Source: Mucilaginibacter lappiensis | GTDB lineage: Bacteria > Bacteroidota > Bacteroidia > Sphingobacteriales > Sphingobacteriaceae | NCBI RefSeq assembly: GCF_900155965.1 | Contig: NZ_FTMG01000024.1 | Span: forward strand, 1-64,000 | Direction of reading: 5' to 3' | Length of the DNA stretch: 64,000 nucleotides | Shown here: positions 1 through 64,000 of the stretch, in pieces | Layout: every line of letters starts with the position of its first letter | Numbering within the stretch: the stretch's first letter is position 1 | Notes under the pieces: model-generated | What the model was told of the DNA's origin: nothing | Seen by the model: the letters and a program-made list of their open reading frames with translations, nothing else | Databases searched by the model: none | Program-made: the position numbers and the translations under genes

Positions 1-1775
1 CGCAATTTAGCTTTATCCGGATAGTCATCGCCTACGGCAATGTTACGTTCTATCGTGTCGGAAAAAATAAAGCCATCCTGCATCACTACACCGCAACCAC
101 TTCGCCATGTTTTAAAGGCAATATTACCAATCTGCTGACCGCCAACTTTAATATCTCCATTTTGAGGTTCATAAAAGCGCAGCAGCAGTTTTAAGATGGT
201 TGTTTTTCCGCTCCCACTCATACCCACTATGGCCGTAGTTTTACCCTGGGGAATAACCATATCTATATTCTCCAATACAGGCTCGTTCCCGGCACCCGGA
301 TAACGAAAAGTAAGATTACTGAGGGATAAGCTTTTATTTTCGGGCAGGCTATGGCTCCATTCCTTATCTACAGGTTCCTCATCCTCCATCTGATGAATTT
401 CGTTCAAACGTTCCAGACTGATCTTGGCATCCTGAAAACCCTGAATAAAACCCAGCAATTGCTCAATGGGACTACTTAGCTGACCAACAATATACTGCAC
501 AGCAACCATAGCCCCGAGCGTTAGGTTTCCGTTAATCACCGCCTGCGCACTTAAAAAAGTAATCAGTATATTTTTGCCCTCGTTAATAAAGGTTGCTCCA
601 CCTTGCTGATATTGATTAAGCGCCAGTGTTTTTACGCTGAACTTAAATAGTCGGGCCTGGATATGCTCCCATTCCCAGCGTTTCTGCTGCTCACAGTTGT
701 TCAGTTTAATTTCCTGCATACCGCTTATCAGCTGTACAATACTGCTTTGGTTTTTGGCAGAGATTTCAAAACTTTTGTAATTAAGCGCCCTGCGCCGTTT
801 TAAAAAAATCACGATCCATGCAGTATACAGGCCGCTGCTGACCGCGAATACAAAAAATATCGTTGCATTGTAGTAAGCCAGTACTATCGAAAAAACAAGC
901 AGATTAAACATGGAGAACAGCGTACTTAATGTGGAACCGGTTAAGAAACTTTCGATCCTTTTTTGGTCGCTCATACGTTGCAGGATATCACCCGTCATTT
1001 TGGTATCAAAAAAACTCATAGGTAGTTTCATCAGTTTGATCAAGAAATCGGTGAGTATAGAAACGTTAACCCGTGTACTGATATGCAACAGTATCCACGA
1101 ACGTATAAAATCAACACTAACCCGGCCTATGATAAGAGCCGTTTGCGCAAACAGTATGATATAAATAAAATTGAGGTTGCGGGTATTGATTCCTATATCT
1201 ACAATGGACTGGGTTAAAAAAGGGATAATAAGCTGCAATAAACTACCAATGCCCAGACCAAACAACAGCTGAATAACCAGTTGCCGATAGGTAACCAGGT
1301 AACGCAACAGAAATGCCCAGCGAATTCTCGGTTCCTTTTCCTCTTCCTGCTCATAAAACTCCGGAGTAGGACTGAGGAGCATCGCGATGCCTTCCAGACT
1401 TTGTTTATCATTCAACCAGTAACTGCAAAACTCCTCTTCAGAATAACTTATCAATCCCCTGGCGGGGTCCGCCAAATAATAAGTATGGTGCTTGATACGG
1501 TACAACACTACGAAGTGATTTTGCCGCCAGTAAAGGATGGCTGGAAGTTCCGCATCTTTTAACTGTTCTACAGTAAGCTTCACACCCAGCGAACGAAAGC
1601 CGATTTTTTCCGAGGCCTCGCTCAGCCCTAGTAAGGAGATTCCTTCCCTGCTGAAACCGCAAAGCTTGCTCAGCGTCTTGATACTAAAATTCCGCCCATA
1701 ATATTTGGCTGCCATCCTCAGACAGGCAGGACCACAATCCATTGCGTCCAGTTGGGGATAGAAATTAAATTTCAT
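1..1775 (-). CDS. C39 peptidase-domain ABC transporter (bacteriocin/peptide exporter), 3' end cut by window edge
   Basis: The visible 591 residues form an exporter that would cut a double-glycine leader and pump the peptide across the inner membrane. The N-terminal C39 peptidase has the catalytic Cys in DCGPAC (C14), His87 (QNHFVVLY) and Asp103 (LADP). An ABC membrane domain with several hydrophobic stretches follows. The nucleotide-binding domain starts, with Walker A GMSGSGKTT near 205-235 and a Q-loop (VVMQDG) near 85-100. The LSGGQ signature and Walker B lie beyond base 1. The ATG at 1773-1775 overlaps the stop of the upstream glycosyltransferase by 11 bp (ATGAAATTTAA), which suggests translational coupling. 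The Gly-rich peptide gene at 11194-11379 is a plausible substrate. The family call is firm; the substrate is inferred. Confidence 0.93.
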   Translation of the reverse strand, partial: MKFNFYPQLDAMDCGPACLRMAAKYYGRNFSIKTLSKLCGFSREGISLLGLSEASEKIGFRSLGVKLTVEQLKDAELPAILYWRQNHFVVLYRIKHHTYYLADPARGLISYSEEEFCSYWLNDKQSLEGIAMLLSPTPEFYEQEEEKEPRIRWAFLLRYLVTYRQLVIQLLFGLGIGSLLQLIIPFLTQSIVDIGINTRNLNFIYIILFAQTALIIGRVSVDFIRSWILLHISTRVNVSILTDFLIKLMKLPMSFFDTKMTGDILQRMSDQKRIESFLTGSTLSTLFSMFNLLVFSIVLAYYNATIFFVFAVSSGLYTAWIVIFLKRRRALNYKSFEISAKNQSSIVQLISGMQEIKLNNCEQQKRWEWEHIQARLFKFSVKTLALNQYQQGGATFINEGKNILITFLSAQAVINGNLTLGAMVAVQYIVGQLSSPIEQLLGFIQGFQDAKISLERLNEIHQMEDEEPVDKEWSHSLPENKSLSLSNLTFRYPGAGNEPVLENIDMVIPQGKTTAIVGMSGSGKTTILKLLLRFYEPQNGDIKVGGQQIGNIAFKTWRSGCGVVMQDGFIFSDTIERNIAVGDDYPDKAKL

Positions 1776-2628
1776 ATATATGTTCGGGTTTCGAATGAAT
1801 AATCCGGCTGGGTGTTATACGGAAATGACCCGGGACGACTCCTTTTAACCGCTTTCGTTGGTATCGCTTTTTTAAATAGATCAGGTGATACAGCAGCACT
1901 TCATACTTTTTACGGTAATATAAGCGCCCTTCATGCCAGTGCAGCTTGCCGGGAACCCCTTCGATGATAAAGAGGTCAAAATGGGGCTTGATATAACCAG
2001 CAGCCTCCATTTTTTTCACCACATGCATCATGCTTTCTACTTCGGTATGGATGTTGTAGTAAGCCTTTCCCTCAGAAAAATCGTCATGAGAGAAATTGGT
2101 TTCATCAAAACAATAATGACGCTCATCAGTAAACACTTTTCGGTAGTCTTTGCTATGCTCATATAACCGGTTAACCTTCTCGATATTGCGGTAAACCAAA
2201 AAGCATCCGGTGAGCCAGTCTGGCCGTACACTGATCAAGTCATAATTTTCCAGGAGCTCACTGCTCAGGAAATCCCTGATATTTCCGAAAATAATATCCA
2301 GATCGGTGTGCCCCCAAAAATCATATGAGCTCAGCAACCTGGCAAATATCACCCCGTAAGCGGGTTTGAAATCACACATTTTATAGCCGTAAGTAATATT
2401 CACCTCCATTCCAAGCTGTTCAGCGGCCAACTGACTGACCTCATCAAGCGTCTTCTGGATCAGCCTCACATTGGAAGGCAGTGGAATCAAGGATTCCGTG
2501 TCATCTGTAACCACAATAAAATCAACGTCCGGGTTATAGCGGCAGGAATGTACAAAATAGGCGAAATACCAGGGCAGTTTACCAAAAAAGCAGGTCAGTA
2601 ACGCGATAGAGTAGTTTTCCTTTAGCAT
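1765..2628 (-). CDS. DUF6625-like putative glycosyltransferase
   Basis: A 287-aa protein without a signal peptide, presumably cytoplasmic. It resembles the DUF6625-type proteins found in polysaccharide clusters: an N-terminal ALLTCFFG strand, TDD near residue 41, and the central motif FWGHTDLDIIFGN (residues 104-116). D109 and D111 of that motif look like a GT-A DxD metal/nucleotide-sugar site. Its stop codon overlaps the start of the C39 ABC exporter by 11 bp, so the two are almost certainly co-translated and likely act on the same pathway. Donor and acceptor sugars cannot be read from the sequence. It could modify either a glycan or the exported peptide. Confidence 0.7.
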   Translation of the reverse strand: MLKENYSIALLTCFFGKLPWYFAYFVHSCRYNPDVDFIVVTDDTESLIPLPSNVRLIQKTLDEVSQLAAEQLGMEVNITYGYKMCDFKPAYGVIFARLLSSYDFWGHTDLDIIFGNIRDFLSSELLENYDLISVRPDWLTGCFLVYRNIEKVNRLYEHSKDYRKVFTDERHYCFDETNFSHDDFSEGKAYYNIHTEVESMMHVVKKMEAAGYIKPHFDLFIIEGVPGKLHWHEGRLYYRKKYEVLLYHLIYLKKRYQRKRLKGVVPGHFRITPSRIIHSKPEHIYEI

Positions 2629-2983
2629 AATGCGAGTAAGGCTTTAATTGGTTCAAGGCCGCCGTCGCAAATTATGTATTTTTTTACGAAGCGCTTATAA
2701 GTGTAATATTATTTTGGTACGACATCAATCCGTTAAAACACCTACCTTTATATGTAAAAACGCCAACACTTATAATCTCTAGCTTTTAATTTACCTGGTA
2801 TAAACACGTTAAATCACTGGAGGTCTTTCAACAACATCTAATGTGCCATGCATTTATGGCACACTATACAATAGCTATTATCACATAATTACTTAGGAAT
2901 AGACGGATAATGTCTTTATCTTTAATTAATCTAAAATTCAAAGTACGATGTTTTCACTACAGCTCATCGGTTTACATTAATGG
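2629..2983. other. Intergenic region with a short inverted repeat
   Basis: An AT-rich 355-bp gap between two minus-strand glycosyltransferase genes. No small leader-peptide ORF was recognised on either strand. The one structured element is the inverted repeat TGTGCCAT / ATGGCACA at 2842-2849 and 2856-2863 (8-bp stem, 6-nt loop). It could be an operator or a weak transcript hairpin and has no T tract. Confidence 0.4.
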
Positions 2984-4054
2984 TTAAAGAATCGCATTTA
3001 GCAAAGATTGGAAACAGTTTTCCGCCGAATAATTTGCCTCTACATAAGCCCTGGCATTTCCTACCAGTTTTTTTCTCAATTTGTAATTACCTATAAGCAA
3101 ATTCAATTGCTGAGCAAAGGCTGTTCCGTCTCCGACCAGAAAAGCATGATCAATTGCAGACTCGATCCCTCTTGCCCCATGAGTCGTGGTTACCAGTGGC
3201 AGACCGTTGGCTAGTGCTTCTATATTTTTAATTTTAAGTCCGGCCCCGAACCTGACTGGGTTGATCATAATATCGGAATCGTTATAAATGCTGTCCCGGT
3301 CCGGCCAGAATCCCATTACCTTAATATCATTTCTTTCCTGGATATCCAATTCGTAGCCTACCGTTCCATAAATAAACAACTGAACCTGGTGCTGGTCGGT
3401 AATGGCTGGCCAGCATTCTCTGATGAACCAGTTGATCGCATCTCGATTCGGTATATAGGCACTAGCTACGAATGCGATTTTTTCAGCCTTTTTCCGAAGT
3501 TTTCGAGTGACTGGGGGCACAGGATGGGCACATAACAGCGCTTTTTCAATGCCAATCACATTTTTTATCAGTTCCTGATCAGGCTTGCAGAGCAGCATTA
3601 CATAGTCATATAGTTTAAATAACTTCATTTCATCATCGGATGAAAGTTCATACAATGCGCCGGCAAAACCATATTGCGAAAATTCAGCCCCCCTTTCGCT
3701 TACGATATCGTGTGCGTCCAGAATAATCTGGGCTTCAAATTGCAGGTAGTTTAAGAAATAGCTGCTGTGTACGTATTCTATGATGACCGTATCAAATGAC
3801 TCGTCCTTTAAATGCTTTTGCAGTCGCCGACCATAGCCAGCCGAACTAAGGATTTTTTTATGCTCCAGAATCAAAAATTCTGCGGCGTAATTAAGGGACA
3901 AAAAGTGTTCAATGTCCAAAGGTGCAGGACCAGTCGCCACCACAGTTAACTTAACCATTGTACTCAAAAATCTGATTAACTCCTCTATCCGAATGCGGTC
4001 TCCGGAACATTTTTCCCAAAATTTTACATCCGTTAAAAGGAGGATTTTTTTCAT
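2984..4054 (-). CDS. Glycosyltransferase family 4-like protein
   Basis: A 356-aa GT-B fold glycosyltransferase. The N-terminus MKKILLLTDVKFW with CSGDRIRIEEL is an acceptor-side Rossmann start. The C-terminal half has the GT4-type donor site, with FGAGLKIKNIEALANGLPL around residues 265-290; the Glu of EALANG is the usual catalytic/nucleotide-binding acid. It probably transfers a sugar from a nucleotide or lipid donor in the cytoplasm. It is divergently transcribed from the GT61 gene at 4208 with a 153-bp gap holding both promoters. A shortened, frameshifted paralog lies at 7338-8085, so this GT4 copy is the intact one. Substrate unknown. Confidence 0.82.
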   Translation of the reverse strand: MKKILLLTDVKFWEKCSGDRIRIEELIRFLSTMVKLTVVATGPAPLDIEHFLSLNYAAEFLILEHKKILSSAGYGRRLQKHLKDESFDTVIIEYVHSSYFLNYLQFEAQIILDAHDIVSERGAEFSQYGFAGALYELSSDDEMKLFKLYDYVMLLCKPDQELIKNVIGIEKALLCAHPVPPVTRKLRKKAEKIAFVASAYIPNRDAINWFIRECWPAITDQHQVQLFIYGTVGYELDIQERNDIKVMGFWPDRDSIYNDSDIMINPVRFGAGLKIKNIEALANGLPLVTTTHGARGIESAIDHAFLVGDGTAFAQQLNLLIGNYKLRKKLVGNARAYVEANYSAENCFQSLLNAIL

Positions 4055-4207
4055 GAAGAGTTAGATTTCGGACAGTTTAACTGAAAGGGAAATAATCCGT
4101 TTGTAGTTTATTGAATAAAAATATAAAAATGTCGGCATAAATGTTAAATTAATTTATAATATTTATGCTGGACAATCCCCAAGAAGTCTGCTAAACTAAA
4201 CCTTGTT

Positions 4208-5245
4208 ATGAATAAGGAAATCACTGTTTCACTTCCAAAAAACATTTCAGCAAAAGAGCTGCCTTTGTTTAAGCCTTTTTTAACCTACCAGCTGTCACCA
4301 CAAAAGGTTAAAACATTTAACAACGTTTTTGTAACCAATTCCGGTTATTGCCTCAATGACCAGGGGCTCATCAAAGAATCACATCACGATCATCCGCACC
4401 AAATCGCCGATTACCATAATGAGGCTGCGCACTACTATTACGCAGTTAAGGATCATCCGGAACTATTAATTGAACTGGACGATGAGCAGACCTATCTTCT
4501 GATCCACCATCCCTGGTACAACTATTACCATTGGCTGATGGAATCCATCTTCCGGGCATGGATGGTCAGGAAAAAAAAAGACAAAATGATATTGCTATTG
4601 CCGGACTATTACCAAAATTCCGATTTTATCATGGGCACACTGGAACCCTTCCGGTTTGAAAATATCTATTACATACCAGCGTATCATAGCTTGATGGTTC
4701 GGAATCTCTGCTTGCCACAGATCAAAGCGAAAGTGGATTCTTACGATTACAAAATGATGGCAGAGGTAAGGCAATTCTATTTAGACTATGTCAACCGGGT
4801 TAAAAAATTAAATATTGATAAAGGAGAACGGATTTACATCAGTCGTAAAAAAGCGCAGCGAAAAAAAGTGATGAATGAGGATGAAATTGAACCAATACTC
4901 CTGAAGCATAATTTCACTTTATTGAATAATGAAGATTATTCCTTTTTGGAACAAATTGCTATTTATGCTAACGCGAAGTACCTTGTCTCGATTCATGGAT
5001 CAGGGCTGACGAATATGCTGTTTATGAAAACCGGCAGTAAACTATTGGAATTTCATAAAGAACAAACCAACGAAAAAGATTGGCATAGCAAAGCATTTTG
5101 GTATATGGCAGAAGCGCTCGGTTTTGATTATTACCAGCAAATATGTATACCAACGGATCCTGAAGACGACTATTTTAACGCTAATTTCATTGTCGATCCT
5201 GAACTATTGGACCGCAATTTAGCCTTGCTTTTCGCGGATGAATAA
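4208..5245 (+). CDS. Glycosyltransferase family 61 (DUF563) protein
   Basis: A 345-aa protein with DUF563/GT61 hallmarks: HHPWYNYYHWLMES at residues 100-113 (conserved H108, W109, E112), the basic RIYISRKKA stretch near 208, and the family motif SIHGSGLTNMLFM near 260-273, then LEFHKEQ. No signal peptide or membrane segment is apparent. It is about 50-55% identical by eye to the inverted paralog at 6054-7100. It is followed 36 bp later by a nucleotidyltransferase on the same strand, so the two probably form a short operon that activates and transfers a sugar. Acceptor unknown; bacterial GT61 members are usually in surface-polysaccharide clusters. Confidence 0.82.
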   Translation: MNKEITVSLPKNISAKELPLFKPFLTYQLSPQKVKTFNNVFVTNSGYCLNDQGLIKESHHDHPHQIADYHNEAAHYYYAVKDHPELLIELDDEQTYLLIHHPWYNYYHWLMESIFRAWMVRKKKDKMILLLPDYYQNSDFIMGTLEPFRFENIYYIPAYHSLMVRNLCLPQIKAKVDSYDYKMMAEVRQFYLDYVNRVKKLNIDKGERIYISRKKAQRKKVMNEDEIEPILLKHNFTLLNNEDYSFLEQIAIYANAKYLVSIHGSGLTNMLFMKTGSKLLEFHKEQTNEKDWHSKAFWYMAEALGFDYYQQICIPTDPEDDYFNANFIVDPELLDRNLALLFADE

Positions 5246-5281
5246 TATCTATCGTCAATTTAAAAGTAATAGTAACCGAAT

Positions 5282-6031
5282 ATGAAAAAAAAGCATTATG
5301 GCTTATTACCGGCGGCAGGAATGGCGATTAGAATGCGCCCGTTCCGGTATCCCAAAGAGCTATTACCGGTTCATTTTCACCCGGACAAAACAACTGAATT
5401 TATCCGCCCCAAGTTATTGATTGAATACGCGTTAGAAGCATTTACAGTTGCCGGTATAGACCAAACCTATATTATTGTACCTGAATGGAAACCAGAAATC
5501 ATGCGTTATCTGGAGGATGGCAGACAATTCGGCCATCATATCTCCTACCTTTATAACAGCAAAGCGCTCGGACTTGCAGATGCACTCTTATCTGCTTATC
5601 CCTGGTTAAAAGGGGAAACTACCTGTTTTGCAATGCCTGACACGGTGTTTTCTCCGACAAATGCGTTTGAGATTTTACTGGAGAAATTAGAACTGGAGAA
5701 AGCCGATCTCATTTTAGGTGTTTTTCCGACGCTGGAAGCATCACACTTTGCCCCTGTAGAGTTTAACAATGAACAGAAAGTACTGAATATATGGGAGAAG
5801 CCGGTGATACCGCTGTTTGACAACACCTGGGGTATCGCCGTTTGGAAAGAAAAATTCTGGGATTTCTTTCATAAGCGTTCTGGTTCTCTGAAAGCCGGAG
5901 TATCGGTCACTGAAATCTTTGATCAGGCGGCCAAAAGCGGATTGAAGGTCTCCTGCGTTTATTTTGAGGACGGATGGTATAAAGATGTTGGCAGGATCGA
6001 TCATATATCGGTGATGACAAACGACAGGTAG
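5282..6031 (+). CDS. Sugar-1-phosphate nucleotidyltransferase family protein
   Basis: A 249-aa protein of the NTP_transferase family, which makes nucleotide-sugar donors from NTP and sugar-1-phosphate. The N-terminal signature is AAGMAIRMRPFRYPKELLPV (residues 11-30), matching the GxGxRxxP...PK pattern; K25 is the conserved lysine. A PD pair in AMPDTVF near residue 119 is the likely metal-binding Asp, and EKPVIP follows near 177. The glycines of the loop are partly replaced (MAIRM instead of G-TR), so activity should not be assumed. It ends 22 bp from the convergent GT61 gene and follows another GT61 gene, so it probably supplies their donor. The exact sugar is not deducible. Confidence 0.78.
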   Translation: MKKKHYGLLPAAGMAIRMRPFRYPKELLPVHFHPDKTTEFIRPKLLIEYALEAFTVAGIDQTYIIVPEWKPEIMRYLEDGRQFGHHISYLYNSKALGLADALLSAYPWLKGETTCFAMPDTVFSPTNAFEILLEKLELEKADLILGVFPTLEASHFAPVEFNNEQKVLNIWEKPVIPLFDNTWGIAVWKEKFWDFFHKRSGSLKAGVSVTEIFDQAAKSGLKVSCVYFEDGWYKDVGRIDHISVMTNDR

Positions 6032-6053
6032 GGAAATGCCTAGTATATATTCT

Positions 6054-7100
6054 TCAAATTAGTTTACCGTCAAGCATTTGCAAAAGATTCTGTTCCAGCA
6101 ATACGGTATCTACAATCAGGTTGCCGACAAAAATATCAGCCGCGGGATCTTCGGGCGGGCAGATCTGGTGAAAATAACGATGCCCCAAAGCGTCGGCCAT
6201 ATACCAAAAAATCTGGCTGTGCCAATCGTAGCTGGTGGTTTGCTGCTTATGAAATTCCAGAATGCTGGACCCTTCCGGCATAAATAGCATATTCGTCAGT
6301 CCTGATCCATGAATCGACACTAGATACCTGGCATGCGCATGAATGGCGACCTGTTCAAAAAATCCGTGGTCTTCATTACAAAGCACGATAAAGTCATACT
6401 TCTTCATAATGTCTACCACCTCTTCCTCATTGATCACATGCCGTCTGCCGGCTTTTCTCCGGCTGACATATATACGTTCTCCAAAATTCGTGTTTAGCCT
6501 TTTTTTATCAGATACATGTCTCCGGTAGAATGAGCTGACCTCTTTCAAAGCCACACGGTCATATCCTTCCATTTTTGTTTTGATCTGAGGCACACACAGC
6601 GAATTTAACAGTACACTTTTTTGATCGGGTATAAAAAAAATTTTCTTTAAAGCAAAAGGTTCCAATGAAGCACGCACATATTCACTACCCTGATATTTTT
6701 CCGGTAATAATAAAATCAAACTGTCTAACTGTTCTTTCACCATCCATAGGCGGAAAAGCGATTCGCATATCCAGTGATAATACATAAACCAAGGATGGTG
6801 GATCAACAGGTAGGTCTGTTCATCGTCCAGTTCAATCAGCTGTTGCGGGTTTACCAGGGCGTTCTCGTAATAACCTGACGCTTCCTTTAAATAATCCGAA
6901 AGTTGACCGGGGTAATCGTGATAACATTCTTTGGCTAACCCTTTATTCGTCAAACAGAAACCTGAATGTGTGACAAAAGCGTTATTCAATCTGCGAACTT
7001 TCAGGGGAGCTAAGCGGTAAGTCAAAAACGGCAGGAACAAACCCTCGTCTTCTTTTATCATATTTACAGGTGGCAATACGGTGACTATATTCTGGCGCAT
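6054..7100 (-). CDS. Glycosyltransferase family 61 (DUF563) protein, second copy
   Basis: A 348-aa paralog of the GT61 protein at 4208-5245, on the opposite strand. It has the same landmarks: HHPWFMYYHWICES near residue 103, RIYVSRRKAGRR near 212, SIHGSGLTNMLFM near 262, and LEFHKQQT. It converges with the nucleotidyltransferase gene (22-bp gap). The two GT61 copies plus two GT4 copies suggest a duplicated gene pair that has diverged to make two linkages. The gene itself looks intact, unlike the neighbouring GT4 copy. The promoter should lie between 7101 and 7240, just before a 124-bp repeat. Confidence 0.82.
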   Translation of the reverse strand: MRQNIVTVLPPVNMIKEDEGLFLPFLTYRLAPLKVRRLNNAFVTHSGFCLTNKGLAKECYHDYPGQLSDYLKEASGYYENALVNPQQLIELDDEQTYLLIHHPWFMYYHWICESLFRLWMVKEQLDSLILLLPEKYQGSEYVRASLEPFALKKIFFIPDQKSVLLNSLCVPQIKTKMEGYDRVALKEVSSFYRRHVSDKKRLNTNFGERIYVSRRKAGRRHVINEEEVVDIMKKYDFIVLCNEDHGFFEQVAIHAHARYLVSIHGSGLTNMLFMPEGSSILEFHKQQTTSYDWHSQIFWYMADALGHRYFHQICPPEDPAADIFVGNLIVDTVLLEQNLLQMLDGKLI

Positions 7101-7240
7101 AGTTTAAAAGTATCGTTTTATCTATAATAGATTTTATAAAAAAGCATTTTAAATATAAATAATATATCACTTCAATCGCCAATTGCGACCAGCAAATTCC
7201 CATTTACCGATCAACCACCGGCCGGGATGACAGGGTGGGT

Positions 7241-7364
7241 ATTCCGAAGCCATTAACTATCTCATTCCGGAAATAGCATACAGTTGATCCATTACACTTT
7301 GACCATCCTAATTTGTTTATTATCAATTGCGATTTACCTAACTGACTACACAACTTGGTGCTCC
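7241..7364. repeat. 124-bp direct repeat, copy 1
   Basis: This stretch matches 11770-11893 in the same orientation over 124 bp without gaps and with seven or eight substitutions (about 94% identity by eye). Homology of the GT4-like pseudogene to its paralog stops exactly where this repeat begins (7364), so the repeat marks a recombination or insertion junction. Differences between copies include several amino-acid changes in the only long open frame, so it does not look like a conserved coding sequence. No transposase or terminal inverted repeats were found. Origin unknown. Confidence 0.8.
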
Positions 7365-8085
7365 TTCTATCACAAGTCCGTCACATACAGTACCGTAAAT
7401 AGATAACCTCACATCATATTTTAACAAAATACCTGGCCAACAGTTATTTATAAAAAAATAACTTGCATCTTTATTGGGTAAATATGCACTTGCGATAAAA
7501 ACAATATTTCCAACGTCCTTTCTTGTCGTATGTTTAAACGGAATGATTGGATGTGGACATAATAATATTTTATTAGCTCCTATTGCCAATTTTATTTTTT
7601 CAAAATCTGGCACACAAAGCATCTTCACATAGTCGTAAAGATTATGCATATCAAATTCAGATTCTCGTGTTAATTCAAATAAAGCCCCTTGGAAATCGAA
7701 TTTTTTAAAATCGTTAATGCGATCACTGATAATATCATGAGCATCAAATATAATTAACGCATCACTCTTCATAAGAAAATTTAAAAAGTAGCTACTATGA
7801 ATGTACTCGATAACGATTGCATCAAAATGCCTATCCTTTAAAAAAGCTTTAAGTCGTTTCCCATATCCATTAGAATTTAAATATTTCTCATATTCGGGAA
7901 CATAGAATTCAGCTTTATAGTCCCTCCTCAAAAATTCCTCAATATGGTTAGGAGCCGGGCCTGTAATCACCACTGTTAGTTGCACATGGTGTTGAAGATA
8001 CCCAATTAACGAAGCAATACGCATTCTATTACCAGAGCACATCTCCCCCCAAACTTACATCAGTTATAAGCAGTAGTTTTTTCAT
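7338..8085 (-). pseudogene. Truncated, frameshifted GT4-like glycosyltransferase
   Basis: A paralog of the GT4 protein at 2984-4054 with shared landmarks CSGNRMRIASLI, VVITGPAPNHIEEFL, FDAHDIISDR and LCPHPIIPF. The natural ATG is at 8083-8085 (MKKLLLITDVS). A run of six G on the coding strand (8045-8050) shifts the frame; with five G the reading continues into EMCSGNRM. At the other end, similarity stops at IYGTV, near residue 225 of about 356, where the 124-bp repeat begins, and the last few residues before the stop come from the repeat. The whole donor-binding C-terminal half is missing, so a working enzyme is unlikely. The G-run could be phase variation or a sequencing error, but the 3' truncation is real in this sequence. 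Confidence 0.78.
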
Positions 8086-8124
8086 CTATTTCTACTACCA
8101 TTTTTTAATTAACAACGCGGTAAT

Positions 8125-10749
8125 TTATTCTGAAACTATAATTTTCCCATACTTAAAACCTAAACCAGAGTTTAAATCCGTCCCTTCTATTAAAATATTA
8201 TACATGTTTTTTTTGTCTCCACAGTAAAAACTTATTGTGGCTTTACCATCCAAACCGGTCATTATATTCGGTTCCCAGTCTAATGTTGAACGTAAATCAG
8301 GTAACGTGTGTATAGTATTTATTTGTGTATAACGTGGTTTGTAAAAAAATTTTGCCTGACTTAATTTTAATGGTTTGTAAAAAAATACACCAGGAGTATT
8401 ATTTAAAATAGGACCGTGTCCTGAACGAGTTGTTATTTCTATGTACCCAACCTCTGCTGGCGATACCTGTGCTGTTCCAATATATCTTTGGGTAAACTTT
8501 GATGAAGAATTAACTTCTATTCCTTTAATATCTTCTGCGTTCAGGGATCTTAAATAATTTGTTATATCCAGAAAACTAATGTTATAATTTATCAATCCAA
8601 TTGATATTCCGTCAACAACAAGTTTAATCGGCTTATCATTTACAAAATACCATGGCATATTTAGAATACCATTTACTTGGAACTTTTCTGGGATATTATT
8701 CGCATCATGAAGGAAGCTCCATAATTTTATATTTTCAACTGATTTTCCAACAAATGTACCTTCTCTAAATCCTTTAATTTTTTTACTTAGTATATTTAAT
8801 AGACTTGTCTTACCTTCTTTTTCTATATCTAATTCATTTAGAACTATATCTGCATTTCCTGGACCATTTAGGTTTTGTGAGCCTTTCACAATCATTTTTG
8901 CTTTTATTTTAACCTCTTTAAGCATATGTCCGTTTACTCCCAAAAGTGACAGATCGCTTAGCATTCTGTTGTTTCTAGCTACAGTTATTAATGCAGTATC
9001 AGGAGGGATACCATCTAGGTTAATTGGTTTAGGCACATTAATTCTTGGAGGAGGCATGTCGTCCATTACGATTTCCTCGTTAAGATTTTTATTATGACGG
9101 TCATTAGCTTGAAGTATAAAAAGAGGATTCTCTATAGTAGGAAGGTTCTCAAAACTAAAATGCCCAACATGATTCGTAAAAGTATCTCTTAATAACACGG
9201 GCGGAGTGCTTGACAATAGAGTAACACTGGCACCAATAACAGGCTCTTTCGTGCCACGTAAGACCTTACCTTTTACAGAAAAATTATCCTCTGGTAAATA
9301 AACCATTTGATTTTTATTTTTCGGAAAATCATAACTTACCCAACCTTGGGTAAGTAATAGGTTATCCAAGTCTATTTTATTTTTAGTGGCATCTTTAAAA
9401 TAATACTCAGGTTGTTCTAAGTTACCAGCAAGTTCAGAAGCCAAAAAGATGTGTGTAACTATATTATCTTGAAGTGTGTCAATATTTACTTTTTCATTAT
9501 CAGTTATTGACAATGAAAAATTTCCTACAATTGGTTTATTTTCTTTATCGGTAACTAAAATTTGCAAAGAAACACTATCATGGGAAGAATATTTTTTTTT
9601 ATCTGTCGATAGACGAATATTAAGATTATCCAGTTTCTCGATAAATACTAATCTTTCATTAACGGGATGACCATTTGTATTCATGAGTATCAAATGTGCA
9701 ATACCCGTCGGAAACAAGTTTTTTGATATGTACTTTCTAAGTACTCCCTTTCTAAAACTCAATAGAGCCGCGTAGCATATAACATTTCTTGCCTTCCCTA
9801 TTAAAAAATAACTATTGCCGTTTTTTATTATGTCATCAGTTGCGGCAATTGAAATACCAATAGAATCTTGGTTAGTAATGTTATCAATTCTTAACATTGT
9901 TCCGGAGTCCGTTACTTTACAAAATGAATATTCTTTTACAATATCACCAGGTAGTTTTACTCTTGCGCGATAATGCTCTCCAGGCTTAACATCCATATCA
10001 AAACTCCCCATACCAAGGTGCTGTGAAAAGAAACTAAGAATTTCTTTGTTTCTACTATCTATTATTACTCCCGATATATCAACCCCTTTTCCATCTACGC
10101 CCAAAGCTTTAAATCCAATATGTGATCGTTGACCAGATATTAAGCTTCCTCCTTCCGGTAAAAATTGAACATCTGTACTCAAAATATCCTCACTAAATTT
10201 GGCACCTTCTTTTTTATCCGAATTTTTAGGTGACTGTCTATCAACTACATTTAATAATTTAGGATTTATTATTTTGTCATCCGCAATAAATAATCGCTTA
10301 TAAAAAAAACAATCCGATCCAAAGTTGCGCATCCAGGTTGTAAAAGCACGGAGAGTATAATTACCAGACTCGAAATCATTTAGAGCAATGTCTCCAATAC
10401 ATAAGCCTTGCTTAACGGGTAACCGAAATTGCCTAAACTCTTTGGTCTTATTATTAATTATATCAACATAAATGATTCCACTTTTAGCTGACAGCGCCAG
10501 CGTAGGAGCATGAAAAAGATAGGCTTTGAACCATACGGTATCCCCAACGGCATAGTTTGGCTTATCTAACTGTATATATAATTTTTCAGCTGGAAAATTA
10601 TGGGAGATAGTATCTTCATATTCTTTGAACTTTAATAACTTTTCGGTTAAAACTGCAGATTGTCCATAAGATCTTAATTGCAACGAAAATAAAAACAAGA
10701 AAAATAAACTATATTGAATGTTAATAAAACATAAATACTTCAACCTCAT
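8125..10749 (-). CDS. MG2-domain protein with carboxypeptidase-regulatory and TonB-plug-like domains
   Basis: An 874-aa secreted or envelope protein. Residues 1-30 are a signal peptide ending RSYGQ. An MG2-type macroglobulin domain follows (EKLYIQLDKPNYAVGDTVWFKAYLF pattern from about residue 55). There are further beta-rich domains, a carboxypeptidase-regulatory/CNA-B-like fold near 485-560 (VKGKVLRGTKEPVIGASV), then a TonB-receptor plug-like segment near 640-775 ending GYIEITTRSG. No 22-strand barrel follows, so it is not a complete TonB receptor. Such MG2/plug proteins are widespread in Bacteroidota and of unknown function, sometimes near peptide exporters. It lies about 440 bp downstream of the small peptide gene on the same strand, within the repeat-bounded block. 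Possible roles are immunity, secretion or surface display; none is shown. Confidence 0.75.
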   Translation of the reverse strand: MRLKYLCFINIQYSLFFLFLFSLQLRSYGQSAVLTEKLLKFKEYEDTISHNFPAEKLYIQLDKPNYAVGDTVWFKAYLFHAPTLALSAKSGIIYVDIINNKTKEFRQFRLPVKQGLCIGDIALNDFESGNYTLRAFTTWMRNFGSDCFFYKRLFIADDKIINPKLLNVVDRQSPKNSDKKEGAKFSEDILSTDVQFLPEGGSLISGQRSHIGFKALGVDGKGVDISGVIIDSRNKEILSFFSQHLGMGSFDMDVKPGEHYRARVKLPGDIVKEYSFCKVTDSGTMLRIDNITNQDSIGISIAATDDIIKNGNSYFLIGKARNVICYAALLSFRKGVLRKYISKNLFPTGIAHLILMNTNGHPVNERLVFIEKLDNLNIRLSTDKKKYSSHDSVSLQILVTDKENKPIVGNFSLSITDNEKVNIDTLQDNIVTHIFLASELAGNLEQPEYYFKDATKNKIDLDNLLLTQGWVSYDFPKNKNQMVYLPEDNFSVKGKVLRGTKEPVIGASVTLLSSTPPVLLRDTFTNHVGHFSFENLPTIENPLFILQANDRHNKNLNEEIVMDDMPPPRINVPKPINLDGIPPDTALITVARNNRMLSDLSLLGVNGHMLKEVKIKAKMIVKGSQNLNGPGNADIVLNELDIEKEGKTSLLNILSKKIKGFREGTFVGKSVENIKLWSFLHDANNIPEKFQVNGILNMPWYFVNDKPIKLVVDGISIGLINYNISFLDITNYLRSLNAEDIKGIEVNSSSKFTQRYIGTAQVSPAEVGYIEITTRSGHGPILNNTPGVFFYKPLKLSQAKFFYKPRYTQINTIHTLPDLRSTLDWEPNIMTGLDGKATISFYCGDKKNMYNILIEGTDLNSGLGFKYGKIIVSE

Positions 10750-10818
10750 AGTTTACAAATTAAACAACCACATTAAATAAATTTCAATGCCAATTACATG
10801 AACTAACCATTTGCTCCT

Positions 10819-10847
10819 CAATTAATTGTCATCGTGACAATTAATTG
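10819..10847. promoter_or_regulatory. Perfect 13-bp inverted repeat upstream of the MG2 gene
   Basis: CAATTAATTGTCA (10819-10831) is followed by TCG and its exact reverse complement (10835-10847). It ends 70 bp before the MG2 start codon. A three-base loop and no T tract argue against an intrinsic terminator, so an operator or an RNA-level control element is more likely. The binding factor is unknown. Confidence 0.45.
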
Positions 10848-11145
10848 ATAATTATAAATTTTTCTATTATTATGTTACGAGAGCATCTACTGAGATATGA
10901 AATTGAGCTTTTATATTAAGGCTGATTAATGCCTAACTTCAGTTTTACAGGCAAACTTGTCTATAGTTTGTATAAATTTTTAATAATTCAATTTCTTAAA
11001 CTTCAAGATCTTTCCTATTTAAGAATGAAATCGTAATAAAATGCTAAAACGGTAAATTATTTTAGCTAAATAAATTCAACAATGGGAATTTTTTATGTAA
11101 CTCCATTGCTCACTTTTTAATAAACCTTATTAGCTATCTAAGGAC

Positions 11146-11183
11146 ATGGAATAATGGAGAAAAACCTCTCTCCATTATTCCAT
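11146..11183 (-). terminator. 15-bp perfect hairpin just after the small peptide gene
   Basis: ATGGAATAATGGAGA (11146-11160) pairs perfectly with TCTCCATTATTCCAT (11169-11183) across an 8-nt loop. It starts 11 bp past the peptide stop codon. A long U tract is missing on the minus-strand side, so it could be an attenuator or an mRNA-stabilising 3' structure that keeps peptide transcript high relative to the MG2 gene, rather than a full terminator. Confidence 0.5.
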
Positions 11184-11193
11184 ATATTATAAT

Positions 11194-11379
11194 TTAACAG
11201 CAAGATGCTCCGGTGTTACTCCAACAAAAACCACCCGCCCCAGAATTATTATTAGGGCAATATTGATAACCGCCACTACCGCCACCACCACCACCAGAAC
11301 TACCAGCCATGATTTTTTTCATTTCAATTTTGCTGAGTACATTTTTAATGTTTGCAAAACTCATTTTTTTTGTTTTCAT
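11194..11379 (-). CDS. Small Gly-rich secreted peptide precursor with double-glycine-type leader
   Basis: A 61-aa peptide. The first ~26 residues are a charged leader, with LSKIEMKKIMAG resembling the Bacteroidota natural-product leader pattern LS..EMK.I.GG that C39 peptidases cleave; here the cleavage dipeptide would be AG. The predicted core of ~35 residues starts SSGGGGGGSGG and holds four cysteines (C41, C52, C60, C61) plus aromatic residues. No lanthionine, radical-SAM or graspetide enzyme is nearby, so disulfides or glycosylation are the possible modifications. A C39 exporter and several glycosyltransferases lie within 10 kb. A strong hairpin follows the stop. Exporter pairing and function are inferred; the leader and composition are seen directly. 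Confidence 0.68.
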   Translation of the reverse strand: MKTKKMSFANIKNVLSKIEMKKIMAGSSGGGGGGSGGYQYCPNNNSGAGGFCWSNTGASCC

Positions 11380-11769
11380 AAAATTAAATCCAAGTAAAAA
11401 ATTAGTTTAGTTATCACGTAACAAACGGCGCGCGTAGAAGATTTATGCATCTTAAAACATCGGTCAGAGTTTGTATTTTAGATCCAACCGCTAATTGTTT
11501 AACTAGTTTCCATACAGAAAAAGGCACATAAGTACATATAGTTAACATAAATATCAGCTTATAAAATAGACCTCCTGAAAGTTTAATAGTGAATACGTGT
11601 TTAAAATTGTTAGAACTAATGTAATTATAAACTATCTATTAATCAAATGAAATATAAATTTACTCTATATTTAGCCCTACATTTAAAATCTGAACTTTAA
11701 CCAATTATATAATGATATAGTCCCAACTTATTTATCATGGGTAAAAAAATCTCAGCTTCGCTACTGGAT
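11380..11769. other. AT-rich upstream region of the peptide gene
   Basis: This gap presumably contains the promoter of the peptide gene. I see no hairpin, small leader-type ORF or known operator in it. A minus-strand open frame runs through 11697-11942, but it lies largely in the 124-bp repeat, whose two copies differ by amino-acid-changing substitutions, so it is not called a gene. Confidence 0.35.
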
Positions 11770-11893
11770 ATTCCGAAGCTATTAACCATCTCATTCCGGA
11801 AATAGCATACAGTTGATCCGTAATACTTTGACCATCTTAATTTGTTTATTATCAATTGCGATTTACCTAACTGACTACACAACTCGGTGCTCC
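11770..11893. repeat. 124-bp direct repeat, copy 2
   Basis: The partner of 7241-7364, same orientation, ~94% identical without gaps. Together the copies bound a 4.4-kb block holding the broken GT4 gene, the MG2 protein and the small peptide. Beyond this copy lies decayed coding sequence, so the block may have been inserted into, or recombined next to, an older gene. Confidence 0.8.
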
Positions 11894-11948
11894 AAAGCGC
11901 ACGGAACCGCTTGACCAACGCTCTCAGAATCTCCACTGGCACCTCATC

Positions 11949-12394
11949 TTAAAAAAGCTGACATTACATTTGAATTAAATATCGCTAGAGCACTTAATCT
12001 AAGCGCAGAGATCGATGAGGAGATTAATGCCTATTCAGGTATGAAGAAAGCCACTTTCCTTGCCTCGCCTCCTGCTACGGGGAACGCATCGGTCTGGCCA
12101 CAGTTGAATACGAAACCTTCAAAATCTTGCCGGATTGGGTCGAACGCGTATTGTTCAACCCCAAACAATTGCCACTTTTTGCGCAACCGGAGTTTCAAAT
12201 GAGCAAAGAGGAAGTGGACGCGATCAATCATAAGAATAGTGTGGAAGTTCGCATTGGTTGTTGTAGCCATTGTAATACAAATCATATCATTTATGAATGC
12301 GGTCAGTAACACCAATCTCCAGATGACGATTACCATATCGAATGCGACTGTGGCAAAGAAATCTATATAGATAACAAACAACAGTGCATATTAT
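11949..12394 (+). pseudogene. Decayed gene with Zn-ribbon-like cysteine pairs, family unknown
   Basis: Two plus-strand frames look coding but are out of register. From 11949 one frame reads LKKADITFELNIARALNLS and continues to about 12060. A second frame then reads ERIGLATVEYETFKILPDWV, continues through FNPKQLPLFAQPEFQMSKEEVDAIN, and gives CCSHCNT and YECGQ before a TAA at 12307-12309. Past that stop the same frame still reads YHIECDCGKEIYIDN. The Cys pairs (CSHC, CDC) suggest a zinc ribbon. At least one frameshift and one internal stop make it a pseudogene. I do not recognise the parent family. Confidence 0.5.
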
Positions 12395-12514
12395 GGAAAA
12401 CTGAAGGGATAATTGGTTCACATTTATTTAAGGAGTCAAAATTCTGATAGCTCCCTCACTTCTCCCAATTTCATAAGCACAATTCCCCAAACAACGATTT
12501 GTCCGTTTCTTTTG

Positions 12515-12546
12515 CTTCTTTTCTTTACAAAAGAAAAGAAGTTTTT
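12515..12546. terminator. Perfect 12-bp A/T-rich hairpin followed by T5
   Basis: CTTCTTTTCTTT (12515-12526), loop ACA, exact complement AAAGAAAAGAAG (12530-12541), then TTTTT. It is weak in GC but perfect, and terminator-like on the plus strand, downstream of the decayed gene at 11949-12394. Confidence 0.45.
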
Positions 12547-12739
12547 AGCCAACCGATTTAAAAATAGACACTCTCATTTTGATATTATGTTAAGTAGTGA
12601 CAAGATTTATTAAGGAACTTAAATTAATGCATGTATTTGACATAGAGAGAATTGCCTCAAATTAAAAAGCGGCTAATAGTCGTAAATCATCCAAGAAGGG
12701 GTTCGAGAAGCTTCCCCTACGGGCTACTCAAAGTAAATG

Positions 12740-12773
12740 AAAAAGCCTTTAATCGACAGATTAGAGGCTTTTT
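12740..12773. terminator. Rho-independent terminator, bidirectional
   Basis: A 15-bp stem (one G-T wobble) of AAAAAGCCTTTAATC at 12740-12754 with GATTAGAGGCTTTTT at 12759-12773, loop GACA. The A run on one side and T run on the other make it functional in both directions. It lies downstream of the SnoaL-like gene (minus strand) and of the tRNA-end-like sequence. Confidence 0.75.
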
Positions 12774-12913
12774 GGGCTTAGCGGCTTAGTAAAAAGAATT
12801 ATGCGAGGCACAATAATATACACAGGTTTCTTTCCGAGTTACACAATATATCTCCATAAAGAATTGCAAATCAATTTGTAATACCAGTTTTCGTTCAAAC
12901 AGTTCAAATTGGG

Positions 12914-13279
12914 TTAATAAAAAAAGGTTTCAGATATTATCTTATCGTCCTTTACGCAAAAAACTGCAATTTCTGCCAACTGTAACCGCTGACCATTTTT
13001 TAAAGTCATGTCCCTACCCATGGCCACGCTAAAGTAGTTGCCTCCAACTACCGGTTCGCTGCAGAAGAAGCTGTGTACTTCTGCTATAATTTCCTGTCTG
13101 GCTTTCGATTTTGCTAAAACCGCTTCAATACCCTTCGTTAGGGTAGGCACACCCATTGCCAAAGCATGTTCAGGTTCGGTACAAACAATGTCGGCACTAT
13201 AAAACTGTTGATAAATTTCTGTCACCTGCCTTTGTTGAAAAAGATCATAGTAGCAATTAGCTAATTCTTGAGTTGTCAT
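12914..13279 (-). CDS. SnoaL-like / NTF2-fold protein
   Basis: A 121-aa cytoplasmic protein of the SnoaL-like family: ELANCYYDLFQQRQ start, YSADIVCTEPEHA, GIEAVLAKSKARQE, and a beta-rich C-terminus ending KDDKIISETFFY, typical of the cone-shaped NTF2 fold. Family members range from polyketide cyclases to proteins of unknown role, so no reaction is assigned. It is divergent from the AraC regulator at 13377 with a 97-bp shared promoter gap, which makes it a likely target of that regulator. Confidence 0.75.
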   Translation of the reverse strand: MTTQELANCYYDLFQQRQVTEIYQQFYSADIVCTEPEHALAMGVPTLTKGIEAVLAKSKARQEIIAEVHSFFCSEPVVGGNYFSVAMGRDMTLKNGQRLQLAEIAVFCVKDDKIISETFFY

Positions 13280-13376
13280 TTTTTTGATTATTTAATAATA
13301 CAAAGCTATCCTGTGTTTTAATACTAAAAGCACCAAAAAGTGTTTTAAATTTGCTTAATCGTATCAATCTATAAAA

Positions 13377-14291
13377 ATGGACGCTTTAAGCACCGTATTG
13401 GAGGCAACCAGACTGAGAAGTGTAGTTTATAGCAAATTTCCCCTTAAGGCTCCATGGGGCTTGGATGTTATTAAGGACGAAAATTCACAATTCTGGCGGC
13501 TGGTGAGTGGCAGTTGTACTGTTGGCTCGCCTGATGGTCGTATTATAGAATTGGAGGAGGGCGATCTGGTATTTGTGCCTCACGGAAGTGCCCACTGGAT
13601 AGCAGATAAATCTACCAGTTTACGCATACCGTCGCCTGAGTTTGTTAAGGCCCGCAGGGCGGGAATTCCTATTTTTAGCGGCGGCGATGACGTAACTATC
13701 CTTATAGCGGGTCATTTTGAATTTGATTACCAGCCCTTGCATCCTTTTTTAAAAGATTTGCCCCCAATTATCCATATCAGGCAATATGTGACAGAAAACC
13801 AGCTGTTACTAAAGCAAGTTACACAATTAATGCTGGAAGAACTCAATAACGAAAGGCCGGGAAGCAGTGTAATGCTAAAATGTTTGTCGGAAATTATGTT
13901 TATTAATATCATCAGGGCATATTTAGAACAGGCTGTGCCCGACAGTGGTTTTCTTTCCGCATTAAACGAACCAAGGATTAGCAAGGCGCTAAAGCTGATA
14001 CAGGATTCACCCCAAAAACACTGGACGCTGGAATCTCTTGCATCAGAGATTGGCATGTCACGTTCTGTTTTCTTTAATCAGTTTAAAAAATTAGTGCATG
14101 AAACACCGTTGAGTTACCTTACCAACTGGCGCATCAGACAAGCCCAAAAACTATTAGTGACAGGTAACAGCAATATATCCGAAATTGCAGCAAACGTCGG
14201 TTATCAGTCGGAAGCAGCTTTTAACCGGATATTTAAATCAAAAACGGGGCAAACTCCCGCAGTGTACAGAAGAAGTACTTTTTTCAAGTAA
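13377..14291 (+). CDS. AraC family regulator with N-terminal cupin domain
   Basis: A 304-aa transcription regulator. Residues ~5-180 are a cupin_6-type sensor (FPLKAPWGLDV, ELEEGDLVFVPHGSAHWI). The C-terminal ~100 residues are an AraC HTH pair (LESLASEIGMSRSVFFNQFKK, then ISEIAANVGYQSEAAFNRIFK, ending GQTPAVYRR). This cupin-AraC class commonly controls an adjacent divergent oxidoreductase or SnoaL gene. Here the divergent neighbour is the SnoaL-like gene at 12914-13279. The effector is not known. Confidence 0.9.
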   Translation: MDALSTVLEATRLRSVVYSKFPLKAPWGLDVIKDENSQFWRLVSGSCTVGSPDGRIIELEEGDLVFVPHGSAHWIADKSTSLRIPSPEFVKARRAGIPIFSGGDDVTILIAGHFEFDYQPLHPFLKDLPPIIHIRQYVTENQLLLKQVTQLMLEELNNERPGSSVMLKCLSEIMFINIIRAYLEQAVPDSGFLSALNEPRISKALKLIQDSPQKHWTLESLASEIGMSRSVFFNQFKKLVHETPLSYLTNWRIRQAQKLLVTGNSNISEIAANVGYQSEAAFNRIFKSKTGQTPAVYRRSTFFK

Positions 14292-14309
14292 TTTTTTCGC
14301 ACGAGGTCT

Positions 14310-14447
14310 TTATTCATCACTAATTTCTAACATAATTAACACGCAAAAAGCTCCGATGCCTGTCCCAAACTACGCCCGCCTGGCCAGTACGGCAGTCTCC
14401 AGGATGATCTGCCTGGCCTGAGATTTAGAAAGGGTTATTGGTTGCAT
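14310..14447 (-). pseudogene. Fragment of a YcaQ-like winged-helix protein gene
   Basis: Reading from ATG at 14445-14447 gives MQPITLSKSQARQIILETAV, then LARRA, an in-frame TAG, and FGTGIGAF. This resembles the N-terminus of winged-helix YcaQ-family proteins (SKSQAR.I.L...GLA+RAQFGTGI pattern); the expected Gln codon (CAG) is TAG here. Only ~45 codons are visible before similarity fades. The rest of the roughly 350-residue protein is absent. The family call is from memory of the motif and is moderately sure. Confidence 0.45.
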
Positions 14448-14539
14448 CAAGCCAAAATAAGCAAATATTTTTTCATCAATGTGTAGTCACAATTTACCAT
14501 TGATGCATTATTCAAGCATGATGTACTTACAATATTTTG

Positions 14540-15057
14540 CTACTCTTCATCGGGTTTATGTTCAAATAATGACCCAACGATTTCATAAGGACCTTTAACT
14601 TCTCCCCAACCCCAGGCGGGGATATGATGATTTTGATTGACTGGATTTTCACCCAATTGTGAATTGATCAGCGCAACCCTGCTACCCCATTCAATATGTC
14701 CAACAAAAGTTGACCGAAACTCAGGATCGGCCGGCATTCCAATTTCGTCAGCGCTTGCCAGTAACAAATCCGCCCATCGTTTGCGCTGCAGCTCCGTTAA
14801 ATGCTTTCCGATATGCTTGCCTACCATATGACTCAAGGCATCCTCTCCATATTGCTCACTATACAACTTCGGCCCTTTTAATACTTCAACTAAAAAATGT
14901 GCCACATGACGGGAATGTTCAGGTGACATATGTCTGAATATAGGTCCAAAAGATCGTCTTTTAAAACCTTTCCATAAAATACATCAGTAAGTTTCTCAAA
15001 AACACCTACGCCTCAGGCCCATGCAGAAGGGCTGGGAATTTCCTTTTTATTTTCCAT
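14540..15057 (-). pseudogene. Group II truncated hemoglobin gene, broken
   Basis: The intact 3' part (MSPEHSRHVAHFL..., HMVGKHIGKHLTELQRKRW, then DEIGMPADPEFRSTF and HIEWGSRVALINSQ) matches group II-like truncated hemoglobins, which bind heme and O2/NO. The missing N-terminus lies directly upstream in broken form. From ATG at 15055-15057 it reads MENKKEIPSPSAWA, then TGA where Gly (GGA) is expected, then GVGVFEKLTDVFYGKVLKDD. A one-base deletion in the LLDPIFRH region (GACCTATATTC lacks one C) then puts the rest out of frame. Two independent lesions argue against a single sequencing error. A 129-residue protein from the internal ATG at 14929 would lack the first globin helices and is unlikely to fold. 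Confidence 0.75.
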
Positions 15058-15078
15058 CTGTACTGATTTTATTTTAGC

Positions 15079-15485
15079 CTAATTTACCTTTATTTTCACA
15101 ATTCTACCATTTTCAATTCCACTGGAAAGCAGTAAAGACATGCCGCCGTTGGTAGTTACATAAATATAATTGGCATCTTGCGGAGTCTTTCCGAAAGTGA
15201 CAGCTGTTAACCCGGCTACTCCTTGTCCTGTTTCGGCAATTATGGTAATTTTGCTTTGTCGGGCTTATTTTAATCACACTGTTGTAAATATGTGTAGTAG
15301 CGTAAGGCTTCCCTGCCCATCAAAAGCAAAATCATCCAGCTTAAGATTATCCAACCATATCTCCGGATCTCCAGGACATTATCACTAATGGGAATCCTGA
15401 TGAGTGTTTTTTTGTCAGTGTAGGCGGCAAACTAAATTTCTCAGAGTCCTTTGACATATCCGCTTATTCCATAAGCCTATCAGCT
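15079..15485 (-). pseudogene. SMP-30/gluconolactonase-like protein gene, 3' remnant with several frameshifts
   Basis: Pieces in different minus-strand frames join into one beta-propeller-like tail: DKKTLIRIPISDN, GDPEIWLDNLKLDDFAFDGQG, THIYNSVIKISP, ITIIAETGQGVAGLTAVTFG, then YIYVTTNGGMSLL and GRIVKIKVN with a stop at 15079-15081. Such order and motifs (DDFAFD..G, VTTNGG) are typical of SMP-30/gluconolactonase/LRE-type calcium-binding propellers, often exported in Bacteroidota. At least three frame changes and internal stops show decay. The 5' half is missing. Confidence 0.6.
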
Positions 15486-15599
15486 TAAAAGATCTAATTC
15501 TAAAAAAACTCATCAAAAATTAAATATCTATTTCCTTAGGAAGCTATTTTTTGATACTTTCGCCGCCCTTCAATTTTTTACTGTTTTATCTCCCTTGGT

Positions 15600-16868
15600 A
15601 TGAAGAAGTTTTTATACGGAATTGATTTTGGAACAACCAACTCGGCCCTGGCTATTTACGATGAAGAAACGAAAGAAATCCATAGCACCATTATTATTCC
15701 CTCGCTCATTTATTTCTATCATCGGCCAGGTACAGTAGATGCCTCCAATTATGTTGTTGGCGAAGAAGCAATCAGTGCCTACCTTAAAGATAATATGAAG
15801 GGGCGTTTTATCAAGTCTATTAAACAAATACTATCAAGGAGTAGTTTCACCGAAACCCGGATTCATAATAAGAAGTACAATGCCTCTGATCTGGTGGCTA
15901 TTATTTTAAAGGACCTGAGAGATCGCGCGGATCAATTAATCGGGCAAGAATGTCGAAAAGCCATAATTGGCAGACCGGTTTTTTTTGACGACGACGATGT
16001 AAAGAAAGATACGTTAGCACAAACGCGATTAAATAAAGCGGCAGAAATCGCGGGTTTTGTGGATGTCAGGTTTCAATTTGAGCCTATCGGAGCAGCCTTT
16101 GCTTATGAAAGAAGCCTCCTAAAAAAGGAAAATGTATTGGTAGCTGACCTTGGCGGAGGTACTACAGATTTCACCTACCTGGTGCTTGACCCTAAAAAAG
16201 TCGGGGGCAAAGACAGGAAGAACGACATGATGGCCAATGGCGGGATCTATCTAGGCGGAGATAGTTTCGATTCCGCCTTTATGTGGGAAAAGGGCACGCC
16301 ATATTTCGGTAAGAACACCCAATATGAGGCTACACCAGGTAAGATATTAACCGTGCCAAAATCACTTTTTGCGAACATCTGCTCGTGGGAACAAATCAAT
16401 TTCTTTAATGGTCTGCGCATTAAAAAAGACATCGAAGATTACTACTATTTTTCGGGCAATGACCCTCAATTTAAAAATCTGATCACGCTGATTGAAAATA
16501 ATTTGGGTTATTCGGTATTTCAATCCATAGAAGAAACAAAAATTACGCTTTCAAATGCTGATAGTGCAAAATTCAGCTATCACAAAATGGATATTAGTAT
16601 TGATGAAAAAATAGACCTGCCGGATTACGAAAAGATCATAGAAAAAGACGTGACCAGAATTTCAAATTATCTCGATGAATTTATGCTAAAAAATGGTATC
16701 GAGCCTAAAAATATCGATAGTCTATTTTTAACTGGTGGTACTTCTATGGTTGGTAGTATTCAAAAACTCTTCAAAAAAAGATTTCCTCATGTTAGCCTAA
16801 ATTCGGGAGACAACTTCAAAAGCGTAGCAAAGGGCCTGGCCTACAGTGGTTACCTGTTTGGGGATTAG
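15600..16868 (+). CDS. YegD-like Hsp70-family protein (ATPase domain only)
   Basis: A 422-aa cytoplasmic Hsp70-fold ATPase. The phosphate-1 motif is GIDFGTTNSALAIY (residues 7-20), phosphate-2 is VADLGGGTTDFTYL (about 181-194), and the adenosine motif FLTGGTSMVGSIQKLF lies at about 376-391. The protein ends right after the nucleotide-binding domain, so the usual substrate-binding beta-sandwich and lid are absent, as in E. coli YegD (about 450 aa). It may be a specialised chaperone or a non-chaperone switch. No DnaJ or GrpE gene is adjacent. The region just upstream is a run of decayed genes, so it is the first intact gene after them. Confidence 0.88.
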   Translation: MKKFLYGIDFGTTNSALAIYDEETKEIHSTIIIPSLIYFYHRPGTVDASNYVVGEEAISAYLKDNMKGRFIKSIKQILSRSSFTETRIHNKKYNASDLVAIILKDLRDRADQLIGQECRKAIIGRPVFFDDDDVKKDTLAQTRLNKAAEIAGFVDVRFQFEPIGAAFAYERSLLKKENVLVADLGGGTTDFTYLVLDPKKVGGKDRKNDMMANGGIYLGGDSFDSAFMWEKGTPYFGKNTQYEATPGKILTVPKSLFANICSWEQINFFNGLRIKKDIEDYYYFSGNDPQFKNLITLIENNLGYSVFQSIEETKITLSNADSAKFSYHKMDISIDEKIDLPDYEKIIEKDVTRISNYLDEFMLKNGIEPKNIDSLFLTGGTSMVGSIQKLFKKRFPHVSLNSGDNFKSVAKGLAYSGYLFGD

Positions 16869-16955
16869 CAATAATTTAAAAAGTCGATAAGGACCAAACC
16901 AGTCCGATCAAGCCAATGAACTCAAACAATAAATTCATTGGATGCTTATATTAGC

Positions 16956-17129
16956 ATGAAAGATACTAATAAACCGAAAAGAAAAAGAATAGCTGTTAAA
17001 GTGTCACCCTTGAATGATGGCACCAATACGCCTATACCTGATGCGCGTACCCCTGCTAAATTATCGGAAGGTGAAGCCTACTTATTTAAACAGGCTGAAA
17101 ACCCATTAGGCGATCCGCATAAGATTTAG
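16956..17129 (+). CDS. Small basic hypothetical protein
   Basis: A 57-aa ORF from ATG at 16956 (an upstream TTG at 16938 would add six residues). It begins MKDTNKPKRKRIAVKVSPLN, is Lys/Arg-rich at the N-terminus and Pro/Thr-rich in the middle, and ends GDPHKI. No signal, membrane segment or known motif. It follows the Hsp70-like gene by 87 bp on the same strand and could be co-transcribed. It may simply be a chance ORF. Confidence 0.35.
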   Translation: MKDTNKPKRKRIAVKVSPLNDGTNTPIPDARTPAKLSEGEAYLFKQAENPLGDPHKI

Positions 17130-17369
17130 CTTGGATCACCTTTAAAACGATACCCAGATGAATGAGTTTTTATCAGAGCAGCAGGCTTGACTTCTGTTTC
17201 GCCCCACGTTAATGCCATTTTTTTTAAGATCTGTATTGTTTTTTAACAACTGTTACTTTTTAGTATTAGCTTTTCTCTCGAACATATTTATTAAACAACC
17301 TCCGCTTACACGGATTAATTGGCGTTAACTGCCCTTTCAATATGTTACTTAAAATCACAGGCGGTTTCT

Positions 17370-17849
17370 TCAATCCATTTCGAATGCGACTGTTATATTT
17401 CCAGTGCCTAGTGCGACAGCGTAGTCATCTATATTATCTACTGTGCCAACTTTTGTATAATCGTATGATGTTGGAAAGGTTTTGTAAAACAATACCAGCG
17501 TTTTAGACCCGTATAACATAATATCGCCATTCTTTATATTTCCAGGATTAGAGCCTTGCGTTGGCAACGGTTGAGGGAGATCAAAATATTTCTCATTGCC
17601 GTTCAACTCCGTCATATGGATGGTCATAGGCAGCAGTAGTTTAAAAGCCTGTGTAGTTTTGTTGTCTAAAAGTGTTGCGGTGAAAGTTTGTGAATTTACC
17701 TTGATGATCATTTTATGGCTGGTTAAGGTGTCGCTGCTTGTTACGGCCTCTTCGTTCTTTTCTTTCGCGCAGGAAAATGAGGTGAATATTAATGCGCTGG
17801 CTATGATTAAAAGAAGCAAAGATGAATATTTACGATTGAAGGATTTCAT
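17370..17849 (-). CDS. Cyclophilin-like fold lipoprotein
   Basis: A 159-aa lipoprotein with a signal peptide and lipobox ending FTSFSC (Cys27). The mature part (MIIKVNSQTFTATLLDNKTTQAF, LLPMTIHMTEL.., GNEKYFDLPQPLP, NIKNGDIMLYGSKTLVLFYKTF, TKVGTVDN) matches the cyclophilin-like (DUF369/PF18050-type) fold rather than true prolyl isomerases. It is 11 bp downstream of the alcohol dehydrogenase on the same strand, so the two are probably one operon. These proteins often sit with NADPH oxidoreductases in Bacteroidota. The biochemical role is unknown. Confidence 0.75.
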   Translation of the reverse strand: MKSFNRKYSSLLLLIIASALIFTSFSCAKEKNEEAVTSSDTLTSHKMIIKVNSQTFTATLLDNKTTQAFKLLLPMTIHMTELNGNEKYFDLPQPLPTQGSNPGNIKNGDIMLYGSKTLVLFYKTFPTSYDYTKVGTVDNIDDYAVALGTGNITVAFEMD

Positions 17850-17860
17850 TTAAATAAGTT

Positions 17861-19048
17861 TTAAATGGTAGATGCATCAATTACATAACGATAACGGGCT
17901 TCTTTATTGACAACCCTGTCCCAGGCAGAATTTATTTCTTCCGCTTTAATGATTTGAATTTTCGGATAAATCTTGTTTGCCGCGCAGTAATCCATTATCT
18001 CCTGTGTTTCAGGGATTCCACCGATCAATGACCCGTTAAAATTGACACGGTTAAAGATCATATTGAAATTATTGATAGTCAGTTCCCCGTTGATCGGTTG
18101 GCCGACCTGCGTAAAGCTTCCATATGGTTTTACACAAGATATGTAATTCGATATATCGTAGGCATACGGAACGGTGGAAATCATGTAATCCAATTTGCCA
18201 AACCAGGGTTTCAAATCAGCGGCGTTTTTAACAACTATCACTTCTTTGGCCCCGAAAGAAAGGATATCTGCCCTTTTACTGTCAGAAGTTGTGAACGCAT
18301 AAACTTCTGCGCCCTTGGAGACCGCGAGTTTAATAGCCATATGCCCCAGGCCACCAATCCCAACAATGCCTATTTTATCGCCTTTTTTGAATTTGGCCTT
18401 AATTAGGGGCGAATAGGTAGTAATACCAGCACAAAGCAAAGGCGCGGCATAACTCAGGTCAATATCTGCCGGTATTTTTATGGCAAAATGTTCGGTAACC
18501 ACAATATTATTTGAATAGCCGCCTTGTGTGATCCCAGTAGGTGAAGAAGCTTCCGGCGTACCATAGGTACCTACCATTCCGGTTGTTTCACAATGGTGTT
18601 CTTCTCCATTTTTGCAGCTATCGCATTTCATGCAGCTGCTTACCATGCAGCCAACGCCTGCTTTGTCGCCAACCTTGAATTGGGTCACGTTTTTTCCCGT
18701 TGCTGTCACGATGCCTGCGACCTCATGGCCCGGAACCTGCGGATACTGCTGTTCTCCCCAATGTCCTTTGATGGTATGGATATCCGAATGGCAGATACCG
18801 GAATATTTTATCTCGATCAGAATATCGTTATCGCCAACGGCCCTGCGCTCAAATGCCCAGGGCGTTAATTTCCCCTGAACATCTGTACCTGCATAACCTC
18901 TTGATTTGATGTTTGGACTAACCAACTCTGAGTAGCCTGTTTCGGCCAAAAGATGTAACGGTTTGGCAAGTATTATACCTGTACCTGTCAATGCAGTTTG
19001 CCGGATGAATCTTCTTCTTGATGGTTGCTTATTGCTGTTGTCTTCCAT
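17861..19048 (-). CDS. Tat-exported zinc-dependent alcohol dehydrogenase (cinnamyl-alcohol-dehydrogenase type)
   Basis: A 395-aa MDR-family oxidoreductase. The twin-arginine signal SRRRFIRQTA at residues 10-19 predicts folded export to the periplasm. The catalytic zinc site is GICHSDIHTIKGHWG and PGHEVAG. The structural zinc site has four Cys (SSCMKCDSCKNGEEHHC). The nucleotide site is GIGGLGHMAIKLA. The layout matches YahK/CAD-type NADP-dependent aldehyde reductases. A Tat signal on this class is notable, since the cofactor would have to be supplied outside the cytoplasm or loaded before export. It heads a likely operon with the cyclophilin-like lipoprotein. Confidence 0.88.
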   Translation of the reverse strand: MEDNSNKQPSRRRFIRQTALTGTGIILAKPLHLLAETGYSELVSPNIKSRGYAGTDVQGKLTPWAFERRAVGDNDILIEIKYSGICHSDIHTIKGHWGEQQYPQVPGHEVAGIVTATGKNVTQFKVGDKAGVGCMVSSCMKCDSCKNGEEHHCETTGMVGTYGTPEASSPTGITQGGYSNNIVVTEHFAIKIPADIDLSYAAPLLCAGITTYSPLIKAKFKKGDKIGIVGIGGLGHMAIKLAVSKGAEVYAFTTSDSKRADILSFGAKEVIVVKNAADLKPWFGKLDYMISTVPYAYDISNYISCVKPYGSFTQVGQPINGELTINNFNMIFNRVNFNGSLIGGIPETQEIMDYCAANKIYPKIQIIKAEEINSAWDRVVNKEARYRYVIDASTI

Positions 19049-19060
19049 GGTAATGTATCA

Positions 19061-19493
19061 TTAGTTCGTTATTATCAATTTAATGAACTTTGCAGGGATG
19101 CCGCCTACAACAGTATTGTCGGGTACGTCTTTAGATACCACTGCGCCCGCAGCTACAATAGAATTCTCGCCTACAGTAACTCCAGGTAAAATGGTACAAT
19201 TTGCCCCCAGCCAGGCATTTCGTTTAATGAGGATTGGCTTGGTAATTAAAGCCCGCCTGTCAATCGGGTCAGCTGGATGATTTTCTGTAATCAGGTTAAC
19301 CTTCGGACCGATCAGCACTACCGGTAATTTCAATAAGTATCTGGCGTAATTGCTGTATGTCACCTGTCGAATTAAGCCGAGCCGAGAGCCGTATCGTGTG
19401 GTTCACGATTTCATCGATCTTCGGAAATTCAGGATCGCTTAATCGGATAAGCTCACCTGATTTTAGCCTGTTAAAAATATCTGGTCGCTCCAT
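19061..19493 (-). pseudogene. Sugar O-acetyltransferase (maltose acetyltransferase type), internally deleted
   Basis: The 5' part, from ATG at 19491-19493 (MERPDIFNRLKSGELIRLSD ... LRQILIEITG), and the 3' part (VLIGPKVNLITENHP, RRALITKPILIKRNAWLGAN, ILPGVTVGENSIVAAGAVVS) are the two ends of a left-handed beta-helix LacA/Maa-type acetyltransferase. About 50-60 residues that should lie between EITG and VLIGPK are gone, and the junction is out of frame. The usual protein is about 190 residues; the remains encode ~65 and ~95. The remaining hexapeptide part retains no catalytic His from the deleted segment, so it is non-functional. Confidence 0.75.
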
Positions 19494-19671
19494 TTATAAT
19501 TTTATTTAGCAGTATAAAATCTCTTTTGAGAATTGATAATGCAAACTTCGGGAGAGGTGACCGCAATTACTTTATACCGGTTACGGTTTTATTTACCAGT
19601 TTTACTGATGCGCTGACAGATAACAGTTCAATACAAAACCGTTCGCTAAATTTGTATCATAAATCCTGATT

Positions 19672-20568
19672 ATGGAACGAGTAGGCAGAATAGACACTGT
19701 AGGTCAATATAATAACTATGTAGGGGTTGATACCCGTCATCCACTGGTGAGCGTAGTTAATTTTAATGAAGTACCAACCATACTTCACTTCCGTCAATAC
19801 ATAGGCGTCTATGCGGTCTTTTTGAAGAATATCAGATGTGGCAACATGACCTATGGCTGCCAGCCTTACGATTATGAAGACGGGACGCTGGTATTTGTGT
19901 CTCCGGGCCAGGTGTACGGCATTGATAGCGAGGGAAAGGCGATAAAGCCTTCGGGTTATGCTTTAGTTTTTCATCCTGATCTTATCAAGGGAACCCATTT
20001 AGGAAAGGCAATTAAAGATTACTCCTTCTTTTCCTATGGTGTAAACGAAGCGCTGCACCTGTCAAAAAAAGAAAGAAAAATGATTGTCGATTGTCTTGAG
20101 AAAATAGCCGGAGAGATAGAACAAAATATTGATAAGCATAGCAAAACGCTGATCGTATCCAATATCGAATTGTTTCTGAACTATTGCATGCGATTTTATG
20201 ACCGTCAGTTCATTACCCGCAACAATGTAAACAAAGACGTGCTGATGCGTTTTGAAAACCTGCTAAATGAATATTTCATATCAGGGAAAGCAAAAGCAGA
20301 AGGTTTACCAAGCGTAGCTTATTGCGCTGATCAACTGCATTTATCGCCCAATTATTTCGGCGACCTCATCAAAAAAGAAACAGGAAATACGGCACAGGAA
20401 TATATCCAATCCAAACTGATCGACGAGGCCAAAGAGAAAATCTTTGATGCAGGAAAATCTATAAATGATATAGCAGGCGAATTAGGGTTCAAATACAAGC
20501 AACATTTCACACGTTTATTTAAACAAAAAACCGGAATGACCCCGAATGACTACCGAGGCTTAAACTGA
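19672..20568 (+). CDS. AraC family transcriptional regulator
   Basis: A 298-aa regulator. The N-terminal half has the Bacteroidota-type effector domain (LHFRQYIGVYAVFLKNIRCG, DGTLVFVSPGQVYGI). The C-terminal AraC HTH pair is SVAYCADQLHLSPNYFGDLIK and INDIAGELGFKYKQHFTRLFK, then GMTPNDYR. This class usually controls a neighbouring oxidoreductase. It is divergent from the broken acetyltransferase and, beyond it, the alcohol dehydrogenase/cyclophilin-like operon, its probable target. It converges with the HAD gene (30-bp gap). Confidence 0.88.
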   Translation: MERVGRIDTVGQYNNYVGVDTRHPLVSVVNFNEVPTILHFRQYIGVYAVFLKNIRCGNMTYGCQPYDYEDGTLVFVSPGQVYGIDSEGKAIKPSGYALVFHPDLIKGTHLGKAIKDYSFFSYGVNEALHLSKKERKMIVDCLEKIAGEIEQNIDKHSKTLIVSNIELFLNYCMRFYDRQFITRNNVNKDVLMRFENLLNEYFISGKAKAEGLPSVAYCADQLHLSPNYFGDLIKKETGNTAQEYIQSKLIDEAKEKIFDAGKSINDIAGELGFKYKQHFTRLFKQKTGMTPNDYRGLN

Positions 20569-20598
20569 GTAGATATCAAAGTTTTTTTTTAAATCCTC

Positions 20599-21243
20599 CT
20601 ATATGGAAAGGTTTAGAGAAAATAGTTCTGAAAAATTCCCGATATGATATTGGGCAATACTTGCTTTGGTTATTCCACTTCTTAAAATTTGAACTGTAGT
20701 CATCTTTAACTCGTTACCCGCGGCTATTTCGTTATCTGCGCTATCACCAACCACCATGACTTCATTACTATTGAGCCCATATTTATGCTGTATATGTTGA
20801 AAAATCCGGAGTTTGCCTTTAAATCCTGATTCATTATCGTCATGGATGAAAATTTCATTAAAATCATTCGCTATCCGCAGATTATTGATCTTAGACATCT
20901 GGAAATTAGAATCACCTGATGTTACCAAAAACCTGAATCCTTCTATTTCTTTTAAAAAACGATAATCATCGTAAGTTGTCAGCTGATCATTTATTTCAAT
21001 AGCGGACAATGCCGAGAGCGCGGCATTGATCATCAATTCAGAAAAGTTGTATTTCTTTGCTACCTCCCTTATTGAAAGTCGATAACAATCAGTTAACGCA
21101 TTTGTCAGTTGTTCAGCAGATAATCTATGATCATTTGCATCTCTAATTGCCTGCAAAACGGGGCTGACCATTTCCATTTTTATTAAATGAGTCGGAAAAA
21201 TTGTATTATCCAGATCATAAATTATTGCTTTAAACTTACTCAT
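20599..21243 (-). CDS. HAD family hydrolase
   Basis: A 214-aa haloacid dehalogenase-superfamily phosphatase. Motif I is YDLDNTIF with nucleophile D10 and acid D12. A helical cap is inserted. Motif II is the ST-type site FLVTSGDSN (~residue 102). The motif III lysine lies in GFKGKLR, and motif IV is VVGDSADNEIAAGNELKM. The layout is class I, phosphoglycolate-phosphatase-like. Substrate unknown. Predicted cytoplasmic; apparently single-gene transcription, convergent with the AraC gene. Confidence 0.85.
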   Translation of the reverse strand: MSKFKAIIYDLDNTIFPTHLIKMEMVSPVLQAIRDANDHRLSAEQLTNALTDCYRLSIREVAKKYNFSELMINAALSALSAIEINDQLTTYDDYRFLKEIEGFRFLVTSGDSNFQMSKINNLRIANDFNEIFIHDDNESGFKGKLRIFQHIQHKYGLNSNEVMVVGDSADNEIAAGNELKMTTVQILRSGITKASIAQYHIGNFSELFSLNLSI

Positions 21244-21726
21244 TGAACGATGAAATTAAATACCAGAGAAACAAAATGGACATTATTTTTTGTCAATCAA
21301 TAAAGCCTAATAAATAGACTGATCAATATGAACATTAATGCGATGATAAATAGTGTATACCTAACAATTACATAAAGAAACACAAACCTCCGGAATATTA
21401 CACCTCAATATCTTTTTATCTGATTCGGTTTAAAAAGCAATTAAAAAAAACTTTTGGAGCCAAGAGTCGATACCGTTAAGGATAGCAATGAAAATCCTTT
21501 GAAAAAGATTGTAATGGGTAGCCCGGGCCACAGGCAACAGCCGGATAAAAAATTGCCAAACGATACGTGCACTAGTTCTATTTTGTCATGTTTGACAACC
21601 AGCCGACCCATGTGATTACCTGTTTACTAATTAATTCCGAAGATTAAATGAACCTCTATGCAAAAACTAAAAACCTCCAGAAATTAATCCGAAGGCTTTT
21701 AGGAGATTGAGTTTAGGTATTATTTA
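21244..21726. other. Intergenic region, no gene seen
   Basis: A 483-bp gap between the HAD gene start and the GH12 stop. It holds the HAD promoter. No open frame of convincing composition, no perfect inverted repeat and no known RNA signature was found. Confidence 0.4.
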
Positions 21727-22473
21727 TTATTGAGCAGAGATGTTGAAGCTTGCACAGCCAAAGTCTTTCCCGACACCATCTGTATTTGTTATTTCCCATC
21801 CGAACTGTATATCCTGAAGCTGAGGGTTATTATACCATCCTTTACTTTGTATCCAAAGTAAAATAGCTTTTATATCGACAGTGCCCGAACTGGTATTACT
21901 TGTTCGTACAAAGGAAAACACCTGGCTGTTATTGCTCCCGGGGCCGTTATACACATTCCAGGTGTGACCGCCAATGGTTTGATTGGTATAAGCCGGGACA
22001 CCGCCGTTGGCATCATAACTACCCGCAATAGGCCCTACCGCCCCGGATTTGTATGTCCAAAGCATAACTTCGTAGGCATAATTATTTAGCCAAATGTCAT
22101 AGTCGGTACTGTAAGATCCTCCACTGGGGTTGTTTACATTAAAGCTGCTGGTACAACTGCTTAAGGAATTGATATTCATGTTAACGACCTTACCAACATG
22201 AGGATAGCTTTTTATACCGGCGCCGGTATGTTGTGCCCATACCCCCCAGTTGCTGTACGAATTTGCCCAGATGGTTTGCGGACCCGGGGCCGGGGTACCT
22301 GTACCCCAAATATCATTCAGGAAGGTGTAACCGCCGTTACTCCAGGATCCCCAAGGATCACTTGAACTCCAGTTGGCTTCTACCGCAGCGGAGTTTTTAA
22401 CAGGTTGTTGTGGTTCTTTTTTGCAGGCTGAAAGCAAAACAGCACAGACTGCAATCGTTAGGATTCTTTTCAT
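21727..22473 (-). CDS. GH12 endo-beta-glucanase/xyloglucanase lipoprotein
   Basis: A 248-aa protein with a lipoprotein signal (VLLSAC, Cys17). The GH12 jelly-roll landmarks are YTFLNDIWG near residue 49, YDIWLN, the nucleophile region YEVMLWTY (E135), and the acid/base FGWEIT (E227). GH12 enzymes cleave beta-1,4-glucan or xyloglucan backbones with retention. As a surface lipoprotein at the end of a predicted xyloglucan locus it would make the first cuts. It is separated from GH5 by a terminator and the CAP gene, so it may have its own promoter in 22474-22838. Xyloglucanase versus cellulase activity cannot be decided by eye. Confidence 0.85.
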   Translation of the reverse strand: MKRILTIAVCAVLLSACKKEPQQPVKNSAAVEANWSSSDPWGSWSNGGYTFLNDIWGTGTPAPGPQTIWANSYSNWGVWAQHTGAGIKSYPHVGKVVNMNINSLSSCTSSFNVNNPSGGSYSTDYDIWLNNYAYEVMLWTYKSGAVGPIAGSYDANGGVPAYTNQTIGGHTWNVYNGPGSNNSQVFSFVRTSNTSSGTVDIKAILLWIQSKGWYNNPQLQDIQFGWEITNTDGVGKDFGCASFNISAQ

Positions 22474-22838
22474 AAAATTTTAATAAATGGTTTATTGGTT
22501 CCCAAAAATAGTATGAAGAAAGATGCGACGATGGACCTTTTGTTAATAATATATATATCAAATGTTTCTCCTTTTTAAGTGGACAACAGATAAGAAAGAC
22601 CGATTGATATTGAGGTGGTTATTATTAAAAACAACTATCAATACGGGATATATTCATGCTTATAAATTATTGATCTATAGGTATTATAGGAAAAATAACA
22701 GCTTATTATTTAATAAAAAAAATCAGCCAACAAACCTATCAAAAGAATGGAGAAAATCAGGATCGGCATATAAAGCAACTTTTCATGATGCGAGATCCTT
22801 TTGCTGTGTCTTAGAAAGTATTATAAGATATTTTAAGC
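22474..22838. other. Intergenic region upstream of GH12
   Basis: A 365-bp AT-rich gap between the CAP gene stop and the GH12 start. It probably holds the GH12 promoter; no clear hairpin or operator was seen. A plus-strand open frame running through it into the CAP gene reads antisense and lacks coding character. Confidence 0.4.
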
Positions 22839-23321
22839 TTATGGTTTGCCAAACTCCTGTACCCAATATTCGTTTGCTCTTGCGGCCCCCATTTCTTTGT
22901 ATGAGCTATCCATCATACTTTTACAATGGTCTTCACTATTTTTCCATGCCAATATTACATCTGTTAAGGAATTATACCCATTGGCAATATTTTCTAAAAC
23001 ACTGCCTCCGGTATAACCCACGGCTTTCGCCCTTTGTATTGGTACAGATCCATCAGGAGCGGTATGGGAAAAATAATTATTGTAGAACATGTCTTTCGCA
23101 TGCACGTTTGCAGCAATGGCAAGGGTGTCGTTCCAACGGAGCAAAGGTGCGGGTGGCATAGTATCCTGACCGCATTTGCAACCAGCTTCACGTAGTTTGT
23201 TAACTGCTGCAAGCATGCCTGTTTTTCCATCAACCTCTATGAGAGGCACTTTTGGAGAATCCTTTTTACAGCTGGTTAGCAAGAAAATTAAAAGAAATAA
23301 GGAGAAGCATCTGGCAATCAT
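22839..23321 (-). CDS. CAP-domain (SCP/PR-1-like) lipoprotein
   Basis: A 160-aa lipoprotein with signal and lipobox FLLTSC (Cys18). A CAP domain follows: LLRWNDTLAIAANVHAKDM, the HTAPDG motif (FSHTAPDGSV), GYTGGSVLENIANGYNSL, and a C-terminal AWKNSEDHCKSMM...YKEMGAARA with EYWVQEFGKP. The conserved His and Glu of the CAP cavity are present (H of FSHTA, E of VLENI, H of EDHC). The function of bacterial CAP proteins is largely unknown; peptidoglycan or lipid interaction has been proposed. It lies between the GH5 terminator and GH12, so it may be transcribed separately from the main locus. Confidence 0.85.
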   Translation of the reverse strand: MIARCFSLFLLIFLLTSCKKDSPKVPLIEVDGKTGMLAAVNKLREAGCKCGQDTMPPAPLLRWNDTLAIAANVHAKDMFYNNYFSHTAPDGSVPIQRAKAVGYTGGSVLENIANGYNSLTDVILAWKNSEDHCKSMMDSSYKEMGAARANEYWVQEFGKP

Positions 23322-23396
23322 AATTTATTTTTAATACGTTATGTAATTTAGCACAAACAGGAGGAAATACTTCCAGTATCTTTTAGATATCCTATC

Positions 23397-23432
23397 AAAA
23401 AGCCACTTGCCCAGTAAAGGAGGGCAAGGGCT
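23397..23432 (-). terminator. Rho-independent terminator after GH5 gene
   Basis: On the minus strand AGCCCTTGCCC pairs with GGGCAAGTGGCT (7-bp GC core 23406-23412 / 23422-23428 extended by an outer GCC/GGC) and is followed by TTTTTG. It starts about 40 bp past the GH5 stop and should end the main enzyme transcript. Confidence 0.75.
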
Positions 23433-23473
23433 TTGATTTCACCAATCGTTGTGGTCGTTTACAATAGTAATGG

Positions 23474-24949
23474 TTAATTAAGCTGAGTTAATGTAAATTG
23501 CTCATTGGTAGCACTTAAATCACACCCATACTGTATCACAGGCGTACCATCGGCAGTTGACGCGCCCTGAACATTAAGGCACTTGCCGCTAAGTGCCGAT
23601 TTGATATTATAGTTACTACCGTTAGGTACAATTTGCCATTGTTGATTGGTTCCGCCGCCATATACCCATTGGATAATGGAAGCGCCATCGGCGGTAGAAG
23701 CACCGCTAACATCAAATCCCTTACTCGAAGCACTGGCCGGCGAAATACGATAATACCCCCCGCCCACATCTGTAATAATGAATTGTTGGTTGCTTCCACC
23801 AGAATATGTCCATTGCTGCACAAGAGCGCCATCAGCAGTAGAAGCACCAGTAATGTCGAGAGACTTGCCACTGTGTACGGGCGTGATGCGATAGGTTTTA
23901 CCGGAAACAATAGCAGCATATCCACGTAATTTATTACGTATGTAATTCCCGGTTTCGGATAACTGCGATGTTGTCCAGCCACCACTTGACGACGCGCCGG
24001 GTAGAAGCATTGAACACAGCTCACCTGATTTGTCTGTCACCGACCAATTGACCCAGCTTATCTTGTTGATTTCCAAAAAGCTTAGCCAGGCTTCCCATTC
24101 CGTATAATTGATAGAGCCGCTGCCCGATGCTTCGGTGCCGCTGCTTTCCGTTACAAATATCGGAATATTTTTGCCGATGGCATAGGTGCAATCATCCCTT
24201 AACCATTGGCCGTGACTGGCTGCGTAATAGTGCACCGAGTACATGATGTTTGAATACCCGGTTATCGGCGAATCGGCCACATCGCGTATGTCCTGATCCC
24301 AGCTAGGGCTTCCTACAATAATAATATTGTTGGGGTCATATTGCCGTATGGCAGCAATAACAGCCTGCGCGTATGATTTTACCTGTGGCCACGTTACGGT
24401 GTTATCTGGCTCATTAATAATCTCGTACAATATATTTGGATTACCAACATACTGCTGTGCCATCGACGAGAAGAATGCTACGGCTTGGGTTTGCAGCAAA
24501 GGTGAGGCATGCCAGTCAATGATAACATAAGTACCCTTGGCAATGGCTGCATTCACAACGGTTTTGAGCAGTGTAAGCTGGGTGGGATCATTAAGGTATC
24601 CGGGGGTGACATCCACACTCATGGATGCCCTGACCACATCTATCTTAAAATCATCGGTAAGCCAGTTTACCACATTGGCGTTCCAAAATTGTGGCCACCA
24701 GCCGCTCCAACCCTCGCTGAGTCCGCGCAAGCTAATGGTCGCATTACTTTGGCTTTTCAAATACCGACCCGATACAGACAACTGTCCGTATTTTGCGACG
24801 GCCGAACCAGCGGGAGCAGCCATGGTGCTTAGTTTTGAGGAGGAGGAAGCGTTGTTTTCATTTGACTGGATAATGTTTGCCGATTTTTTACAGGCAAAAA
24901 TGATCATACAGAAGAAAACTGCACTTAATAATAATGTGATTTTTTTCAT
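23474..24949 (-). CDS. GH5 family endoglucanase with C-terminal RICIN (beta-trefoil) domain, lipoprotein
   Basis: A 491-aa protein. ATG at 24947-24949 is preferred because it directly begins the lipoprotein signal (MKKITLLLSA..IIFAC, Cys20); a longer frame upstream has no signal. The GH5 TIM barrel spans about 50-365, with acid/base E180 in EIINEPD and nucleophile E268 in FVTESSG. Residues ~371-491 form a beta-trefoil lectin domain of three ~46-residue repeats, each with GxSxDxxGAST-like and NQQF/NQQW/NEQF signatures. It probably attacks xyloglucan or glucan backbones at the cell surface, with the lectin module holding substrate. It lies downstream of GH3, separated by a hairpin. Confidence 0.88.
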   Translation of the reverse strand: MKKITLLLSAVFFCMIIFACKKSANIIQSNENNASSSSKLSTMAAPAGSAVAKYGQLSVSGRYLKSQSNATISLRGLSEGWSGWWPQFWNANVVNWLTDDFKIDVVRASMSVDVTPGYLNDPTQLTLLKTVVNAAIAKGTYVIIDWHASPLLQTQAVAFFSSMAQQYVGNPNILYEIINEPDNTVTWPQVKSYAQAVIAAIRQYDPNNIIIVGSPSWDQDIRDVADSPITGYSNIMYSVHYYAASHGQWLRDDCTYAIGKNIPIFVTESSGTEASGSGSINYTEWEAWLSFLEINKISWVNWSVTDKSGELCSMLLPGASSSGGWTTSQLSETGNYIRNKLRGYAAIVSGKTYRITPVHSGKSLDITGASTADGALVQQWTYSGGSNQQFIITDVGGGYYRISPASASSKGFDVSGASTADGASIIQWVYGGGTNQQWQIVPNGSNYNIKSALSGKCLNVQGASTADGTPVIQYGCDLSATNEQFTLTQLN

Positions 24950-25106
24950 AATTGGTTTGTTTTTAATTATTAATTGGTTGATGAAATTATAATTAAAGCA
25001 GCCAGGCGGCTGATAGTTGGTGCGCAGCAGGATTGTTGATGCAGGAGGGTATTTATTCATAAATGTATTATATAGGTAAGGGATGACAGAATCGTTTTTT
25101 GACCAC

Positions 25107-25142
25107 AAAACCAGGCTAAACAAAGTCATTTAACCTGGTTTT
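25107..25142. terminator. Hairpin between GH3 and GH5 genes
   Basis: AAAACCAGG (25107-25115) pairs perfectly with CCTGGTTTT (25134-25142), with an extra TAAA/TTTA inside. The T run on both strands gives a bidirectional terminator shape. It starts 10 bp past the GH3 stop, so GH5 may be partly uncoupled from the upstream transcript. Confidence 0.6.
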
Positions 25143-25152
25143 GATTTGATTT

Positions 25153-27312
25153 TTACTCTGTAATCTTAATAATCGCTATCTGTTTGATATCTTTAGATGA
25201 CGAGGCTGCCAGTATCTTATATTCACCAGGTTCGACCACCCATTTGTGTAACTTATCATCAAAATAAGCAAGGTCATTTACGTTGATATTCATTAAAACC
25301 ACCGCCGTTTTTGCCGGCGCAATCATAACCTTTTTAAATGCCTTGAGCTCTTTTTCGGGTCTTAACACTTTAGGGTTTATTTTGCTGACATATAACTGGG
25401 CAACTTCCTTACCTGCGAGACCACCCGTATTTTTTATTTTAACTGATAAGGTTATCGTTTCACCCGGTCTATAATTCTTTTTATCGGTTTCAAGATTGGT
25501 ATAAGCAAAGTCAGTGTATGATAACCCATATCCAAAACTGTAAAGCGGGTCGATCTTTTTGGTATCATACCAGCGGTAGCCTACCAATATCCCTTCCTTA
25601 TAATAAGCAGTCGTATCTTTACCGGGATAGGTATCCAGTGCAAATGCCGGTGAATCATGTAAGGAAGCTGGGAAGGTAAAAGGTAATTTCCCAGATGGGT
25701 TAATAATACCTTCTAAAACGTCGGCCAGTGCAGCCCCGGCTTCTGATCCATTAAACCATGACCAAACGATGGTATGGTTTGACTTTTTAATTTTATTTAG
25801 ATCGTAGGGAGCCCCTGCCATGATTACAAGGATCGTTTTGGGATTAGCGGCAGTCACAGCATCAACCAATGCCTGTTCCCCGAATGGCAGATCCAAGGTT
25901 TTACGATCATGACCTTCGCTTTCATATTCCCGGTTTGAGCCAATACACAAAATAGCGACATCGGTTGTTTTTGCGAGGGCCACAGCCTCATTGATTAAAG
26001 CCTGATCAGGTTTATCGTAACCTGCATTTTGATCATCGGTTCTGCTGGCCAGGTAATTCGCCTTATAACCTTGTGCAAATTTAATGTCGGTTGTTTTACC
26101 GAATCGTGATTTGATGCCTTCCAATGCGGTAAGCTCATGTTTAGCCTTCACACCTGCTCCAAAACCTCCGGAAGCAAAAGTGCGTATGGCATTGTCCCCG
26201 ATTACAGCTATGCTTTTAATCTTATTTGGTTTTAAGGGCAGTAAATGCAGATCGTTCTTTAATAGAACTATCGATTCCGCCGCGATATCATATGCCGCTC
26301 GACTATGCACCAGCGTACCGATAGATCCCTTTGGGTGATTTTTACTCAGGGAGGTATGGTACATCAACCATAAAACCCTCTCTACTTTATCATCAATTGA
26401 TGCCTCTGAAACTTTACCCGCTTTAACCGCGGCAAGCAGCGGCTTGGCAAAATACCATTGATCGTACGGGCCGGCAGATCCCATTTCAATATCAAGCCCA
26501 TGATTCGCAGCAGCAACTGTATGATGAACACCGGCCCAGTCTGATATAACAACTCCCTTAAAACCCCACTCCTTTTTTAATACTTTGTTAAGTAAAAAAT
26601 CATTTTCGGAACACCAGTAACCGTTTACCTTATTATAAGCCGACATGACGGTATAAGCGTTGCCTTGCTCCACAGCTGCCTTAAATGCCGGCAAATAAAT
26701 TTCCCGCAAGGTCCTTTCGTCAATCACCGCGTTTACATTATCCCGGTTAACTTCCTGGTTATTTGCTGCAAAATGCTTGATACATGCCGCCACATCCTGG
26801 CTTTGGATTCCTTTTACCGCCTGAATCGCCAACTGGCCGTTCAAATACGGGTCCTCAGAATAGTACTCATAAGTACGGCCACATAGCGGCATTCTGCAAA
26901 TATTAAATGCGGGTGCGAGCATGACATTTTTTTTACGGGCATTGGCTTCCTCGCCGATGACTACCCCATATTTATAAGCCATTGCCGGGTTCCAGGTAGC
27001 CGCTATCGCCGAACCATTGGGCAGAAATGTGGCAGAATCTGTTGTCCAATTGGCCGAATTCCAATCAAAGCGCTTTATTTCTTCGCGAACCCCTAAGGGG
27101 CCATCATCACACGTCAGTTCCGGAATCCCTAAACGCTTTACCCCGCCGGAGGAAAATAAGGCATTGCCATGCAGCATCTCAATTTTTTCTTCCAACGTCA
27201 TTTTCCTGATGATGCTATTGATCTTTGTATTAAGGGATACGTCAGCTTTGTTTTGCGCTGAAACACCGCTGAACAGAAGAAGGGCCATAACACAGGTTAT
27301 TATATATTTCAT
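25153..27312 (-). CDS. GH3 beta-glucosidase, periplasmic
   Basis: A 719-aa protein with a Sec signal (residues 1-20, ending GVSAQ). The GH3 N-domain TIM barrel carries the nucleophile Asp in GVVISDWAGVH (D258) and the KH/FAANNQE site near 179. The GH3 C-domain is around 350-560. A fibronectin-III-like domain occupies the last ~90 residues (VKIKNTGGLAGKEVAQLYVS). It would split glucose from cello- or xyloglucan-derived oligosaccharides in the periplasm. It lies 39 bp downstream of GH2 on the same strand, in the same operon. Confidence 0.92.
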   Translation of the reverse strand: MKYIITCVMALLLFSGVSAQNKADVSLNTKINSIIRKMTLEEKIEMLHGNALFSSGGVKRLGIPELTCDDGPLGVREEIKRFDWNSANWTTDSATFLPNGSAIAATWNPAMAYKYGVVIGEEANARKKNVMLAPAFNICRMPLCGRTYEYYSEDPYLNGQLAIQAVKGIQSQDVAACIKHFAANNQEVNRDNVNAVIDERTLREIYLPAFKAAVEQGNAYTVMSAYNKVNGYWCSENDFLLNKVLKKEWGFKGVVISDWAGVHHTVAAANHGLDIEMGSAGPYDQWYFAKPLLAAVKAGKVSEASIDDKVERVLWLMYHTSLSKNHPKGSIGTLVHSRAAYDIAAESIVLLKNDLHLLPLKPNKIKSIAVIGDNAIRTFASGGFGAGVKAKHELTALEGIKSRFGKTTDIKFAQGYKANYLASRTDDQNAGYDKPDQALINEAVALAKTTDVAILCIGSNREYESEGHDRKTLDLPFGEQALVDAVTAANPKTILVIMAGAPYDLNKIKKSNHTIVWSWFNGSEAGAALADVLEGIINPSGKLPFTFPASLHDSPAFALDTYPGKDTTAYYKEGILVGYRWYDTKKIDPLYSFGYGLSYTDFAYTNLETDKKNYRPGETITLSVKIKNTGGLAGKEVAQLYVSKINPKVLRPEKELKAFKKVMIAPAKTAVVLMNINVNDLAYFDDKLHKWVVEPGEYKILAASSSKDIKQIAIIKITE

Positions 27313-27351
27313 AAATATTGATTTGATTTTAATTGTGGCGTTTGTATTGAA

Positions 27352-30231
27352 TTATTTATTCGCAGCTGTAATTTCAACTGTTTGTTCTTTTAACCCAGGC
27401 GACGCTGCTTTTAAATTTATCGTCCCGGGCTGGCCGGTTGATTGAACAATAACCTGAGCATAACCATTAAATAGTTTTCGTTTATAGGGTGATGGAGGAT
27501 AAACTAACTGGATTAAACCCGGATCTGTATTAACACCTGCCCAGATATTTGCGTTAAGCAACGGCGTAGCCACTATGGCTATGGTATTCATGCCTGAGTG
27601 CAGCAACCCGGCTTCCAGTTTAAATTCATACTTTTCCTTATTCTCCTCAATCTGGTGCGCAATCTCTTTACCATTAATATAAATACTTTCCACCTTGCCT
27701 ATACTTTTACTGAAAAAAGTGGCGACCGCTGCTGCTGCATCCGACGGAACATTAAAACCCGCCCGGTAAACTAAAGCTCTTACCTTTTGCCCAAACTTGT
27801 CATCCCGAGTATCTTTAAATGCATTTTGCCAGCCGCTGTCATCATATCCCGCCGCAACTTCAGCAGTCACATTTAAATCGTCTACAAACTTTTCCTTTAA
27901 ATTGCCGATATTAACTATATCAACCCGCTCCAGGTATTGATCCGGTTCAAGCGACGTTTGATTTCCGTTACCTACCCCTATGATTTTACCGGGGCCATTG
28001 ATTGAAAATCCGATCTCATTATCAGCTGTTGGCACCACCAGATTATTTTTGTCAGCAGCCTGTACAGTAATTACCGCGATATCCTTTCCATCACCTTTTA
28101 TTGCAGGCTGATTAGTCAGTAGTTTAAGCTGAGCGGGAGTTAAAGTGGTCTTAACAACGTCGCGACCAGCTTTGATGCCTTTTTTATAGCCTATGGCTTC
28201 CAGTGTTCCGGCTTCATACTTTACCAGCCATTCCAGGTGCCCGTTTGGCTCCATGGTCTTTTTACCCAGGCTTTTGCTATTCAGGAAAAGCTCCACCTCA
28301 TCGCAATTACTATAGGCGCATACCCTGATCTCCTGGCCTTCTTTACCCGGCAAGTTCCAGTGTGGTAACAAGTGTACTACGGTTTGATCCGTCCACCATG
28401 ATTTTAAGTAATAGTAGTCGTCCTTGGGAAATCCACAGGCATCCAGCATACCATGATACGATTCGATGGAAGGCCATCCAAAAGGCGTAGGCTCGCCCCG
28501 ATAATCAAAACCGGTCCATATAAACATTCCAGCCAGGTAAGGAAGCCCGGCATAATGCTTCCAACTCTGCTCTATACTGTAAAAAAAATCATTTTGTTTT
28601 CTATCGTACGCAGCAAGCTGGTGCCTGCTCAAATCATCCGTATAGATACCTCTTGATGCTACCGTCGATCCTTCCTCGGTACCCCAGCTAAACTGGTTGG
28701 GGTATTTTTGATGCTGTTCATCGGTGTTTTTAGTGGCTACATAATTATATCCCAGGACATCTATGGTGGTTGAAATTCCATAACCAATGCCGCCGCTTAT
28801 AGCAGCCGTAATATAACGGGTTGAATCCACAGATTTGGCGAAGGCCTGCATTGTAGCAGCTATACGCGTCCCGGTAATGCTGCCTTCAATGGCCCATTCC
28901 TCGTTCCCGATCGACCAGCTGATAACGCTGGGGTGGTTGCGGTCACGCAGGATCATTCTTTTTAGATCGTTTAGCTCGGTTGATGCTACCCCCATTAAAC
29001 GATTTTCGTCGATAACCACCATCCCCAGCCTATCACAGGCATCCAGCAGTTCGGGTGACGGTGGGTTATGCGAACAGCGATAGGCATTACATCCCATACT
29101 TTTTAAGATGCGGATACGAAAATCCAATAAAGCATCGGGGATGGCTGTACCGACACCTGCATGATCCTGATGGTTATTGGTTCCTTTGATTTTAACGTGT
29201 TTGTCGTTCAGAAAGAAACCTTCATTAGTGTCGAACCTGATGGTACGTATCCCAAACGTTGTGGTATAAGTATCAACAAGGATACCGTTTTCTTCAATCG
29301 TAGTAATCAGCCGATGCAGGTAAGGCATTTCTATCGACCATAGTTGAGGATCGTTAACGGATAAAATGCTTTTTACATCCTGCGATGCAAAAGGCTTCAA
29401 ATTGAGCCCTTTTACCCTGTTTGTCGTGAGGGCTTTACCCCCTGCGTCCACAATGGTTTGTGTAACACTAAAGCTCCTTTCTTTTTTATCTTCATTCACA
29501 ACCGTTGCCGTTGCGGTAACAGCAGCGGTATTGTTTTTAACCTGTGTTGTAACAAAGGTTCCATTGGTGGCTATATGCAGCTGGTCGGTTATATTGAGCC
29601 AAACATGACGATAGATGCCGGCGCCTTCATAAAACCAGCCCTCCTCCATGGTTGCATCAGCCCGTACTGCTATGACATTATCGCCGCCATAGTTTAAATA
29701 CTCCGCAATGTCGTATTCAAAGCTATTATACCCGCTGGGTTCAGTGCCCAGATAATGCCCGTTGACCCAAACGATGCTGTTACGAAAAACCCCATCGAAG
29801 GCAATGGATATATGTTTGCCCCAATCGGCAGCCGGAACAACGAAGGTCTTACGGTACCATCCCACGCTGGCCTCCGGAAAGTTCCGGCCTATTGCCTTTG
29901 ACCCGTGACTTAAGCTGCCACGGGGACTAAAGGGCAGTTCAACTGCCCAATCGTGCGGCAGGTTTATTTTACGCCAACCCCTGTCGTCAAACTGAGGCGA
30001 GGCGGCCCCGTCCCCGTACCCTGTTTTGGCAAAATAAGAGAACCCACTTGTTCCGTTGTAAAAATCCTTTGCCGGATCGTAAGCATGCCCCAATGCAAAC
30101 CGCCAGCCATTATCCATAGATAGATGTTCCCGTTTTAAAGGAACTATGGAAGATTGTCCATACATTATTGTTTTTTCTGTTAAGAGCAACAGGACGCACA
30201 GCACCCACTTTATTACAGGTCTATTTTTCAT
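27352..30231 (-). CDS. GH2 family beta-galactosidase, secreted
   Basis: A 959-aa GH2 enzyme with a signal peptide ending IMYGQ. The N-terminal sugar-binding domain has INLPHDWAVELPFS near 90 and WYRKTF; an Ig-like domain follows. The catalytic TIM barrel has acid/base Glu in WSIGNEEW and a probable nucleophile Glu in SWGTEEGST, with FIWTGFDYRGEPTPF later. DUF4982-like and extra C-terminal beta domains end the protein. Its start ATG overlaps the stop of the upstream GH51-like gene by 11 bp (ATGAAAAATAG), which suggests coupling. In this locus it most likely removes beta-galactose from xyloglucan side chains. beta-Mannosidase or beta-glucuronidase are alternatives within GH2. Confidence 0.9.
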   Translation of the reverse strand: MKNRPVIKWVLCVLLLLTEKTIMYGQSSIVPLKREHLSMDNGWRFALGHAYDPAKDFYNGTSGFSYFAKTGYGDGAASPQFDDRGWRKINLPHDWAVELPFSPRGSLSHGSKAIGRNFPEASVGWYRKTFVVPAADWGKHISIAFDGVFRNSIVWVNGHYLGTEPSGYNSFEYDIAEYLNYGGDNVIAVRADATMEEGWFYEGAGIYRHVWLNITDQLHIATNGTFVTTQVKNNTAAVTATATVVNEDKKERSFSVTQTIVDAGGKALTTNRVKGLNLKPFASQDVKSILSVNDPQLWSIEMPYLHRLITTIEENGILVDTYTTTFGIRTIRFDTNEGFFLNDKHVKIKGTNNHQDHAGVGTAIPDALLDFRIRILKSMGCNAYRCSHNPPSPELLDACDRLGMVVIDENRLMGVASTELNDLKRMILRDRNHPSVISWSIGNEEWAIEGSITGTRIAATMQAFAKSVDSTRYITAAISGGIGYGISTTIDVLGYNYVATKNTDEQHQKYPNQFSWGTEEGSTVASRGIYTDDLSRHQLAAYDRKQNDFFYSIEQSWKHYAGLPYLAGMFIWTGFDYRGEPTPFGWPSIESYHGMLDACGFPKDDYYYLKSWWTDQTVVHLLPHWNLPGKEGQEIRVCAYSNCDEVELFLNSKSLGKKTMEPNGHLEWLVKYEAGTLEAIGYKKGIKAGRDVVKTTLTPAQLKLLTNQPAIKGDGKDIAVITVQAADKNNLVVPTADNEIGFSINGPGKIIGVGNGNQTSLEPDQYLERVDIVNIGNLKEKFVDDLNVTAEVAAGYDDSGWQNAFKDTRDDKFGQKVRALVYRAGFNVPSDAAAAVATFFSKSIGKVESIYINGKEIAHQIEENKEKYEFKLEAGLLHSGMNTIAIVATPLLNANIWAGVNTDPGLIQLVYPPSPYKRKLFNGYAQVIVQSTGQPGTINLKAASPGLKEQTVEITAANK

Positions 30232-31888
30232 TGTCGATTAAGATGTATTGAACAGAATATGCCGGCGAATTAATGCTTATACCGCTTTTGGTTGCTGCCG
30301 AAAATGGTTTTATGGATTCAGCATCGGGAGGTCCACCAGCGGCATATCTCCCGCCTTTGCCGTTTACAAAGACTTTTTGCGAAAATTCGCCATTATCACT
30401 ACCACCCGTGAGTGTGTATAGGTAATAGCGTTTGCCAGGGTTGAAGTTTTCGGTTTTGATACTGATAGTTTGTTGATTCAATCCCTTATTGACGATGACC
30501 AGGCCGACCTCACCAGATGTAAATTTTGAGGCGTAAATCAATACGTCGGTACTTCCGGAAACGGATGATTCAACCAGTTTGTCACCAAAGAATTTTTGGA
30601 AATAATACATATAGTAATACACGGGCCGGGGGTTCCATACGGGTACACCAGGCTCATCACCCTTACTAAACATACCGTGATCATTGCCCTCATTATAGCC
30701 GTTCGCCAGGTCCCATCTACTCGCCATTCCGTATTTGTTTTTAGCCAATTCCCCGAGCACGATCGCCGCGTGTATGCCATTGATATAGGAGCAAGCCTGT
30801 TTGGATCCCGACGCGAAAATATTCCATTCCGTTAAGGCAATCGGTTTTAGATCCACATGGCAATCAATGGCTATCTGATGCATGTAAGCCATTATTTTAG
30901 TGGTTTCGGCAGTAGCCGTATTTAATATAACCGAGGCGGATGAATTTTGATTATAGGGTGTGTAATAGCTGTGTACGATAAAAAAATCAGCGGTATTACG
31001 AGCCATTTTAAAAAATCCCGTATTCCAATTCTTCTCTATCACTCCCTCCCATGATTTTTCCTTCAGGGTCTCGATTATAACAGCGCCGACATATATTGTC
31101 GCGCCTACCTGCCTGGCAGCAGCCTTCATGGAGTCAGCAAACACTTTAAAATGCGCTCCATATAATTGCCCTGTGATATACCTGGGTTGATGATCTTTAT
31201 TTTTAGTAGTGTCAATTTGAAAACCGGCCTGCCAGGTGCCATAATTTTCATTCCCCACCTCCCAGAATTGGGTTCGCCCTTTATCATGGCGTACCCATTC
31301 CGCAGCTAAATGAGCAGCTTTCTGAACCGGGTTAGTGTCTGTACCATAACGGGCGTAACCGTAATTCACGCAAATGATACCGGTACTATTAGTCTGTTTT
31401 AATGTGGCATAATAATTATTCAGCGATAAGGTGTTTGCCCTTTCATCCCTGCCATACCAAAATTGCTCCCGTTTTTTCTCCCGGTTATCTCCGTACAGAA
31501 TAGTATCAGGTACATCAGACGGTTTCTCTCCTGGAGAGGCGTTCCAGAAAAACACGTTGCTCAGATTGCCTCCCGGATACCGTAATACCTGTGGTTTTAG
31601 CGTTTTGATAGCGTTTAAAAGTGCAGGCTGACCAATAATGTTGGTCATATAAGGATTCGTATTGTTCCCATAAATATACTTTGAGACCTTACCCATCACT
31701 TTGCCCGCGTCAACACTAACCTCTACACTTGCAACAGCCTTCGGCTGATCGTATTTGATATAATTCTTAGGCATATCTGCCATTTTGGTTTGATCACCGT
31801 TAAGAAAAAAACCTTGTGTATTTTGTGCATAGACCTGATGACCTATGCATAATATCACTATAGAGAATAATTTTATTTTCATTTTCAT
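30221..31888 (-). CDS. GH51-like putative alpha-L-arabinofuranosidase, second of a tandem pair
   Basis: A 555-aa secreted protein with a signal peptide (ends QVYAQ). Clan GH-A landmarks are LKPQVLRYPGGNLSNVFFWN near residue 95, FWEVGNENYGTWQAGF (acid/base Glu in GNEN), and LTEWNIFASGS (nucleophile Glu). The RYPGGN/GNE.G.WQ/EWN pattern is that of GH51-like arabinofuranosidases. A beta-sandwich C-terminus follows. It is ~55% identical by eye to the gene upstream at 31907-33637, so the two arose by tandem duplication. In a xyloglucan locus they could strip arabinose from arabinoxyloglucan. The family call is tentative and other GH-A activities are possible. Confidence 0.65.
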   Translation of the reverse strand: MKMKIKLFSIVILCIGHQVYAQNTQGFFLNGDQTKMADMPKNYIKYDQPKAVASVEVSVDAGKVMGKVSKYIYGNNTNPYMTNIIGQPALLNAIKTLKPQVLRYPGGNLSNVFFWNASPGEKPSDVPDTILYGDNREKKREQFWYGRDERANTLSLNNYYATLKQTNSTGIICVNYGYARYGTDTNPVQKAAHLAAEWVRHDKGRTQFWEVGNENYGTWQAGFQIDTTKNKDHQPRYITGQLYGAHFKVFADSMKAAARQVGATIYVGAVIIETLKEKSWEGVIEKNWNTGFFKMARNTADFFIVHSYYTPYNQNSSASVILNTATAETTKIMAYMHQIAIDCHVDLKPIALTEWNIFASGSKQACSYINGIHAAIVLGELAKNKYGMASRWDLANGYNEGNDHGMFSKGDEPGVPVWNPRPVYYYMYYFQKFFGDKLVESSVSGSTDVLIYASKFTSGEVGLVIVNKGLNQQTISIKTENFNPGKRYYLYTLTGGSDNGEFSQKVFVNGKGGRYAAGGPPDAESIKPFSAATKSGISINSPAYSVQYILIDNEK

Positions 31889-31906
31889 ATCTTATACCTG
31901 ACCCTA

Positions 31907-33637
31907 TTATTTCCTACCATCGGCTATTAAAAAAACAACCGAACTTGGTGGTGCGGATATCTTTATACCGCCGGAGATTGCAGCAGAACGGGCCCCCAAT
32001 GTCAAAAAGTTAGCCGGGCCTCCGGCGGCTCCGGTAGGGCCATTTCCATTGATGTAAACTTTGCGGGAAAATTCGCCATTATCTTTGCCGCCTGTAAAGG
32101 TGTAATAGTAATATCGGCTGCCGGCTGCGAAGTTTTTTATATTAACGCCTACTGTTTGTGTTGCGGAGCCTTTATTGACAATGACCAGGCCGGCCGCGCC
32201 GGAATTAAACGAAGACGCATAACTTAATACATCATTGCTGGTTTGTACGGTCGAGCTAACCATTCTGTCGCCAAAGTATTTCTGGAAATAATACATATAG
32301 TAAAAGGCGGGTCTCGGGTTCCATTTACTCACACCATCCGGTTCATCTCCCGCATTAAACATCCCCATGTCGTCCCCATTACCCCATCCGTTCACCAGAT
32401 CCCATCTACTGGCCATGCCAAATTGATTTTTCAGCAATTCGCCTAATACCTCAACGGCATGTATACCTGCAACATAGGATACCATTTGTTTTGCCCCTGT
32501 CGCGAACAAGTTCCACTCGGTAAGCGCTATTGGTTTTAAGGGCACTCCTCCCTGTGTAGTGGTGGTCTTCATCCAATCCATGATGGCTTTGGATTCGGTT
32601 ACCGGAGAATTCAGAATTGTTGCGGCAGTTTCATTATCAGACCCGGTAAAATAGTCATGTACAATATAAAAATCAGCATAGTCACCAGCAGAGGCAAACA
32701 AACCAGAGTTCCATGTTTTATCAACAGCATTCCAGGAATTAGTGGGATCCGTTCCCACCAGTTGTGCACCAATTTTAATTTGAGCGTTTACCTCAGCAGC
32801 TGCCTTACGCATGGAGTCTGCAAAAACTTTAAAATGTTTACCATATAAGGCTCCTGTAATGATCTGCGGCTGACCGTCTTTATTCTGCGTAAGATCAATT
32901 TTCCAGCCGGCCTGCCATGGCCCACCGCTTTCATTGCCAATTTCCCAATATTTGGTACGCCCCTTATCATAGCGTACCCAGTTAGCGGCTAGGTGCGCAG
33001 CAACCTGATCGGGATGGGCGCTTGTGCCATAGCGGGCATAACTATAATTGATGGTAATAATACCAGTACTGTTTGTTTGCAGTAAGGTATTGTAATAATT
33101 ATCTAAAGACAGCGTCCAACCGGCCGTGTTGGTACCTGACCAATATTCAGCGGCTACCGTATTCCCGTTTGAATCATATAAATTAGCCGGTGCATCTGCC
33201 GGTATATTGCCGTCCCAAAAGAAGACACTACTGATATTGCCGCCCGGAAAACGCAGAATGTTAGGAGAAAGTGTTTTTATATTATTGAGTAAAACAGGTT
33301 CGGTCACAATTTGACTCATATACGGGTTGGTATTATTGCCAAACAGATACTTGGGAACTTTGGCAACCACATTGCTGTAGTCGACATTGATGGTAACCGT
33401 CGCGTTACTTACCGGCTTTACGGTATCGGCATAAACCGGCGCTGAAAATGTTTTTGGTGCCCAATCATCTAAAAAAAAGCCTGCGGATTTAGCGACGGAA
33501 GGATCCGTCTGCGGAATTATTTTTGCCGTGCTTGTATCCGTTGCTACAGGTGTGACCTCGTTCTTACTATTATTTTTGCAAGCCATGAGGGCGGTAATGC
33601 AAAACAGGCTATAAAGGTATTTACTGAAAATGTTCAT
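31907..33637 (-). CDS. GH51-like putative alpha-L-arabinofuranosidase lipoprotein, first of a tandem pair
   Basis: A 576-aa paralog of the next gene. Here the signal is a lipobox (LYSLFCITALMAC, Cys20), so this copy is probably surface-anchored while the other is soluble. It has the same active-site signature: NILRFPGGNISSVFFWDG, YWEIGNESGGPWQAGW, LTEWNLFATG. A Ser/Thr-rich linker follows the lipobox. It lies 18 bp upstream of its paralog. One copy may act outside on polymer and the other inside on oligosaccharides. Substrate assignment is inference from context. Confidence 0.65.
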   Translation of the reverse strand: MNIFSKYLYSLFCITALMACKNNSKNEVTPVATDTSTAKIIPQTDPSVAKSAGFFLDDWAPKTFSAPVYADTVKPVSNATVTINVDYSNVVAKVPKYLFGNNTNPYMSQIVTEPVLLNNIKTLSPNILRFPGGNISSVFFWDGNIPADAPANLYDSNGNTVAAEYWSGTNTAGWTLSLDNYYNTLLQTNSTGIITINYSYARYGTSAHPDQVAAHLAANWVRYDKGRTKYWEIGNESGGPWQAGWKIDLTQNKDGQPQIITGALYGKHFKVFADSMRKAAAEVNAQIKIGAQLVGTDPTNSWNAVDKTWNSGLFASAGDYADFYIVHDYFTGSDNETAATILNSPVTESKAIMDWMKTTTTQGGVPLKPIALTEWNLFATGAKQMVSYVAGIHAVEVLGELLKNQFGMASRWDLVNGWGNGDDMGMFNAGDEPDGVSKWNPRPAFYYMYYFQKYFGDRMVSSTVQTSNDVLSYASSFNSGAAGLVIVNKGSATQTVGVNIKNFAAGSRYYYYTFTGGKDNGEFSRKVYINGNGPTGAAGGPANFLTLGARSAAISGGIKISAPPSSVVFLIADGRK

Positions 33638-33734
33638 AGATAAATGATGTATTGAGCAGAATTTCTGCCGGTAAAAAGAGAAGCTATTTTATAGTATTGA
33701 TAAATTTGGAATTATGGAAACTTAAAATAATGCC

Positions 33735-33756
33735 GGGGCCCGTTATGTAAGGCCCC
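33735..33756 (-). terminator. Hairpin between SGBP and first GH51-like gene
   Basis: GGGGCC (33735-33740) and GGCCCC (33751-33756) form a short GC-only stem with a 10-nt loop, within the 150-bp gap after the SGBP stop. No T run follows closely on the minus strand, so it is at most an attenuator separating the SusCD-SGBP genes from the enzymes. Confidence 0.4.
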
Positions 33757-33787
33757 AGACATTAACTTGGTCAACTAAAACTATCTT

Positions 33788-35014
33788 CTATTTTATTTTC
33801 ACCACCCGAATGTTATCGATTGCTGCTTTAAAGGCTGTTACTGTGGTTAAACCATCATTGATATACCATATGTTCATACCAGTCTTGCCACTTGAACCAA
33901 CTAAATCTGATATAGACGCAACCGGAGTGCCGGTGCCATTATTGGTTAAAAAGCTTGATAACGGAATAGTAACAGTTATCCAGCCGGTTGTAGTAAAAGG
34001 TGTTGTTTTACCCGCGCTGTTTATCCAGGGCCTGTACCGGGCTATATAATCAAAGCTCCCATTTGCTGCTACGAAAATAGAACCTGCAGTCCACGGAGTA
34101 GATTTAGGAACCGATAATTCAAACTTTACAGCATAACTGGATAAACTGCTGTCAATATCTGCGACCTTAACCCATTGAGCCGCGCCCATGTTAACTCCTC
34201 GACCACCATTGTACCAGGCATAGTCATTCGCAGTAAGGTTACTTGCAGTCAAGACATTATAGTAGCCGGTATTACCGGGAAAATCAGCAGAACTGTTTTC
34301 TGTATCTGACCCCCATGGATACGTATTTATGGAATCCCAGTTTTGAAATACGCCGTCAACGAAATCATGAACGTTATAAACGGTAGAAGCTGAACCGGAT
34401 TTCGTTGTGACGCTTACAATGCCGCCATTTTGCGTAACGCCCGCAGGTACCGCAAGGCTAATAGTGGTGCCATCGGAAGAGGCCGTATAATTAGTAATTG
34501 CAATACCGGCATAGGTTAAACTTTTGATAAAGAAAAAGTTAAACCCATTAATTTTAACTGAATCGCCTGGACTTGCATCTTCATTAGAAACACCGGAAAT
34601 TGTTGGCGCAGGGGCCACAATGGAAAAAGAAAACGTTGTTTGGCCGTGCGTGGTTACGTAAGTTATCGTATTAAGTTGTTTTGCTGGCACTATCGGAAAA
34701 GCGATAACCGCGGGAATTAAGGCAATCGCGCTGGTATCGGAAAACCAGGCATCATTAAAGGATCCTGCTACCCCATCAAAATTAATTTGCAGGGCTCCTT
34801 TTAGATTACGGCCGGAAATAACAACCCATTGCCCCGTTCCGACTTTGCTTAAAAGCGAATCACCTGGACTCGCAACATAATTACGGATATGGGTAATAAC
34901 GGGAGTACCCGTACCATATTTTTGATCTTTTTTACAGCCGGATTGCGCAATAAATATTATTGCGATTAGTACAAGCAATAAACAATTATTGGCATTGTAA
35001 AGTAGCTTTTTCAT
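33788..35014 (-). CDS. IPT/TIG-domain surface glycan-binding lipoprotein (SGBP-like)
   Basis: A 408-aa lipoprotein (signal plus lipobox IAQSGC, Cys27). Two IPT/TIG-type Ig domains follow (about 35-125 and 130-215; VVISGRNLKGALQINFDG, and SPGDSVKINGFNFFFIKSLTY). The C-terminal ~190 residues are a beta-sandwich of the kind that holds glycan. Its position directly after SusD is that of SGBP-B proteins, which bind the target polysaccharide at the outer face and feed it to SusC/D. Ligand unproven; xyloglucan is expected from the locus. Confidence 0.85.
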   Translation of the reverse strand: MKKLLYNANNCLLLVLIAIIFIAQSGCKKDQKYGTGTPVITHIRNYVASPGDSLLSKVGTGQWVVISGRNLKGALQINFDGVAGSFNDAWFSDTSAIALIPAVIAFPIVPAKQLNTITYVTTHGQTTFSFSIVAPAPTISGVSNEDASPGDSVKINGFNFFFIKSLTYAGIAITNYTASSDGTTISLAVPAGVTQNGGIVSVTTKSGSASTVYNVHDFVDGVFQNWDSINTYPWGSDTENSSADFPGNTGYYNVLTASNLTANDYAWYNGGRGVNMGAAQWVKVADIDSSLSSYAVKFELSVPKSTPWTAGSIFVAANGSFDYIARYRPWINSAGKTTPFTTTGWITVTIPLSSFLTNNGTGTPVASISDLVGSSGKTGMNIWYINDGLTTVTAFKAAIDNIRVVKIK

Positions 35015-35052
35015 GATTTATTTTTAAGAATTATTAAATGATTCTAAATGGT

Positions 35053-36627
35053 CTATTTATAGTAGGCTACCGGTTCCTCCAATAACTTGGGGTCCGCTGT
35101 CTGGTCATTTGCCGGTATAGGCAAGGTGAACGTCGCTTTGGTCGCCGGCGTAATGATGAGACCATTGGCTACCAGCGTTTTTGTTCCGGTACCAGGATCA
35201 TAGGTAAATTGTTGCCTGACTTGTTTATTGATCGCATCTATCGCTCCCTGGGGATTATAGTAGGAAAGACGAACCAGGTCAAACCAGTACTGGCCTTCAA
35301 ATGCCAATTCAACTCTCCGCTCGTTCCAAAGACTTGAAGTTGTAATACTGGTTACCGGATCAACCCCTGCTCTGGTTCTTATCGCATTAAAATACTTTAA
35401 CGCCTCACCATTCGAAGTAGAAGCATTATTACCCAGTAATGCTTCTACGTATATCAGGTACACATCCCCTAACCGTATTACCGCATTATGTTCAATCGAT
35501 GACCAAAGGTCCATGGTTGGCGAATTATTATCGGCAGCCGTACCAACCACGTGCTTTTTAACATTTACCCCGGTAGCGGTATAACCGCCACCTGCAGCGT
35601 TTAACTCGGGATAATGATCACCGGTTAGCATATAAGTTGCCTTACGGCGGATGGAGTCCTGTGGAGTGTATAAGTTAGCCAGATCAATGGTAGGACCGAT
35701 TGCCCCTCCCCAGCCACCACCTCCGGTAATCAGGCTGCTACTGGGCGCGAATTGCGCCTGTATACCATTTCCACCACCGTAACCTACACCTGGCGCCCAT
35801 TGAAACGCGAACAGCGACTCGGAATTATCATTAAATTGTGTTCTGAAAAGATTATAGTAACTTGGTAATAGCGTTAAACCACTTGTATTACAAACGCTTC
35901 CCGCGTAATAGGCCGCGCTATCCAGATCGGTTTGGTTACGGCTACCACTTTGCCCTAAACCTGCCCTGGTTAAATACACTTTGGCCAGTAAACCCTGTGC
36001 TGACCAAGTGGTTACACGTCCGGGTTGATCTGATTTGGGCAGATTGGCTGCTGCATACCTTAAATCATTGATGATAAATTTATAAACATCACTCAGCTTG
36101 TTGCGCGGCACTAAAGGATTCGCGATCAGCTTATCATTGTCTTCAATAATAGGTACCGGGCCCCATAACTGGGCTATAAAGAAATAGGAAGTGGCCCGTA
36201 TAAATCTCAGTTCTCCAAGAGCCCCCGTTTTACTTTTGACAGAGACACTATCAGGAAGTTTGGTATTAATCGCCTTAATATTGATGTTACAATGAGCCAC
36301 AATATCATAAAAGGATTGCCATGAATTGGTGATATAGGAATTTTGGCTGGTGATAGAAAATGTAGTGAACTGAACCAGGTCGGCGTTATAAGGCTGCAGC
36401 ATATTGCCGCTCATAATGTCACCAACCCCCAATAGCGGGAAATTATTCCAGCTAAACCAGGGCTGGGCATACAGGGCAGCTGTAGCAAGCCTTAGATCGG
36501 AGCTGCTTTTATAAAAATTATCAGTAGTTAATCCGGTTAAAGGAGGTCGGTTTAAAAAATCCTTTTTGCAGCTGATTATCACCACCATGATAAACAATAA
36601 GCATATATTTAATTTAATCAGTTTCAT
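35053..36627 (-). CDS. SusD/RagB family nutrient-binding outer membrane lipoprotein
   Basis: A 524-aa protein. ATG at 36625-36627 is chosen because it begins the lipoprotein signal (MKLIKLNICLL...VIISC); a longer frame overlaps SusC without a signal. The lipobox Cys is followed by KKDFLNRPP, typical of SusD. The four TPR-like helices carry GELRFIRATSYFF (RAxxYF motif near 180), and the C-terminus has LWNERRVELAFEGQYWFDLVR. It starts 11 bp after the SusC stop. It would bind oligosaccharide over the SusC pore. Confidence 0.93.
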   Translation of the reverse strand: MKLIKLNICLLFIMVVIISCKKDFLNRPPLTGLTTDNFYKSSSDLRLATAALYAQPWFSWNNFPLLGVGDIMSGNMLQPYNADLVQFTTFSITSQNSYITNSWQSFYDIVAHCNINIKAINTKLPDSVSVKSKTGALGELRFIRATSYFFIAQLWGPVPIIEDNDKLIANPLVPRNKLSDVYKFIINDLRYAAANLPKSDQPGRVTTWSAQGLLAKVYLTRAGLGQSGSRNQTDLDSAAYYAGSVCNTSGLTLLPSYYNLFRTQFNDNSESLFAFQWAPGVGYGGGNGIQAQFAPSSSLITGGGGWGGAIGPTIDLANLYTPQDSIRRKATYMLTGDHYPELNAAGGGYTATGVNVKKHVVGTAADNNSPTMDLWSSIEHNAVIRLGDVYLIYVEALLGNNASTSNGEALKYFNAIRTRAGVDPVTSITTSSLWNERRVELAFEGQYWFDLVRLSYYNPQGAIDAINKQVRQQFTYDPGTGTKTLVANGLIITPATKATFTLPIPANDQTADPKLLEEPVAYYK

Positions 36628-36637
36628 AATCATAATT

Positions 36638-39600
36638 TTAATTATTAAGCGATACGTTAAGGCCAACCGTATAAACACGTGGCTGTGCATAATAGCCGTT
36701 ATCAATACCCGCTGCCAAAGGGTTCCATGAACCGATCTCCGGATCATAACCTGTATATTTGGTTATGGTAAATACATTGGTCACATTGACGTAAACACGT
36801 AATGATTTCAGGTGAATTCTGTTTAAGAGGCTGTTCGAAAAGCTATAACCCAAAGCAATACTTTTGCACTTCAGAAAAGAGCCACTTTCTATATATCTAT
36901 CAGAAAAACGCTGATTATCATTGCCGCTGCTTTGGCTTATCCGGGTAATATTGGTTTCCGGATTGGTGATATATACATTGTTAATATCAGATGCAGAACC
37001 GGTAGGATTTATCAGCCCTATTTTAGCGTAATTAATTACATCTGCGAAATAGCCAAAATTTTGGTTAGGGTTATTTCCGTTAACCTTTAGCTGGTTGTAA
37101 ATTTTATTGCCATAATTACCGGTCATAAAAACATTCAGATCAATGTTTTTATAGGAAAATGAGTTATTGATACCATATTGAAATTTTGGCAACGGCGATC
37201 CTAAGAAAGTTTGATCATTCGCGTCAATTTTGCCATCCTTATTAATGTCCTTAAAAATAACATCACCTACCCAAACCCCGCCGGAACCAGGCGTAATGGG
37301 TATAGATCCGTTCCCGTTTTGTGATAACGCCGGGTATTTGGTAAAATCCGCCGCGTTCTTATAAATACCCAGGGATTGATAACCATAAAATTCACCGATG
37401 GAACGCCCCACAACAGTCTTTGTAACAGCACCATAAATGGCAGGGGTACCATCGACTAAGGCCAAAACTTTGTTCTTGTTTTGTGAGAACGTCAGGTTGG
37501 TTCTCCAGTTAAAATCTTTAGATCTGATGTTGACCGTTGACAAGGAAAACTCAATACCTTTATTACTTACTGATCCGATATTAACATAAGGGGCTTGAAC
37601 CGCGCCCGGCGAATATCCTCCATTTGGAAACGTACCTGAATAAAAAGGTTCAGTAAGACTCAATAATAAGTTTGAAGTTTTACGGTAGTAGGCATCAACG
37701 GTAAATGTTATTCTATTGTTTAAAATACTGGCATCCAGGCCCACATTGTAGGATTTTGTGGTTTCCCATTTGATATCCGGGTTACCGGTTGTGGCCGTTA
37801 ACTGTGAATTGCCTGATAAACCGGTTGCTACCGTGGTTAAGGTAGACCCGTAAGCATACTCGGAAATATTCTGATTATTTACCAAACCGTAACCGATTCT
37901 GAGTTTTAAATCGTTGATCGCTTTGATATCTTTCAAAAGCGCTTCATGATTTACTTTCCAGGCCAGTGCACCGGAGTACGTGGTATTCCATCGGTTAGCC
38001 GGCGCAAATTTTGAAGAACCATCATGTCGTACCGTGGCTGTTAGCAGGTACTTATCATCATAGGTAAAATTTGCACGCCCAAAATAGGCCTCCAGTGAAC
38101 CTTGTCCCTTAGTACCGGTATTGGTTGCGGTTGTTCCATCGCCACTGCTGATGGTTTGTACATTATTACTCGCAAAATTGGTCCTTGTAGCTGAAACACT
38201 ATTATTCTTAAGCAGCTGCGCCTCATGTCCCGCCATTACATTGACGTAATATTTGCTGTTAAAAGTGTGATTGTATGTTAAGTAATTGGTAATTGAATTA
38301 TAAAAGTTTTGCGCGCTTGTGGACGTTCCGGAATTTGTCGTTTTAGTATAGGCGCCCATAGTATAAGTGGGGTTAAAATAATCTTCCGTAGCAAAGTCGA
38401 AATTGCCAGAAACCTCATTGCGTAAACTAAGGTCTCTTGTAAATTGAATCTCGGCATAAGCATTGCCGAATAACTGATACCTGCTTTTAAAATCTTTTAC
38501 GATGGTAGCTATCGCAAACGGATTGGTTCCTATTGCTCCATAAATATTGGGATCATTACCACCCCAAGTACCATCAGGATTGACCACATTTACATCGGGC
38601 GTCTGATTTAAAGCCTGAAGAATTACCCCGGTATTGGTCGTGGCCACATTTTCAGCAACGTGGGCCAATTGTATGTTGGTACCTATTCTTAACCAATCGG
38701 TTGTTTTGTTATCAATATTTGCTTTAACGGAAGTTCGTTTAAAATCGGAACCTAAGGCAATACCCTCCTGTGAAAAATAGGTACCCGATAAATAATATTT
38801 AGTACGGGCATCGCCGCCGCTAACAGCAACGTTGTGATTTAGCATAGGAGCGGTCCGGTACAAGGCTTTTTGCCAGTTGGTGCCTACACCCAGATATTGA
38901 GGGTTTGCAAATTGTGGCCTCAGGTCGTAACCTATAATGGTCCCCTTTTCGTTCATAAACGTCGCGTACTGACGCAAATCCATCACATCATAATACTTGG
39001 GCAGTTTTTGCCAGCCTACGTATCCATCATAGCTTACCTGGGGCGGGCCTGAAACTCCCTTTTTAGTGGTGATAATAATTACACCATTTGATGCCTGCGA
39101 TCCGTATATAGCTGTTGCGGATGCATCCTTCAACACGTCTATGGAAGCGATATCTGATGGATTAATGCTGGATAAGGGATTTGTGCCATTGCCCGGAATG
39201 GGCGATTGAGCGTTGGGCGGGATCTGTATCCCGTCAATGACATAAAGCGGCGGCGAGCCAGTAAAACCACCAAGGCCCCGTATTTGTACATTGACATCAC
39301 CACCAGGCTGACCTGAGACCTGTTGTACTACCACTCCCGCTACCCGTCCCTGTAAGGCCTGATCAATTGTTGTAGGTTGTGTTTTTACAATATCAGCAGC
39401 GGTAACAGAAGATACTGAACCGGTAAGATCCCCGCGTTTTTTGGTACCGTATCCAATAACCACTACCTCATTTAAATCGCTTGTTGATGGTTTAAGCGCT
39501 ACATTGATGGTGCTAGTCTGTCCAATGTATATTTGCTGGGTGCTATAACTTACAAAGCTAAAGATCAATACGTCTCCGGACTTTGCACTGATGGTGTAAC

Positions 39601-39802
39601 TACCATCTATCCCTGATACCGTACCTGTTGACGAATCCTTAACTCTAACATTTACACCGGGTAATGGCTTGGAATTATCAGCACTGGTTATTTTTCCGGT
39701 AATACTATGGGTTTGGGCATAGCAGGTAAAAGAAAAGAATATCAACGTAAAGAAAATCCAGTAACGCTTTCCGGTTACTTTTCTTTTTAATTTCTTCTTC
39801 AT
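36638..39802 (-). CDS. SusC/RagA family TonB-linked outer membrane transporter
   Basis: A 1054-aa protein with a signal peptide (ends SFTCYAQ). A carboxypeptidase-regulatory-like domain follows (ITGKITSADNSKPLPGVNVR). The TonB box region LNEVVVIGYGTKKRGDLTGSV comes next, then the plug (VIDGIQIPP, and IDVLKDASATAIYGSQASNGVIIITT), then a 22-strand barrel with a final aromatic-type strand. It imports oligosaccharides with SusD. It is the first gene of the SusCD-SGBP-enzyme run; the promoter should be in 39803-40459, the likely target of the HTCS encoded just upstream. Confidence 0.94.
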   Translation of the reverse strand: MKKKLKRKVTGKRYWIFFTLIFFSFTCYAQTHSITGKITSADNSKPLPGVNVRVKDSSTGTVSGIDGSYTISAKSGDVLIFSFVSYSTQQIYIGQTSTINVALKPSTSDLNEVVVIGYGTKKRGDLTGSVSSVTAADIVKTQPTTIDQALQGRVAGVVVQQVSGQPGGDVNVQIRGLGGFTGSPPLYVIDGIQIPPNAQSPIPGNGTNPLSSINPSDIASIDVLKDASATAIYGSQASNGVIIITTKKGVSGPPQVSYDGYVGWQKLPKYYDVMDLRQYATFMNEKGTIIGYDLRPQFANPQYLGVGTNWQKALYRTAPMLNHNVAVSGGDARTKYYLSGTYFSQEGIALGSDFKRTSVKANIDNKTTDWLRIGTNIQLAHVAENVATTNTGVILQALNQTPDVNVVNPDGTWGGNDPNIYGAIGTNPFAIATIVKDFKSRYQLFGNAYAEIQFTRDLSLRNEVSGNFDFATEDYFNPTYTMGAYTKTTNSGTSTSAQNFYNSITNYLTYNHTFNSKYYVNVMAGHEAQLLKNNSVSATRTNFASNNVQTISSGDGTTATNTGTKGQGSLEAYFGRANFTYDDKYLLTATVRHDGSSKFAPANRWNTTYSGALAWKVNHEALLKDIKAINDLKLRIGYGLVNNQNISEYAYGSTLTTVATGLSGNSQLTATTGNPDIKWETTKSYNVGLDASILNNRITFTVDAYYRKTSNLLLSLTEPFYSGTFPNGGYSPGAVQAPYVNIGSVSNKGIEFSLSTVNIRSKDFNWRTNLTFSQNKNKVLALVDGTPAIYGAVTKTVVGRSIGEFYGYQSLGIYKNAADFTKYPALSQNGNGSIPITPGSGGVWVGDVIFKDINKDGKIDANDQTFLGSPLPKFQYGINNSFSYKNIDLNVFMTGNYGNKIYNQLKVNGNNPNQNFGYFADVINYAKIGLINPTGSASDINNVYITNPETNITRISQSSGNDNQRFSDRYIESGSFLKCKSIALGYSFSNSLLNRIHLKSLRVYVNVTNVFTITKYTGYDPEIGSWNPLAAGIDNGYYAQPRVYTVGLNVSLNN

Positions 39803-40459
39803 TTTTTAAATAGCTAAAATTTTAGGGTTGGTGAATAATTGGTTCAAAAAAATTTGTGTAGTTTGATTAATTCGTTGATTAATACTTCCGGGCATAAACT
39901 ACTATGCCCAAATTGACTCGTACTTCAATGGAGAAAAAAACAGGCATACCTATCCCTGGGGTTATTTTACATCTTGTCAATCACTAACAGATGGATATTC
40001 AAAAACCCTATTTTCGCGCAGTAAAACTTGCAGACGATATCAAATCCCGGAAATAATAATGGAGATAGTAATTATTGATTCATAATCATTTTAATAATTT
40101 AGTTAATTAATTGGTTGCAAAAAATGCGTTGTGCACGCAGTATAATTGGTTGTTTATAACGGGAGGCAAGTTACTTATACACAGGAATAAACGATGGATA
40201 AATTGTTACAGTTTAGGGATAAATTAGTTACAATCAAATATTTTCAAATGACTAGCTATCAATTATTTAACCAATAAAATGCCAAAAAACAACATTTGAA
40301 TCATTCATAAACTCCCACTTTATTTGCTACGACAATTTAATATAAAACCCACCGTGTGCCGGCCTGAATCTGTATCACTTAATCCAATAAATTTGAAGAC
40401 TTGTAATAAGGAATGAGCGTGAATTTCAAATACTACCTGCGTATATCATCCGGGCCGGT
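39803..40459. other. Intergenic region upstream of SusC, probable HTCS-controlled promoter
   Basis: A 657-bp AT-rich gap between the HTCS stop and the SusC start. No ORF with coding character. A small TGCGT/ACGCA inverted repeat lies near 40121-40140. An HTCS operator would be expected close to the SusC start, but I cannot name one. Confidence 0.4.
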
Positions 40460-43400
40460 TTATTTATTCTTTTTCAACTCATTAAGGTAGTCAGAAGGCA
40501 GTATAGAAAACTCCGACTTAAAAGCCTTTGCAAAATATTTGGGGTTATTATAACCTACCTGGTAAGCAACTTCCGCGATAGTGAATTCATTCATTTCTAA
40601 TAACTGCATTGCCCTTTTAAGACGAATCGATTTTATAAATTCAAGGGGCGCTTTTCCCAAAAGGTTAAAGACCTTTCTGTATAAAGCTACGCGACTCATA
40701 TTTACTTCTCTACTTAACATTTCAACAGAAAAATCAGCATTAGATATATTTGCCTCAATAACGGCCAATGCCTTTTTCATAAATTTCATATCCGGGCCTT
40801 CAATAACCACCGCGGAGGGCTCGACTTCAATTTGTTTCTGGTAGGTTTCTTTTGTTGACTGCTGATATTTAAGCAGGTTTTTGATCTTAAAATGCAACAC
40901 CTCGAAATTAAAAGGTTTGATCATATAATCGTTAGCACCGGTTTCCAACCCAATCAGCTCCTGCTCTCCAGCTGTAAAAGCAGTAAGCAATATAAACGGA
41001 ATGTGTTCTGTACGTTTATCGCTTCGTATTTTTTTACAGAAATCAATGCCATTAATTTCAGGCATGTTAATGTCACTTAATATTAAATTGGGATGCAGTG
41101 ATAGTGCTTTTTGCCAGCCGTCTCTTCCGTTAGCTGCTTCAACCACATTATAGCTTCGGTTTAGATCTTCTTTCAGGTAAGTTCTAAATTCCGGGTTATC
41201 TTCAACAATTAAAATGGTTATTCTTTTATCCTTCTTTTCGTAAACTACCGGTTCTGTCTTTATTAATTGAAATGACATCGACGGGATATTTGCTTCATTC
41301 CTATTTAACTCTTTTGAAAGCTTTAACGGCAATCGTACTATAAACGAGCTTCCTTTTCCGGGTTCACTTTCTACCGAAATAACTCCACCCATCAGGTTTA
41401 CAAACTCCTTCGTTATTGCCAAACCAATTCCACTACCCTGATTGATCATAGAGGCCGGCATAATATTCTGAAAAAAGCGCTCGAATATCTTATCGTGCTT
41501 TTCTGCCGGGATACCGATACCGGTGTCTTTTACATGTATCTCTAGTAATGTCATGTCCGCCATATTTGATTCAAGCAATTTAACGGTAACATTTACACAT
41601 CCGGATTCATGTGTAAATTTCAAAGCGTTTGATACCAGGTTGAAGAGTATTCTTTCGATTTTATCTTCATCAAAGAACGCCATGCATGAATCTGTTTCAC
41701 ACTCAAAACCAAACCTGATCTGTTTTTTATCCGCAAGCGTACTAAACAGATCACAGGTGTCCCTGATATTTTTTATAATATCAGCTTCCTTTAAATCTAT
41801 TTTAAACTTTTGCAGCGATAATTTACTAAAGTCAAGCAATTGATTGATCATATTTAGTAAACGCTTACTGTTTTGATAGATCATTTGCAGTTTGCGATGA
41901 TTACTTTTATCGTCCGCCTCTTTCAGCATACATTCCACAGGCGCCAATATTAACGATATGGGTGTTCTGAACTCATGACTTACATTAGTAAAAAACTCTA
42001 TCTTCATTAAATCCAGTTCATGCATGCGCCGGGCTTCCTCCCGCTCACGTTCAAGCTCAAACTTCGCTTCTATTTTTTTTATCCCACGTTGTCTTATGTA
42101 CCATAATGAGGTTAAACATGTTAATAAATATAATAAGTACGCGAACCTGGTTTTCCAGAAGGGGGGTTGTATTCTTATGGGTAAGGTTAATGGAAGGCTC
42201 GTTAAACTACCATTATTACTGACAGCTCTAACCTTAAATACATAGTTACCTGGATCAATATTAGTATAGGTAGCTTTCCTTGTTTTATCATCATTTTTAA
42301 TCCATGCCTTATCGAAACCATCTAATTTATACTCCAGCTTAACCTTCCCTGAATTAAAAAAATTAAGATCAGCAAAGCCTATTGAAAAAGAGTTCTCATT
42401 ATATCGAAGTGCCAAGTCGCTCGTTTCCGTTATTGATTTAGAGAGGACAACATGCCCATTAACTGCTTCTCCCGGATTAAGAGTTTTATTAAACATCTGA
42501 AAGTCAGCTAAAGCGGGCATAGGCGCGCTTTCAACATAACCGATATTTTCAGGTAAAAACATATTAAATCCTTTCGCTCCGCCAAAAATCATTTCTCCTC
42601 TCTTTGTTTTTAACGCTGCATTTACATTAAATTCTCTTCCCTGTAGACCATCAGTTTCATCAAAACTTTTAAACTGATACCGGTAGCTTCCATTAAATGG
42701 GGTTAAAGTAATGTTGCAAAGCCCCTTAGGTGTGCTTAACCAAATGGTATGGTTATTATCTTCAAGCGTATTCAGCACCATATTATCCGGAAGCCCGTTT
42801 TCTTTTGAAAGAACCGAGAATTTATTCCTGGCCGGATCAAATATATTAAGTCCCTCAAGTGTACTGATCCACATCAAACCACGGCTATCCTGGTTAATAC
42901 TGGTCACATTGTCCATGTTCAGGCTATTGGGATTTTTATCCTCATGGATATAATGTATAAAACGATTATTCTTTTTAAGCAATACGTCAACGCCATAGTA
43001 ACTCCCAAACCAAATATTCCTGTCCCGATCTTCGAAAATGGATGAAATAAAAGCAGAATGGACAGAGTTTGGCTGGAACGGTTTATAATGTTTAAATATG
43101 TTTTTGCTTCTGTCCAGCATATTCAAACCACCCGTGAAAGTTCCTATCCACAATCGATTGCCGGAATCCTCCAGGATTGACCATACCCTGTCATCTGATA
43201 TAGTAGTACTGTCCCTATCATTATGCCGGTAGTGTGTAAATGTTCTACCATCAAAACAGTCAAGCCCGCCAAAATAAGTGCCTATCCATAATTTCTTCTG
43301 GTGGTCAATACACAAGCTGATGATCACATCATTGCTTAAACTATTCGTATTTCCCGTTTCATGTTTGTACTGGGTATATCTACCCGTTTTCCGGTTGAAA

Positions 43401-44578
43401 TAAGTTAATCCGCCACCATTGGTGCCAATCCATAAATTACCCAAATCATCTTCCACAAACTTATTGACATCCTCAAAGCTTAAACTATTGACGTCAGAAG
43501 CAAAGTGCCGGTAGACTGGAAATTTAATTATGTTTTTATGATAATAACTGATACCCCGCTTATAAGTACCAAACCACATAATTCCCATATCATCCTTATA
43601 GACCACGCCACTATTTTGCGCGATAGACTTGCTATCATCCTCCCGGTTTAATAAATAACGTACACTAAAATCCTTTTTATCTATCAGGTTAATACCGCCA
43701 TGATCCGTCGCTACCCAAATGATACCCTTATCATCTTGTGTTATGTTATTGATTATATTGGTATTTAGTCTTGCACCGGAAGTTGTTTTATCCAAATGCA
43801 TAAAAGTATGTTTATCAGGACTAAAATAATAGACCCCTAATGAGCTGTTTCTGGAGTATAGCCACAAATCATTATCTCGGTCAACCGTAAGTGAATAGTT
43901 GTAATTTGCAGCAACATTGGCCTTGCTCAACAGATCAGAACGAAAGGTAACTTTTTGTTGGAAGGTGTTAAACTTTTCCAGAACTCCGTCATGATATATA
44001 AACCACATATTACCTTGTTTATCCTCATCAATACCCATGACAATGTCGCTGTATAAGGACTTATTGAAAGTATGCGAGAAATGCCAGGTTTTGTGTCTGA
44101 GCGGGTCATATTTATAAACACCATCATTTGCATATAGAAACCAGTAATTGCCCTTGTTATCTTTTTTTATCGAACTCAATCCGTAATTGGGCAGGTGTAA
44201 GGATTGTTCCTCAGGTATGAGATCATGCTCAAACTGTTCGGTCAGCGGGTCATAAATATTAAAACCGTTCCGGGTTTCAATCCATAGTTTAGCTTCCGGG
44301 CCTTCACAAATATTGACGATACAATCATCATTGAGGGAATGTGGATTACGCGTATCGCGCTTAAATACCTTAAAGGTATAGCCATTATACTTATCAAGAC
44401 CGGACATGGTACCAAACCACATAAAGCCCCGTTTATCTTTATAAATACAGTTGACCTGATTGTTTGAAAGGCCTTTATCGATATCAATATTCAAGAACTG
44501 GTACTGACCATGCTGTGCTAAACCAGCTTTAGATGTAAAAAAAATGACAGCGTAAACTATAAGTAGTTTTGGGCGCAT
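40460..44578 (-). CDS. Hybrid two-component system sensor/regulator (HTCS)
   Basis: A 1372-aa one-protein signalling system. ATG at 44576-44578 starts the signal peptide (MRPKLLIVYAVIFFTSKAGLAQ); an earlier in-frame ATG adds 13 residues. A periplasmic sensor of two seven-bladed Reg_prop propellers comes first (repeated DKxGxxWFGT, DxxGxLWIGT blades), then Y_Y_Y (KLEYKLDGFDKAW). One TM helix lies near 785 (FAYLLYLLTCLTSLWYI). HisKA has NVSHEFRTPISL, and HATPase has NLVSNALKF and GSGIGLAI. The receiver carries D in LILSDINMPE, and the C-terminus is an AraC HTH. HTCS sensors bind oligosaccharide from the target glycan and activate the adjacent SusC promoter. Confidence 0.93.
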   Translation of the reverse strand: MRPKLLIVYAVIFFTSKAGLAQHGQYQFLNIDIDKGLSNNQVNCIYKDKRGFMWFGTMSGLDKYNGYTFKVFKRDTRNPHSLNDDCIVNICEGPEAKLWIETRNGFNIYDPLTEQFEHDLIPEEQSLHLPNYGLSSIKKDNKGNYWFLYANDGVYKYDPLRHKTWHFSHTFNKSLYSDIVMGIDEDKQGNMWFIYHDGVLEKFNTFQQKVTFRSDLLSKANVAANYNYSLTVDRDNDLWLYSRNSSLGVYYFSPDKHTFMHLDKTTSGARLNTNIINNITQDDKGIIWVATDHGGINLIDKKDFSVRYLLNREDDSKSIAQNSGVVYKDDMGIMWFGTYKRGISYYHKNIIKFPVYRHFASDVNSLSFEDVNKFVEDDLGNLWIGTNGGGLTYFNRKTGRYTQYKHETGNTNSLSNDVIISLCIDHQKKLWIGTYFGGLDCFDGRTFTHYRHNDRDSTTISDDRVWSILEDSGNRLWIGTFTGGLNMLDRSKNIFKHYKPFQPNSVHSAFISSIFEDRDRNIWFGSYYGVDVLLKKNNRFIHYIHEDKNPNSLNMDNVTSINQDSRGLMWISTLEGLNIFDPARNKFSVLSKENGLPDNMVLNTLEDNNHTIWLSTPKGLCNITLTPFNGSYRYQFKSFDETDGLQGREFNVNAALKTKRGEMIFGGAKGFNMFLPENIGYVESAPMPALADFQMFNKTLNPGEAVNGHVVLSKSITETSDLALRYNENSFSIGFADLNFFNSGKVKLEYKLDGFDKAWIKNDDKTRKATYTNIDPGNYVFKVRAVSNNGSLTSLPLTLPIRIQPPFWKTRFAYLLYLLTCLTSLWYIRQRGIKKIEAKFELEREREEARRMHELDLMKIEFFTNVSHEFRTPISLILAPVECMLKEADDKSNHRKLQMIYQNSKRLLNMINQLLDFSKLSLQKFKIDLKEADIIKNIRDTCDLFSTLADKKQIRFGFECETDSCMAFFDEDKIERILFNLVSNALKFTHESGCVNVTVKLLESNMADMTLLEIHVKDTGIGIPAEKHDKIFERFFQNIMPASMINQGSGIGLAITKEFVNLMGGVISVESEPGKGSSFIVRLPLKLSKELNRNEANIPSMSFQLIKTEPVVYEKKDKRITILIVEDNPEFRTYLKEDLNRSYNVVEAANGRDGWQKALSLHPNLILSDINMPEINGIDFCKKIRSDKRTEHIPFILLTAFTAGEQELIGLETGANDYMIKPFNFEVLHFKIKNLLKYQQSTKETYQKQIEVEPSAVVIEGPDMKFMKKALAVIEANISNADFSVEMLSREVNMSRVALYRKVFNLLGKAPLEFIKSIRLKRAMQLLEMNEFTIAEVAYQVGYNNPKYFAKAFKSEFSILPSDYLNELKKNK

Positions 44579-44620
44579 AGAGCTAACAATAAATATTAAA
44601 GAGGCAATAAATAACAATTG

Positions 44621-44645
44621 GTGTCATCTCCTCATGAGATGACAC
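44621..44645 (-). terminator. Perfect 10-bp hairpin between GH31 and HTCS genes
   Basis: GTGTCATCTC (44621-44630) with loop CTCAT and exact complement GAGATGACAC (44636-44645). It lies in the 110-bp gap after the GH31 stop and 43 bp before the HTCS start. The minus-strand side continues CAATTGTTATTT, a loose U-rich tail. A terminator or attenuator, or an operator for the regulator gene. Confidence 0.5.
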
Positions 44646-44688
44646 TAATGTAACTTTAATATTTTAAATTGTTAAAAAAACAATTAAT

Positions 44689-47082
44689 TTATAATTTTAT
44701 ATTAACCCTTTTCCCTTCGTACTGAACTACTTTATTGGCTTGCGCGGTAATTTTTAAGTTGGTGCCTTGCTGTTCATTAACCAGCACTACATTAAATTTG
44801 TGTGTTTTAAGCATTCCGGGAAATTTACCCTGGGTATCAGAAATAGTTAAACTGTGATTTTTATCATCCCAGGATAAAGTAAAAGTAGCATATGCTCCTT
44901 TTTCATAATCATAGTTATCATTTTCATCCTCATAGAACTTAAATATCCCATCTGTCCCAGGGTAAATACGAAGCTCAATTGGGCTACCAGGCTTTTCTGT
45001 TGCATACTCAACATCAGGCCCCATCGGTATTATTGAGCCTGCTTTTACGTATAAAGGCATAATATCAATGGGTGAAGCGGCATCTAATGTTTGCCCTCCC
45101 TCGTATTTTTTGCCCGTCCAGAAATCATACCATTGGGTTGCTGCCGGTAAATACACACTGCGGGTAATTTTGCCGGCGGCGGCGTTACTACCTGTATACA
45201 ATTGTTCGGTAACAGGATTTACCAGGAATGCCGGCCCAAACATATATTGATCAGCGATACTGTAAACTTTAGGATCGTTCCGAAAATCGAAGCTAAGTGC
45301 GCGCATCATCGTATAATTATCTGTAGTTACTTTTCCGGCCAGCGAGTAAATATAAGGTAGTAAGCGGTATCGTAATTTATCATAGTTCAACAGTATAGCT
45401 TTGGTTTTTGCATCCCAGTTATCTGAGAACAATGCTCTTTCACCTTTGCCATGGATACGGAATATAGGGCAAAACGTACCAAACTGGAACCAACGGGTAA
45501 ATAGTTCCCGGTTTTCGGGCTTTGACCAATCGGCAGCTTTCCAGTTCAGATGATATCCACCGATGTCAGATGTCCAGTAAGGTATACCTGAGGCACAAGC
45601 ATTAATACCCTGCGGTACTTGTATTTTATAGGATGCAAAAGTACAGCTAATATCAGACGACCATAAGGTTGTGGCATTGCGTTGCTGCCCCGCAAAAGCT
45701 TGCCTTACCAGGAAAAATGCCCGTTTGCCGGGAATATCTTTTCGCCAGCCACCGTAAATGCCTTTAGTGTGTTCTAAAGAGTAGGTGTTAAAATAATCTA
45801 TTCCCCTACCGCTGTAAAAGGTATCCTTACGGCGCTCATCAAGCAGGGCGCCATTATCCGGCTCGCATTGATCAACCCACCAGGCATCCCAACCATAGCA
45901 TTTCACTAAACTGTCACGAGCCTGCTCCCAGTATAAATCCCGGGCTTTGGGGTTATGTGCATCATAATAGGTATCAAAAGTGCGTGTAACTACATTATCC
46001 CAGGTAATATTGGTTAAATAGCCTCTACTTTTAAGTGCATCAAAATTGTGGGTTCCTTTACCAAACACAGGCCAAATAGAGATCATGGCATGTAAGTTTG
46101 CCTTATGCAGTTCATCAACCAAAGCTTTTGGGTCTGGGTATCTTTCGGGGTTCATGACATGCGAACCAATAGGCAATGGATCCCAGTAGTACCAGTCCTG
46201 CACAATTGCATCAACCGGGATGTGGTTATTGCGGTAATTATCTTTCACTTTTAATATTTCCTGCTGACTCATGTACCTGTCCTGAGATTGAAAAAGGCCG
46301 AATGACCATTTAGGAAACATAGGAGCCTTACCGGTTGCTTTACGGTAGAGATCAATGATGTGGTCAAAATCGGGTCCGTAAAAAAAGTAATAATCAATTT
46401 GTTTACCGCTTTCCGAAACGTATTTGAATTTGGTATTATTAGCCTCGGCTCCGTAAAAGTTGGATGCCGAATAATTATCCCACAATAAACCATAACCCTT
46501 GGTGGATAATAGAACGGGTATAGCGCCTGTCATATACTTAATGGCCATATCCTGGTTACGGCCTTTATAATTAATAGACAAAGAATCAACCGGATGACAA
46601 CCCAAACCAAATAGAGCCTCATCCTGGGGCGAGCAAAATTGGGTTGTACAGTTGTAGGTGTTTATGCCTGCAATAGTTGCTGCCAGCATTGATTTATTTT
46701 CTGTTTTATCCTCTGCTGTAATTACTTTTCCGGTTATTGTGGTGTAAGTAATAGCCTCGGTTATTTTATTAACCACAACTTTTAATGCGCCGGTATTAAT
46801 CACTACATTTCCATCAGACTCCGTTACTGTGAAACCAACACGGGATGCCCAATTGTTATTCACAACCAGTGATGGCGATTGTGAAAACGATTTCAAAATG
46901 GTGTATTTTACTTCAATAATATCGTCACGACATACTTTTATTTTCATCAGTCCCTTATCCAGTGAAAAGCTAACCCCATCAGCTTCTTTTTTATAGGATA
47001 TGATATTCGCGCTAACATTTTCAGCTTTTAGCCAAAAGCCGGTCAGTAGTATTAAAAACAGGATTAGTTTTTGCTTGAGCAT
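44689..47082 (-). CDS. GH31 alpha-xylosidase-like enzyme
   Basis: A 797-aa secreted GH31 enzyme (signal ends FWLKA). An N-terminal beta-sandwich precedes the catalytic TIM barrel. The nucleophile Asp is D404 in AWWVDQCEPD; the acid/base Asp is in LWSSDISCTF near 480. The FPKWSFGLFQSQDRY and WYYWDP motifs are of the GH31 alpha-xylosidase/CjXyl31A-like group. That group includes the key xyloglucan exo-enzyme, but this protein has no PA14 insert (usual length with PA14 is about 950). It would remove non-reducing xylose from xyloglucan oligosaccharides in the periplasm. Alpha-glucosidase is the main alternative. Confidence 0.82.
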   Translation of the reverse strand: MLKQKLILFLILLTGFWLKAENVSANIISYKKEADGVSFSLDKGLMKIKVCRDDIIEVKYTILKSFSQSPSLVVNNNWASRVGFTVTESDGNVVINTGALKVVVNKITEAITYTTITGKVITAEDKTENKSMLAATIAGINTYNCTTQFCSPQDEALFGLGCHPVDSLSINYKGRNQDMAIKYMTGAIPVLLSTKGYGLLWDNYSASNFYGAEANNTKFKYVSESGKQIDYYFFYGPDFDHIIDLYRKATGKAPMFPKWSFGLFQSQDRYMSQQEILKVKDNYRNNHIPVDAIVQDWYYWDPLPIGSHVMNPERYPDPKALVDELHKANLHAMISIWPVFGKGTHNFDALKSRGYLTNITWDNVVTRTFDTYYDAHNPKARDLYWEQARDSLVKCYGWDAWWVDQCEPDNGALLDERRKDTFYSGRGIDYFNTYSLEHTKGIYGGWRKDIPGKRAFFLVRQAFAGQQRNATTLWSSDISCTFASYKIQVPQGINACASGIPYWTSDIGGYHLNWKAADWSKPENRELFTRWFQFGTFCPIFRIHGKGERALFSDNWDAKTKAILLNYDKLRYRLLPYIYSLAGKVTTDNYTMMRALSFDFRNDPKVYSIADQYMFGPAFLVNPVTEQLYTGSNAAAGKITRSVYLPAATQWYDFWTGKKYEGGQTLDAASPIDIMPLYVKAGSIIPMGPDVEYATEKPGSPIELRIYPGTDGIFKFYEDENDNYDYEKGAYATFTLSWDDKNHSLTISDTQGKFPGMLKTHKFNVVLVNEQQGTNLKITAQANKVVQYEGKRVNIKL

Positions 47083-47786
47083 AATTTGAGTTTATATAAT
47101 TTATATCAATTGGTATGTATGGCGTTTTATTTACTAAGCTCCACTGTAAACCCCTCCGTACAATTTGGTATCGCCGGTGATACTTAATAACAGTTCTTTA
47201 GTGCCCATCACTATCTTTCTAGCACACTTATTAAATATTATTACAGATGTGGAATTAGTTTATAGCGCGGCTAAATTATGCGGTTTTATTGGTGTACTAC
47301 TTCCTGTTATGTTTAAAAATAGGTAGCGAAATGTTAACTTCAGCTGCGTAGCAGAGGTATTTTCACGCTTTCTGGTCAGCTTATATCAATTTGCCCTATA
47401 GGCTAGGATTTCTCGATACCCCTTATTTGTTGCTTACAAAAATATATTTGATTACAAACCGTTTACGTGTTCACAGTTAAAGGTCTACTTGATATCCTCT
47501 TCATTTATCTCCTGCTTGTTCAGGTTATAAAACGGAATAAATCTGAAACATTTGAATACCTATTTATTAACAAAAGATACCTATGGCGCAAACTGCTTAA
47601 GATTATTTTTGATCGTCAAAAATACTGATCCAATAGACCAATAAACCAATTTACCTTTTACAACCGAGACAAAGGGCATTTGATTTCATTTCGCAATCGA
47701 TTGTAATTCTTTACAGTTTTTCATTAGTGTTAATACAACAATTAATTACCTTCAAAATCAAATTAATAAACTTCAAACCATCAATT
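47083..47786. promoter_or_regulatory. Divergent promoter region between GH31 and second SusC
   Basis: A 704-bp gap driving GH31 leftwards and SusC rightwards. The clearest site is the perfect 10-bp palindrome CAATCGATTG (47694-47703), within CGCAATCGATTGTA. It has the centre and half-site look of a LacI-family operator. It is 93 bp before the chosen SusC start. AAACCGTTTACGTG at about 47457-47470 is weaker and similar in flavour. No LacI-family gene is in the window. Confidence 0.35.
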
Positions 47787-50700
47787 ATGAGAATGAAAAT
47801 TACTAACCTGACAAGGCTGTTAAGACCAGCCAAATTACGGCTCCTGTTTCTGCTACTGGTGTCTATGAGTACATTGTCTGTTATGGCACAAACAACCCCT
47901 GTTAAAGGAATAGTAACGTCGTCGGACGATGGCCGTCCCCTACCCGGTGTTACCGTAGTGGAAAAAGGAAAACAAAATGGAATTATTACCCAGGAGGATG
48001 GTTCTTACTCCCTAAACGTATCAGGAGACGCTACCCTGGTATTTTCGTTTATCGGCTTTGGTAAACAGGAGATAAAAGTAAGTGGTCGCAGCCTGATTAA
48101 CGTTAAACTACAGTCAGATAACCAGGCGCTTAACGAGGTCGTGGTGATCGGTTACGGATCAGCGAGAAAAAAGGATCTGGTTGGCTCGGTGAATGTAGTG
48201 GCCGCAAAAGATGCCGGGGCCAATACTTCAACCAGTGCATCCCAATTATTGATCGGCAAGGCTCCGGGTGTACAGGTAGTCAATACCAATGGCCTACCAG
48301 GCTCAAATGCCCAGATCATCGTGCGGGGTACAGGCTCTTTTACAAGTGTTGATCCCTTATACGTAATTGATGGTATACAAGGTGATGGAAACCTGTTTAA
48401 TACTATTAGCCCAAATGACATTGAAAATATCACCGTATTAAAAGATGCCGCTTCCATAGCCATCTATGGTGTTGCCGGTGCCAATGGGGTTGTCATTATC
48501 ACTACCAAAAAAGGTAAAAAAGGTACCACACAGGTGTCTTTTAACTCGCAGGTAGGTTCTTCATCAGCCTGGAAACAACTTGATCTGCTCAAAGCCAATG
48601 ATTATGTTAACCTGATCAAAGATATCGTTGCAACGAACAAAGGCACATTACCGGCAAAATTTAATACGCCGGATGTGCTTGTTGACCGTGTAGACTGGCA
48701 AAAGGCCATATTTAAGACAGCGTTGAGTACCCAAAATGATGTTAATGTGAGCGGCGGCAGCGACAAGGTATTGTATAACATGTCATTGGGCTACAACACG
48801 CAGGACGCTATTGTAAAAGACTATAATTTCAGAAGGCTGAACAGTCGTTTTTCATTGGATGAAAAGCTTGGCCGCTTTCATTTCGGGCAAAGCCTGAGTG
48901 TGCGGTACACCACCACCAAAGGGCAGGCGGCAAGTATTGTAAATGCCATAACCTATGCACCTTACAAGCCAATTTATGATCCGTCTGTTTTGGGTGGTTA
49001 TTCCATCGTTACCAATGTTGATGATAACAGCAATGTACCAAACCCACTGCAGAATTTAGGCGTTCAGACGCTTAGCAGTAACGACCTGGTACTATATCCC
49101 CAGGTATTTGGAGAAGTAAATATCTTACAGGGGTTAACGCTCAGATCTCAGCTGGCAGCTGTGTATGGCAATACCACAAGTGATTCTTATCAGATACCCT
49201 ACGTGGGATCAAATAACCTGGGTAATAGCCGTCAGGCAGGAAGAACTTTCAATACCTACTCTAATTACACATTTGAAAACTACCTGTCCTTTAACCGCAC
49301 ATTTGGCAAACACAATATATCGGCCACAGTGGGTACCAGTTACATCGACGCAGGAACGAACAAATATCTGAATGTATTGGGTACGGGTATGTTAACTGAT
49401 AATGTAAAGGATATTGGAGTTGCACCAACCATTGCCAGCCTGGGCAATTCCACCAATTATTATACGCAGTTCGGCCGGGCCATTTCTTACTATGGCCGCG
49501 TGATATACACCTTTAATGACCGTTATATATTATCAGCCAGTATCCGCCGCGATGGCTCCTCTAATTTCGGGCCCCAAAACCGCTATGGTAATTTTCCGGG
49601 TGTAGGCTTTGCCTGGCGCTTTATTGACGAAGATTTTATCAAATCAACATTCCCGTTTCTTAGTGACGGCAAACTGCGTATAGGATACGGCCGCAGTGGT
49701 AACAACAAATTTGGATTAACCAACACCCAGGTATTTGCTTTTGCTGGTAACCCGGCAGGTAACTTGGTATATTCTTTAGGGCAAAATGAAACTTTTGTTA
49801 ATGGGGCAACCGTCGCCTCTATCGCTAACCCTTTGCTCAAATGGGAGCAAACCGCGCAAACCGATGCGGGTATTGACCTCGGTTTCCTGAACAACAGACT
49901 CACCGTAACTGCTGATTATTATAACCGGAAGAGTACCGGTTTATTGGTAGCTATTCCCATACCAACCAGTTTGGGCATTGGAGGCTTAAGCGGGATCGGC
50001 AGCACTGAAGTAGTTAACGCGGCCGATGTGCAGAACAGGGGTATTGAACTACAGGTAAGCTATCAGGCTAAAATCAATAATGATCTTGGGTTTAACATCA
50101 GTGCCAATGGCGCATATAATAAAAATAAAACACTATCATTGGGCGCACAGTCTCCAACCCCGATTATATCAGGAGTATTTGACAACCTAAATGGTATTAC
50201 CTTAACCAAACCGGGAATACCAGTCGGTGCCTTTTATGGCTACCGGGTTGATCATGTCGCTAAGGATCAGGCCGAAATAGATGCCTTAAACGCAGTCGCC
50301 ATCCAAAAATCCGGTGGAAAAACCACTGTTTATCAACCAGGTTTGTTACCGGGTGATTTTATATTTAAAGACTTGAATGGTGACGGTGTAGTAGATGACA
50401 AAGACCAACAAGTATTGGGAAGCTCAATGCCCAAATATATATTCGGTTTTAACGCAGGTGTTACCTATAAGAATTTTGATCTGAACATTGTTATTTCCGG
50501 CGTTGCGGGGGTACAACTGGTAAACTCATTGAAATTCTTTACCGAAAATGCTTCAACCGGGCATAATGCGACCACAGCGATCCTCGGTCGTTGGGAAAAA
50601 CCAGGTGATGTGGCAACATTGCCCAGGGCTGCACAGAATGTGACTGCATCAGGCAACTTAAGGCCATCTGACTTTTTTGTTGAAAACGGTTCTTATCTGC

Positions 50701-50951
50701 GGGCACGTAATATAACATTGGGCTATACCTTCACCAAGGCTGCCCTCAAATCTTTCTCGGGTAATGTACTGAGCAGGTTGAGGGTCTATATCGCCGCGCA
50801 GAATCTGTTTACCATAACCGGTTATAAAGGATATGACCCGGAAGTAAGCGCCCAGGGTAGCAATGGCGATTACATATTTAACCGCGGTATTGATGACGGG
50901 CAGATTCCACAACCGCGTACATTTTTGGCAGGAGTACAAGTTGGATTTTAA
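47787..50951 (+). CDS. SusC/RagA family TonB-linked outer membrane transporter (second locus)
   Basis: A 1054-aa protein. ATG at 47787 is chosen because it begins the signal peptide (MRMKITNLTRLLR...LSVMAQ); the longer frame adds 20 non-signal residues. A carboxypeptidase-regulatory domain follows (VKGIVTSSDDGRPLPGVTVV), then LNEVVVIGYGSARKKDLVGSV, the plug (VIDGIQG, LKDAASIAIYGVAGANGVVIITT), and the barrel. SusD follows 27 bp later. The pair has no dedicated regulator gene beside it. The cargo is unknown; the downstream GH39-like enzyme hints at a xylose- or arabinose-containing glycan. Confidence 0.93.
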   Translation: MRMKITNLTRLLRPAKLRLLFLLLVSMSTLSVMAQTTPVKGIVTSSDDGRPLPGVTVVEKGKQNGIITQEDGSYSLNVSGDATLVFSFIGFGKQEIKVSGRSLINVKLQSDNQALNEVVVIGYGSARKKDLVGSVNVVAAKDAGANTSTSASQLLIGKAPGVQVVNTNGLPGSNAQIIVRGTGSFTSVDPLYVIDGIQGDGNLFNTISPNDIENITVLKDAASIAIYGVAGANGVVIITTKKGKKGTTQVSFNSQVGSSSAWKQLDLLKANDYVNLIKDIVATNKGTLPAKFNTPDVLVDRVDWQKAIFKTALSTQNDVNVSGGSDKVLYNMSLGYNTQDAIVKDYNFRRLNSRFSLDEKLGRFHFGQSLSVRYTTTKGQAASIVNAITYAPYKPIYDPSVLGGYSIVTNVDDNSNVPNPLQNLGVQTLSSNDLVLYPQVFGEVNILQGLTLRSQLAAVYGNTTSDSYQIPYVGSNNLGNSRQAGRTFNTYSNYTFENYLSFNRTFGKHNISATVGTSYIDAGTNKYLNVLGTGMLTDNVKDIGVAPTIASLGNSTNYYTQFGRAISYYGRVIYTFNDRYILSASIRRDGSSNFGPQNRYGNFPGVGFAWRFIDEDFIKSTFPFLSDGKLRIGYGRSGNNKFGLTNTQVFAFAGNPAGNLVYSLGQNETFVNGATVASIANPLLKWEQTAQTDAGIDLGFLNNRLTVTADYYNRKSTGLLVAIPIPTSLGIGGLSGIGSTEVVNAADVQNRGIELQVSYQAKINNDLGFNISANGAYNKNKTLSLGAQSPTPIISGVFDNLNGITLTKPGIPVGAFYGYRVDHVAKDQAEIDALNAVAIQKSGGKTTVYQPGLLPGDFIFKDLNGDGVVDDKDQQVLGSSMPKYIFGFNAGVTYKNFDLNIVISGVAGVQLVNSLKFFTENASTGHNATTAILGRWEKPGDVATLPRAAQNVTASGNLRPSDFFVENGSYLRARNITLGYTFTKAALKSFSGNVLSRLRVYIAAQNLFTITGYKGYDPEVSAQGSNGDYIFNRGIDDGQIPQPRTFLAGVQVGF

Positions 50952-50978
50952 CTACAGTAAAACATTAACGATACGAAC

Positions 50979-52622
50979 ATGAAAAAATATATTAAATATC
51001 TGATAGCCGTATGTGTAACCCTTACGGCAGGAGGATGTAAAAAAGACCTGAACCTGGTGAATAAAAGCGCTTACACCTATGATACTTTTTTTACCAGCGA
51101 CGCGGCAATTAACCAGGGCGTAATAGCCGATTATGCTACTTTTCTGCACGTTGGTTTATGGGCCAGGGAGTGGTATTATATCTTTGATTTAATGGGTTAT
51201 GATGCCAAAAATGACGCGGCATTGCAGGGAGATCTATTGGGACTTGCACAGTACAATTTCTCTGCAAACCAGCCTCAGCTGGATGCCATGTGGGCTTCGT
51301 TGTACCGGATGATCCTGCGATCAAACGTGGTAATTAACCGCGCACAGGCCTGGACTCCCGCCAATACTACCGAACAAGCCCATCAGAAGCAATATATCGC
51401 CGAAGCTAAGTTTTTGCGCGCTTATGCCTATTTTAATCTGGTTAACTTATATGGACGCGTACCGTTGCGTACAGATTACCAACCGCAACCCACTTCTGAT
51501 CAAATTAACCTGCCACGTACCGCCGTTGCTGATATATGGGCTTTTGTAGAAAAAGACCTGAAAGATGCGGAAACCGATCTTCCGCTCTCCTATGCAGCTA
51601 CCGATTATGGCCGGGCTACTAAAGGAGCCGCTACCGCATTGCTGGGCAAATCATATCTATATGAAAAAAAATGGACAGATGCCGTTGCTGAACTGACTAA
51701 ATTAACTCAGCCTCCTTTTACCTATGCATTAGCACCACAGTATAATGATCTGTTTGATGACCCTAACCAGGATGATCCAGGCAAAAACCCGGAAACAATC
51801 TTACAGGTAATGAATCAGGCATGGACTGACTGGGGCATTGGTAACCAATATTATCTATTTGGAGGAGAGGAAGTATGGGGAGGTAAGGCAACGCACTCTG
51901 CGCGCGCGCAGGAATATGGCTTTAATGACTGGAGCAATACATTTATTACTACAACTGCTGTAAAGGCATTCACCTATCCCAATCCGCAAACCAACGCCAC
52001 TTATGTTGATCCGCGTGCCGCTTATACCTTTTATGGGGATGCAGCCAGTGGCGGTCAAACAGCATATTGTCAGTCATGCGCTATCAGTTCAAGTATCCCC
52101 AAAGTACCCATTCCATATCCTTATAAATATGATGCCAATGGCAATCTTATCACAGCGACCACCGGCTACCATTGGTTAAAATATGAATATTATAATAAAG
52201 TAGAATCCTTTGGAGGCCCGCAAAGTGGTATCAATGGCCAGGTAATACGCTATGCCGATGTATTATTAATGCTGGCCGAGGCGTACATACAACAAGGAAA
52301 TACGGGTGGTCAGCCGCTGGCATTGATTAATCAGGTGCGTAGCAGACCGAGTGTAAATGCCCCGCTGTACACTTCATTAGGCGGTCAGTCACAAGCCATG
52401 ACCATACTAATGCGGGAAAGACAACTGGAATTAACCGGCGAACAATCGCGTTATTTTGACTTGATTCGCTGGGGTATAGCCAAGCAAACCATTAATTCGG
52501 AAAGGCAAGCAGAAGATGGCACGCAGCCATTTCAGGATAAAAATGTTTTATTACCTATTCCTATATCTGAAAAAAATGCCAACCCGAATGTAGCCAAAGA
52601 TATCGGTGGAGATTGGAACTAA
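50979..52622 (+). CDS. SusD/RagB family lipoprotein (second locus)
   Basis: A 547-aa lipoprotein: signal LIAVCVTLTAGGC with Cys20, then KKDLNLVNKSAY. SusD helices carry AKFLRAYAYFNLVNLYGRVP (the RAYAYF motif), and the C-terminus has MTILMRERQLELTGEQSRYFDLIRWG. An internal pair CQSC lies near residue 365. It partners the SusC immediately upstream. A strong hairpin follows about 90 bp after the stop. Confidence 0.93.
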   Translation: MKKYIKYLIAVCVTLTAGGCKKDLNLVNKSAYTYDTFFTSDAAINQGVIADYATFLHVGLWAREWYYIFDLMGYDAKNDAALQGDLLGLAQYNFSANQPQLDAMWASLYRMILRSNVVINRAQAWTPANTTEQAHQKQYIAEAKFLRAYAYFNLVNLYGRVPLRTDYQPQPTSDQINLPRTAVADIWAFVEKDLKDAETDLPLSYAATDYGRATKGAATALLGKSYLYEKKWTDAVAELTKLTQPPFTYALAPQYNDLFDDPNQDDPGKNPETILQVMNQAWTDWGIGNQYYLFGGEEVWGGKATHSARAQEYGFNDWSNTFITTTAVKAFTYPNPQTNATYVDPRAAYTFYGDAASGGQTAYCQSCAISSSIPKVPIPYPYKYDANGNLITATTGYHWLKYEYYNKVESFGGPQSGINGQVIRYADVLLMLAEAYIQQGNTGGQPLALINQVRSRPSVNAPLYTSLGGQSQAMTILMRERQLELTGEQSRYFDLIRWGIAKQTINSERQAEDGTQPFQDKNVLLPIPISEKNANPNVAKDIGGDWN

Positions 52623-52703
52623 ATTGTGCTATAATATCAAATAACAAAAAACCGGCTATTAAATATAATTGTCATACACCCTACATCTATTGAAAACAAC
52701 TAG

Positions 52704-52748
52704 TTTTAACCCGCGTGATCCGATGAAATTGGATCATGCGGGAAAAAA
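52704..52748 (+). terminator. Hairpin after the second SusD gene
   Basis: CCCGCGTGATCC (52710-52721) pairs with GGATCATGCGGG (52731-52742) with one wobble and a 9-nt loop. The stem is extended by flanking AGTTTT and AAAACT. Only an A run follows on the plus strand, so it may attenuate rather than stop transcription into GH39. Confidence 0.55.
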
Positions 52749-52858
52749 CTAACAGAAAATTTGTTCGTCCGGTGCCAAATACGGAATAATGTTCCTCCGG
52801 GCAATTTCTGCAGACGGGGCAAGCGCACTTTAATACCTGTTCTAATTAAAACTAATTA

Positions 52859-54466
52859 ATGATCATGAGAATTTCGTTTTTTTTACCCCTTTTATCCTGC
52901 ATTATTATTTTATGGACAGTATCGTTTACCAGCTATGGGCAGGAAAAAATTCCGCCGGTCTCTGTGAAGGTGAATCTATTGCAAAGTCAGGCCCCCCTGC
53001 CACCGGTATGGGAGTTTTTTGGATATGATGAGGCTAATTATACCTATATGAAAGATGGTCGTAAGCTATTGAGCGAACTTGCCGCATTAAGCCCGGTAAG
53101 GGTAAATATTAGAGCTCACAATATGCTAACCTCCGGCAATGGGATTCCTGGTTTAAAATGGAGTTCGACTAATGCCTACACAGAAGATAAAAATGGGAAA
53201 CCTGTTTATAACTGGAAAATCGTGGACAGTATTTTTGACACATATATTCAACGTGGTATGAAACCGCTTGTGGAGGTCGGATTTATGCCCGAAGCCCTGT
53301 CCACCACACCGGGTTCTGTTACCGAGCAGGCTGCTACCGATAAGAGCAATAAACATTATTCCGGATGGGCTTATCCACCGAAGGATTATAAAAAATGGGC
53401 CGCGTTAGTTTATCAATGGGTAAAACATTCTATACAACGATATGGAAAGGCAGAGGTAGAAGGATGGTACTGGGAGGTCTGGAACGAACCGGATTTAAGT
53501 TTTTATTGGAAAGGAACACCGGAGGAGTACAACAAATTGTATGACTACACGGCCGATGCGGTTAAAAGAGCATTACCTACGGCAAAGGTAGGCGGCCCTG
53601 AAACTACCAGTCCCGATGGCAAATCCGGAGGTGAGTATATACGTCAATTTTTGACTCATGTGGTTAGTGGTATCAACAACGCTACCGGCAAAAGAGGCGT
53701 GCCTCTTGATTTTATCTCCTTTCATGCCAAAGGTTCGCCCAAACTTGTCGACGGCGTGGTTTGGATGAATATGGGCAACCAGCTAAGAAGCATTGACAAA
53801 GGATTTGAAATCGTTTCCTCTATTCCAGCCCTAAAAAATTTACCGATCATCATAGGAGAATCAGACCCGGAAGGTTGTGCCGCGTGTTCAGAAGACTTAC
53901 ACCCCGAAAATGCCTACCGGAATGGCACGATGTATGCCGTTTACACTGCTGCTTCCATGTCACGCACCTACGATCTGGCCAAAAAAAGAGGCGTTAACCT
54001 GGCGGGCGTTGTTACCTGGGGATTTGAGTTTGAAGACCAGCCTTACTTTAAAGGATTTAGGGATCTGGCGACTAACGGAATTGACAAACCTGTTCTAAAT
54101 GTGTTCAGGATGCTGGGTATGATGCGGGGTAACCGGATTGCGACGGAATCCACTTCTATGCAAAACTATATGACCATCCGCGATTCCAGCGTTAGGGGTC
54201 AAGAGCCCGATGTGAATACTTTAGCCACTAAAAGTGCCCATTCTGCCGCGGTTTTGGTGTGGAACTATCATGACAAAAATGATATTAATTTCCGCCCGAC
54301 GCCAGTCTCGGTTACCATAAAAGGGCTTCCGCAACAAAGAGTTTTATTGACCCGATATATTATTGACCAGGGTAACAGTAACTCATTCGCTGCATGGAAA
54401 AAATGGGTTCTCCAAAGGCTCCCACGGCAGAGGAATATAAAATACTGGAAGCTGCTGGTCAGCTAA
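52859..54466 (+). CDS. GH39-like glycosidase (beta-xylosidase type), 3' end out of frame
   Basis: A 535-aa predicted product with a signal peptide (ends SFTSYGQ). GH39 barrel landmarks are the acid/base Glu in YWEVWNEPDLSFYW (E210) and a likely nucleophile in IIIGESDPEG (~E334). GH39 enzymes cut beta-xylosides or related alpha-iduronides/beta-glycosides. After FAAWKKW the frame runs into unrelated residues and stops at 54466. Adding one A to the six-A run near 54397-54402 restores KKMGSPKAPTAEEYKIL ... LLKIIW to a stop at 54568-54570. So the true gene is probably 52859-54570. It is a single homopolymer lesion, either natural or a sequencing error. Confidence 0.8.
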   Translation: MIMRISFFLPLLSCIIILWTVSFTSYGQEKIPPVSVKVNLLQSQAPLPPVWEFFGYDEANYTYMKDGRKLLSELAALSPVRVNIRAHNMLTSGNGIPGLKWSSTNAYTEDKNGKPVYNWKIVDSIFDTYIQRGMKPLVEVGFMPEALSTTPGSVTEQAATDKSNKHYSGWAYPPKDYKKWAALVYQWVKHSIQRYGKAEVEGWYWEVWNEPDLSFYWKGTPEEYNKLYDYTADAVKRALPTAKVGGPETTSPDGKSGGEYIRQFLTHVVSGINNATGKRGVPLDFISFHAKGSPKLVDGVVWMNMGNQLRSIDKGFEIVSSIPALKNLPIIIGESDPEGCAACSEDLHPENAYRNGTMYAVYTAASMSRTYDLAKKRGVNLAGVVTWGFEFEDQPYFKGFRDLATNGIDKPVLNVFRMLGMMRGNRIATESTSMQNYMTIRDSSVRGQEPDVNTLATKSAHSAAVLVWNYHDKNDINFRPTPVSVTIKGLPQQRVLLTRYIIDQGNSNSFAAWKKWVLQRLPRQRNIKYWKLLVS

Positions 54467-54570
54467 AGGAAGCTTATTCTCCCCAATACATCACACCTGT
54501 AAACGGTGAAACGAAAGTCGATTTTGATCTGGAAAGACAAGGAATTACTTTATTAAAAATCATTTGGTAA

Positions 54571-54990
54571 ACTTATTTAAAAAACGGTCGCATGGACTGA
54601 AGGTAAAGTATTTTAAGCGGTTAAGGTACAGTGAGACAATATGATAAGACAAGACAGTAGAGGATGCACTTCGAAGTTATTCTACTATTTTTGTTATAAC
54701 CAATTTAACCTCAAAAACCATATGGCTTGTGCTTACTTTCATTTTTGAATGTAATAAGCATATGTCTAAAGTTTTTAAAGGCGGTTTACTGTATTATTAC
54801 TTTTTGCATATTTGAAATTGCCGGGTTATCAAGAATAATTTCACCATTAAGAATACAAGAGAATGCTTAGCAGCGTCATTTTTTATTCCATCTTTTTGAT
54901 TTACTTTTTAAACTATCGCAGGACAAATCTCACATTAGGATACCAGTTCTATAAACTAACAAACCAGGTAACAATTTCTTAAATAAATCC
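54571..54990. other. Intergenic region before the sigma-factor gene
   Basis: A 420-bp AT-rich gap. Around 54655-54690 AGTAGA and TCTACT flank an ACTTCGAAGT palindrome and are followed by ATTTTT, a weak terminator-like structure after GH39. The sigma-factor promoter should be in the last ~150 bp. No ORF seen. Confidence 0.4.
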
Positions 54991-55566
54991 ATGAAAAACG
55001 AAAATGGTCATGCCGATTCAATTGTCATAATGAACTTGAAAAAGAATGATGACATAGCCATGATCATGCTTTATGAACTATACTGGAAAAAGTTATACTT
55101 GTCTGCTTACAAAATATTGAAAGACGAGGAATCCTGCAAGGATATTGTACAGGATGTTCTAATAAAGATATGGAGTAACAGAGCGCAGCTAAGCATTACC
55201 ACAGGTCTTTATAATTATGCGGCAGCCGCAGTCCGCTACGAAGTATATCGCAAGATAAGAGACTGCAAACGCTACGAACCGATTATTGACGAGATCGTCA
55301 ATGCACTGCCCATGTCCGTTGACATTGATTCACTAGAGCAAAAAGAATTGGAACTCCAAATTGCATCATTCGTAAGTGCACTTCCTCCAAAGTGCAAGGA
55401 GGTATATATATTGAGCAGGAACGAACATCTATCGCACAAAGAGATAGCCGGGAAACTAGCGATTTCTACTAAAACCGTTCGAAATCATCTGACACGGGCA
55501 TTACAAGAACTACGCGTCAATATTCAACAGCTGTATTTTGTGATCTTCCTCCTGATATTTAAATAA
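54991..55566 (+). CDS. ECF-type RNA polymerase sigma-70 factor
   Basis: A 191-aa Bacteroidota ECF sigma factor. Region 2 lies at about 25-90 (YELYWKKLYLSAYKILKDEE, DIVQDVLIKIWSNR). Region 4 lies at about 120-180 (ALPPKCKEVYILSRNEHLSH and KEIAGKLAISTKTVRNHL). The C-terminal tail QLYFVIFLLIFK is hydrophobic. It precedes a FecR-like anti-sigma gene by 75 bp and an STN-SusC, the standard trio. When an incoming glycan engages the SusC STN domain, the signal passes through FecR to release this factor, which then transcribes the locus. Confidence 0.92.
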   Translation: MKNENGHADSIVIMNLKKNDDIAMIMLYELYWKKLYLSAYKILKDEESCKDIVQDVLIKIWSNRAQLSITTGLYNYAAAAVRYEVYRKIRDCKRYEPIIDEIVNALPMSVDIDSLEQKELELQIASFVSALPPKCKEVYILSRNEHLSHKEIAGKLAISTKTVRNHLTRALQELRVNIQQLYFVIFLLIFK

Positions 55567-55641
55567 ACCATATTAAAATAAATTTTTTTTAGACTAGGAC
55601 ATACCCCACCCTTTTTTACCCTTAGTAATAAAGGGCCAATT

Positions 55642-56691
55642 GTGATCAGAAAAGAATTCATAAAGTTATTGGATAGGTATTTAGCAGGAAATGCTTCCGA
55701 AAAGGAAAAAGAACTGTTAATCAAAATCTATCAGAAGTTGGAAGACCGGAATATTGTGGACAATGAGCAATTGGCGGATATTGATTTACTTGAAACAGAA
55801 GTCCTCAATAAATTAAAACGTTCATTAAAGGAACCCGAAGGGTTTTCCGTAAAACAAGATGGACATATCCTAAATCCATTTCGGAAAAAAGCATGGCCGT
55901 TGATAGCGGCCAGCTTTCTTATTGCATTTGTCATTACTTGTTCCTATTGGTTATACCAGCGCAACCCGGATGATTTAATCACTGAGGTTGCTAAAAGAGA
56001 TCCTCAAAATTTTATTATTTGCGTTAACCAGACAAAAGGCGACAAAAAAATTATTCTTTCCGATGGCAGCTATATTATTTTAGGCCAAGGCGGTAAAATT
56101 GGTTATAGCAGGACGTTTTCCACTAGCAAGAGGGAGATTTATTTAATAGGTTCGGGCTTCTTCCAAGTGACTAAGGATCACACAAAACCTTTCTTAGTTT
56201 ATACAGAGCGACTGGTGACTAAGGTTTTGGGAACCAGCTTTCTTGTTAACAATGCACATAATGATACGTCCGCAACCGTAACAGTCAAAACAGGAAAAGT
56301 ATCCGTTTTCAAAAAATCCAACTTCGTTGCTCAAAACGAGGCACCCGATCTAAATGACGGCATCATTATTACACCCAACCAGCTGGTTGCTTTAAATAGA
56401 CAGCAGCAGCTTGTTAAAAAAATTACTAAAAACCCGAATATTCTTCAAAAAAACAAAGCCAATTACTTTGATTTTGACGCCACACCAGCAGCTGTTGTTT
56501 TCAAAAAACTTGAACAGGCATACGGCATTAAGATTATCTATGACGACGAAAAACTGCGCACGTGTTCGGTCACAGCTCAGATGGGGAATGAAACTTTCGA
56601 CAAAAAACTAATGCTGATATGTAGTGCCATCGATGCTCGTTACGAAGCCAATAACGGTGATATAATAATTACTTCAAATGGCTGTAATTAA
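55642..56691 (+). CDS. FecR-family anti-sigma factor
   Basis: A 349-aa inner membrane protein starting at GTG (55642); no nearby ATG gives a better start. The cytoplasmic N-terminal part (~1-85) would hold the sigma factor. One TM segment is at about 85-104 (PLIAASFLIAFVITCSYWLY). The periplasmic FecR domain is at ~120-225 (LSDGSYIILGQGGKIGYSR, then KVLGTSFLVNN, ATVTVKTGKVSVF). A DUF4974-like C-terminal domain covers ~270-345 (FKKLEQAYGIKIIYDDEKL). It converts contact with the SusC STN domain into release of the ECF factor encoded upstream. Confidence 0.92.
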   Translation: MIRKEFIKLLDRYLAGNASEKEKELLIKIYQKLEDRNIVDNEQLADIDLLETEVLNKLKRSLKEPEGFSVKQDGHILNPFRKKAWPLIAASFLIAFVITCSYWLYQRNPDDLITEVAKRDPQNFIICVNQTKGDKKIILSDGSYIILGQGGKIGYSRTFSTSKREIYLIGSGFFQVTKDHTKPFLVYTERLVTKVLGTSFLVNNAHNDTSATVTVKTGKVSVFKKSNFVAQNEAPDLNDGIIITPNQLVALNRQQQLVKKITKNPNILQKNKANYFDFDATPAAVVFKKLEQAYGIKIIYDDEKLRTCSVTAQMGNETFDKKLMLICSAIDARYEANNGDIIITSNGCN

Positions 56692-56858
56692 CCAATTAAG
56701 AAATTAAAAGAAAAGGAGAAACATGAAAATAAAATGACGCTTGTAAAAAAGACAGCTAATGAACCAACATTAACTGCCTTAGAAAGAACCGCAATTCCGA
56801 TCAAAAAAGTTGCGGATTGTTTAATCCAATTACGAACCGAATCAAACCAAGTAAAAAT

Positions 56859-59800
56859 ATGAAAAAAGGATTACCTTTTTCATTAGCTATTGCTATAATG
56901 AAAATTTCGATTATACCTGCGATTATTTTAATGTTTGCCCTTTGTGCCCATGCAGGAATTTCTGTAGGTCAGGAAGTGCTTAACAGAAAAATAACTGTGG
57001 ATATTAAAAACCGGGATGTAACCTATGCCTTTGATAAATTGTCGCATGCGGCCCATGTGAAGTTTATTTACAGTCCCGAGATTATCAAGGCCACCCGAAA
57101 GTTAACACTGCGGGAAAACAATAAAGAGTTACACCTCATTTTAGATAAATTATTCAAGTCCCTTGGCCTGAAATATGAATATGTCAACGATTATATTTTA
57201 GTGACTAAGAAAAAAGATGAAACAGGTGCCATAGACCAACCGGAGCTTTTGGTTCAGCCTGATCAGGAAATTAAATCAATCAGAGGAACAGTAAAAAACG
57301 CAAAAGGCGAAGAATTGACTGGCGTGAGTGTCTTGGAAAAAGGCACACACAATGCGACAACAACGGACGCTGGTGGTAAATTTCAGATCAGCGTTAAGGA
57401 CGAGAACGCGGTGTTAGTATTTACTTACATAGGATTCACTGCACAGGAGGTTCCTGTAGGAAACAATACCATCCTCGACATTAAGTTAGTTGAGGAATCC
57501 AAGGCTCTGAACGAGGTAGTGGTCGTGGCTTACGGCACCAGTACACGCAAGAACAACACGGGTGCCGTTCAAAGTTTGAATGCAAAGGAACTGCAGGACG
57601 AACCTGTTGCCCAGTTGACGCAAAAGCTTCAGGGAAAGCTATCGGGAGTGCAGATCACCCAAACGACAGGAACGCCAGGTGCGGGTATGTCAGTGCGGAT
57701 CAGAGGTGCCGGCTCCATTTCAGCTGGCACCAATCCTTTATACGTTGTAGATGGTTTACCTATTGAAGGAGATATCAGCAATATCAATCCGGATGAAATT
57801 GAAAATATTTCCATTCTGAAAGATGCTGCGGCTACTGCTTTATACGGGTCACGGGCTACCAATGGTGTAGTGTTATTAACTACAAAGCATGCAAAAAAAG
57901 GACAATCGGTAGTCAGTCTGAATGCGTATGCCGGAGTACAGTCGCTTCCGCAAAAAGGCAGGCCCCAAATGATGGATGCACAGGAGTTTGCTCAATATCA
58001 AAAAGAAATTGCGGAACAAAAGGGTCAAACGATTGATCCTGTTTATGCCAATCCGTCGCAGTATGGAGAAGGCACGAACTGGTATGATATTTTATTCAGG
58101 AATGCGCAGATCCAGAATTACAGCGTCACGGTTGCCAGCAGTAAAGACAAAACAAATTCCAGTGTCACAGTTGGGTATTTTAACCAGGACGGCGTGCTAC
58201 TCAATTCAAATTATAAAAGATACTCACTCCGATCAAATACGGATTATCAGTTGAATGATTTCATCAAGATCGGTTTCAATGCAGCACCTTCTGTATCTGT
58301 TTCACATTCACCGCAGGCTGATGGTGTCTGGTATAATCAGCCAAGTATTATAGAGGGGGCTATATTAACTACCCCCCTGGCACCTTATAAAAATGCCGAC
58401 GGTTCAATTCCACTGACGGCAACAGGTCCCGGGCTTTTCCCTAACCCGAACTGGTATAATGTTTTAAATGTTGTAAAACGGGCCACTACAGTTAACCGGG
58501 TATTGTCAAATGCTTACATAGAAATAACTCCAATAAAGGATCTGACCTATAAATCATCGATCAACATTGATTTAAATCAAACGCTTTTCAATAATTTCAA
58601 CCCCTCTACTGCGGGTAAGCTATTTGCAGCTCCGCCGCAACCGATCACAGCAGTTAACCAGAATCAGTTATATTATACCTGGTTAACAGAAAACATCCTG
58701 ACCTACAAGAAAGATCTGGGTCAACATCATTTTGATGTCCTCGCTGGTTTTACAGCGCAAAAATATCGCCTGCAATCGAGTATTACCAATGCTTCAGATT
58801 TTCCTGATGACCTGGTGCAAACTTTGAATGCCGCGAAAACCACCATAACTACCAGCGATGTTCAGGAATGGTCTCTTGTGTCGTATATCGGGAGGTTGAA
58901 TTATGATTTTGCTGGTAAATACCTGGTATCCGGTTCGATCAGACGGGATGGGTCCTCAAGATTTGGCTCTGATAACAAATACGGAAACTTTCCATCGGCT
59001 TCAGTAGGCTGGATCGTGACCAAAGAAAAGTTCATGGAAAGTATCCCACTGGTCTCTTTTTTTAAACTCCGTGGAAGTTATGGAAGTACCGGTAACAATA
59101 ACATCGGGAATTATACCCAATATGCCAATGTGAGTTCTACAAACTACGTACTTGACGGCAACGTAGTCAGCGGAAGAAGTGCCACAAGTTTGGCTAACAA
59201 TCAATTAGGGTGGGAAAAGTCAACTACAGTGGATGTCGGAGCCGAGTTCGGCTTTCTGAACGACCGGATTTCCTTCACTTATGATTATTATAGCCGAAAT
59301 ACTAATAATTTGCTTTATTCCGTAGATGTTCCTAGCTCATCTGGATTCAGCAGCCTGATTACCAATATCGGCAAGATCAAGTTCTGGGGACATGAATTTT
59401 CAATAACCACCCAGAATATGGTTGATAAATTTAAATGGAGCACGAATTTTAATATTTCCTTTAACAGAAACAAGGTATTACAATTGGGCACAGCCAATGC
59501 AGCCATATACGGAGATAATACGATCACGGAAGTTGGCAAACCCATAGGCCAACTCTATGGTTTTGTATTCGAGGGGTTGAACTATACACAGGCTGATCTT
59601 CAAAAGTATCCGCAATACATAGGGGCTGCGGTAGGTACAGCAAGGTTTAAAGATGTAAATGGTGACGGAACAGTCACCTTTGATAATAATGACAAGGCGA
59701 TCATCGGAGACCCGACCCCCAAATTTGTATATGGTATTACGAATAACTTTTCTTACAAAAATTTCGATCTGTCCATTGTTATGGCCGGGCAATACGGCGA

Positions 59801-60230
59801 TCAAATTGCCAATCGGATGTTGGAATTCGCAGGTAACATCGACGGTGTGTTTAATGTTTACAAAGCGGTCGCAAACCGCTGGAAATCCCCATCGGACCCA
59901 GGAGCTGGTTTTTACGGTTCTGCGGGGTCGGGCGTATCCGGTTTTGACAGGACGTTTAGCACGAGATATATCAACGGTGCAAGCTTTCTGACTGTGAAAA
60001 ATATATCACTTGGGTACACCATACCATTGAAACAGAATAAATACATCCGTTCAATCAGATTCTATGCCAGTGGCCAGCAACTATTTGTATTTACCAAATA
60101 CCCGGGGATCAATCCTGAAGTTGGCGGAACCAGCACCGGCGATCAAGCGTCTGTTTTGAACCTGGGTAATGATTATGCAACCTACCCGGTTCCAAGAACA
60201 TTCACCTTTGGTGCAAATTTTAACTTTTAA
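56859..60230 (+). CDS. SusC/RagA family transporter with N-terminal STN signalling domain
   Basis: A 1123-aa protein. ATG at 56859 is chosen over a TTG 14 codons upstream because it leads directly into the signal peptide (FALCAHAG). The STN domain at ~50-120 (ITVDIKNRDVTYAFDKLSHA, YSPEIIKATRKLTL) contacts FecR. A carboxypeptidase-regulatory domain follows (SIRGTVKNAKGEELTGVSVL), then LNEVVVVAYGTSTRKNNTGAV, the plug (VVDGLPIEGDISNINPDE, LKDAAATALYGSRATNGVV), and the barrel ending FTFGANFNF. SusD starts 14 bp after the stop. The STN domain plus sigma/FecR neighbours give self-inducing uptake, probably of galactan or arabinogalactan fragments. Confidence 0.94.
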   Translation: MKKGLPFSLAIAIMKISIIPAIILMFALCAHAGISVGQEVLNRKITVDIKNRDVTYAFDKLSHAAHVKFIYSPEIIKATRKLTLRENNKELHLILDKLFKSLGLKYEYVNDYILVTKKKDETGAIDQPELLVQPDQEIKSIRGTVKNAKGEELTGVSVLEKGTHNATTTDAGGKFQISVKDENAVLVFTYIGFTAQEVPVGNNTILDIKLVEESKALNEVVVVAYGTSTRKNNTGAVQSLNAKELQDEPVAQLTQKLQGKLSGVQITQTTGTPGAGMSVRIRGAGSISAGTNPLYVVDGLPIEGDISNINPDEIENISILKDAAATALYGSRATNGVVLLTTKHAKKGQSVVSLNAYAGVQSLPQKGRPQMMDAQEFAQYQKEIAEQKGQTIDPVYANPSQYGEGTNWYDILFRNAQIQNYSVTVASSKDKTNSSVTVGYFNQDGVLLNSNYKRYSLRSNTDYQLNDFIKIGFNAAPSVSVSHSPQADGVWYNQPSIIEGAILTTPLAPYKNADGSIPLTATGPGLFPNPNWYNVLNVVKRATTVNRVLSNAYIEITPIKDLTYKSSINIDLNQTLFNNFNPSTAGKLFAAPPQPITAVNQNQLYYTWLTENILTYKKDLGQHHFDVLAGFTAQKYRLQSSITNASDFPDDLVQTLNAAKTTITTSDVQEWSLVSYIGRLNYDFAGKYLVSGSIRRDGSSRFGSDNKYGNFPSASVGWIVTKEKFMESIPLVSFFKLRGSYGSTGNNNIGNYTQYANVSSTNYVLDGNVVSGRSATSLANNQLGWEKSTTVDVGAEFGFLNDRISFTYDYYSRNTNNLLYSVDVPSSSGFSSLITNIGKIKFWGHEFSITTQNMVDKFKWSTNFNISFNRNKVLQLGTANAAIYGDNTITEVGKPIGQLYGFVFEGLNYTQADLQKYPQYIGAAVGTARFKDVNGDGTVTFDNNDKAIIGDPTPKFVYGITNNFSYKNFDLSIVMAGQYGDQIANRMLEFAGNIDGVFNVYKAVANRWKSPSDPGAGFYGSAGSGVSGFDRTFSTRYINGASFLTVKNISLGYTIPLKQNKYIRSIRFYASGQQLFVFTKYPGINPEVGGTSTGDQASVLNLGNDYATYPVPRTFTFGANFNF

Positions 60231-60243
60231 GATTGATATTAAT

Positions 60244-61767
60244 ATGAAAGCAATCATGAGAAAATATATAATAGCAGCATCGGTAATATTATTAACTATT
60301 ACCAGTTGCAAGAAAGATTTCCTGAATCTGACTCCGATAAGCAATATAAGTGCGACCAATTTTTACAAAACCGAAAGCGATTTTACTCAGGCAAATATAG
60401 GGGTATATGCTGCTTTACAGGGAGTTTATGGCAATACGGCCCTTCCAGGTTACGGTGCCTGGATCATGGGTGAAATGAGATCCGATAATACGGTTTTTAT
60501 CTTTAACACGAAAGATGGAGGGCAGCTTGGACGTACTGACGTTGATGAGTTTATAGATAATACCTCACAGATTGCAACGCAATCAAAGTATACCAGTGAT
60601 TATGTGATTATCGGCCGAGCGAACCAAGTATTAAAAAGCCTGGAAAGTGTAACCTTTAGCGATAGCTCCAAGAATATTTTTAAAGGAGAGTCCTTATTTT
60701 TAAGGGCATTAGCATACTTTGATTTAGTACAGTATTTTGGTGATGTGCCTTTACAATTGACCCCTGTAACAACCTATGCTGAAACCCAGACTCCGCGAAC
60801 AGCTAAAGCGACTGTTTATAATCAGATCCTTGCCGATGCCACAACCGCAGCAGCCCTTTTGCCAGCCAAATCTGTTCAGCAGGCCGGAAGAGCCACTTCA
60901 GGCGCGGCAAATATGTTGCTGGCCAACGTTTACATGGTCACCAAGGATTGGGCTAAAGCAGAAACACTTCTGAAATCTATTGTCAGTTCGGGTGGTTATA
61001 GCCTGGTTAGCGATTATGCACAGGTTTTTAGCCCGGCAAACAAAAACAATTCCGAATCCATATTTGAGGTTCAATATAGCGATAATGCTTCCGCAGGGGT
61101 TTATAGTGTTTTTGCCTACCTTTTTCTACCGACCTTGGCTGATCCTGGCGTAATTCCCGGCTTCCCGAGCAGCGCAACGAACGGAAGCTCAGGCGGTTGG
61201 AATACGCCTACACCTGACCTTATCGCTGCATACGAAACCGGCGATAAAAGGAAGGAGGCAACAATTGCAACGGTTACAGTCAGCAATACGACCTATCCTT
61301 ATTTGAAGAAATATGTACATGGAGCAGCGGTATTTCCAATAACCAACGATAACTGGCCGGTTTATCGTTATTCGGAAGTTTTATTGTTTTTAGCGGAGGC
61401 GTTAAATGAACAGGGAAAGACGGGTGAAGCAATTCCGTACATCACCCAGGTGAGAGCAAGGGCCGGCTTAACCCCTATTACGGTTACAGATCAGGCTTCT
61501 GTAAGGTTAGCTATTGAACATGAGCGCCAGGTAGAATTTGCCGGTGAAAACAAGCGATGGCTCGATTTGGTTCGGACAGACAGGGCAATTACGGTCATGA
61601 ACGCCCAGGGCGTGAAGGTAAAAGCTAACCCCGCGGCATATTACTATCCACAAGGTATAGTGCCGTCTCCTGTATCGTACAATGTGCAGGCCTTCAGGCT
61701 GATCTTCCCAATACCGAACAGAGAAATAAGCCTTAATCCCAAATTGACCCAAAATCCGGGATATTAA
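60244..61767 (+). CDS. SusD/RagB family lipoprotein (third locus)
   Basis: A 507-aa lipoprotein. ATG at 60244 begins MKAIMRKYIIAASVILLTIT with lipobox TSC, followed by KKDFLNLTPIS; the longer frame overlaps SusC and has no signal. The helix motif is LFLRALAYFDLVQYFGDVPL. The C-terminus has RLAIEHERQVEFAGENKRWLDLVRTDRA. It pairs with the STN-SusC. Two hairpins follow within 150 bp. Confidence 0.93.
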   Translation: MKAIMRKYIIAASVILLTITSCKKDFLNLTPISNISATNFYKTESDFTQANIGVYAALQGVYGNTALPGYGAWIMGEMRSDNTVFIFNTKDGGQLGRTDVDEFIDNTSQIATQSKYTSDYVIIGRANQVLKSLESVTFSDSSKNIFKGESLFLRALAYFDLVQYFGDVPLQLTPVTTYAETQTPRTAKATVYNQILADATTAAALLPAKSVQQAGRATSGAANMLLANVYMVTKDWAKAETLLKSIVSSGGYSLVSDYAQVFSPANKNNSESIFEVQYSDNASAGVYSVFAYLFLPTLADPGVIPGFPSSATNGSSGGWNTPTPDLIAAYETGDKRKEATIATVTVSNTTYPYLKKYVHGAAVFPITNDNWPVYRYSEVLLFLAEALNEQGKTGEAIPYITQVRARAGLTPITVTDQASVRLAIEHERQVEFAGENKRWLDLVRTDRAITVMNAQGVKVKANPAAYYYPQGIVPSPVSYNVQAFRLIFPIPNREISLNPKLTQNPGY

Positions 61768-62082
61768 AAAAGTCATGTACAAGCATTGGGAAGATCAATG
61801 CTTACGAAATAAATAGATTGCAGGATATGGTTTTGAACAAATTTGAAACCTGTCTTCATAAAGGTGCGATAAGTAAAGCGGTGTATCAAAACTACCTGTA
61901 CACCGCTTGCCTTACCTCCTCTTTAGCAGCCGACTTTGTTTTAAAGCCAAACCAGAAGGCGGGTCAGCTTTTTTATTTTAAATAAGGTGATTCGCATAAA
62001 AGATTAGCCTGAACGAACAACATGAGCTTCTGTATACGGCTTAATTTAAGTTACATAAACCAACAATTAAACTAAAATTTTT
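61768..62082 (+). other. Gap between SusD and GH53 with two perfect hairpins
   Basis: No gene in 315 bp. AAGCATTG / CAATGCTT at 61781-61788 and 61796-61803 (7-nt loop) lies 14 bp past the SusD stop. AAGCGGTGTA / TACACCGCTT at 61876-61885 and 61899-61908 (10-bp stem, 13-nt loop) lies further on. Neither has a T tract. They may stabilise the SusCD message or reduce readthrough to the enzymes. Confidence 0.5.
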
Positions 62083-63153
62083 ATGAAAACTCTATTCTTT
62101 ACAAGTGGTATAGCACTTGTTTTAACTTTTGGATGCATAAAAGAAAAATCAATATCATCGGCAAAGCCCGCTATAACGCCTAATGTAATAAAGTCATTAA
62201 CAACAGATGCAACCAGTTCAACATTTGCCTATGGGGCAGATGTAAGCTGGCTCCCGCAGATGGAAGCGAATGGTTACATTTTTAAAAATAGCAGCGGCGT
62301 GCAAGAGGATTGCCTGACAATTTTAAAAGAGAAGGGTATTAACGCGGCGAGGTTGCGTACCTGGGTTAATCCGTCGTCTGATCCTGTAAATGGGCATTGC
62401 AGCGAAACTGAAACTGTTGCCATGGCGAAGCGATGTAAAGCAGCAGGTTTAAAAGTTGATATAGATTTTCACTTTGGAGATACCTGGAACAGTGTGGGCA
62501 GCCAGGTTCCGCCAGCAGCATGGGCGACCATGACCTACACCCAAATGCAATCGGCTATGTATAATTATGTATATCATTTCATGAATGATTTGAAATATAA
62601 TGGTGTTACGCCAGACTGGGTGCAAATAGGCAATGAAGAAAACCTGGGTATTTGTGGTTATACGGGTAGTATTGCTCATAACCCAGTACAAATGACAGGT
62701 TTACTAAATGCCGCTTATGACATGGTAAAAGAAGTGTTCCCGTCAACACTTGTCATCATTCATTTAGCTAAACCGCAAAATCTCGCCAGTATTGAATCAT
62801 GGTTCGATACTTATCAAGCCAATGGTGGCAAATGGGATGTCTGTGGTTTTTCATCATATGCAAGTAAAACTGATGCACCTAATATCGCGCCAAATTTTGC
62901 AACTATACAAGCCAGGTATGGTAAACCGGTAATGATTGTTGAGGTCGGAGGGCCGGAGACAAAGGCGGTTGATACAAAGTCGGTTATAACTACTTATATT
63001 AACTATCTGCAAAATAACCTGCCCAGTGGTACCGGGTTAGGTGTATTTTATTGGGAACCTGAAGGATATTCACCATTTACATCTTATACTATGGGTGCCT
63101 GGGACCCAACGACAATGCAACCAACTGTGGCCTTAGATGCATTTATTCATTAA
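62083..63153 (+). CDS. GH53 arabinogalactan endo-beta-1,4-galactanase lipoprotein
   Basis: A 356-aa lipoprotein (lipobox TFGC, Cys18). GH53 landmarks: YGADVSWLPQME near residue 50, GINAARLRTWVNP, DIDFHFGDTWNSVG, acid/base E185 in QIGNEEN, nucleophile E287 in MIVEVGG, GVFYWEPEG. GH53 enzymes cut beta-1,4-galactan in type I arabinogalactan and pectin side chains. It would act at the surface and release galacto-oligosaccharides for the SusCD pair just upstream, so it gives the best clue to this locus's substrate. Confidence 0.92.
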   Translation: MKTLFFTSGIALVLTFGCIKEKSISSAKPAITPNVIKSLTTDATSSTFAYGADVSWLPQMEANGYIFKNSSGVQEDCLTILKEKGINAARLRTWVNPSSDPVNGHCSETETVAMAKRCKAAGLKVDIDFHFGDTWNSVGSQVPPAAWATMTYTQMQSAMYNYVYHFMNDLKYNGVTPDWVQIGNEENLGICGYTGSIAHNPVQMTGLLNAAYDMVKEVFPSTLVIIHLAKPQNLASIESWFDTYQANGGKWDVCGFSSYASKTDAPNIAPNFATIQARYGKPVMIVEVGGPETKAVDTKSVITTYINYLQNNLPSGTGLGVFYWEPEGYSPFTSYTMGAWDPTTMQPTVALDAFIH

Positions 63154-63287
63154 AGCCGTTATAAGTTCATTTAACACCAACTGGTTTCAAGGTAAACCCG
63201 TTCAGTCAACTGCCAAGACAGTGCATGATGCATGCCTAAAGCTTATTGTTTACATTTAAACATCTACAACGGATTGGATAAACCAAT

Positions 63288-64000
63288 ATGAGAAAAACCC
63301 TAATCGTCTTTCTGCTGATTTTTTCCGCAGGATCATCATTAGCACAATTGCCTGACAGCATCGCTGAAAATATCAAAGTGATTAAAAAGTATGTATCTCA
63401 GGACTATAAACAAATGCTCAAACAACCAACGGGCGTCTTGCTTCACCCTTTTATCACGCCCGGAAGCAAATCCTATGCAAACGTCCTTTGGGATTGGGAT
63501 TCCTGGTTAAGTGATATTGCCCTTCAACAGATATTGCAGGATGCGGGAACGGTAAGTGATAAGCGCGATGCTTTGCCTTACGAGCAGGGCTGCGTCCTCA
63601 ATTATCTAGCATATACCGATACTGATGGATATATGCCGATTGAAATCGATATGAGTTCAGAACCCGCGAAAATTAAGCCGGCAGATATTTACAGCACGAA
63701 CATGCATAAACCCGTAATCGCGCAACATGCCGCGTTTTTGACCAAACTCAATAACGGTGATGCGGAATGGTTGCGTGAAAAATTCAGTTTTATGCAAGCC
63801 TTTATCAAAAACTACCAAACACACCATCGGAACCTGGAAACAGGGCTTTTCTTTTGGCAGGATGATCTTGCTATCGGCGTAGACAATGATCCCTCTACCT
63901 TTTTCCGTCCCAAGCGTAGTTCAGCTTCCATTTTCTTGAATTGTTTGATGTATAAGGAATTGAAAGCGATGGCCTATTTATCAGATTGTCTGAAGCTGAA
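63288..64000 (+). CDS. Trehalase/GH63-like (alpha/alpha)6-barrel glycosidase, 3' end cut by window edge
   Basis: The first 237 residues are visible. A signal peptide ends GSSLAQ. The motifs are typical of MGH1/GH63/trehalase-like six-hairpin enzymes: LWDWDSWLSDIALQQIL near 65, FFWQDDLAIGVDNDPSTFF near 190, and RRSSA-like residues RPKRSSASIFLNC after it. The WDWDSW pattern marks substrate-binding aromatic/acid residues. It is downstream of GH53 on the same strand and in the galactan-type locus, so it may trim side chains. Exact family and activity cannot be fixed without the C-terminal half. Confidence 0.7.
   Translation, partial: MRKTLIVFLLIFSAGSSLAQLPDSIAENIKVIKKYVSQDYKQMLKQPTGVLLHPFITPGSKSYANVLWDWDSWLSDIALQQILQDAGTVSDKRDALPYEQGCVLNYLAYTDTDGYMPIEIDMSSEPAKIKPADIYSTNMHKPVIAQHAAFLTKLNNGDAEWLREKFSFMQAFIKNYQTHHRNLETGLFFWQDDLAIGVDNDPSTFFRPKRSSASIFLNCLMYKELKAMAYLSDCLKL

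What the first reader, a model, noticed from the sequence alone, without database searches (positions are those of the whole stretch)
1..11379. Possible undescribed export system for a Gly-rich, four-Cys peptide with associated glycosyltransferases
Seen: a C39 exporter gene overlaps a DUF6625-like glycosyltransferase gene. Further GT4, GT61 and nucleotidyltransferase genes follow, then an MG2/plug-like envelope protein and a 61-aa precursor with leader LSKIEMKKIMAG and a glycine/cysteine-rich core. Known: C39 domains cleave double-glycine-type leaders, and Bacteroidota precursors carry EMKxIxGG leaders. Inference: the exporter handles this peptide, and one or more glycosyltransferases may glycosylate the core (Ser or Cys), as in glycocins. 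No lanthionine or radical-SAM enzyme is present. The alternative is that the glycosyltransferases serve a surface polysaccharide and only share the neighbourhood.
Basis: partly seen in the sequence, partly recalled or inferred. Interest (0 to 1): 0.62.

Follow-up and report, generated by a model that had tools for sequence, protein, structure and literature searches.

The report
Exported Cys-rich peptide with dedicated glycosyltransferases
A Bacteroidota bacterium carries a gene cluster that probably attaches sugars to a small disulfide-rich secreted peptide, and related clusters in other genera carry peptides that look like the cystine-knot peptides of animals and plants.

Summary
In detail: a C39-ABC exporter (cut by the contig start), DUF6625, GT4, two GT61s, a nucleotidyltransferase, an MG2-type protein and a 61-aa four-Cys precursor with leader ...EMKKIMAG|SSGG. 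Comparative data back both the exporter-peptide and the glycosyltransferase-peptide link. Of 399 family genomes, 15 have a strong match to this leader; 13 of them hold DUF6625, against 19 of the other 384. Of 56 loci with a Cys-rich precursor near a C39 exporter or a C39-like/VKOR/thioredoxin fusion, DUF6625 is in 9 of 9 AG|S loci and 2 of 47 others. Exporters up to 89% identical to those of AG|S clusters occur with GG leaders and no hit to six glycosyltransferase families, so the enzymes track the peptide rather than the exporter. DUF6625 models as a GT-A glycosyltransferase with an intact DxD motif. Some related precursors match cystine-knot peptides. Best reading: an exported, disulfide-rich, probably Ser-glycosylated peptide, unlike glycocins in its enzymes and unlike bacteroidetocins in its leader. 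Glycosylation is inferred, not shown, and the Ser-Gly rule was not replicated on positives. The window copy is partly decayed (broken GT4 duplicate, no adjacent oxidase gene).

The parts
3..1775 (-). C39-peptidase ABC exporter, 591 aa held, C-terminus beyond the contig start
   Evidence: Pfam Peptidase_C39 1.4e-33, ABC_membrane, ABC_tran; closest solved structure the bacteriocin transporter of entries 4s0f/4ry2, 3.8e-82; catalytic Gln/Cys/His/Asp present
1765..2628 (-). DUF6625 protein, predicted GT-A glycosyltransferase with WGHTDLD motif, overlapping the exporter by 11 bases
   Evidence: Pfam 4.3e-64; W105, D109 and D111 invariant in 33 sequences; AlphaFold2 pLDDT 93; VIA-align Z 12.8 to a bacterial GT6
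2984..4054 (-). GT4-type glycosyltransferase (Glyco_trans_1_4)
   Evidence: Pfam 1e-19; GT4 genes in 7 of 9 AG|S loci and 1 of 47 others
4208..5245 (+). GT61 glycosyltransferase
   Evidence: Pfam 9.7e-26; solved relatives with E below 0.001 are POMGNT2 and EOGT, over about 100 residues
5282..6031 (+). sugar nucleotidyltransferase, may supply the activated sugar (inference)
   Evidence: Pfam NTP_transferase 3.6e-17
6054..7100 (-). second GT61 glycosyltransferase, 183 of 334 aligned residues identical to the first
   Evidence: Pfam 9.3e-27
7338..8042 (-). broken duplicate of the GT4 gene (frame change near the start, end lost)
   Evidence: 116 of 217 aligned residues identical to the GT4; the start of the protein lies in another frame; its end overlaps the 129-nt repeat 7236-7364
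8125..10749 (-). MG2 / CarboxypepD-type envelope protein, co-directional with and next to the precursor
   Evidence: Pfam MG2 6.2e-06 and CarboxypepD_reg 8.1e-06, both under the curated cut-off; similar proteins near precursors in L023, L042, L043, L045, L048
11144..11185 (-). 19-bp hairpin (two G-U pairs) just after the peptide stop codon, probable attenuator or terminator
   Evidence: -32 kcal/mol for the 111-nt stretch folded, z -3.87, 0 of 200 shuffles as good
11194..11379 (-). precursor peptide, 61 aa: 26-aa leader ending IMAG, core SSGGGGGGSGGYQYCPNNNSGAGGFCWSNTGASCC (cleavage site inferred)

Best explanation
The cluster makes and exports a disulfide-rich peptide that is probably glycosylated. 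Shown by sequence: the precursor has a conserved leader with L, E, M, I, A and G at -12, -8, -7, -4, -2 and -1, the positions that C39 proteases read (recalled). The exporter has an intact C39 active site. DUF6625 is predicted to have a GT-A fold and keeps a DxD motif. Inferred: in the cytoplasm DUF6625, together with GT61 and GT4, builds a short glycan on Ser of the N-terminal Ser-Gly stretch of the core (S27, S28 or S35), or on another core Ser. The exporter then cuts after MAG and passes the core out with an HlyD partner (beyond the contig end here). Disulfides form in the periplasm; in the relatives probably by a membrane fusion of a catalytically dead C39-like domain, which could hold the leader, with VKOR and thioredoxin. 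In this genome such a gene was found only on another contig. The likely role is a secreted toxin-like or signalling peptide; this last step is the weakest.
For: Genome level: strong matches (37 bits or more) to the AG|S leader model in 15 of 399 family genomes. DUF6625 is in 13 of those 15 and in 19 of the other 384 (p 4e-14; 12 of 15 and p 2e-12 if the 31-residue fragment in G264 is not counted). The two without it are G056, whose leader reads GG|S, and G144, whose precursors lie on a 3-kb contig. Locus level: 111 loci examined, 56 with a precursor within 10 kb of a C39 exporter or VKOR fusion. DUF6625 is in 9 of 9 AG|S loci and 2 of 47 others (p 7e-9), GT61 in 6 of 9 and 1 of 47, GT4 in 7 of 9 and 1 of 47. 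Exporters of AG|S loci are up to 89% identical to exporters of GG loci without a hit to the six GT families modelled, so the GTs follow the precursor type. Ser-Gly within the first 8 core residues goes with a GT: 16 of 21 SG loci, 4 of 35 others (p 1.4e-6); 6 of 6 GT25 loci have it. DUF6625 fold. The GT61 resembles protein O-glycosyltransferases. DUF6625 also stands beside the exporter in a locus with ATP-grasp-like and SPASM proteins (L053) and in one with a protein that I take by eye for a radical-SAM enzyme (L026; not scanned).
Against: No product has been seen. The SG-GT rule was found in the data it was tested on. The replication set (20 new loci, 16 with precursors) held no AG|S and no GT25 locus, so it tested only negatives: 0 of 2 SG and 0 of 14 other loci had a GT near a precursor; L218 has a GT61 but no precursor found. 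Exceptions in the whole set: SG without GT in L120, L153, L178, L210, L212; GT without SG in L025, L126, L163, L168. 'GT' means hits to six families that I modelled from a few sequences; other GTs were not sought. On the exporter tree without the DUF6625-selected loci only 2 supported contrasts remain (both agree). AG|S precursors also occur without DUF6625 in the fetched stretch (L103, L106, L107, L110; L105 has only the fragment). Of 12 further leader-positive genomes 7 have a close GT61 and 5 do not. Distant DUF6625 proteins (35% identity or less) lie among other glycosyltransferase-type genes (L028-L032). The window cluster has no adjacent VKOR fusion and one broken GT.
Confidence: 0.6

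Rival explanations
1. The glycosyltransferases make a surface glycan that protects the producer from its own peptide (immunity), and the peptide itself is only disulfide-bonded.
For: GT genes are tied to one precursor type, which self-protection would also give; no immunity gene was recognised among the nine window genes; the MG2 protein is of envelope type.
Against: The tie is to the start of the core: 29 of 34 precursors listed, from loci found mostly through DUF6625, have AG followed by S (one locus is listed twice), while AG without S also occurs without DUF6625 (L118). Ser-Gly in the core goes with GT genes. Immunity predicts neither. No flippase, polymerase or polysaccharide export gene was hit among the nine window genes.
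Confidence: 0.17
2. The glycosyltransferases belong to an ordinary polysaccharide locus and are neighbours by chance.
For: GT4, GT61 and NTP transferases are common in such loci (recalled). Of the 34 DUF6625 places, I fetched the surroundings of 25 (not counting the fragment in L105); 7 of these 25 are not near a C39 exporter or VKOR fusion (my count).
Against: 18 of those 25 places are near one, though part of them were fetched through the leader. DUF6625 tracks the AG|S leader across genomes. GT61s with 49% identity or more to the window's occur in 4 of 151 genomes, the same 4 all having a VKOR fusion gene. 14 arbitrary stretches of 20 kb hold no DUF6625, GT61 or GT25 hit.
Confidence: 0.08
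3. AG|S is just another cleavage motif, and DUF6625 and the GTs travel with it in one mobile cassette without a functional link.
For: The clusters look mobile: patchy, duplicated, with lone precursors (L103, L105-L107, L110). Independent contrasts are few in the subset not chosen by DUF6625.
Against: In the tree of 48 exporters AG|S and DUF6625 change the same way in 7 of 8 supported contrasts and never the opposite way (p 0.016; part of these loci were found through DUF6625). The link is also seen in Rhodohalobacter, Cyclobacteriaceae, Niastella and Algoriphagus loci (found through DUF6625), which share precursor, exporter, HlyD, VKOR fusion and DUF6625 but not GT61/GT4.
Confidence: 0.15

Closest known systems
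Bacteroidetocins (class IIf bacteriocins; PMC6671954, sections 7 and 14 and passages read)
   Same: Bacteroidota, double-glycine-type leader, four Cys core, C39-type ABC exporter, and a thiol oxidoreductase gene in most regions.
   Different: Leader 15-16 aa there, 26 aa here; the text search of that paper found no 'glycosyl'; its five-TM protein was not found among the nine window genes; the core here is Gly-rich and 35 aa.
Glycocins (for example glycocin F type and enterocin F4-9; PMC12457901 and PMC8620827 seen as search listing with the start of the abstract)
   Same: Exported Cys-rich peptides with a C39 exporter and, here by inference, sugars on the core.
   Different: Glycocins, as I recall, use a dedicated GT2-type enzyme; here DUF6625 (GT6/GT8-like GT-A by fold), GT61 and GT4 stand in its place.
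Animal and plant inhibitor-cystine-knot peptides (agelenin, pi-hexatoxin-Hi1a and the like)
   Same: Eight precursors of the same leader family (L050 three, L051 two, L047, L042, L043) have C x6 C x5-7 CC x4 C xn C, and their profile matches such chains (best E 5.6e-05).
   Different: The window peptide has four Cys and not this spacing; common descent with animal peptides is not implied; the model is of low confidence.

Membership tests
C39-exported double-glycine-type peptide system | Exporter with N-terminal catalytic C39 domain | tested here: met
   Pfam 1.4e-33; Gln, Cys, His and Asp intact in all 61 aligned exporters, window included
C39-exported double-glycine-type peptide system | Leader with hydrophobic/E pattern ending GG, GA or GS (recalled) | tested here: inconclusive
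   Pattern present, but it ends AG, not GG; close exporters take GG leaders; cleavage not tested
Glycocin | Adjacent glycosyltransferase that modifies the core | tested here: inconclusive
   GT genes adjacent and co-occurring; modification not testable here
Glycocin | GT2-type (SunS-like) peptide glycosyltransferase (definition recalled) | tested here: not met
   No GT2 hit over the cut-off among nine window genes (the one Glycos_transf_2 hit, on the nucleotidyltransferase, is below it); the GTs are DUF6625, GT4, GT61
Bacteroidetocin (class IIf) | Leader of 15-16 aa ending GG | tested here: not met
   Leader 26 aa ending AG
Bacteroidetocin (class IIf) | Four Cys (at least two in distant members), mature peptide 42-48 aa | tested here: inconclusive
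   Four Cys, but core 35 aa
Bacteroidetocin (class IIf) | Thiol oxidoreductase gene in the region (most regions) | tested here: not met
   None found on the window's contig; the only VKOR fusion found in the genome is on C15. In 8 of the 9 counted AG|S relatives one is adjacent
Lanthipeptide or radical-SAM RiPP | LanB/LanC/LanM or radical-SAM maturase in the cluster | tested here: not met
   None among the nine window genes
GT-A glycosyltransferase (DUF6625) | GT-A fold and DxD motif | tested here: met
   VIA-align Z 12.8, rmsd 3.4 over 189 residues to 4ayl; Foldseek 6.4e-06 with TM-score 0.43; invariant D109 x D111. Fold is predicted, activity untested
Inhibitor cystine knot | Six Cys with the knot spacing | tested here: not met
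   Window peptide has four Cys; spacing met only in relatives

The most novel reading that the evidence does not exclude
Bacteroidota hold a widespread class of secreted, disulfide-oxidised mini-proteins, including cystine-knot types, that carry O-glycans on an N-terminal Ser-Gly tail. The tail is built by different enzyme families (DUF6625 + GT61 + GT4, or GT25 pairs, or perhaps DUF6734) recruited separately to one shared C39/VKOR export platform: a bacterial counterpart of the glycosylated Cys-rich modules of animals.
Probability: 0.35. Interest if true: 0.8.

Novelty: new variant of a known kind. Interest (0 to 1): 0.62.

Why it matters
DUF6625 is a Pfam family of unknown function, and no paper of the held library names it; this gives it a predicted fold, a likely activity and a likely substrate. 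If the peptide is glycosylated, the cluster supplies peptide glycosyltransferases unrelated to those of glycocins and a genetic handle on sugar-bearing, cystine-knot-like peptides of bacteria. Near-identical exporters with and without glycosyltransferases form a natural experiment that can be tested directly.

Tried and rejected
Rejected: chance neighbourhood; lanthipeptide or radical-SAM maturation among the nine window genes; the window peptide as a cystine knot (four Cys only).

Weak or failed: a consensus promoter search TTTG-N17-23-TANNTTTG gave no match in the window where 4.3 were expected by chance, so it says nothing. The structure model of a cystine-knot precursor was poor (pLDDT 59.8); its Foldseek matches, mostly knottins by name, have E 0.12 or worse. 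The class-wide VKOR search gave 14 of 257 genomes, 9 of them outside the family, and was not followed. Literature: judged by title and start of abstract, showed no paper on glycosyltransferases with C39/VKOR peptide clusters in Bacteroidota; only the held open-access library was searched. PMC10352776 was seen as passages only; it mentions glycosyltransferases in two Bacteroidales RiPP clusters, which I did not compare.

Selection and drops behind: 111 loci (L023-L025, L027, L038, L099-L138, L140-L185, L200-L219). L023, L024, L025 and L027 were first fetched through DUF6625 but are also hits; L131 and L132 were fetched for DUF6625 and have no precursor near an anchor, so they are not among the 56. 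Loci (L040-L060) were left out. Four ORFs were judged not to be precursors (L129, L155, L185, L213). L102 (overlap filter) and L113 (precursor frame-shifted) were lost though both have the AG|S leader and DUF6625; the window itself was not counted. AG|S loci without exporter or VKOR fusion (L103, L105, L106, L107, L110) fall outside the count. The replication was planned with 60 loci; 20 could be fetched, those most like the query VKOR.
Full report
What is there. The window is bases 1-64000 of contig C12 (67,671 bases) of a 6.8-Mb genome. From 11.4 kb down to base 1 the cluster reads: precursor (11194-11379 -), MG2/CarboxypepD-type protein (8125-10749 -), broken GT4 copy (7338-8042 -), GT61 (6054-7100 -), nucleotidyltransferase (5282-6031 +), GT61 (4208-5245 +), GT4 (2984-4054 -), DUF6625 (1765-2628 -), C39-ABC exporter (3-1775 -, cut by the contig end). 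DUF6625 and exporter overlap by 11 bases. The exporter's closest solved relative is the bacteriocin transporter of entries 4s0f/4ry2 (3.8e-82), and its C39 catalytic residues are intact. The two GT61s share 183 of 334 aligned residues. The second GT4 shares 116 of 217 with the first, has a frame change near its start, and its end runs into a 129-nt repeat that recurs at 11765-11893 (94%). A 19-bp hairpin follows the peptide stop codon (z -3.87), as would suit a gene transcribed more than the genes after it (inference).

The same set elsewhere. Loci found with DUF6625 and with a 28-residue leader model (A1) repeat the arrangement. One order, in L023 and L099, is GT61, GT4, VKOR fusion, precursor, MG2-type gene, DUF6625, exporter, HlyD; other Mucilaginibacter and Pedobacter loci hold the same genes in changed order. 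More distant loci from Niastella, a Cyclobacteriaceae MAG, Rhodohalobacter and Algoriphagus keep precursors, DUF6625, exporter, HlyD and VKOR fusion but showed no GT61 or GT4 relative. The fusion protein joins a C39-like domain, VKOR and thioredoxin. In an alignment of 107 of them with 61 exporters the catalytic Cys is not among the eight commonest residues (102 of 107 sequences) and the His is kept in 2, so it may bind leaders without cutting them and oxidise the Cys (inference). One such gene was found in the window's genome, on C15.

The glycosyltransferase link. Two tests do not start from DUF6625. By genome: 15 of 399 family genomes have a strong match to the AG|S leader model; DUF6625 is in 13 of these and 19 of the other 384 (in G264 only a 31-residue fragment). 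The two without are G056 (leader reads GG|S) and G144 (precursors on a 3-kb contig). By locus: of 111 loci, 56 have a precursor near an exporter or VKOR fusion; 9 of 9 AG|S loci and 2 of 47 others have DUF6625 (p 7e-9), with GT61 in 6 of 9 versus 1 of 47 and GT4 in 7 of 9 versus 1 of 47. L102 and L113, lost to filters, also have the AG|S leader and DUF6625. On a tree of 48 exporters AG|S and DUF6625 change together in 7 of 8 supported contrasts (p 0.016); without the loci found through DUF6625 only 2 supported contrasts remain, both agreeing. Exporters up to 89% identical stand on either side of the divide. The row of that tree most like the window's exporter (L208, 495 of 589 residues identical) has a GG leader and no GT hit. 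This argues that the AG|S core start is not an exporter adaptation and that the GTs are tied to the peptide.

The Ser-Gly pattern. Most GG-leader loci had no hit to the six GT families I modelled, but some carry GT25 genes, often in pairs, and then every such locus with precursors (6 of 6) has Ser-Gly within the first 8 core residues. Overall 16 of 21 SG loci and 4 of 35 others have a GT. On the tree, SG and GT change the same way in about 6 of 9 supported contrasts, with 0.2 the other way (median p 0.03); without the DUF6625-selected loci 3 contrasts remain. L027, with GT25, a DXD-type GT, DUF6625 and a VKOR fusion, encodes two proteins with long Ser-Gly repeats. The pattern was noticed in these data. 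The replication written down beforehand reached 20 loci, 16 with precursors; none had AG|S or GT25, and its 2 SG loci had no GT. It supports only the negative side.

What the enzymes are. DUF6625, modelled at pLDDT 93, matches GT-A enzymes: Foldseek 6.4e-06 but TM-score 0.43 to blood-group GT6 enzymes, with xyloside xylosyltransferase and glycogenin further down; VIA-align Z 12.8 to a bacterial GT6. W105, D109 and D111 are invariant over 33 sequences. The window GT61 has POMGNT2 and EOGT as its only solved relatives with E below 0.001, over about 100 residues; both are protein O-glycosylation enzymes by name. GT61s at 49% identity or more occur in 4 of 151 family genomes, all with a VKOR fusion gene, and in 7 of 12 further leader-positive genomes. 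Neither sugar nor acceptor can be read from this.

What the peptides are. Cores in these loci vary widely. Eight precursors from Pedobacter (L050, L051), Mucilaginibacter (L047, L042) and MAG SZAS-82 (L043) share C x6 C x5-7 CC x4 C xn C. Their profile gives three PDB matches with E below 0.01, a remipede double-ICK peptide (5.6e-05), pi-hexatoxin-Hi1a (1e-04) and agelenin (0.002), and most weaker ones are knottins by name. The window peptide (C41, C52, C60, C61) does not have this spacing. Near precursors stand MG2-type proteins, thioredoxin or redoxin proteins, or DUF5128 propellers, whose role is open.

Known systems. Bacteroidetocins are the nearest described system by platform, glycocins by presumed chemistry; for both, a defining feature was tested and not met (membership table). 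I file this as a new variant of exported disulfide-rich peptide systems. No paper of the held library names DUF6625, and the searches listed none on such clusters with glycosyltransferases. Activity, sugar and glycosylation itself remain untested.

Noticed in passing
window 7236-7364 and 11765-11893: A 129-nt direct repeat (94%) flanks the MG2-precursor part of the cluster; possibly a relic of a mobile element or of the duplication.
   Followed up: partly
L033 10245-12422 (G000:C11 end): A second exporter, 540 of 591 residues identical to the window's, lies at the end of contig C11 beside a peroxidase gene; no DUF6625 relative in the 12.4 kb fetched.
   Followed up: partly
L027 6196-6867 and 7013-7432 (-): Proteins with LTKDELK/LSKAELK-type N-termini and long (Ser-Gly)n stretches beside GT25, a DXD-type GT, a VKOR fusion and DUF6625.
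   Followed up: partly
L114 10328-11995, L056 5956-7596, L025 10625-11935: DUF6734 (PF20508) proteins of unknown function near precursors; possibly a further glycosyltransferase family.
   Followed up: no
L053 5146-10834: DUF6625 and C39 exporter beside an ATP-grasp (MvdD-like) and a SPASM protein, with a small AG|S-type ORF before them.
   Followed up: partly
L054 3275-9944: Three Cys-rich precursors in Rhodohalobacter, each followed by a gene of similar size; the two that I scanned are DUF5128 propeller proteins. Looks like precursor-partner pairs.
   Followed up: no
window 23474-39802 and 40460-44617: Ordinary glycan-use genes among those scanned: GH5 with ricin-type lectin, GH3, GH2, a TonB receptor, and a hybrid two-component regulator.
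   Followed up: no
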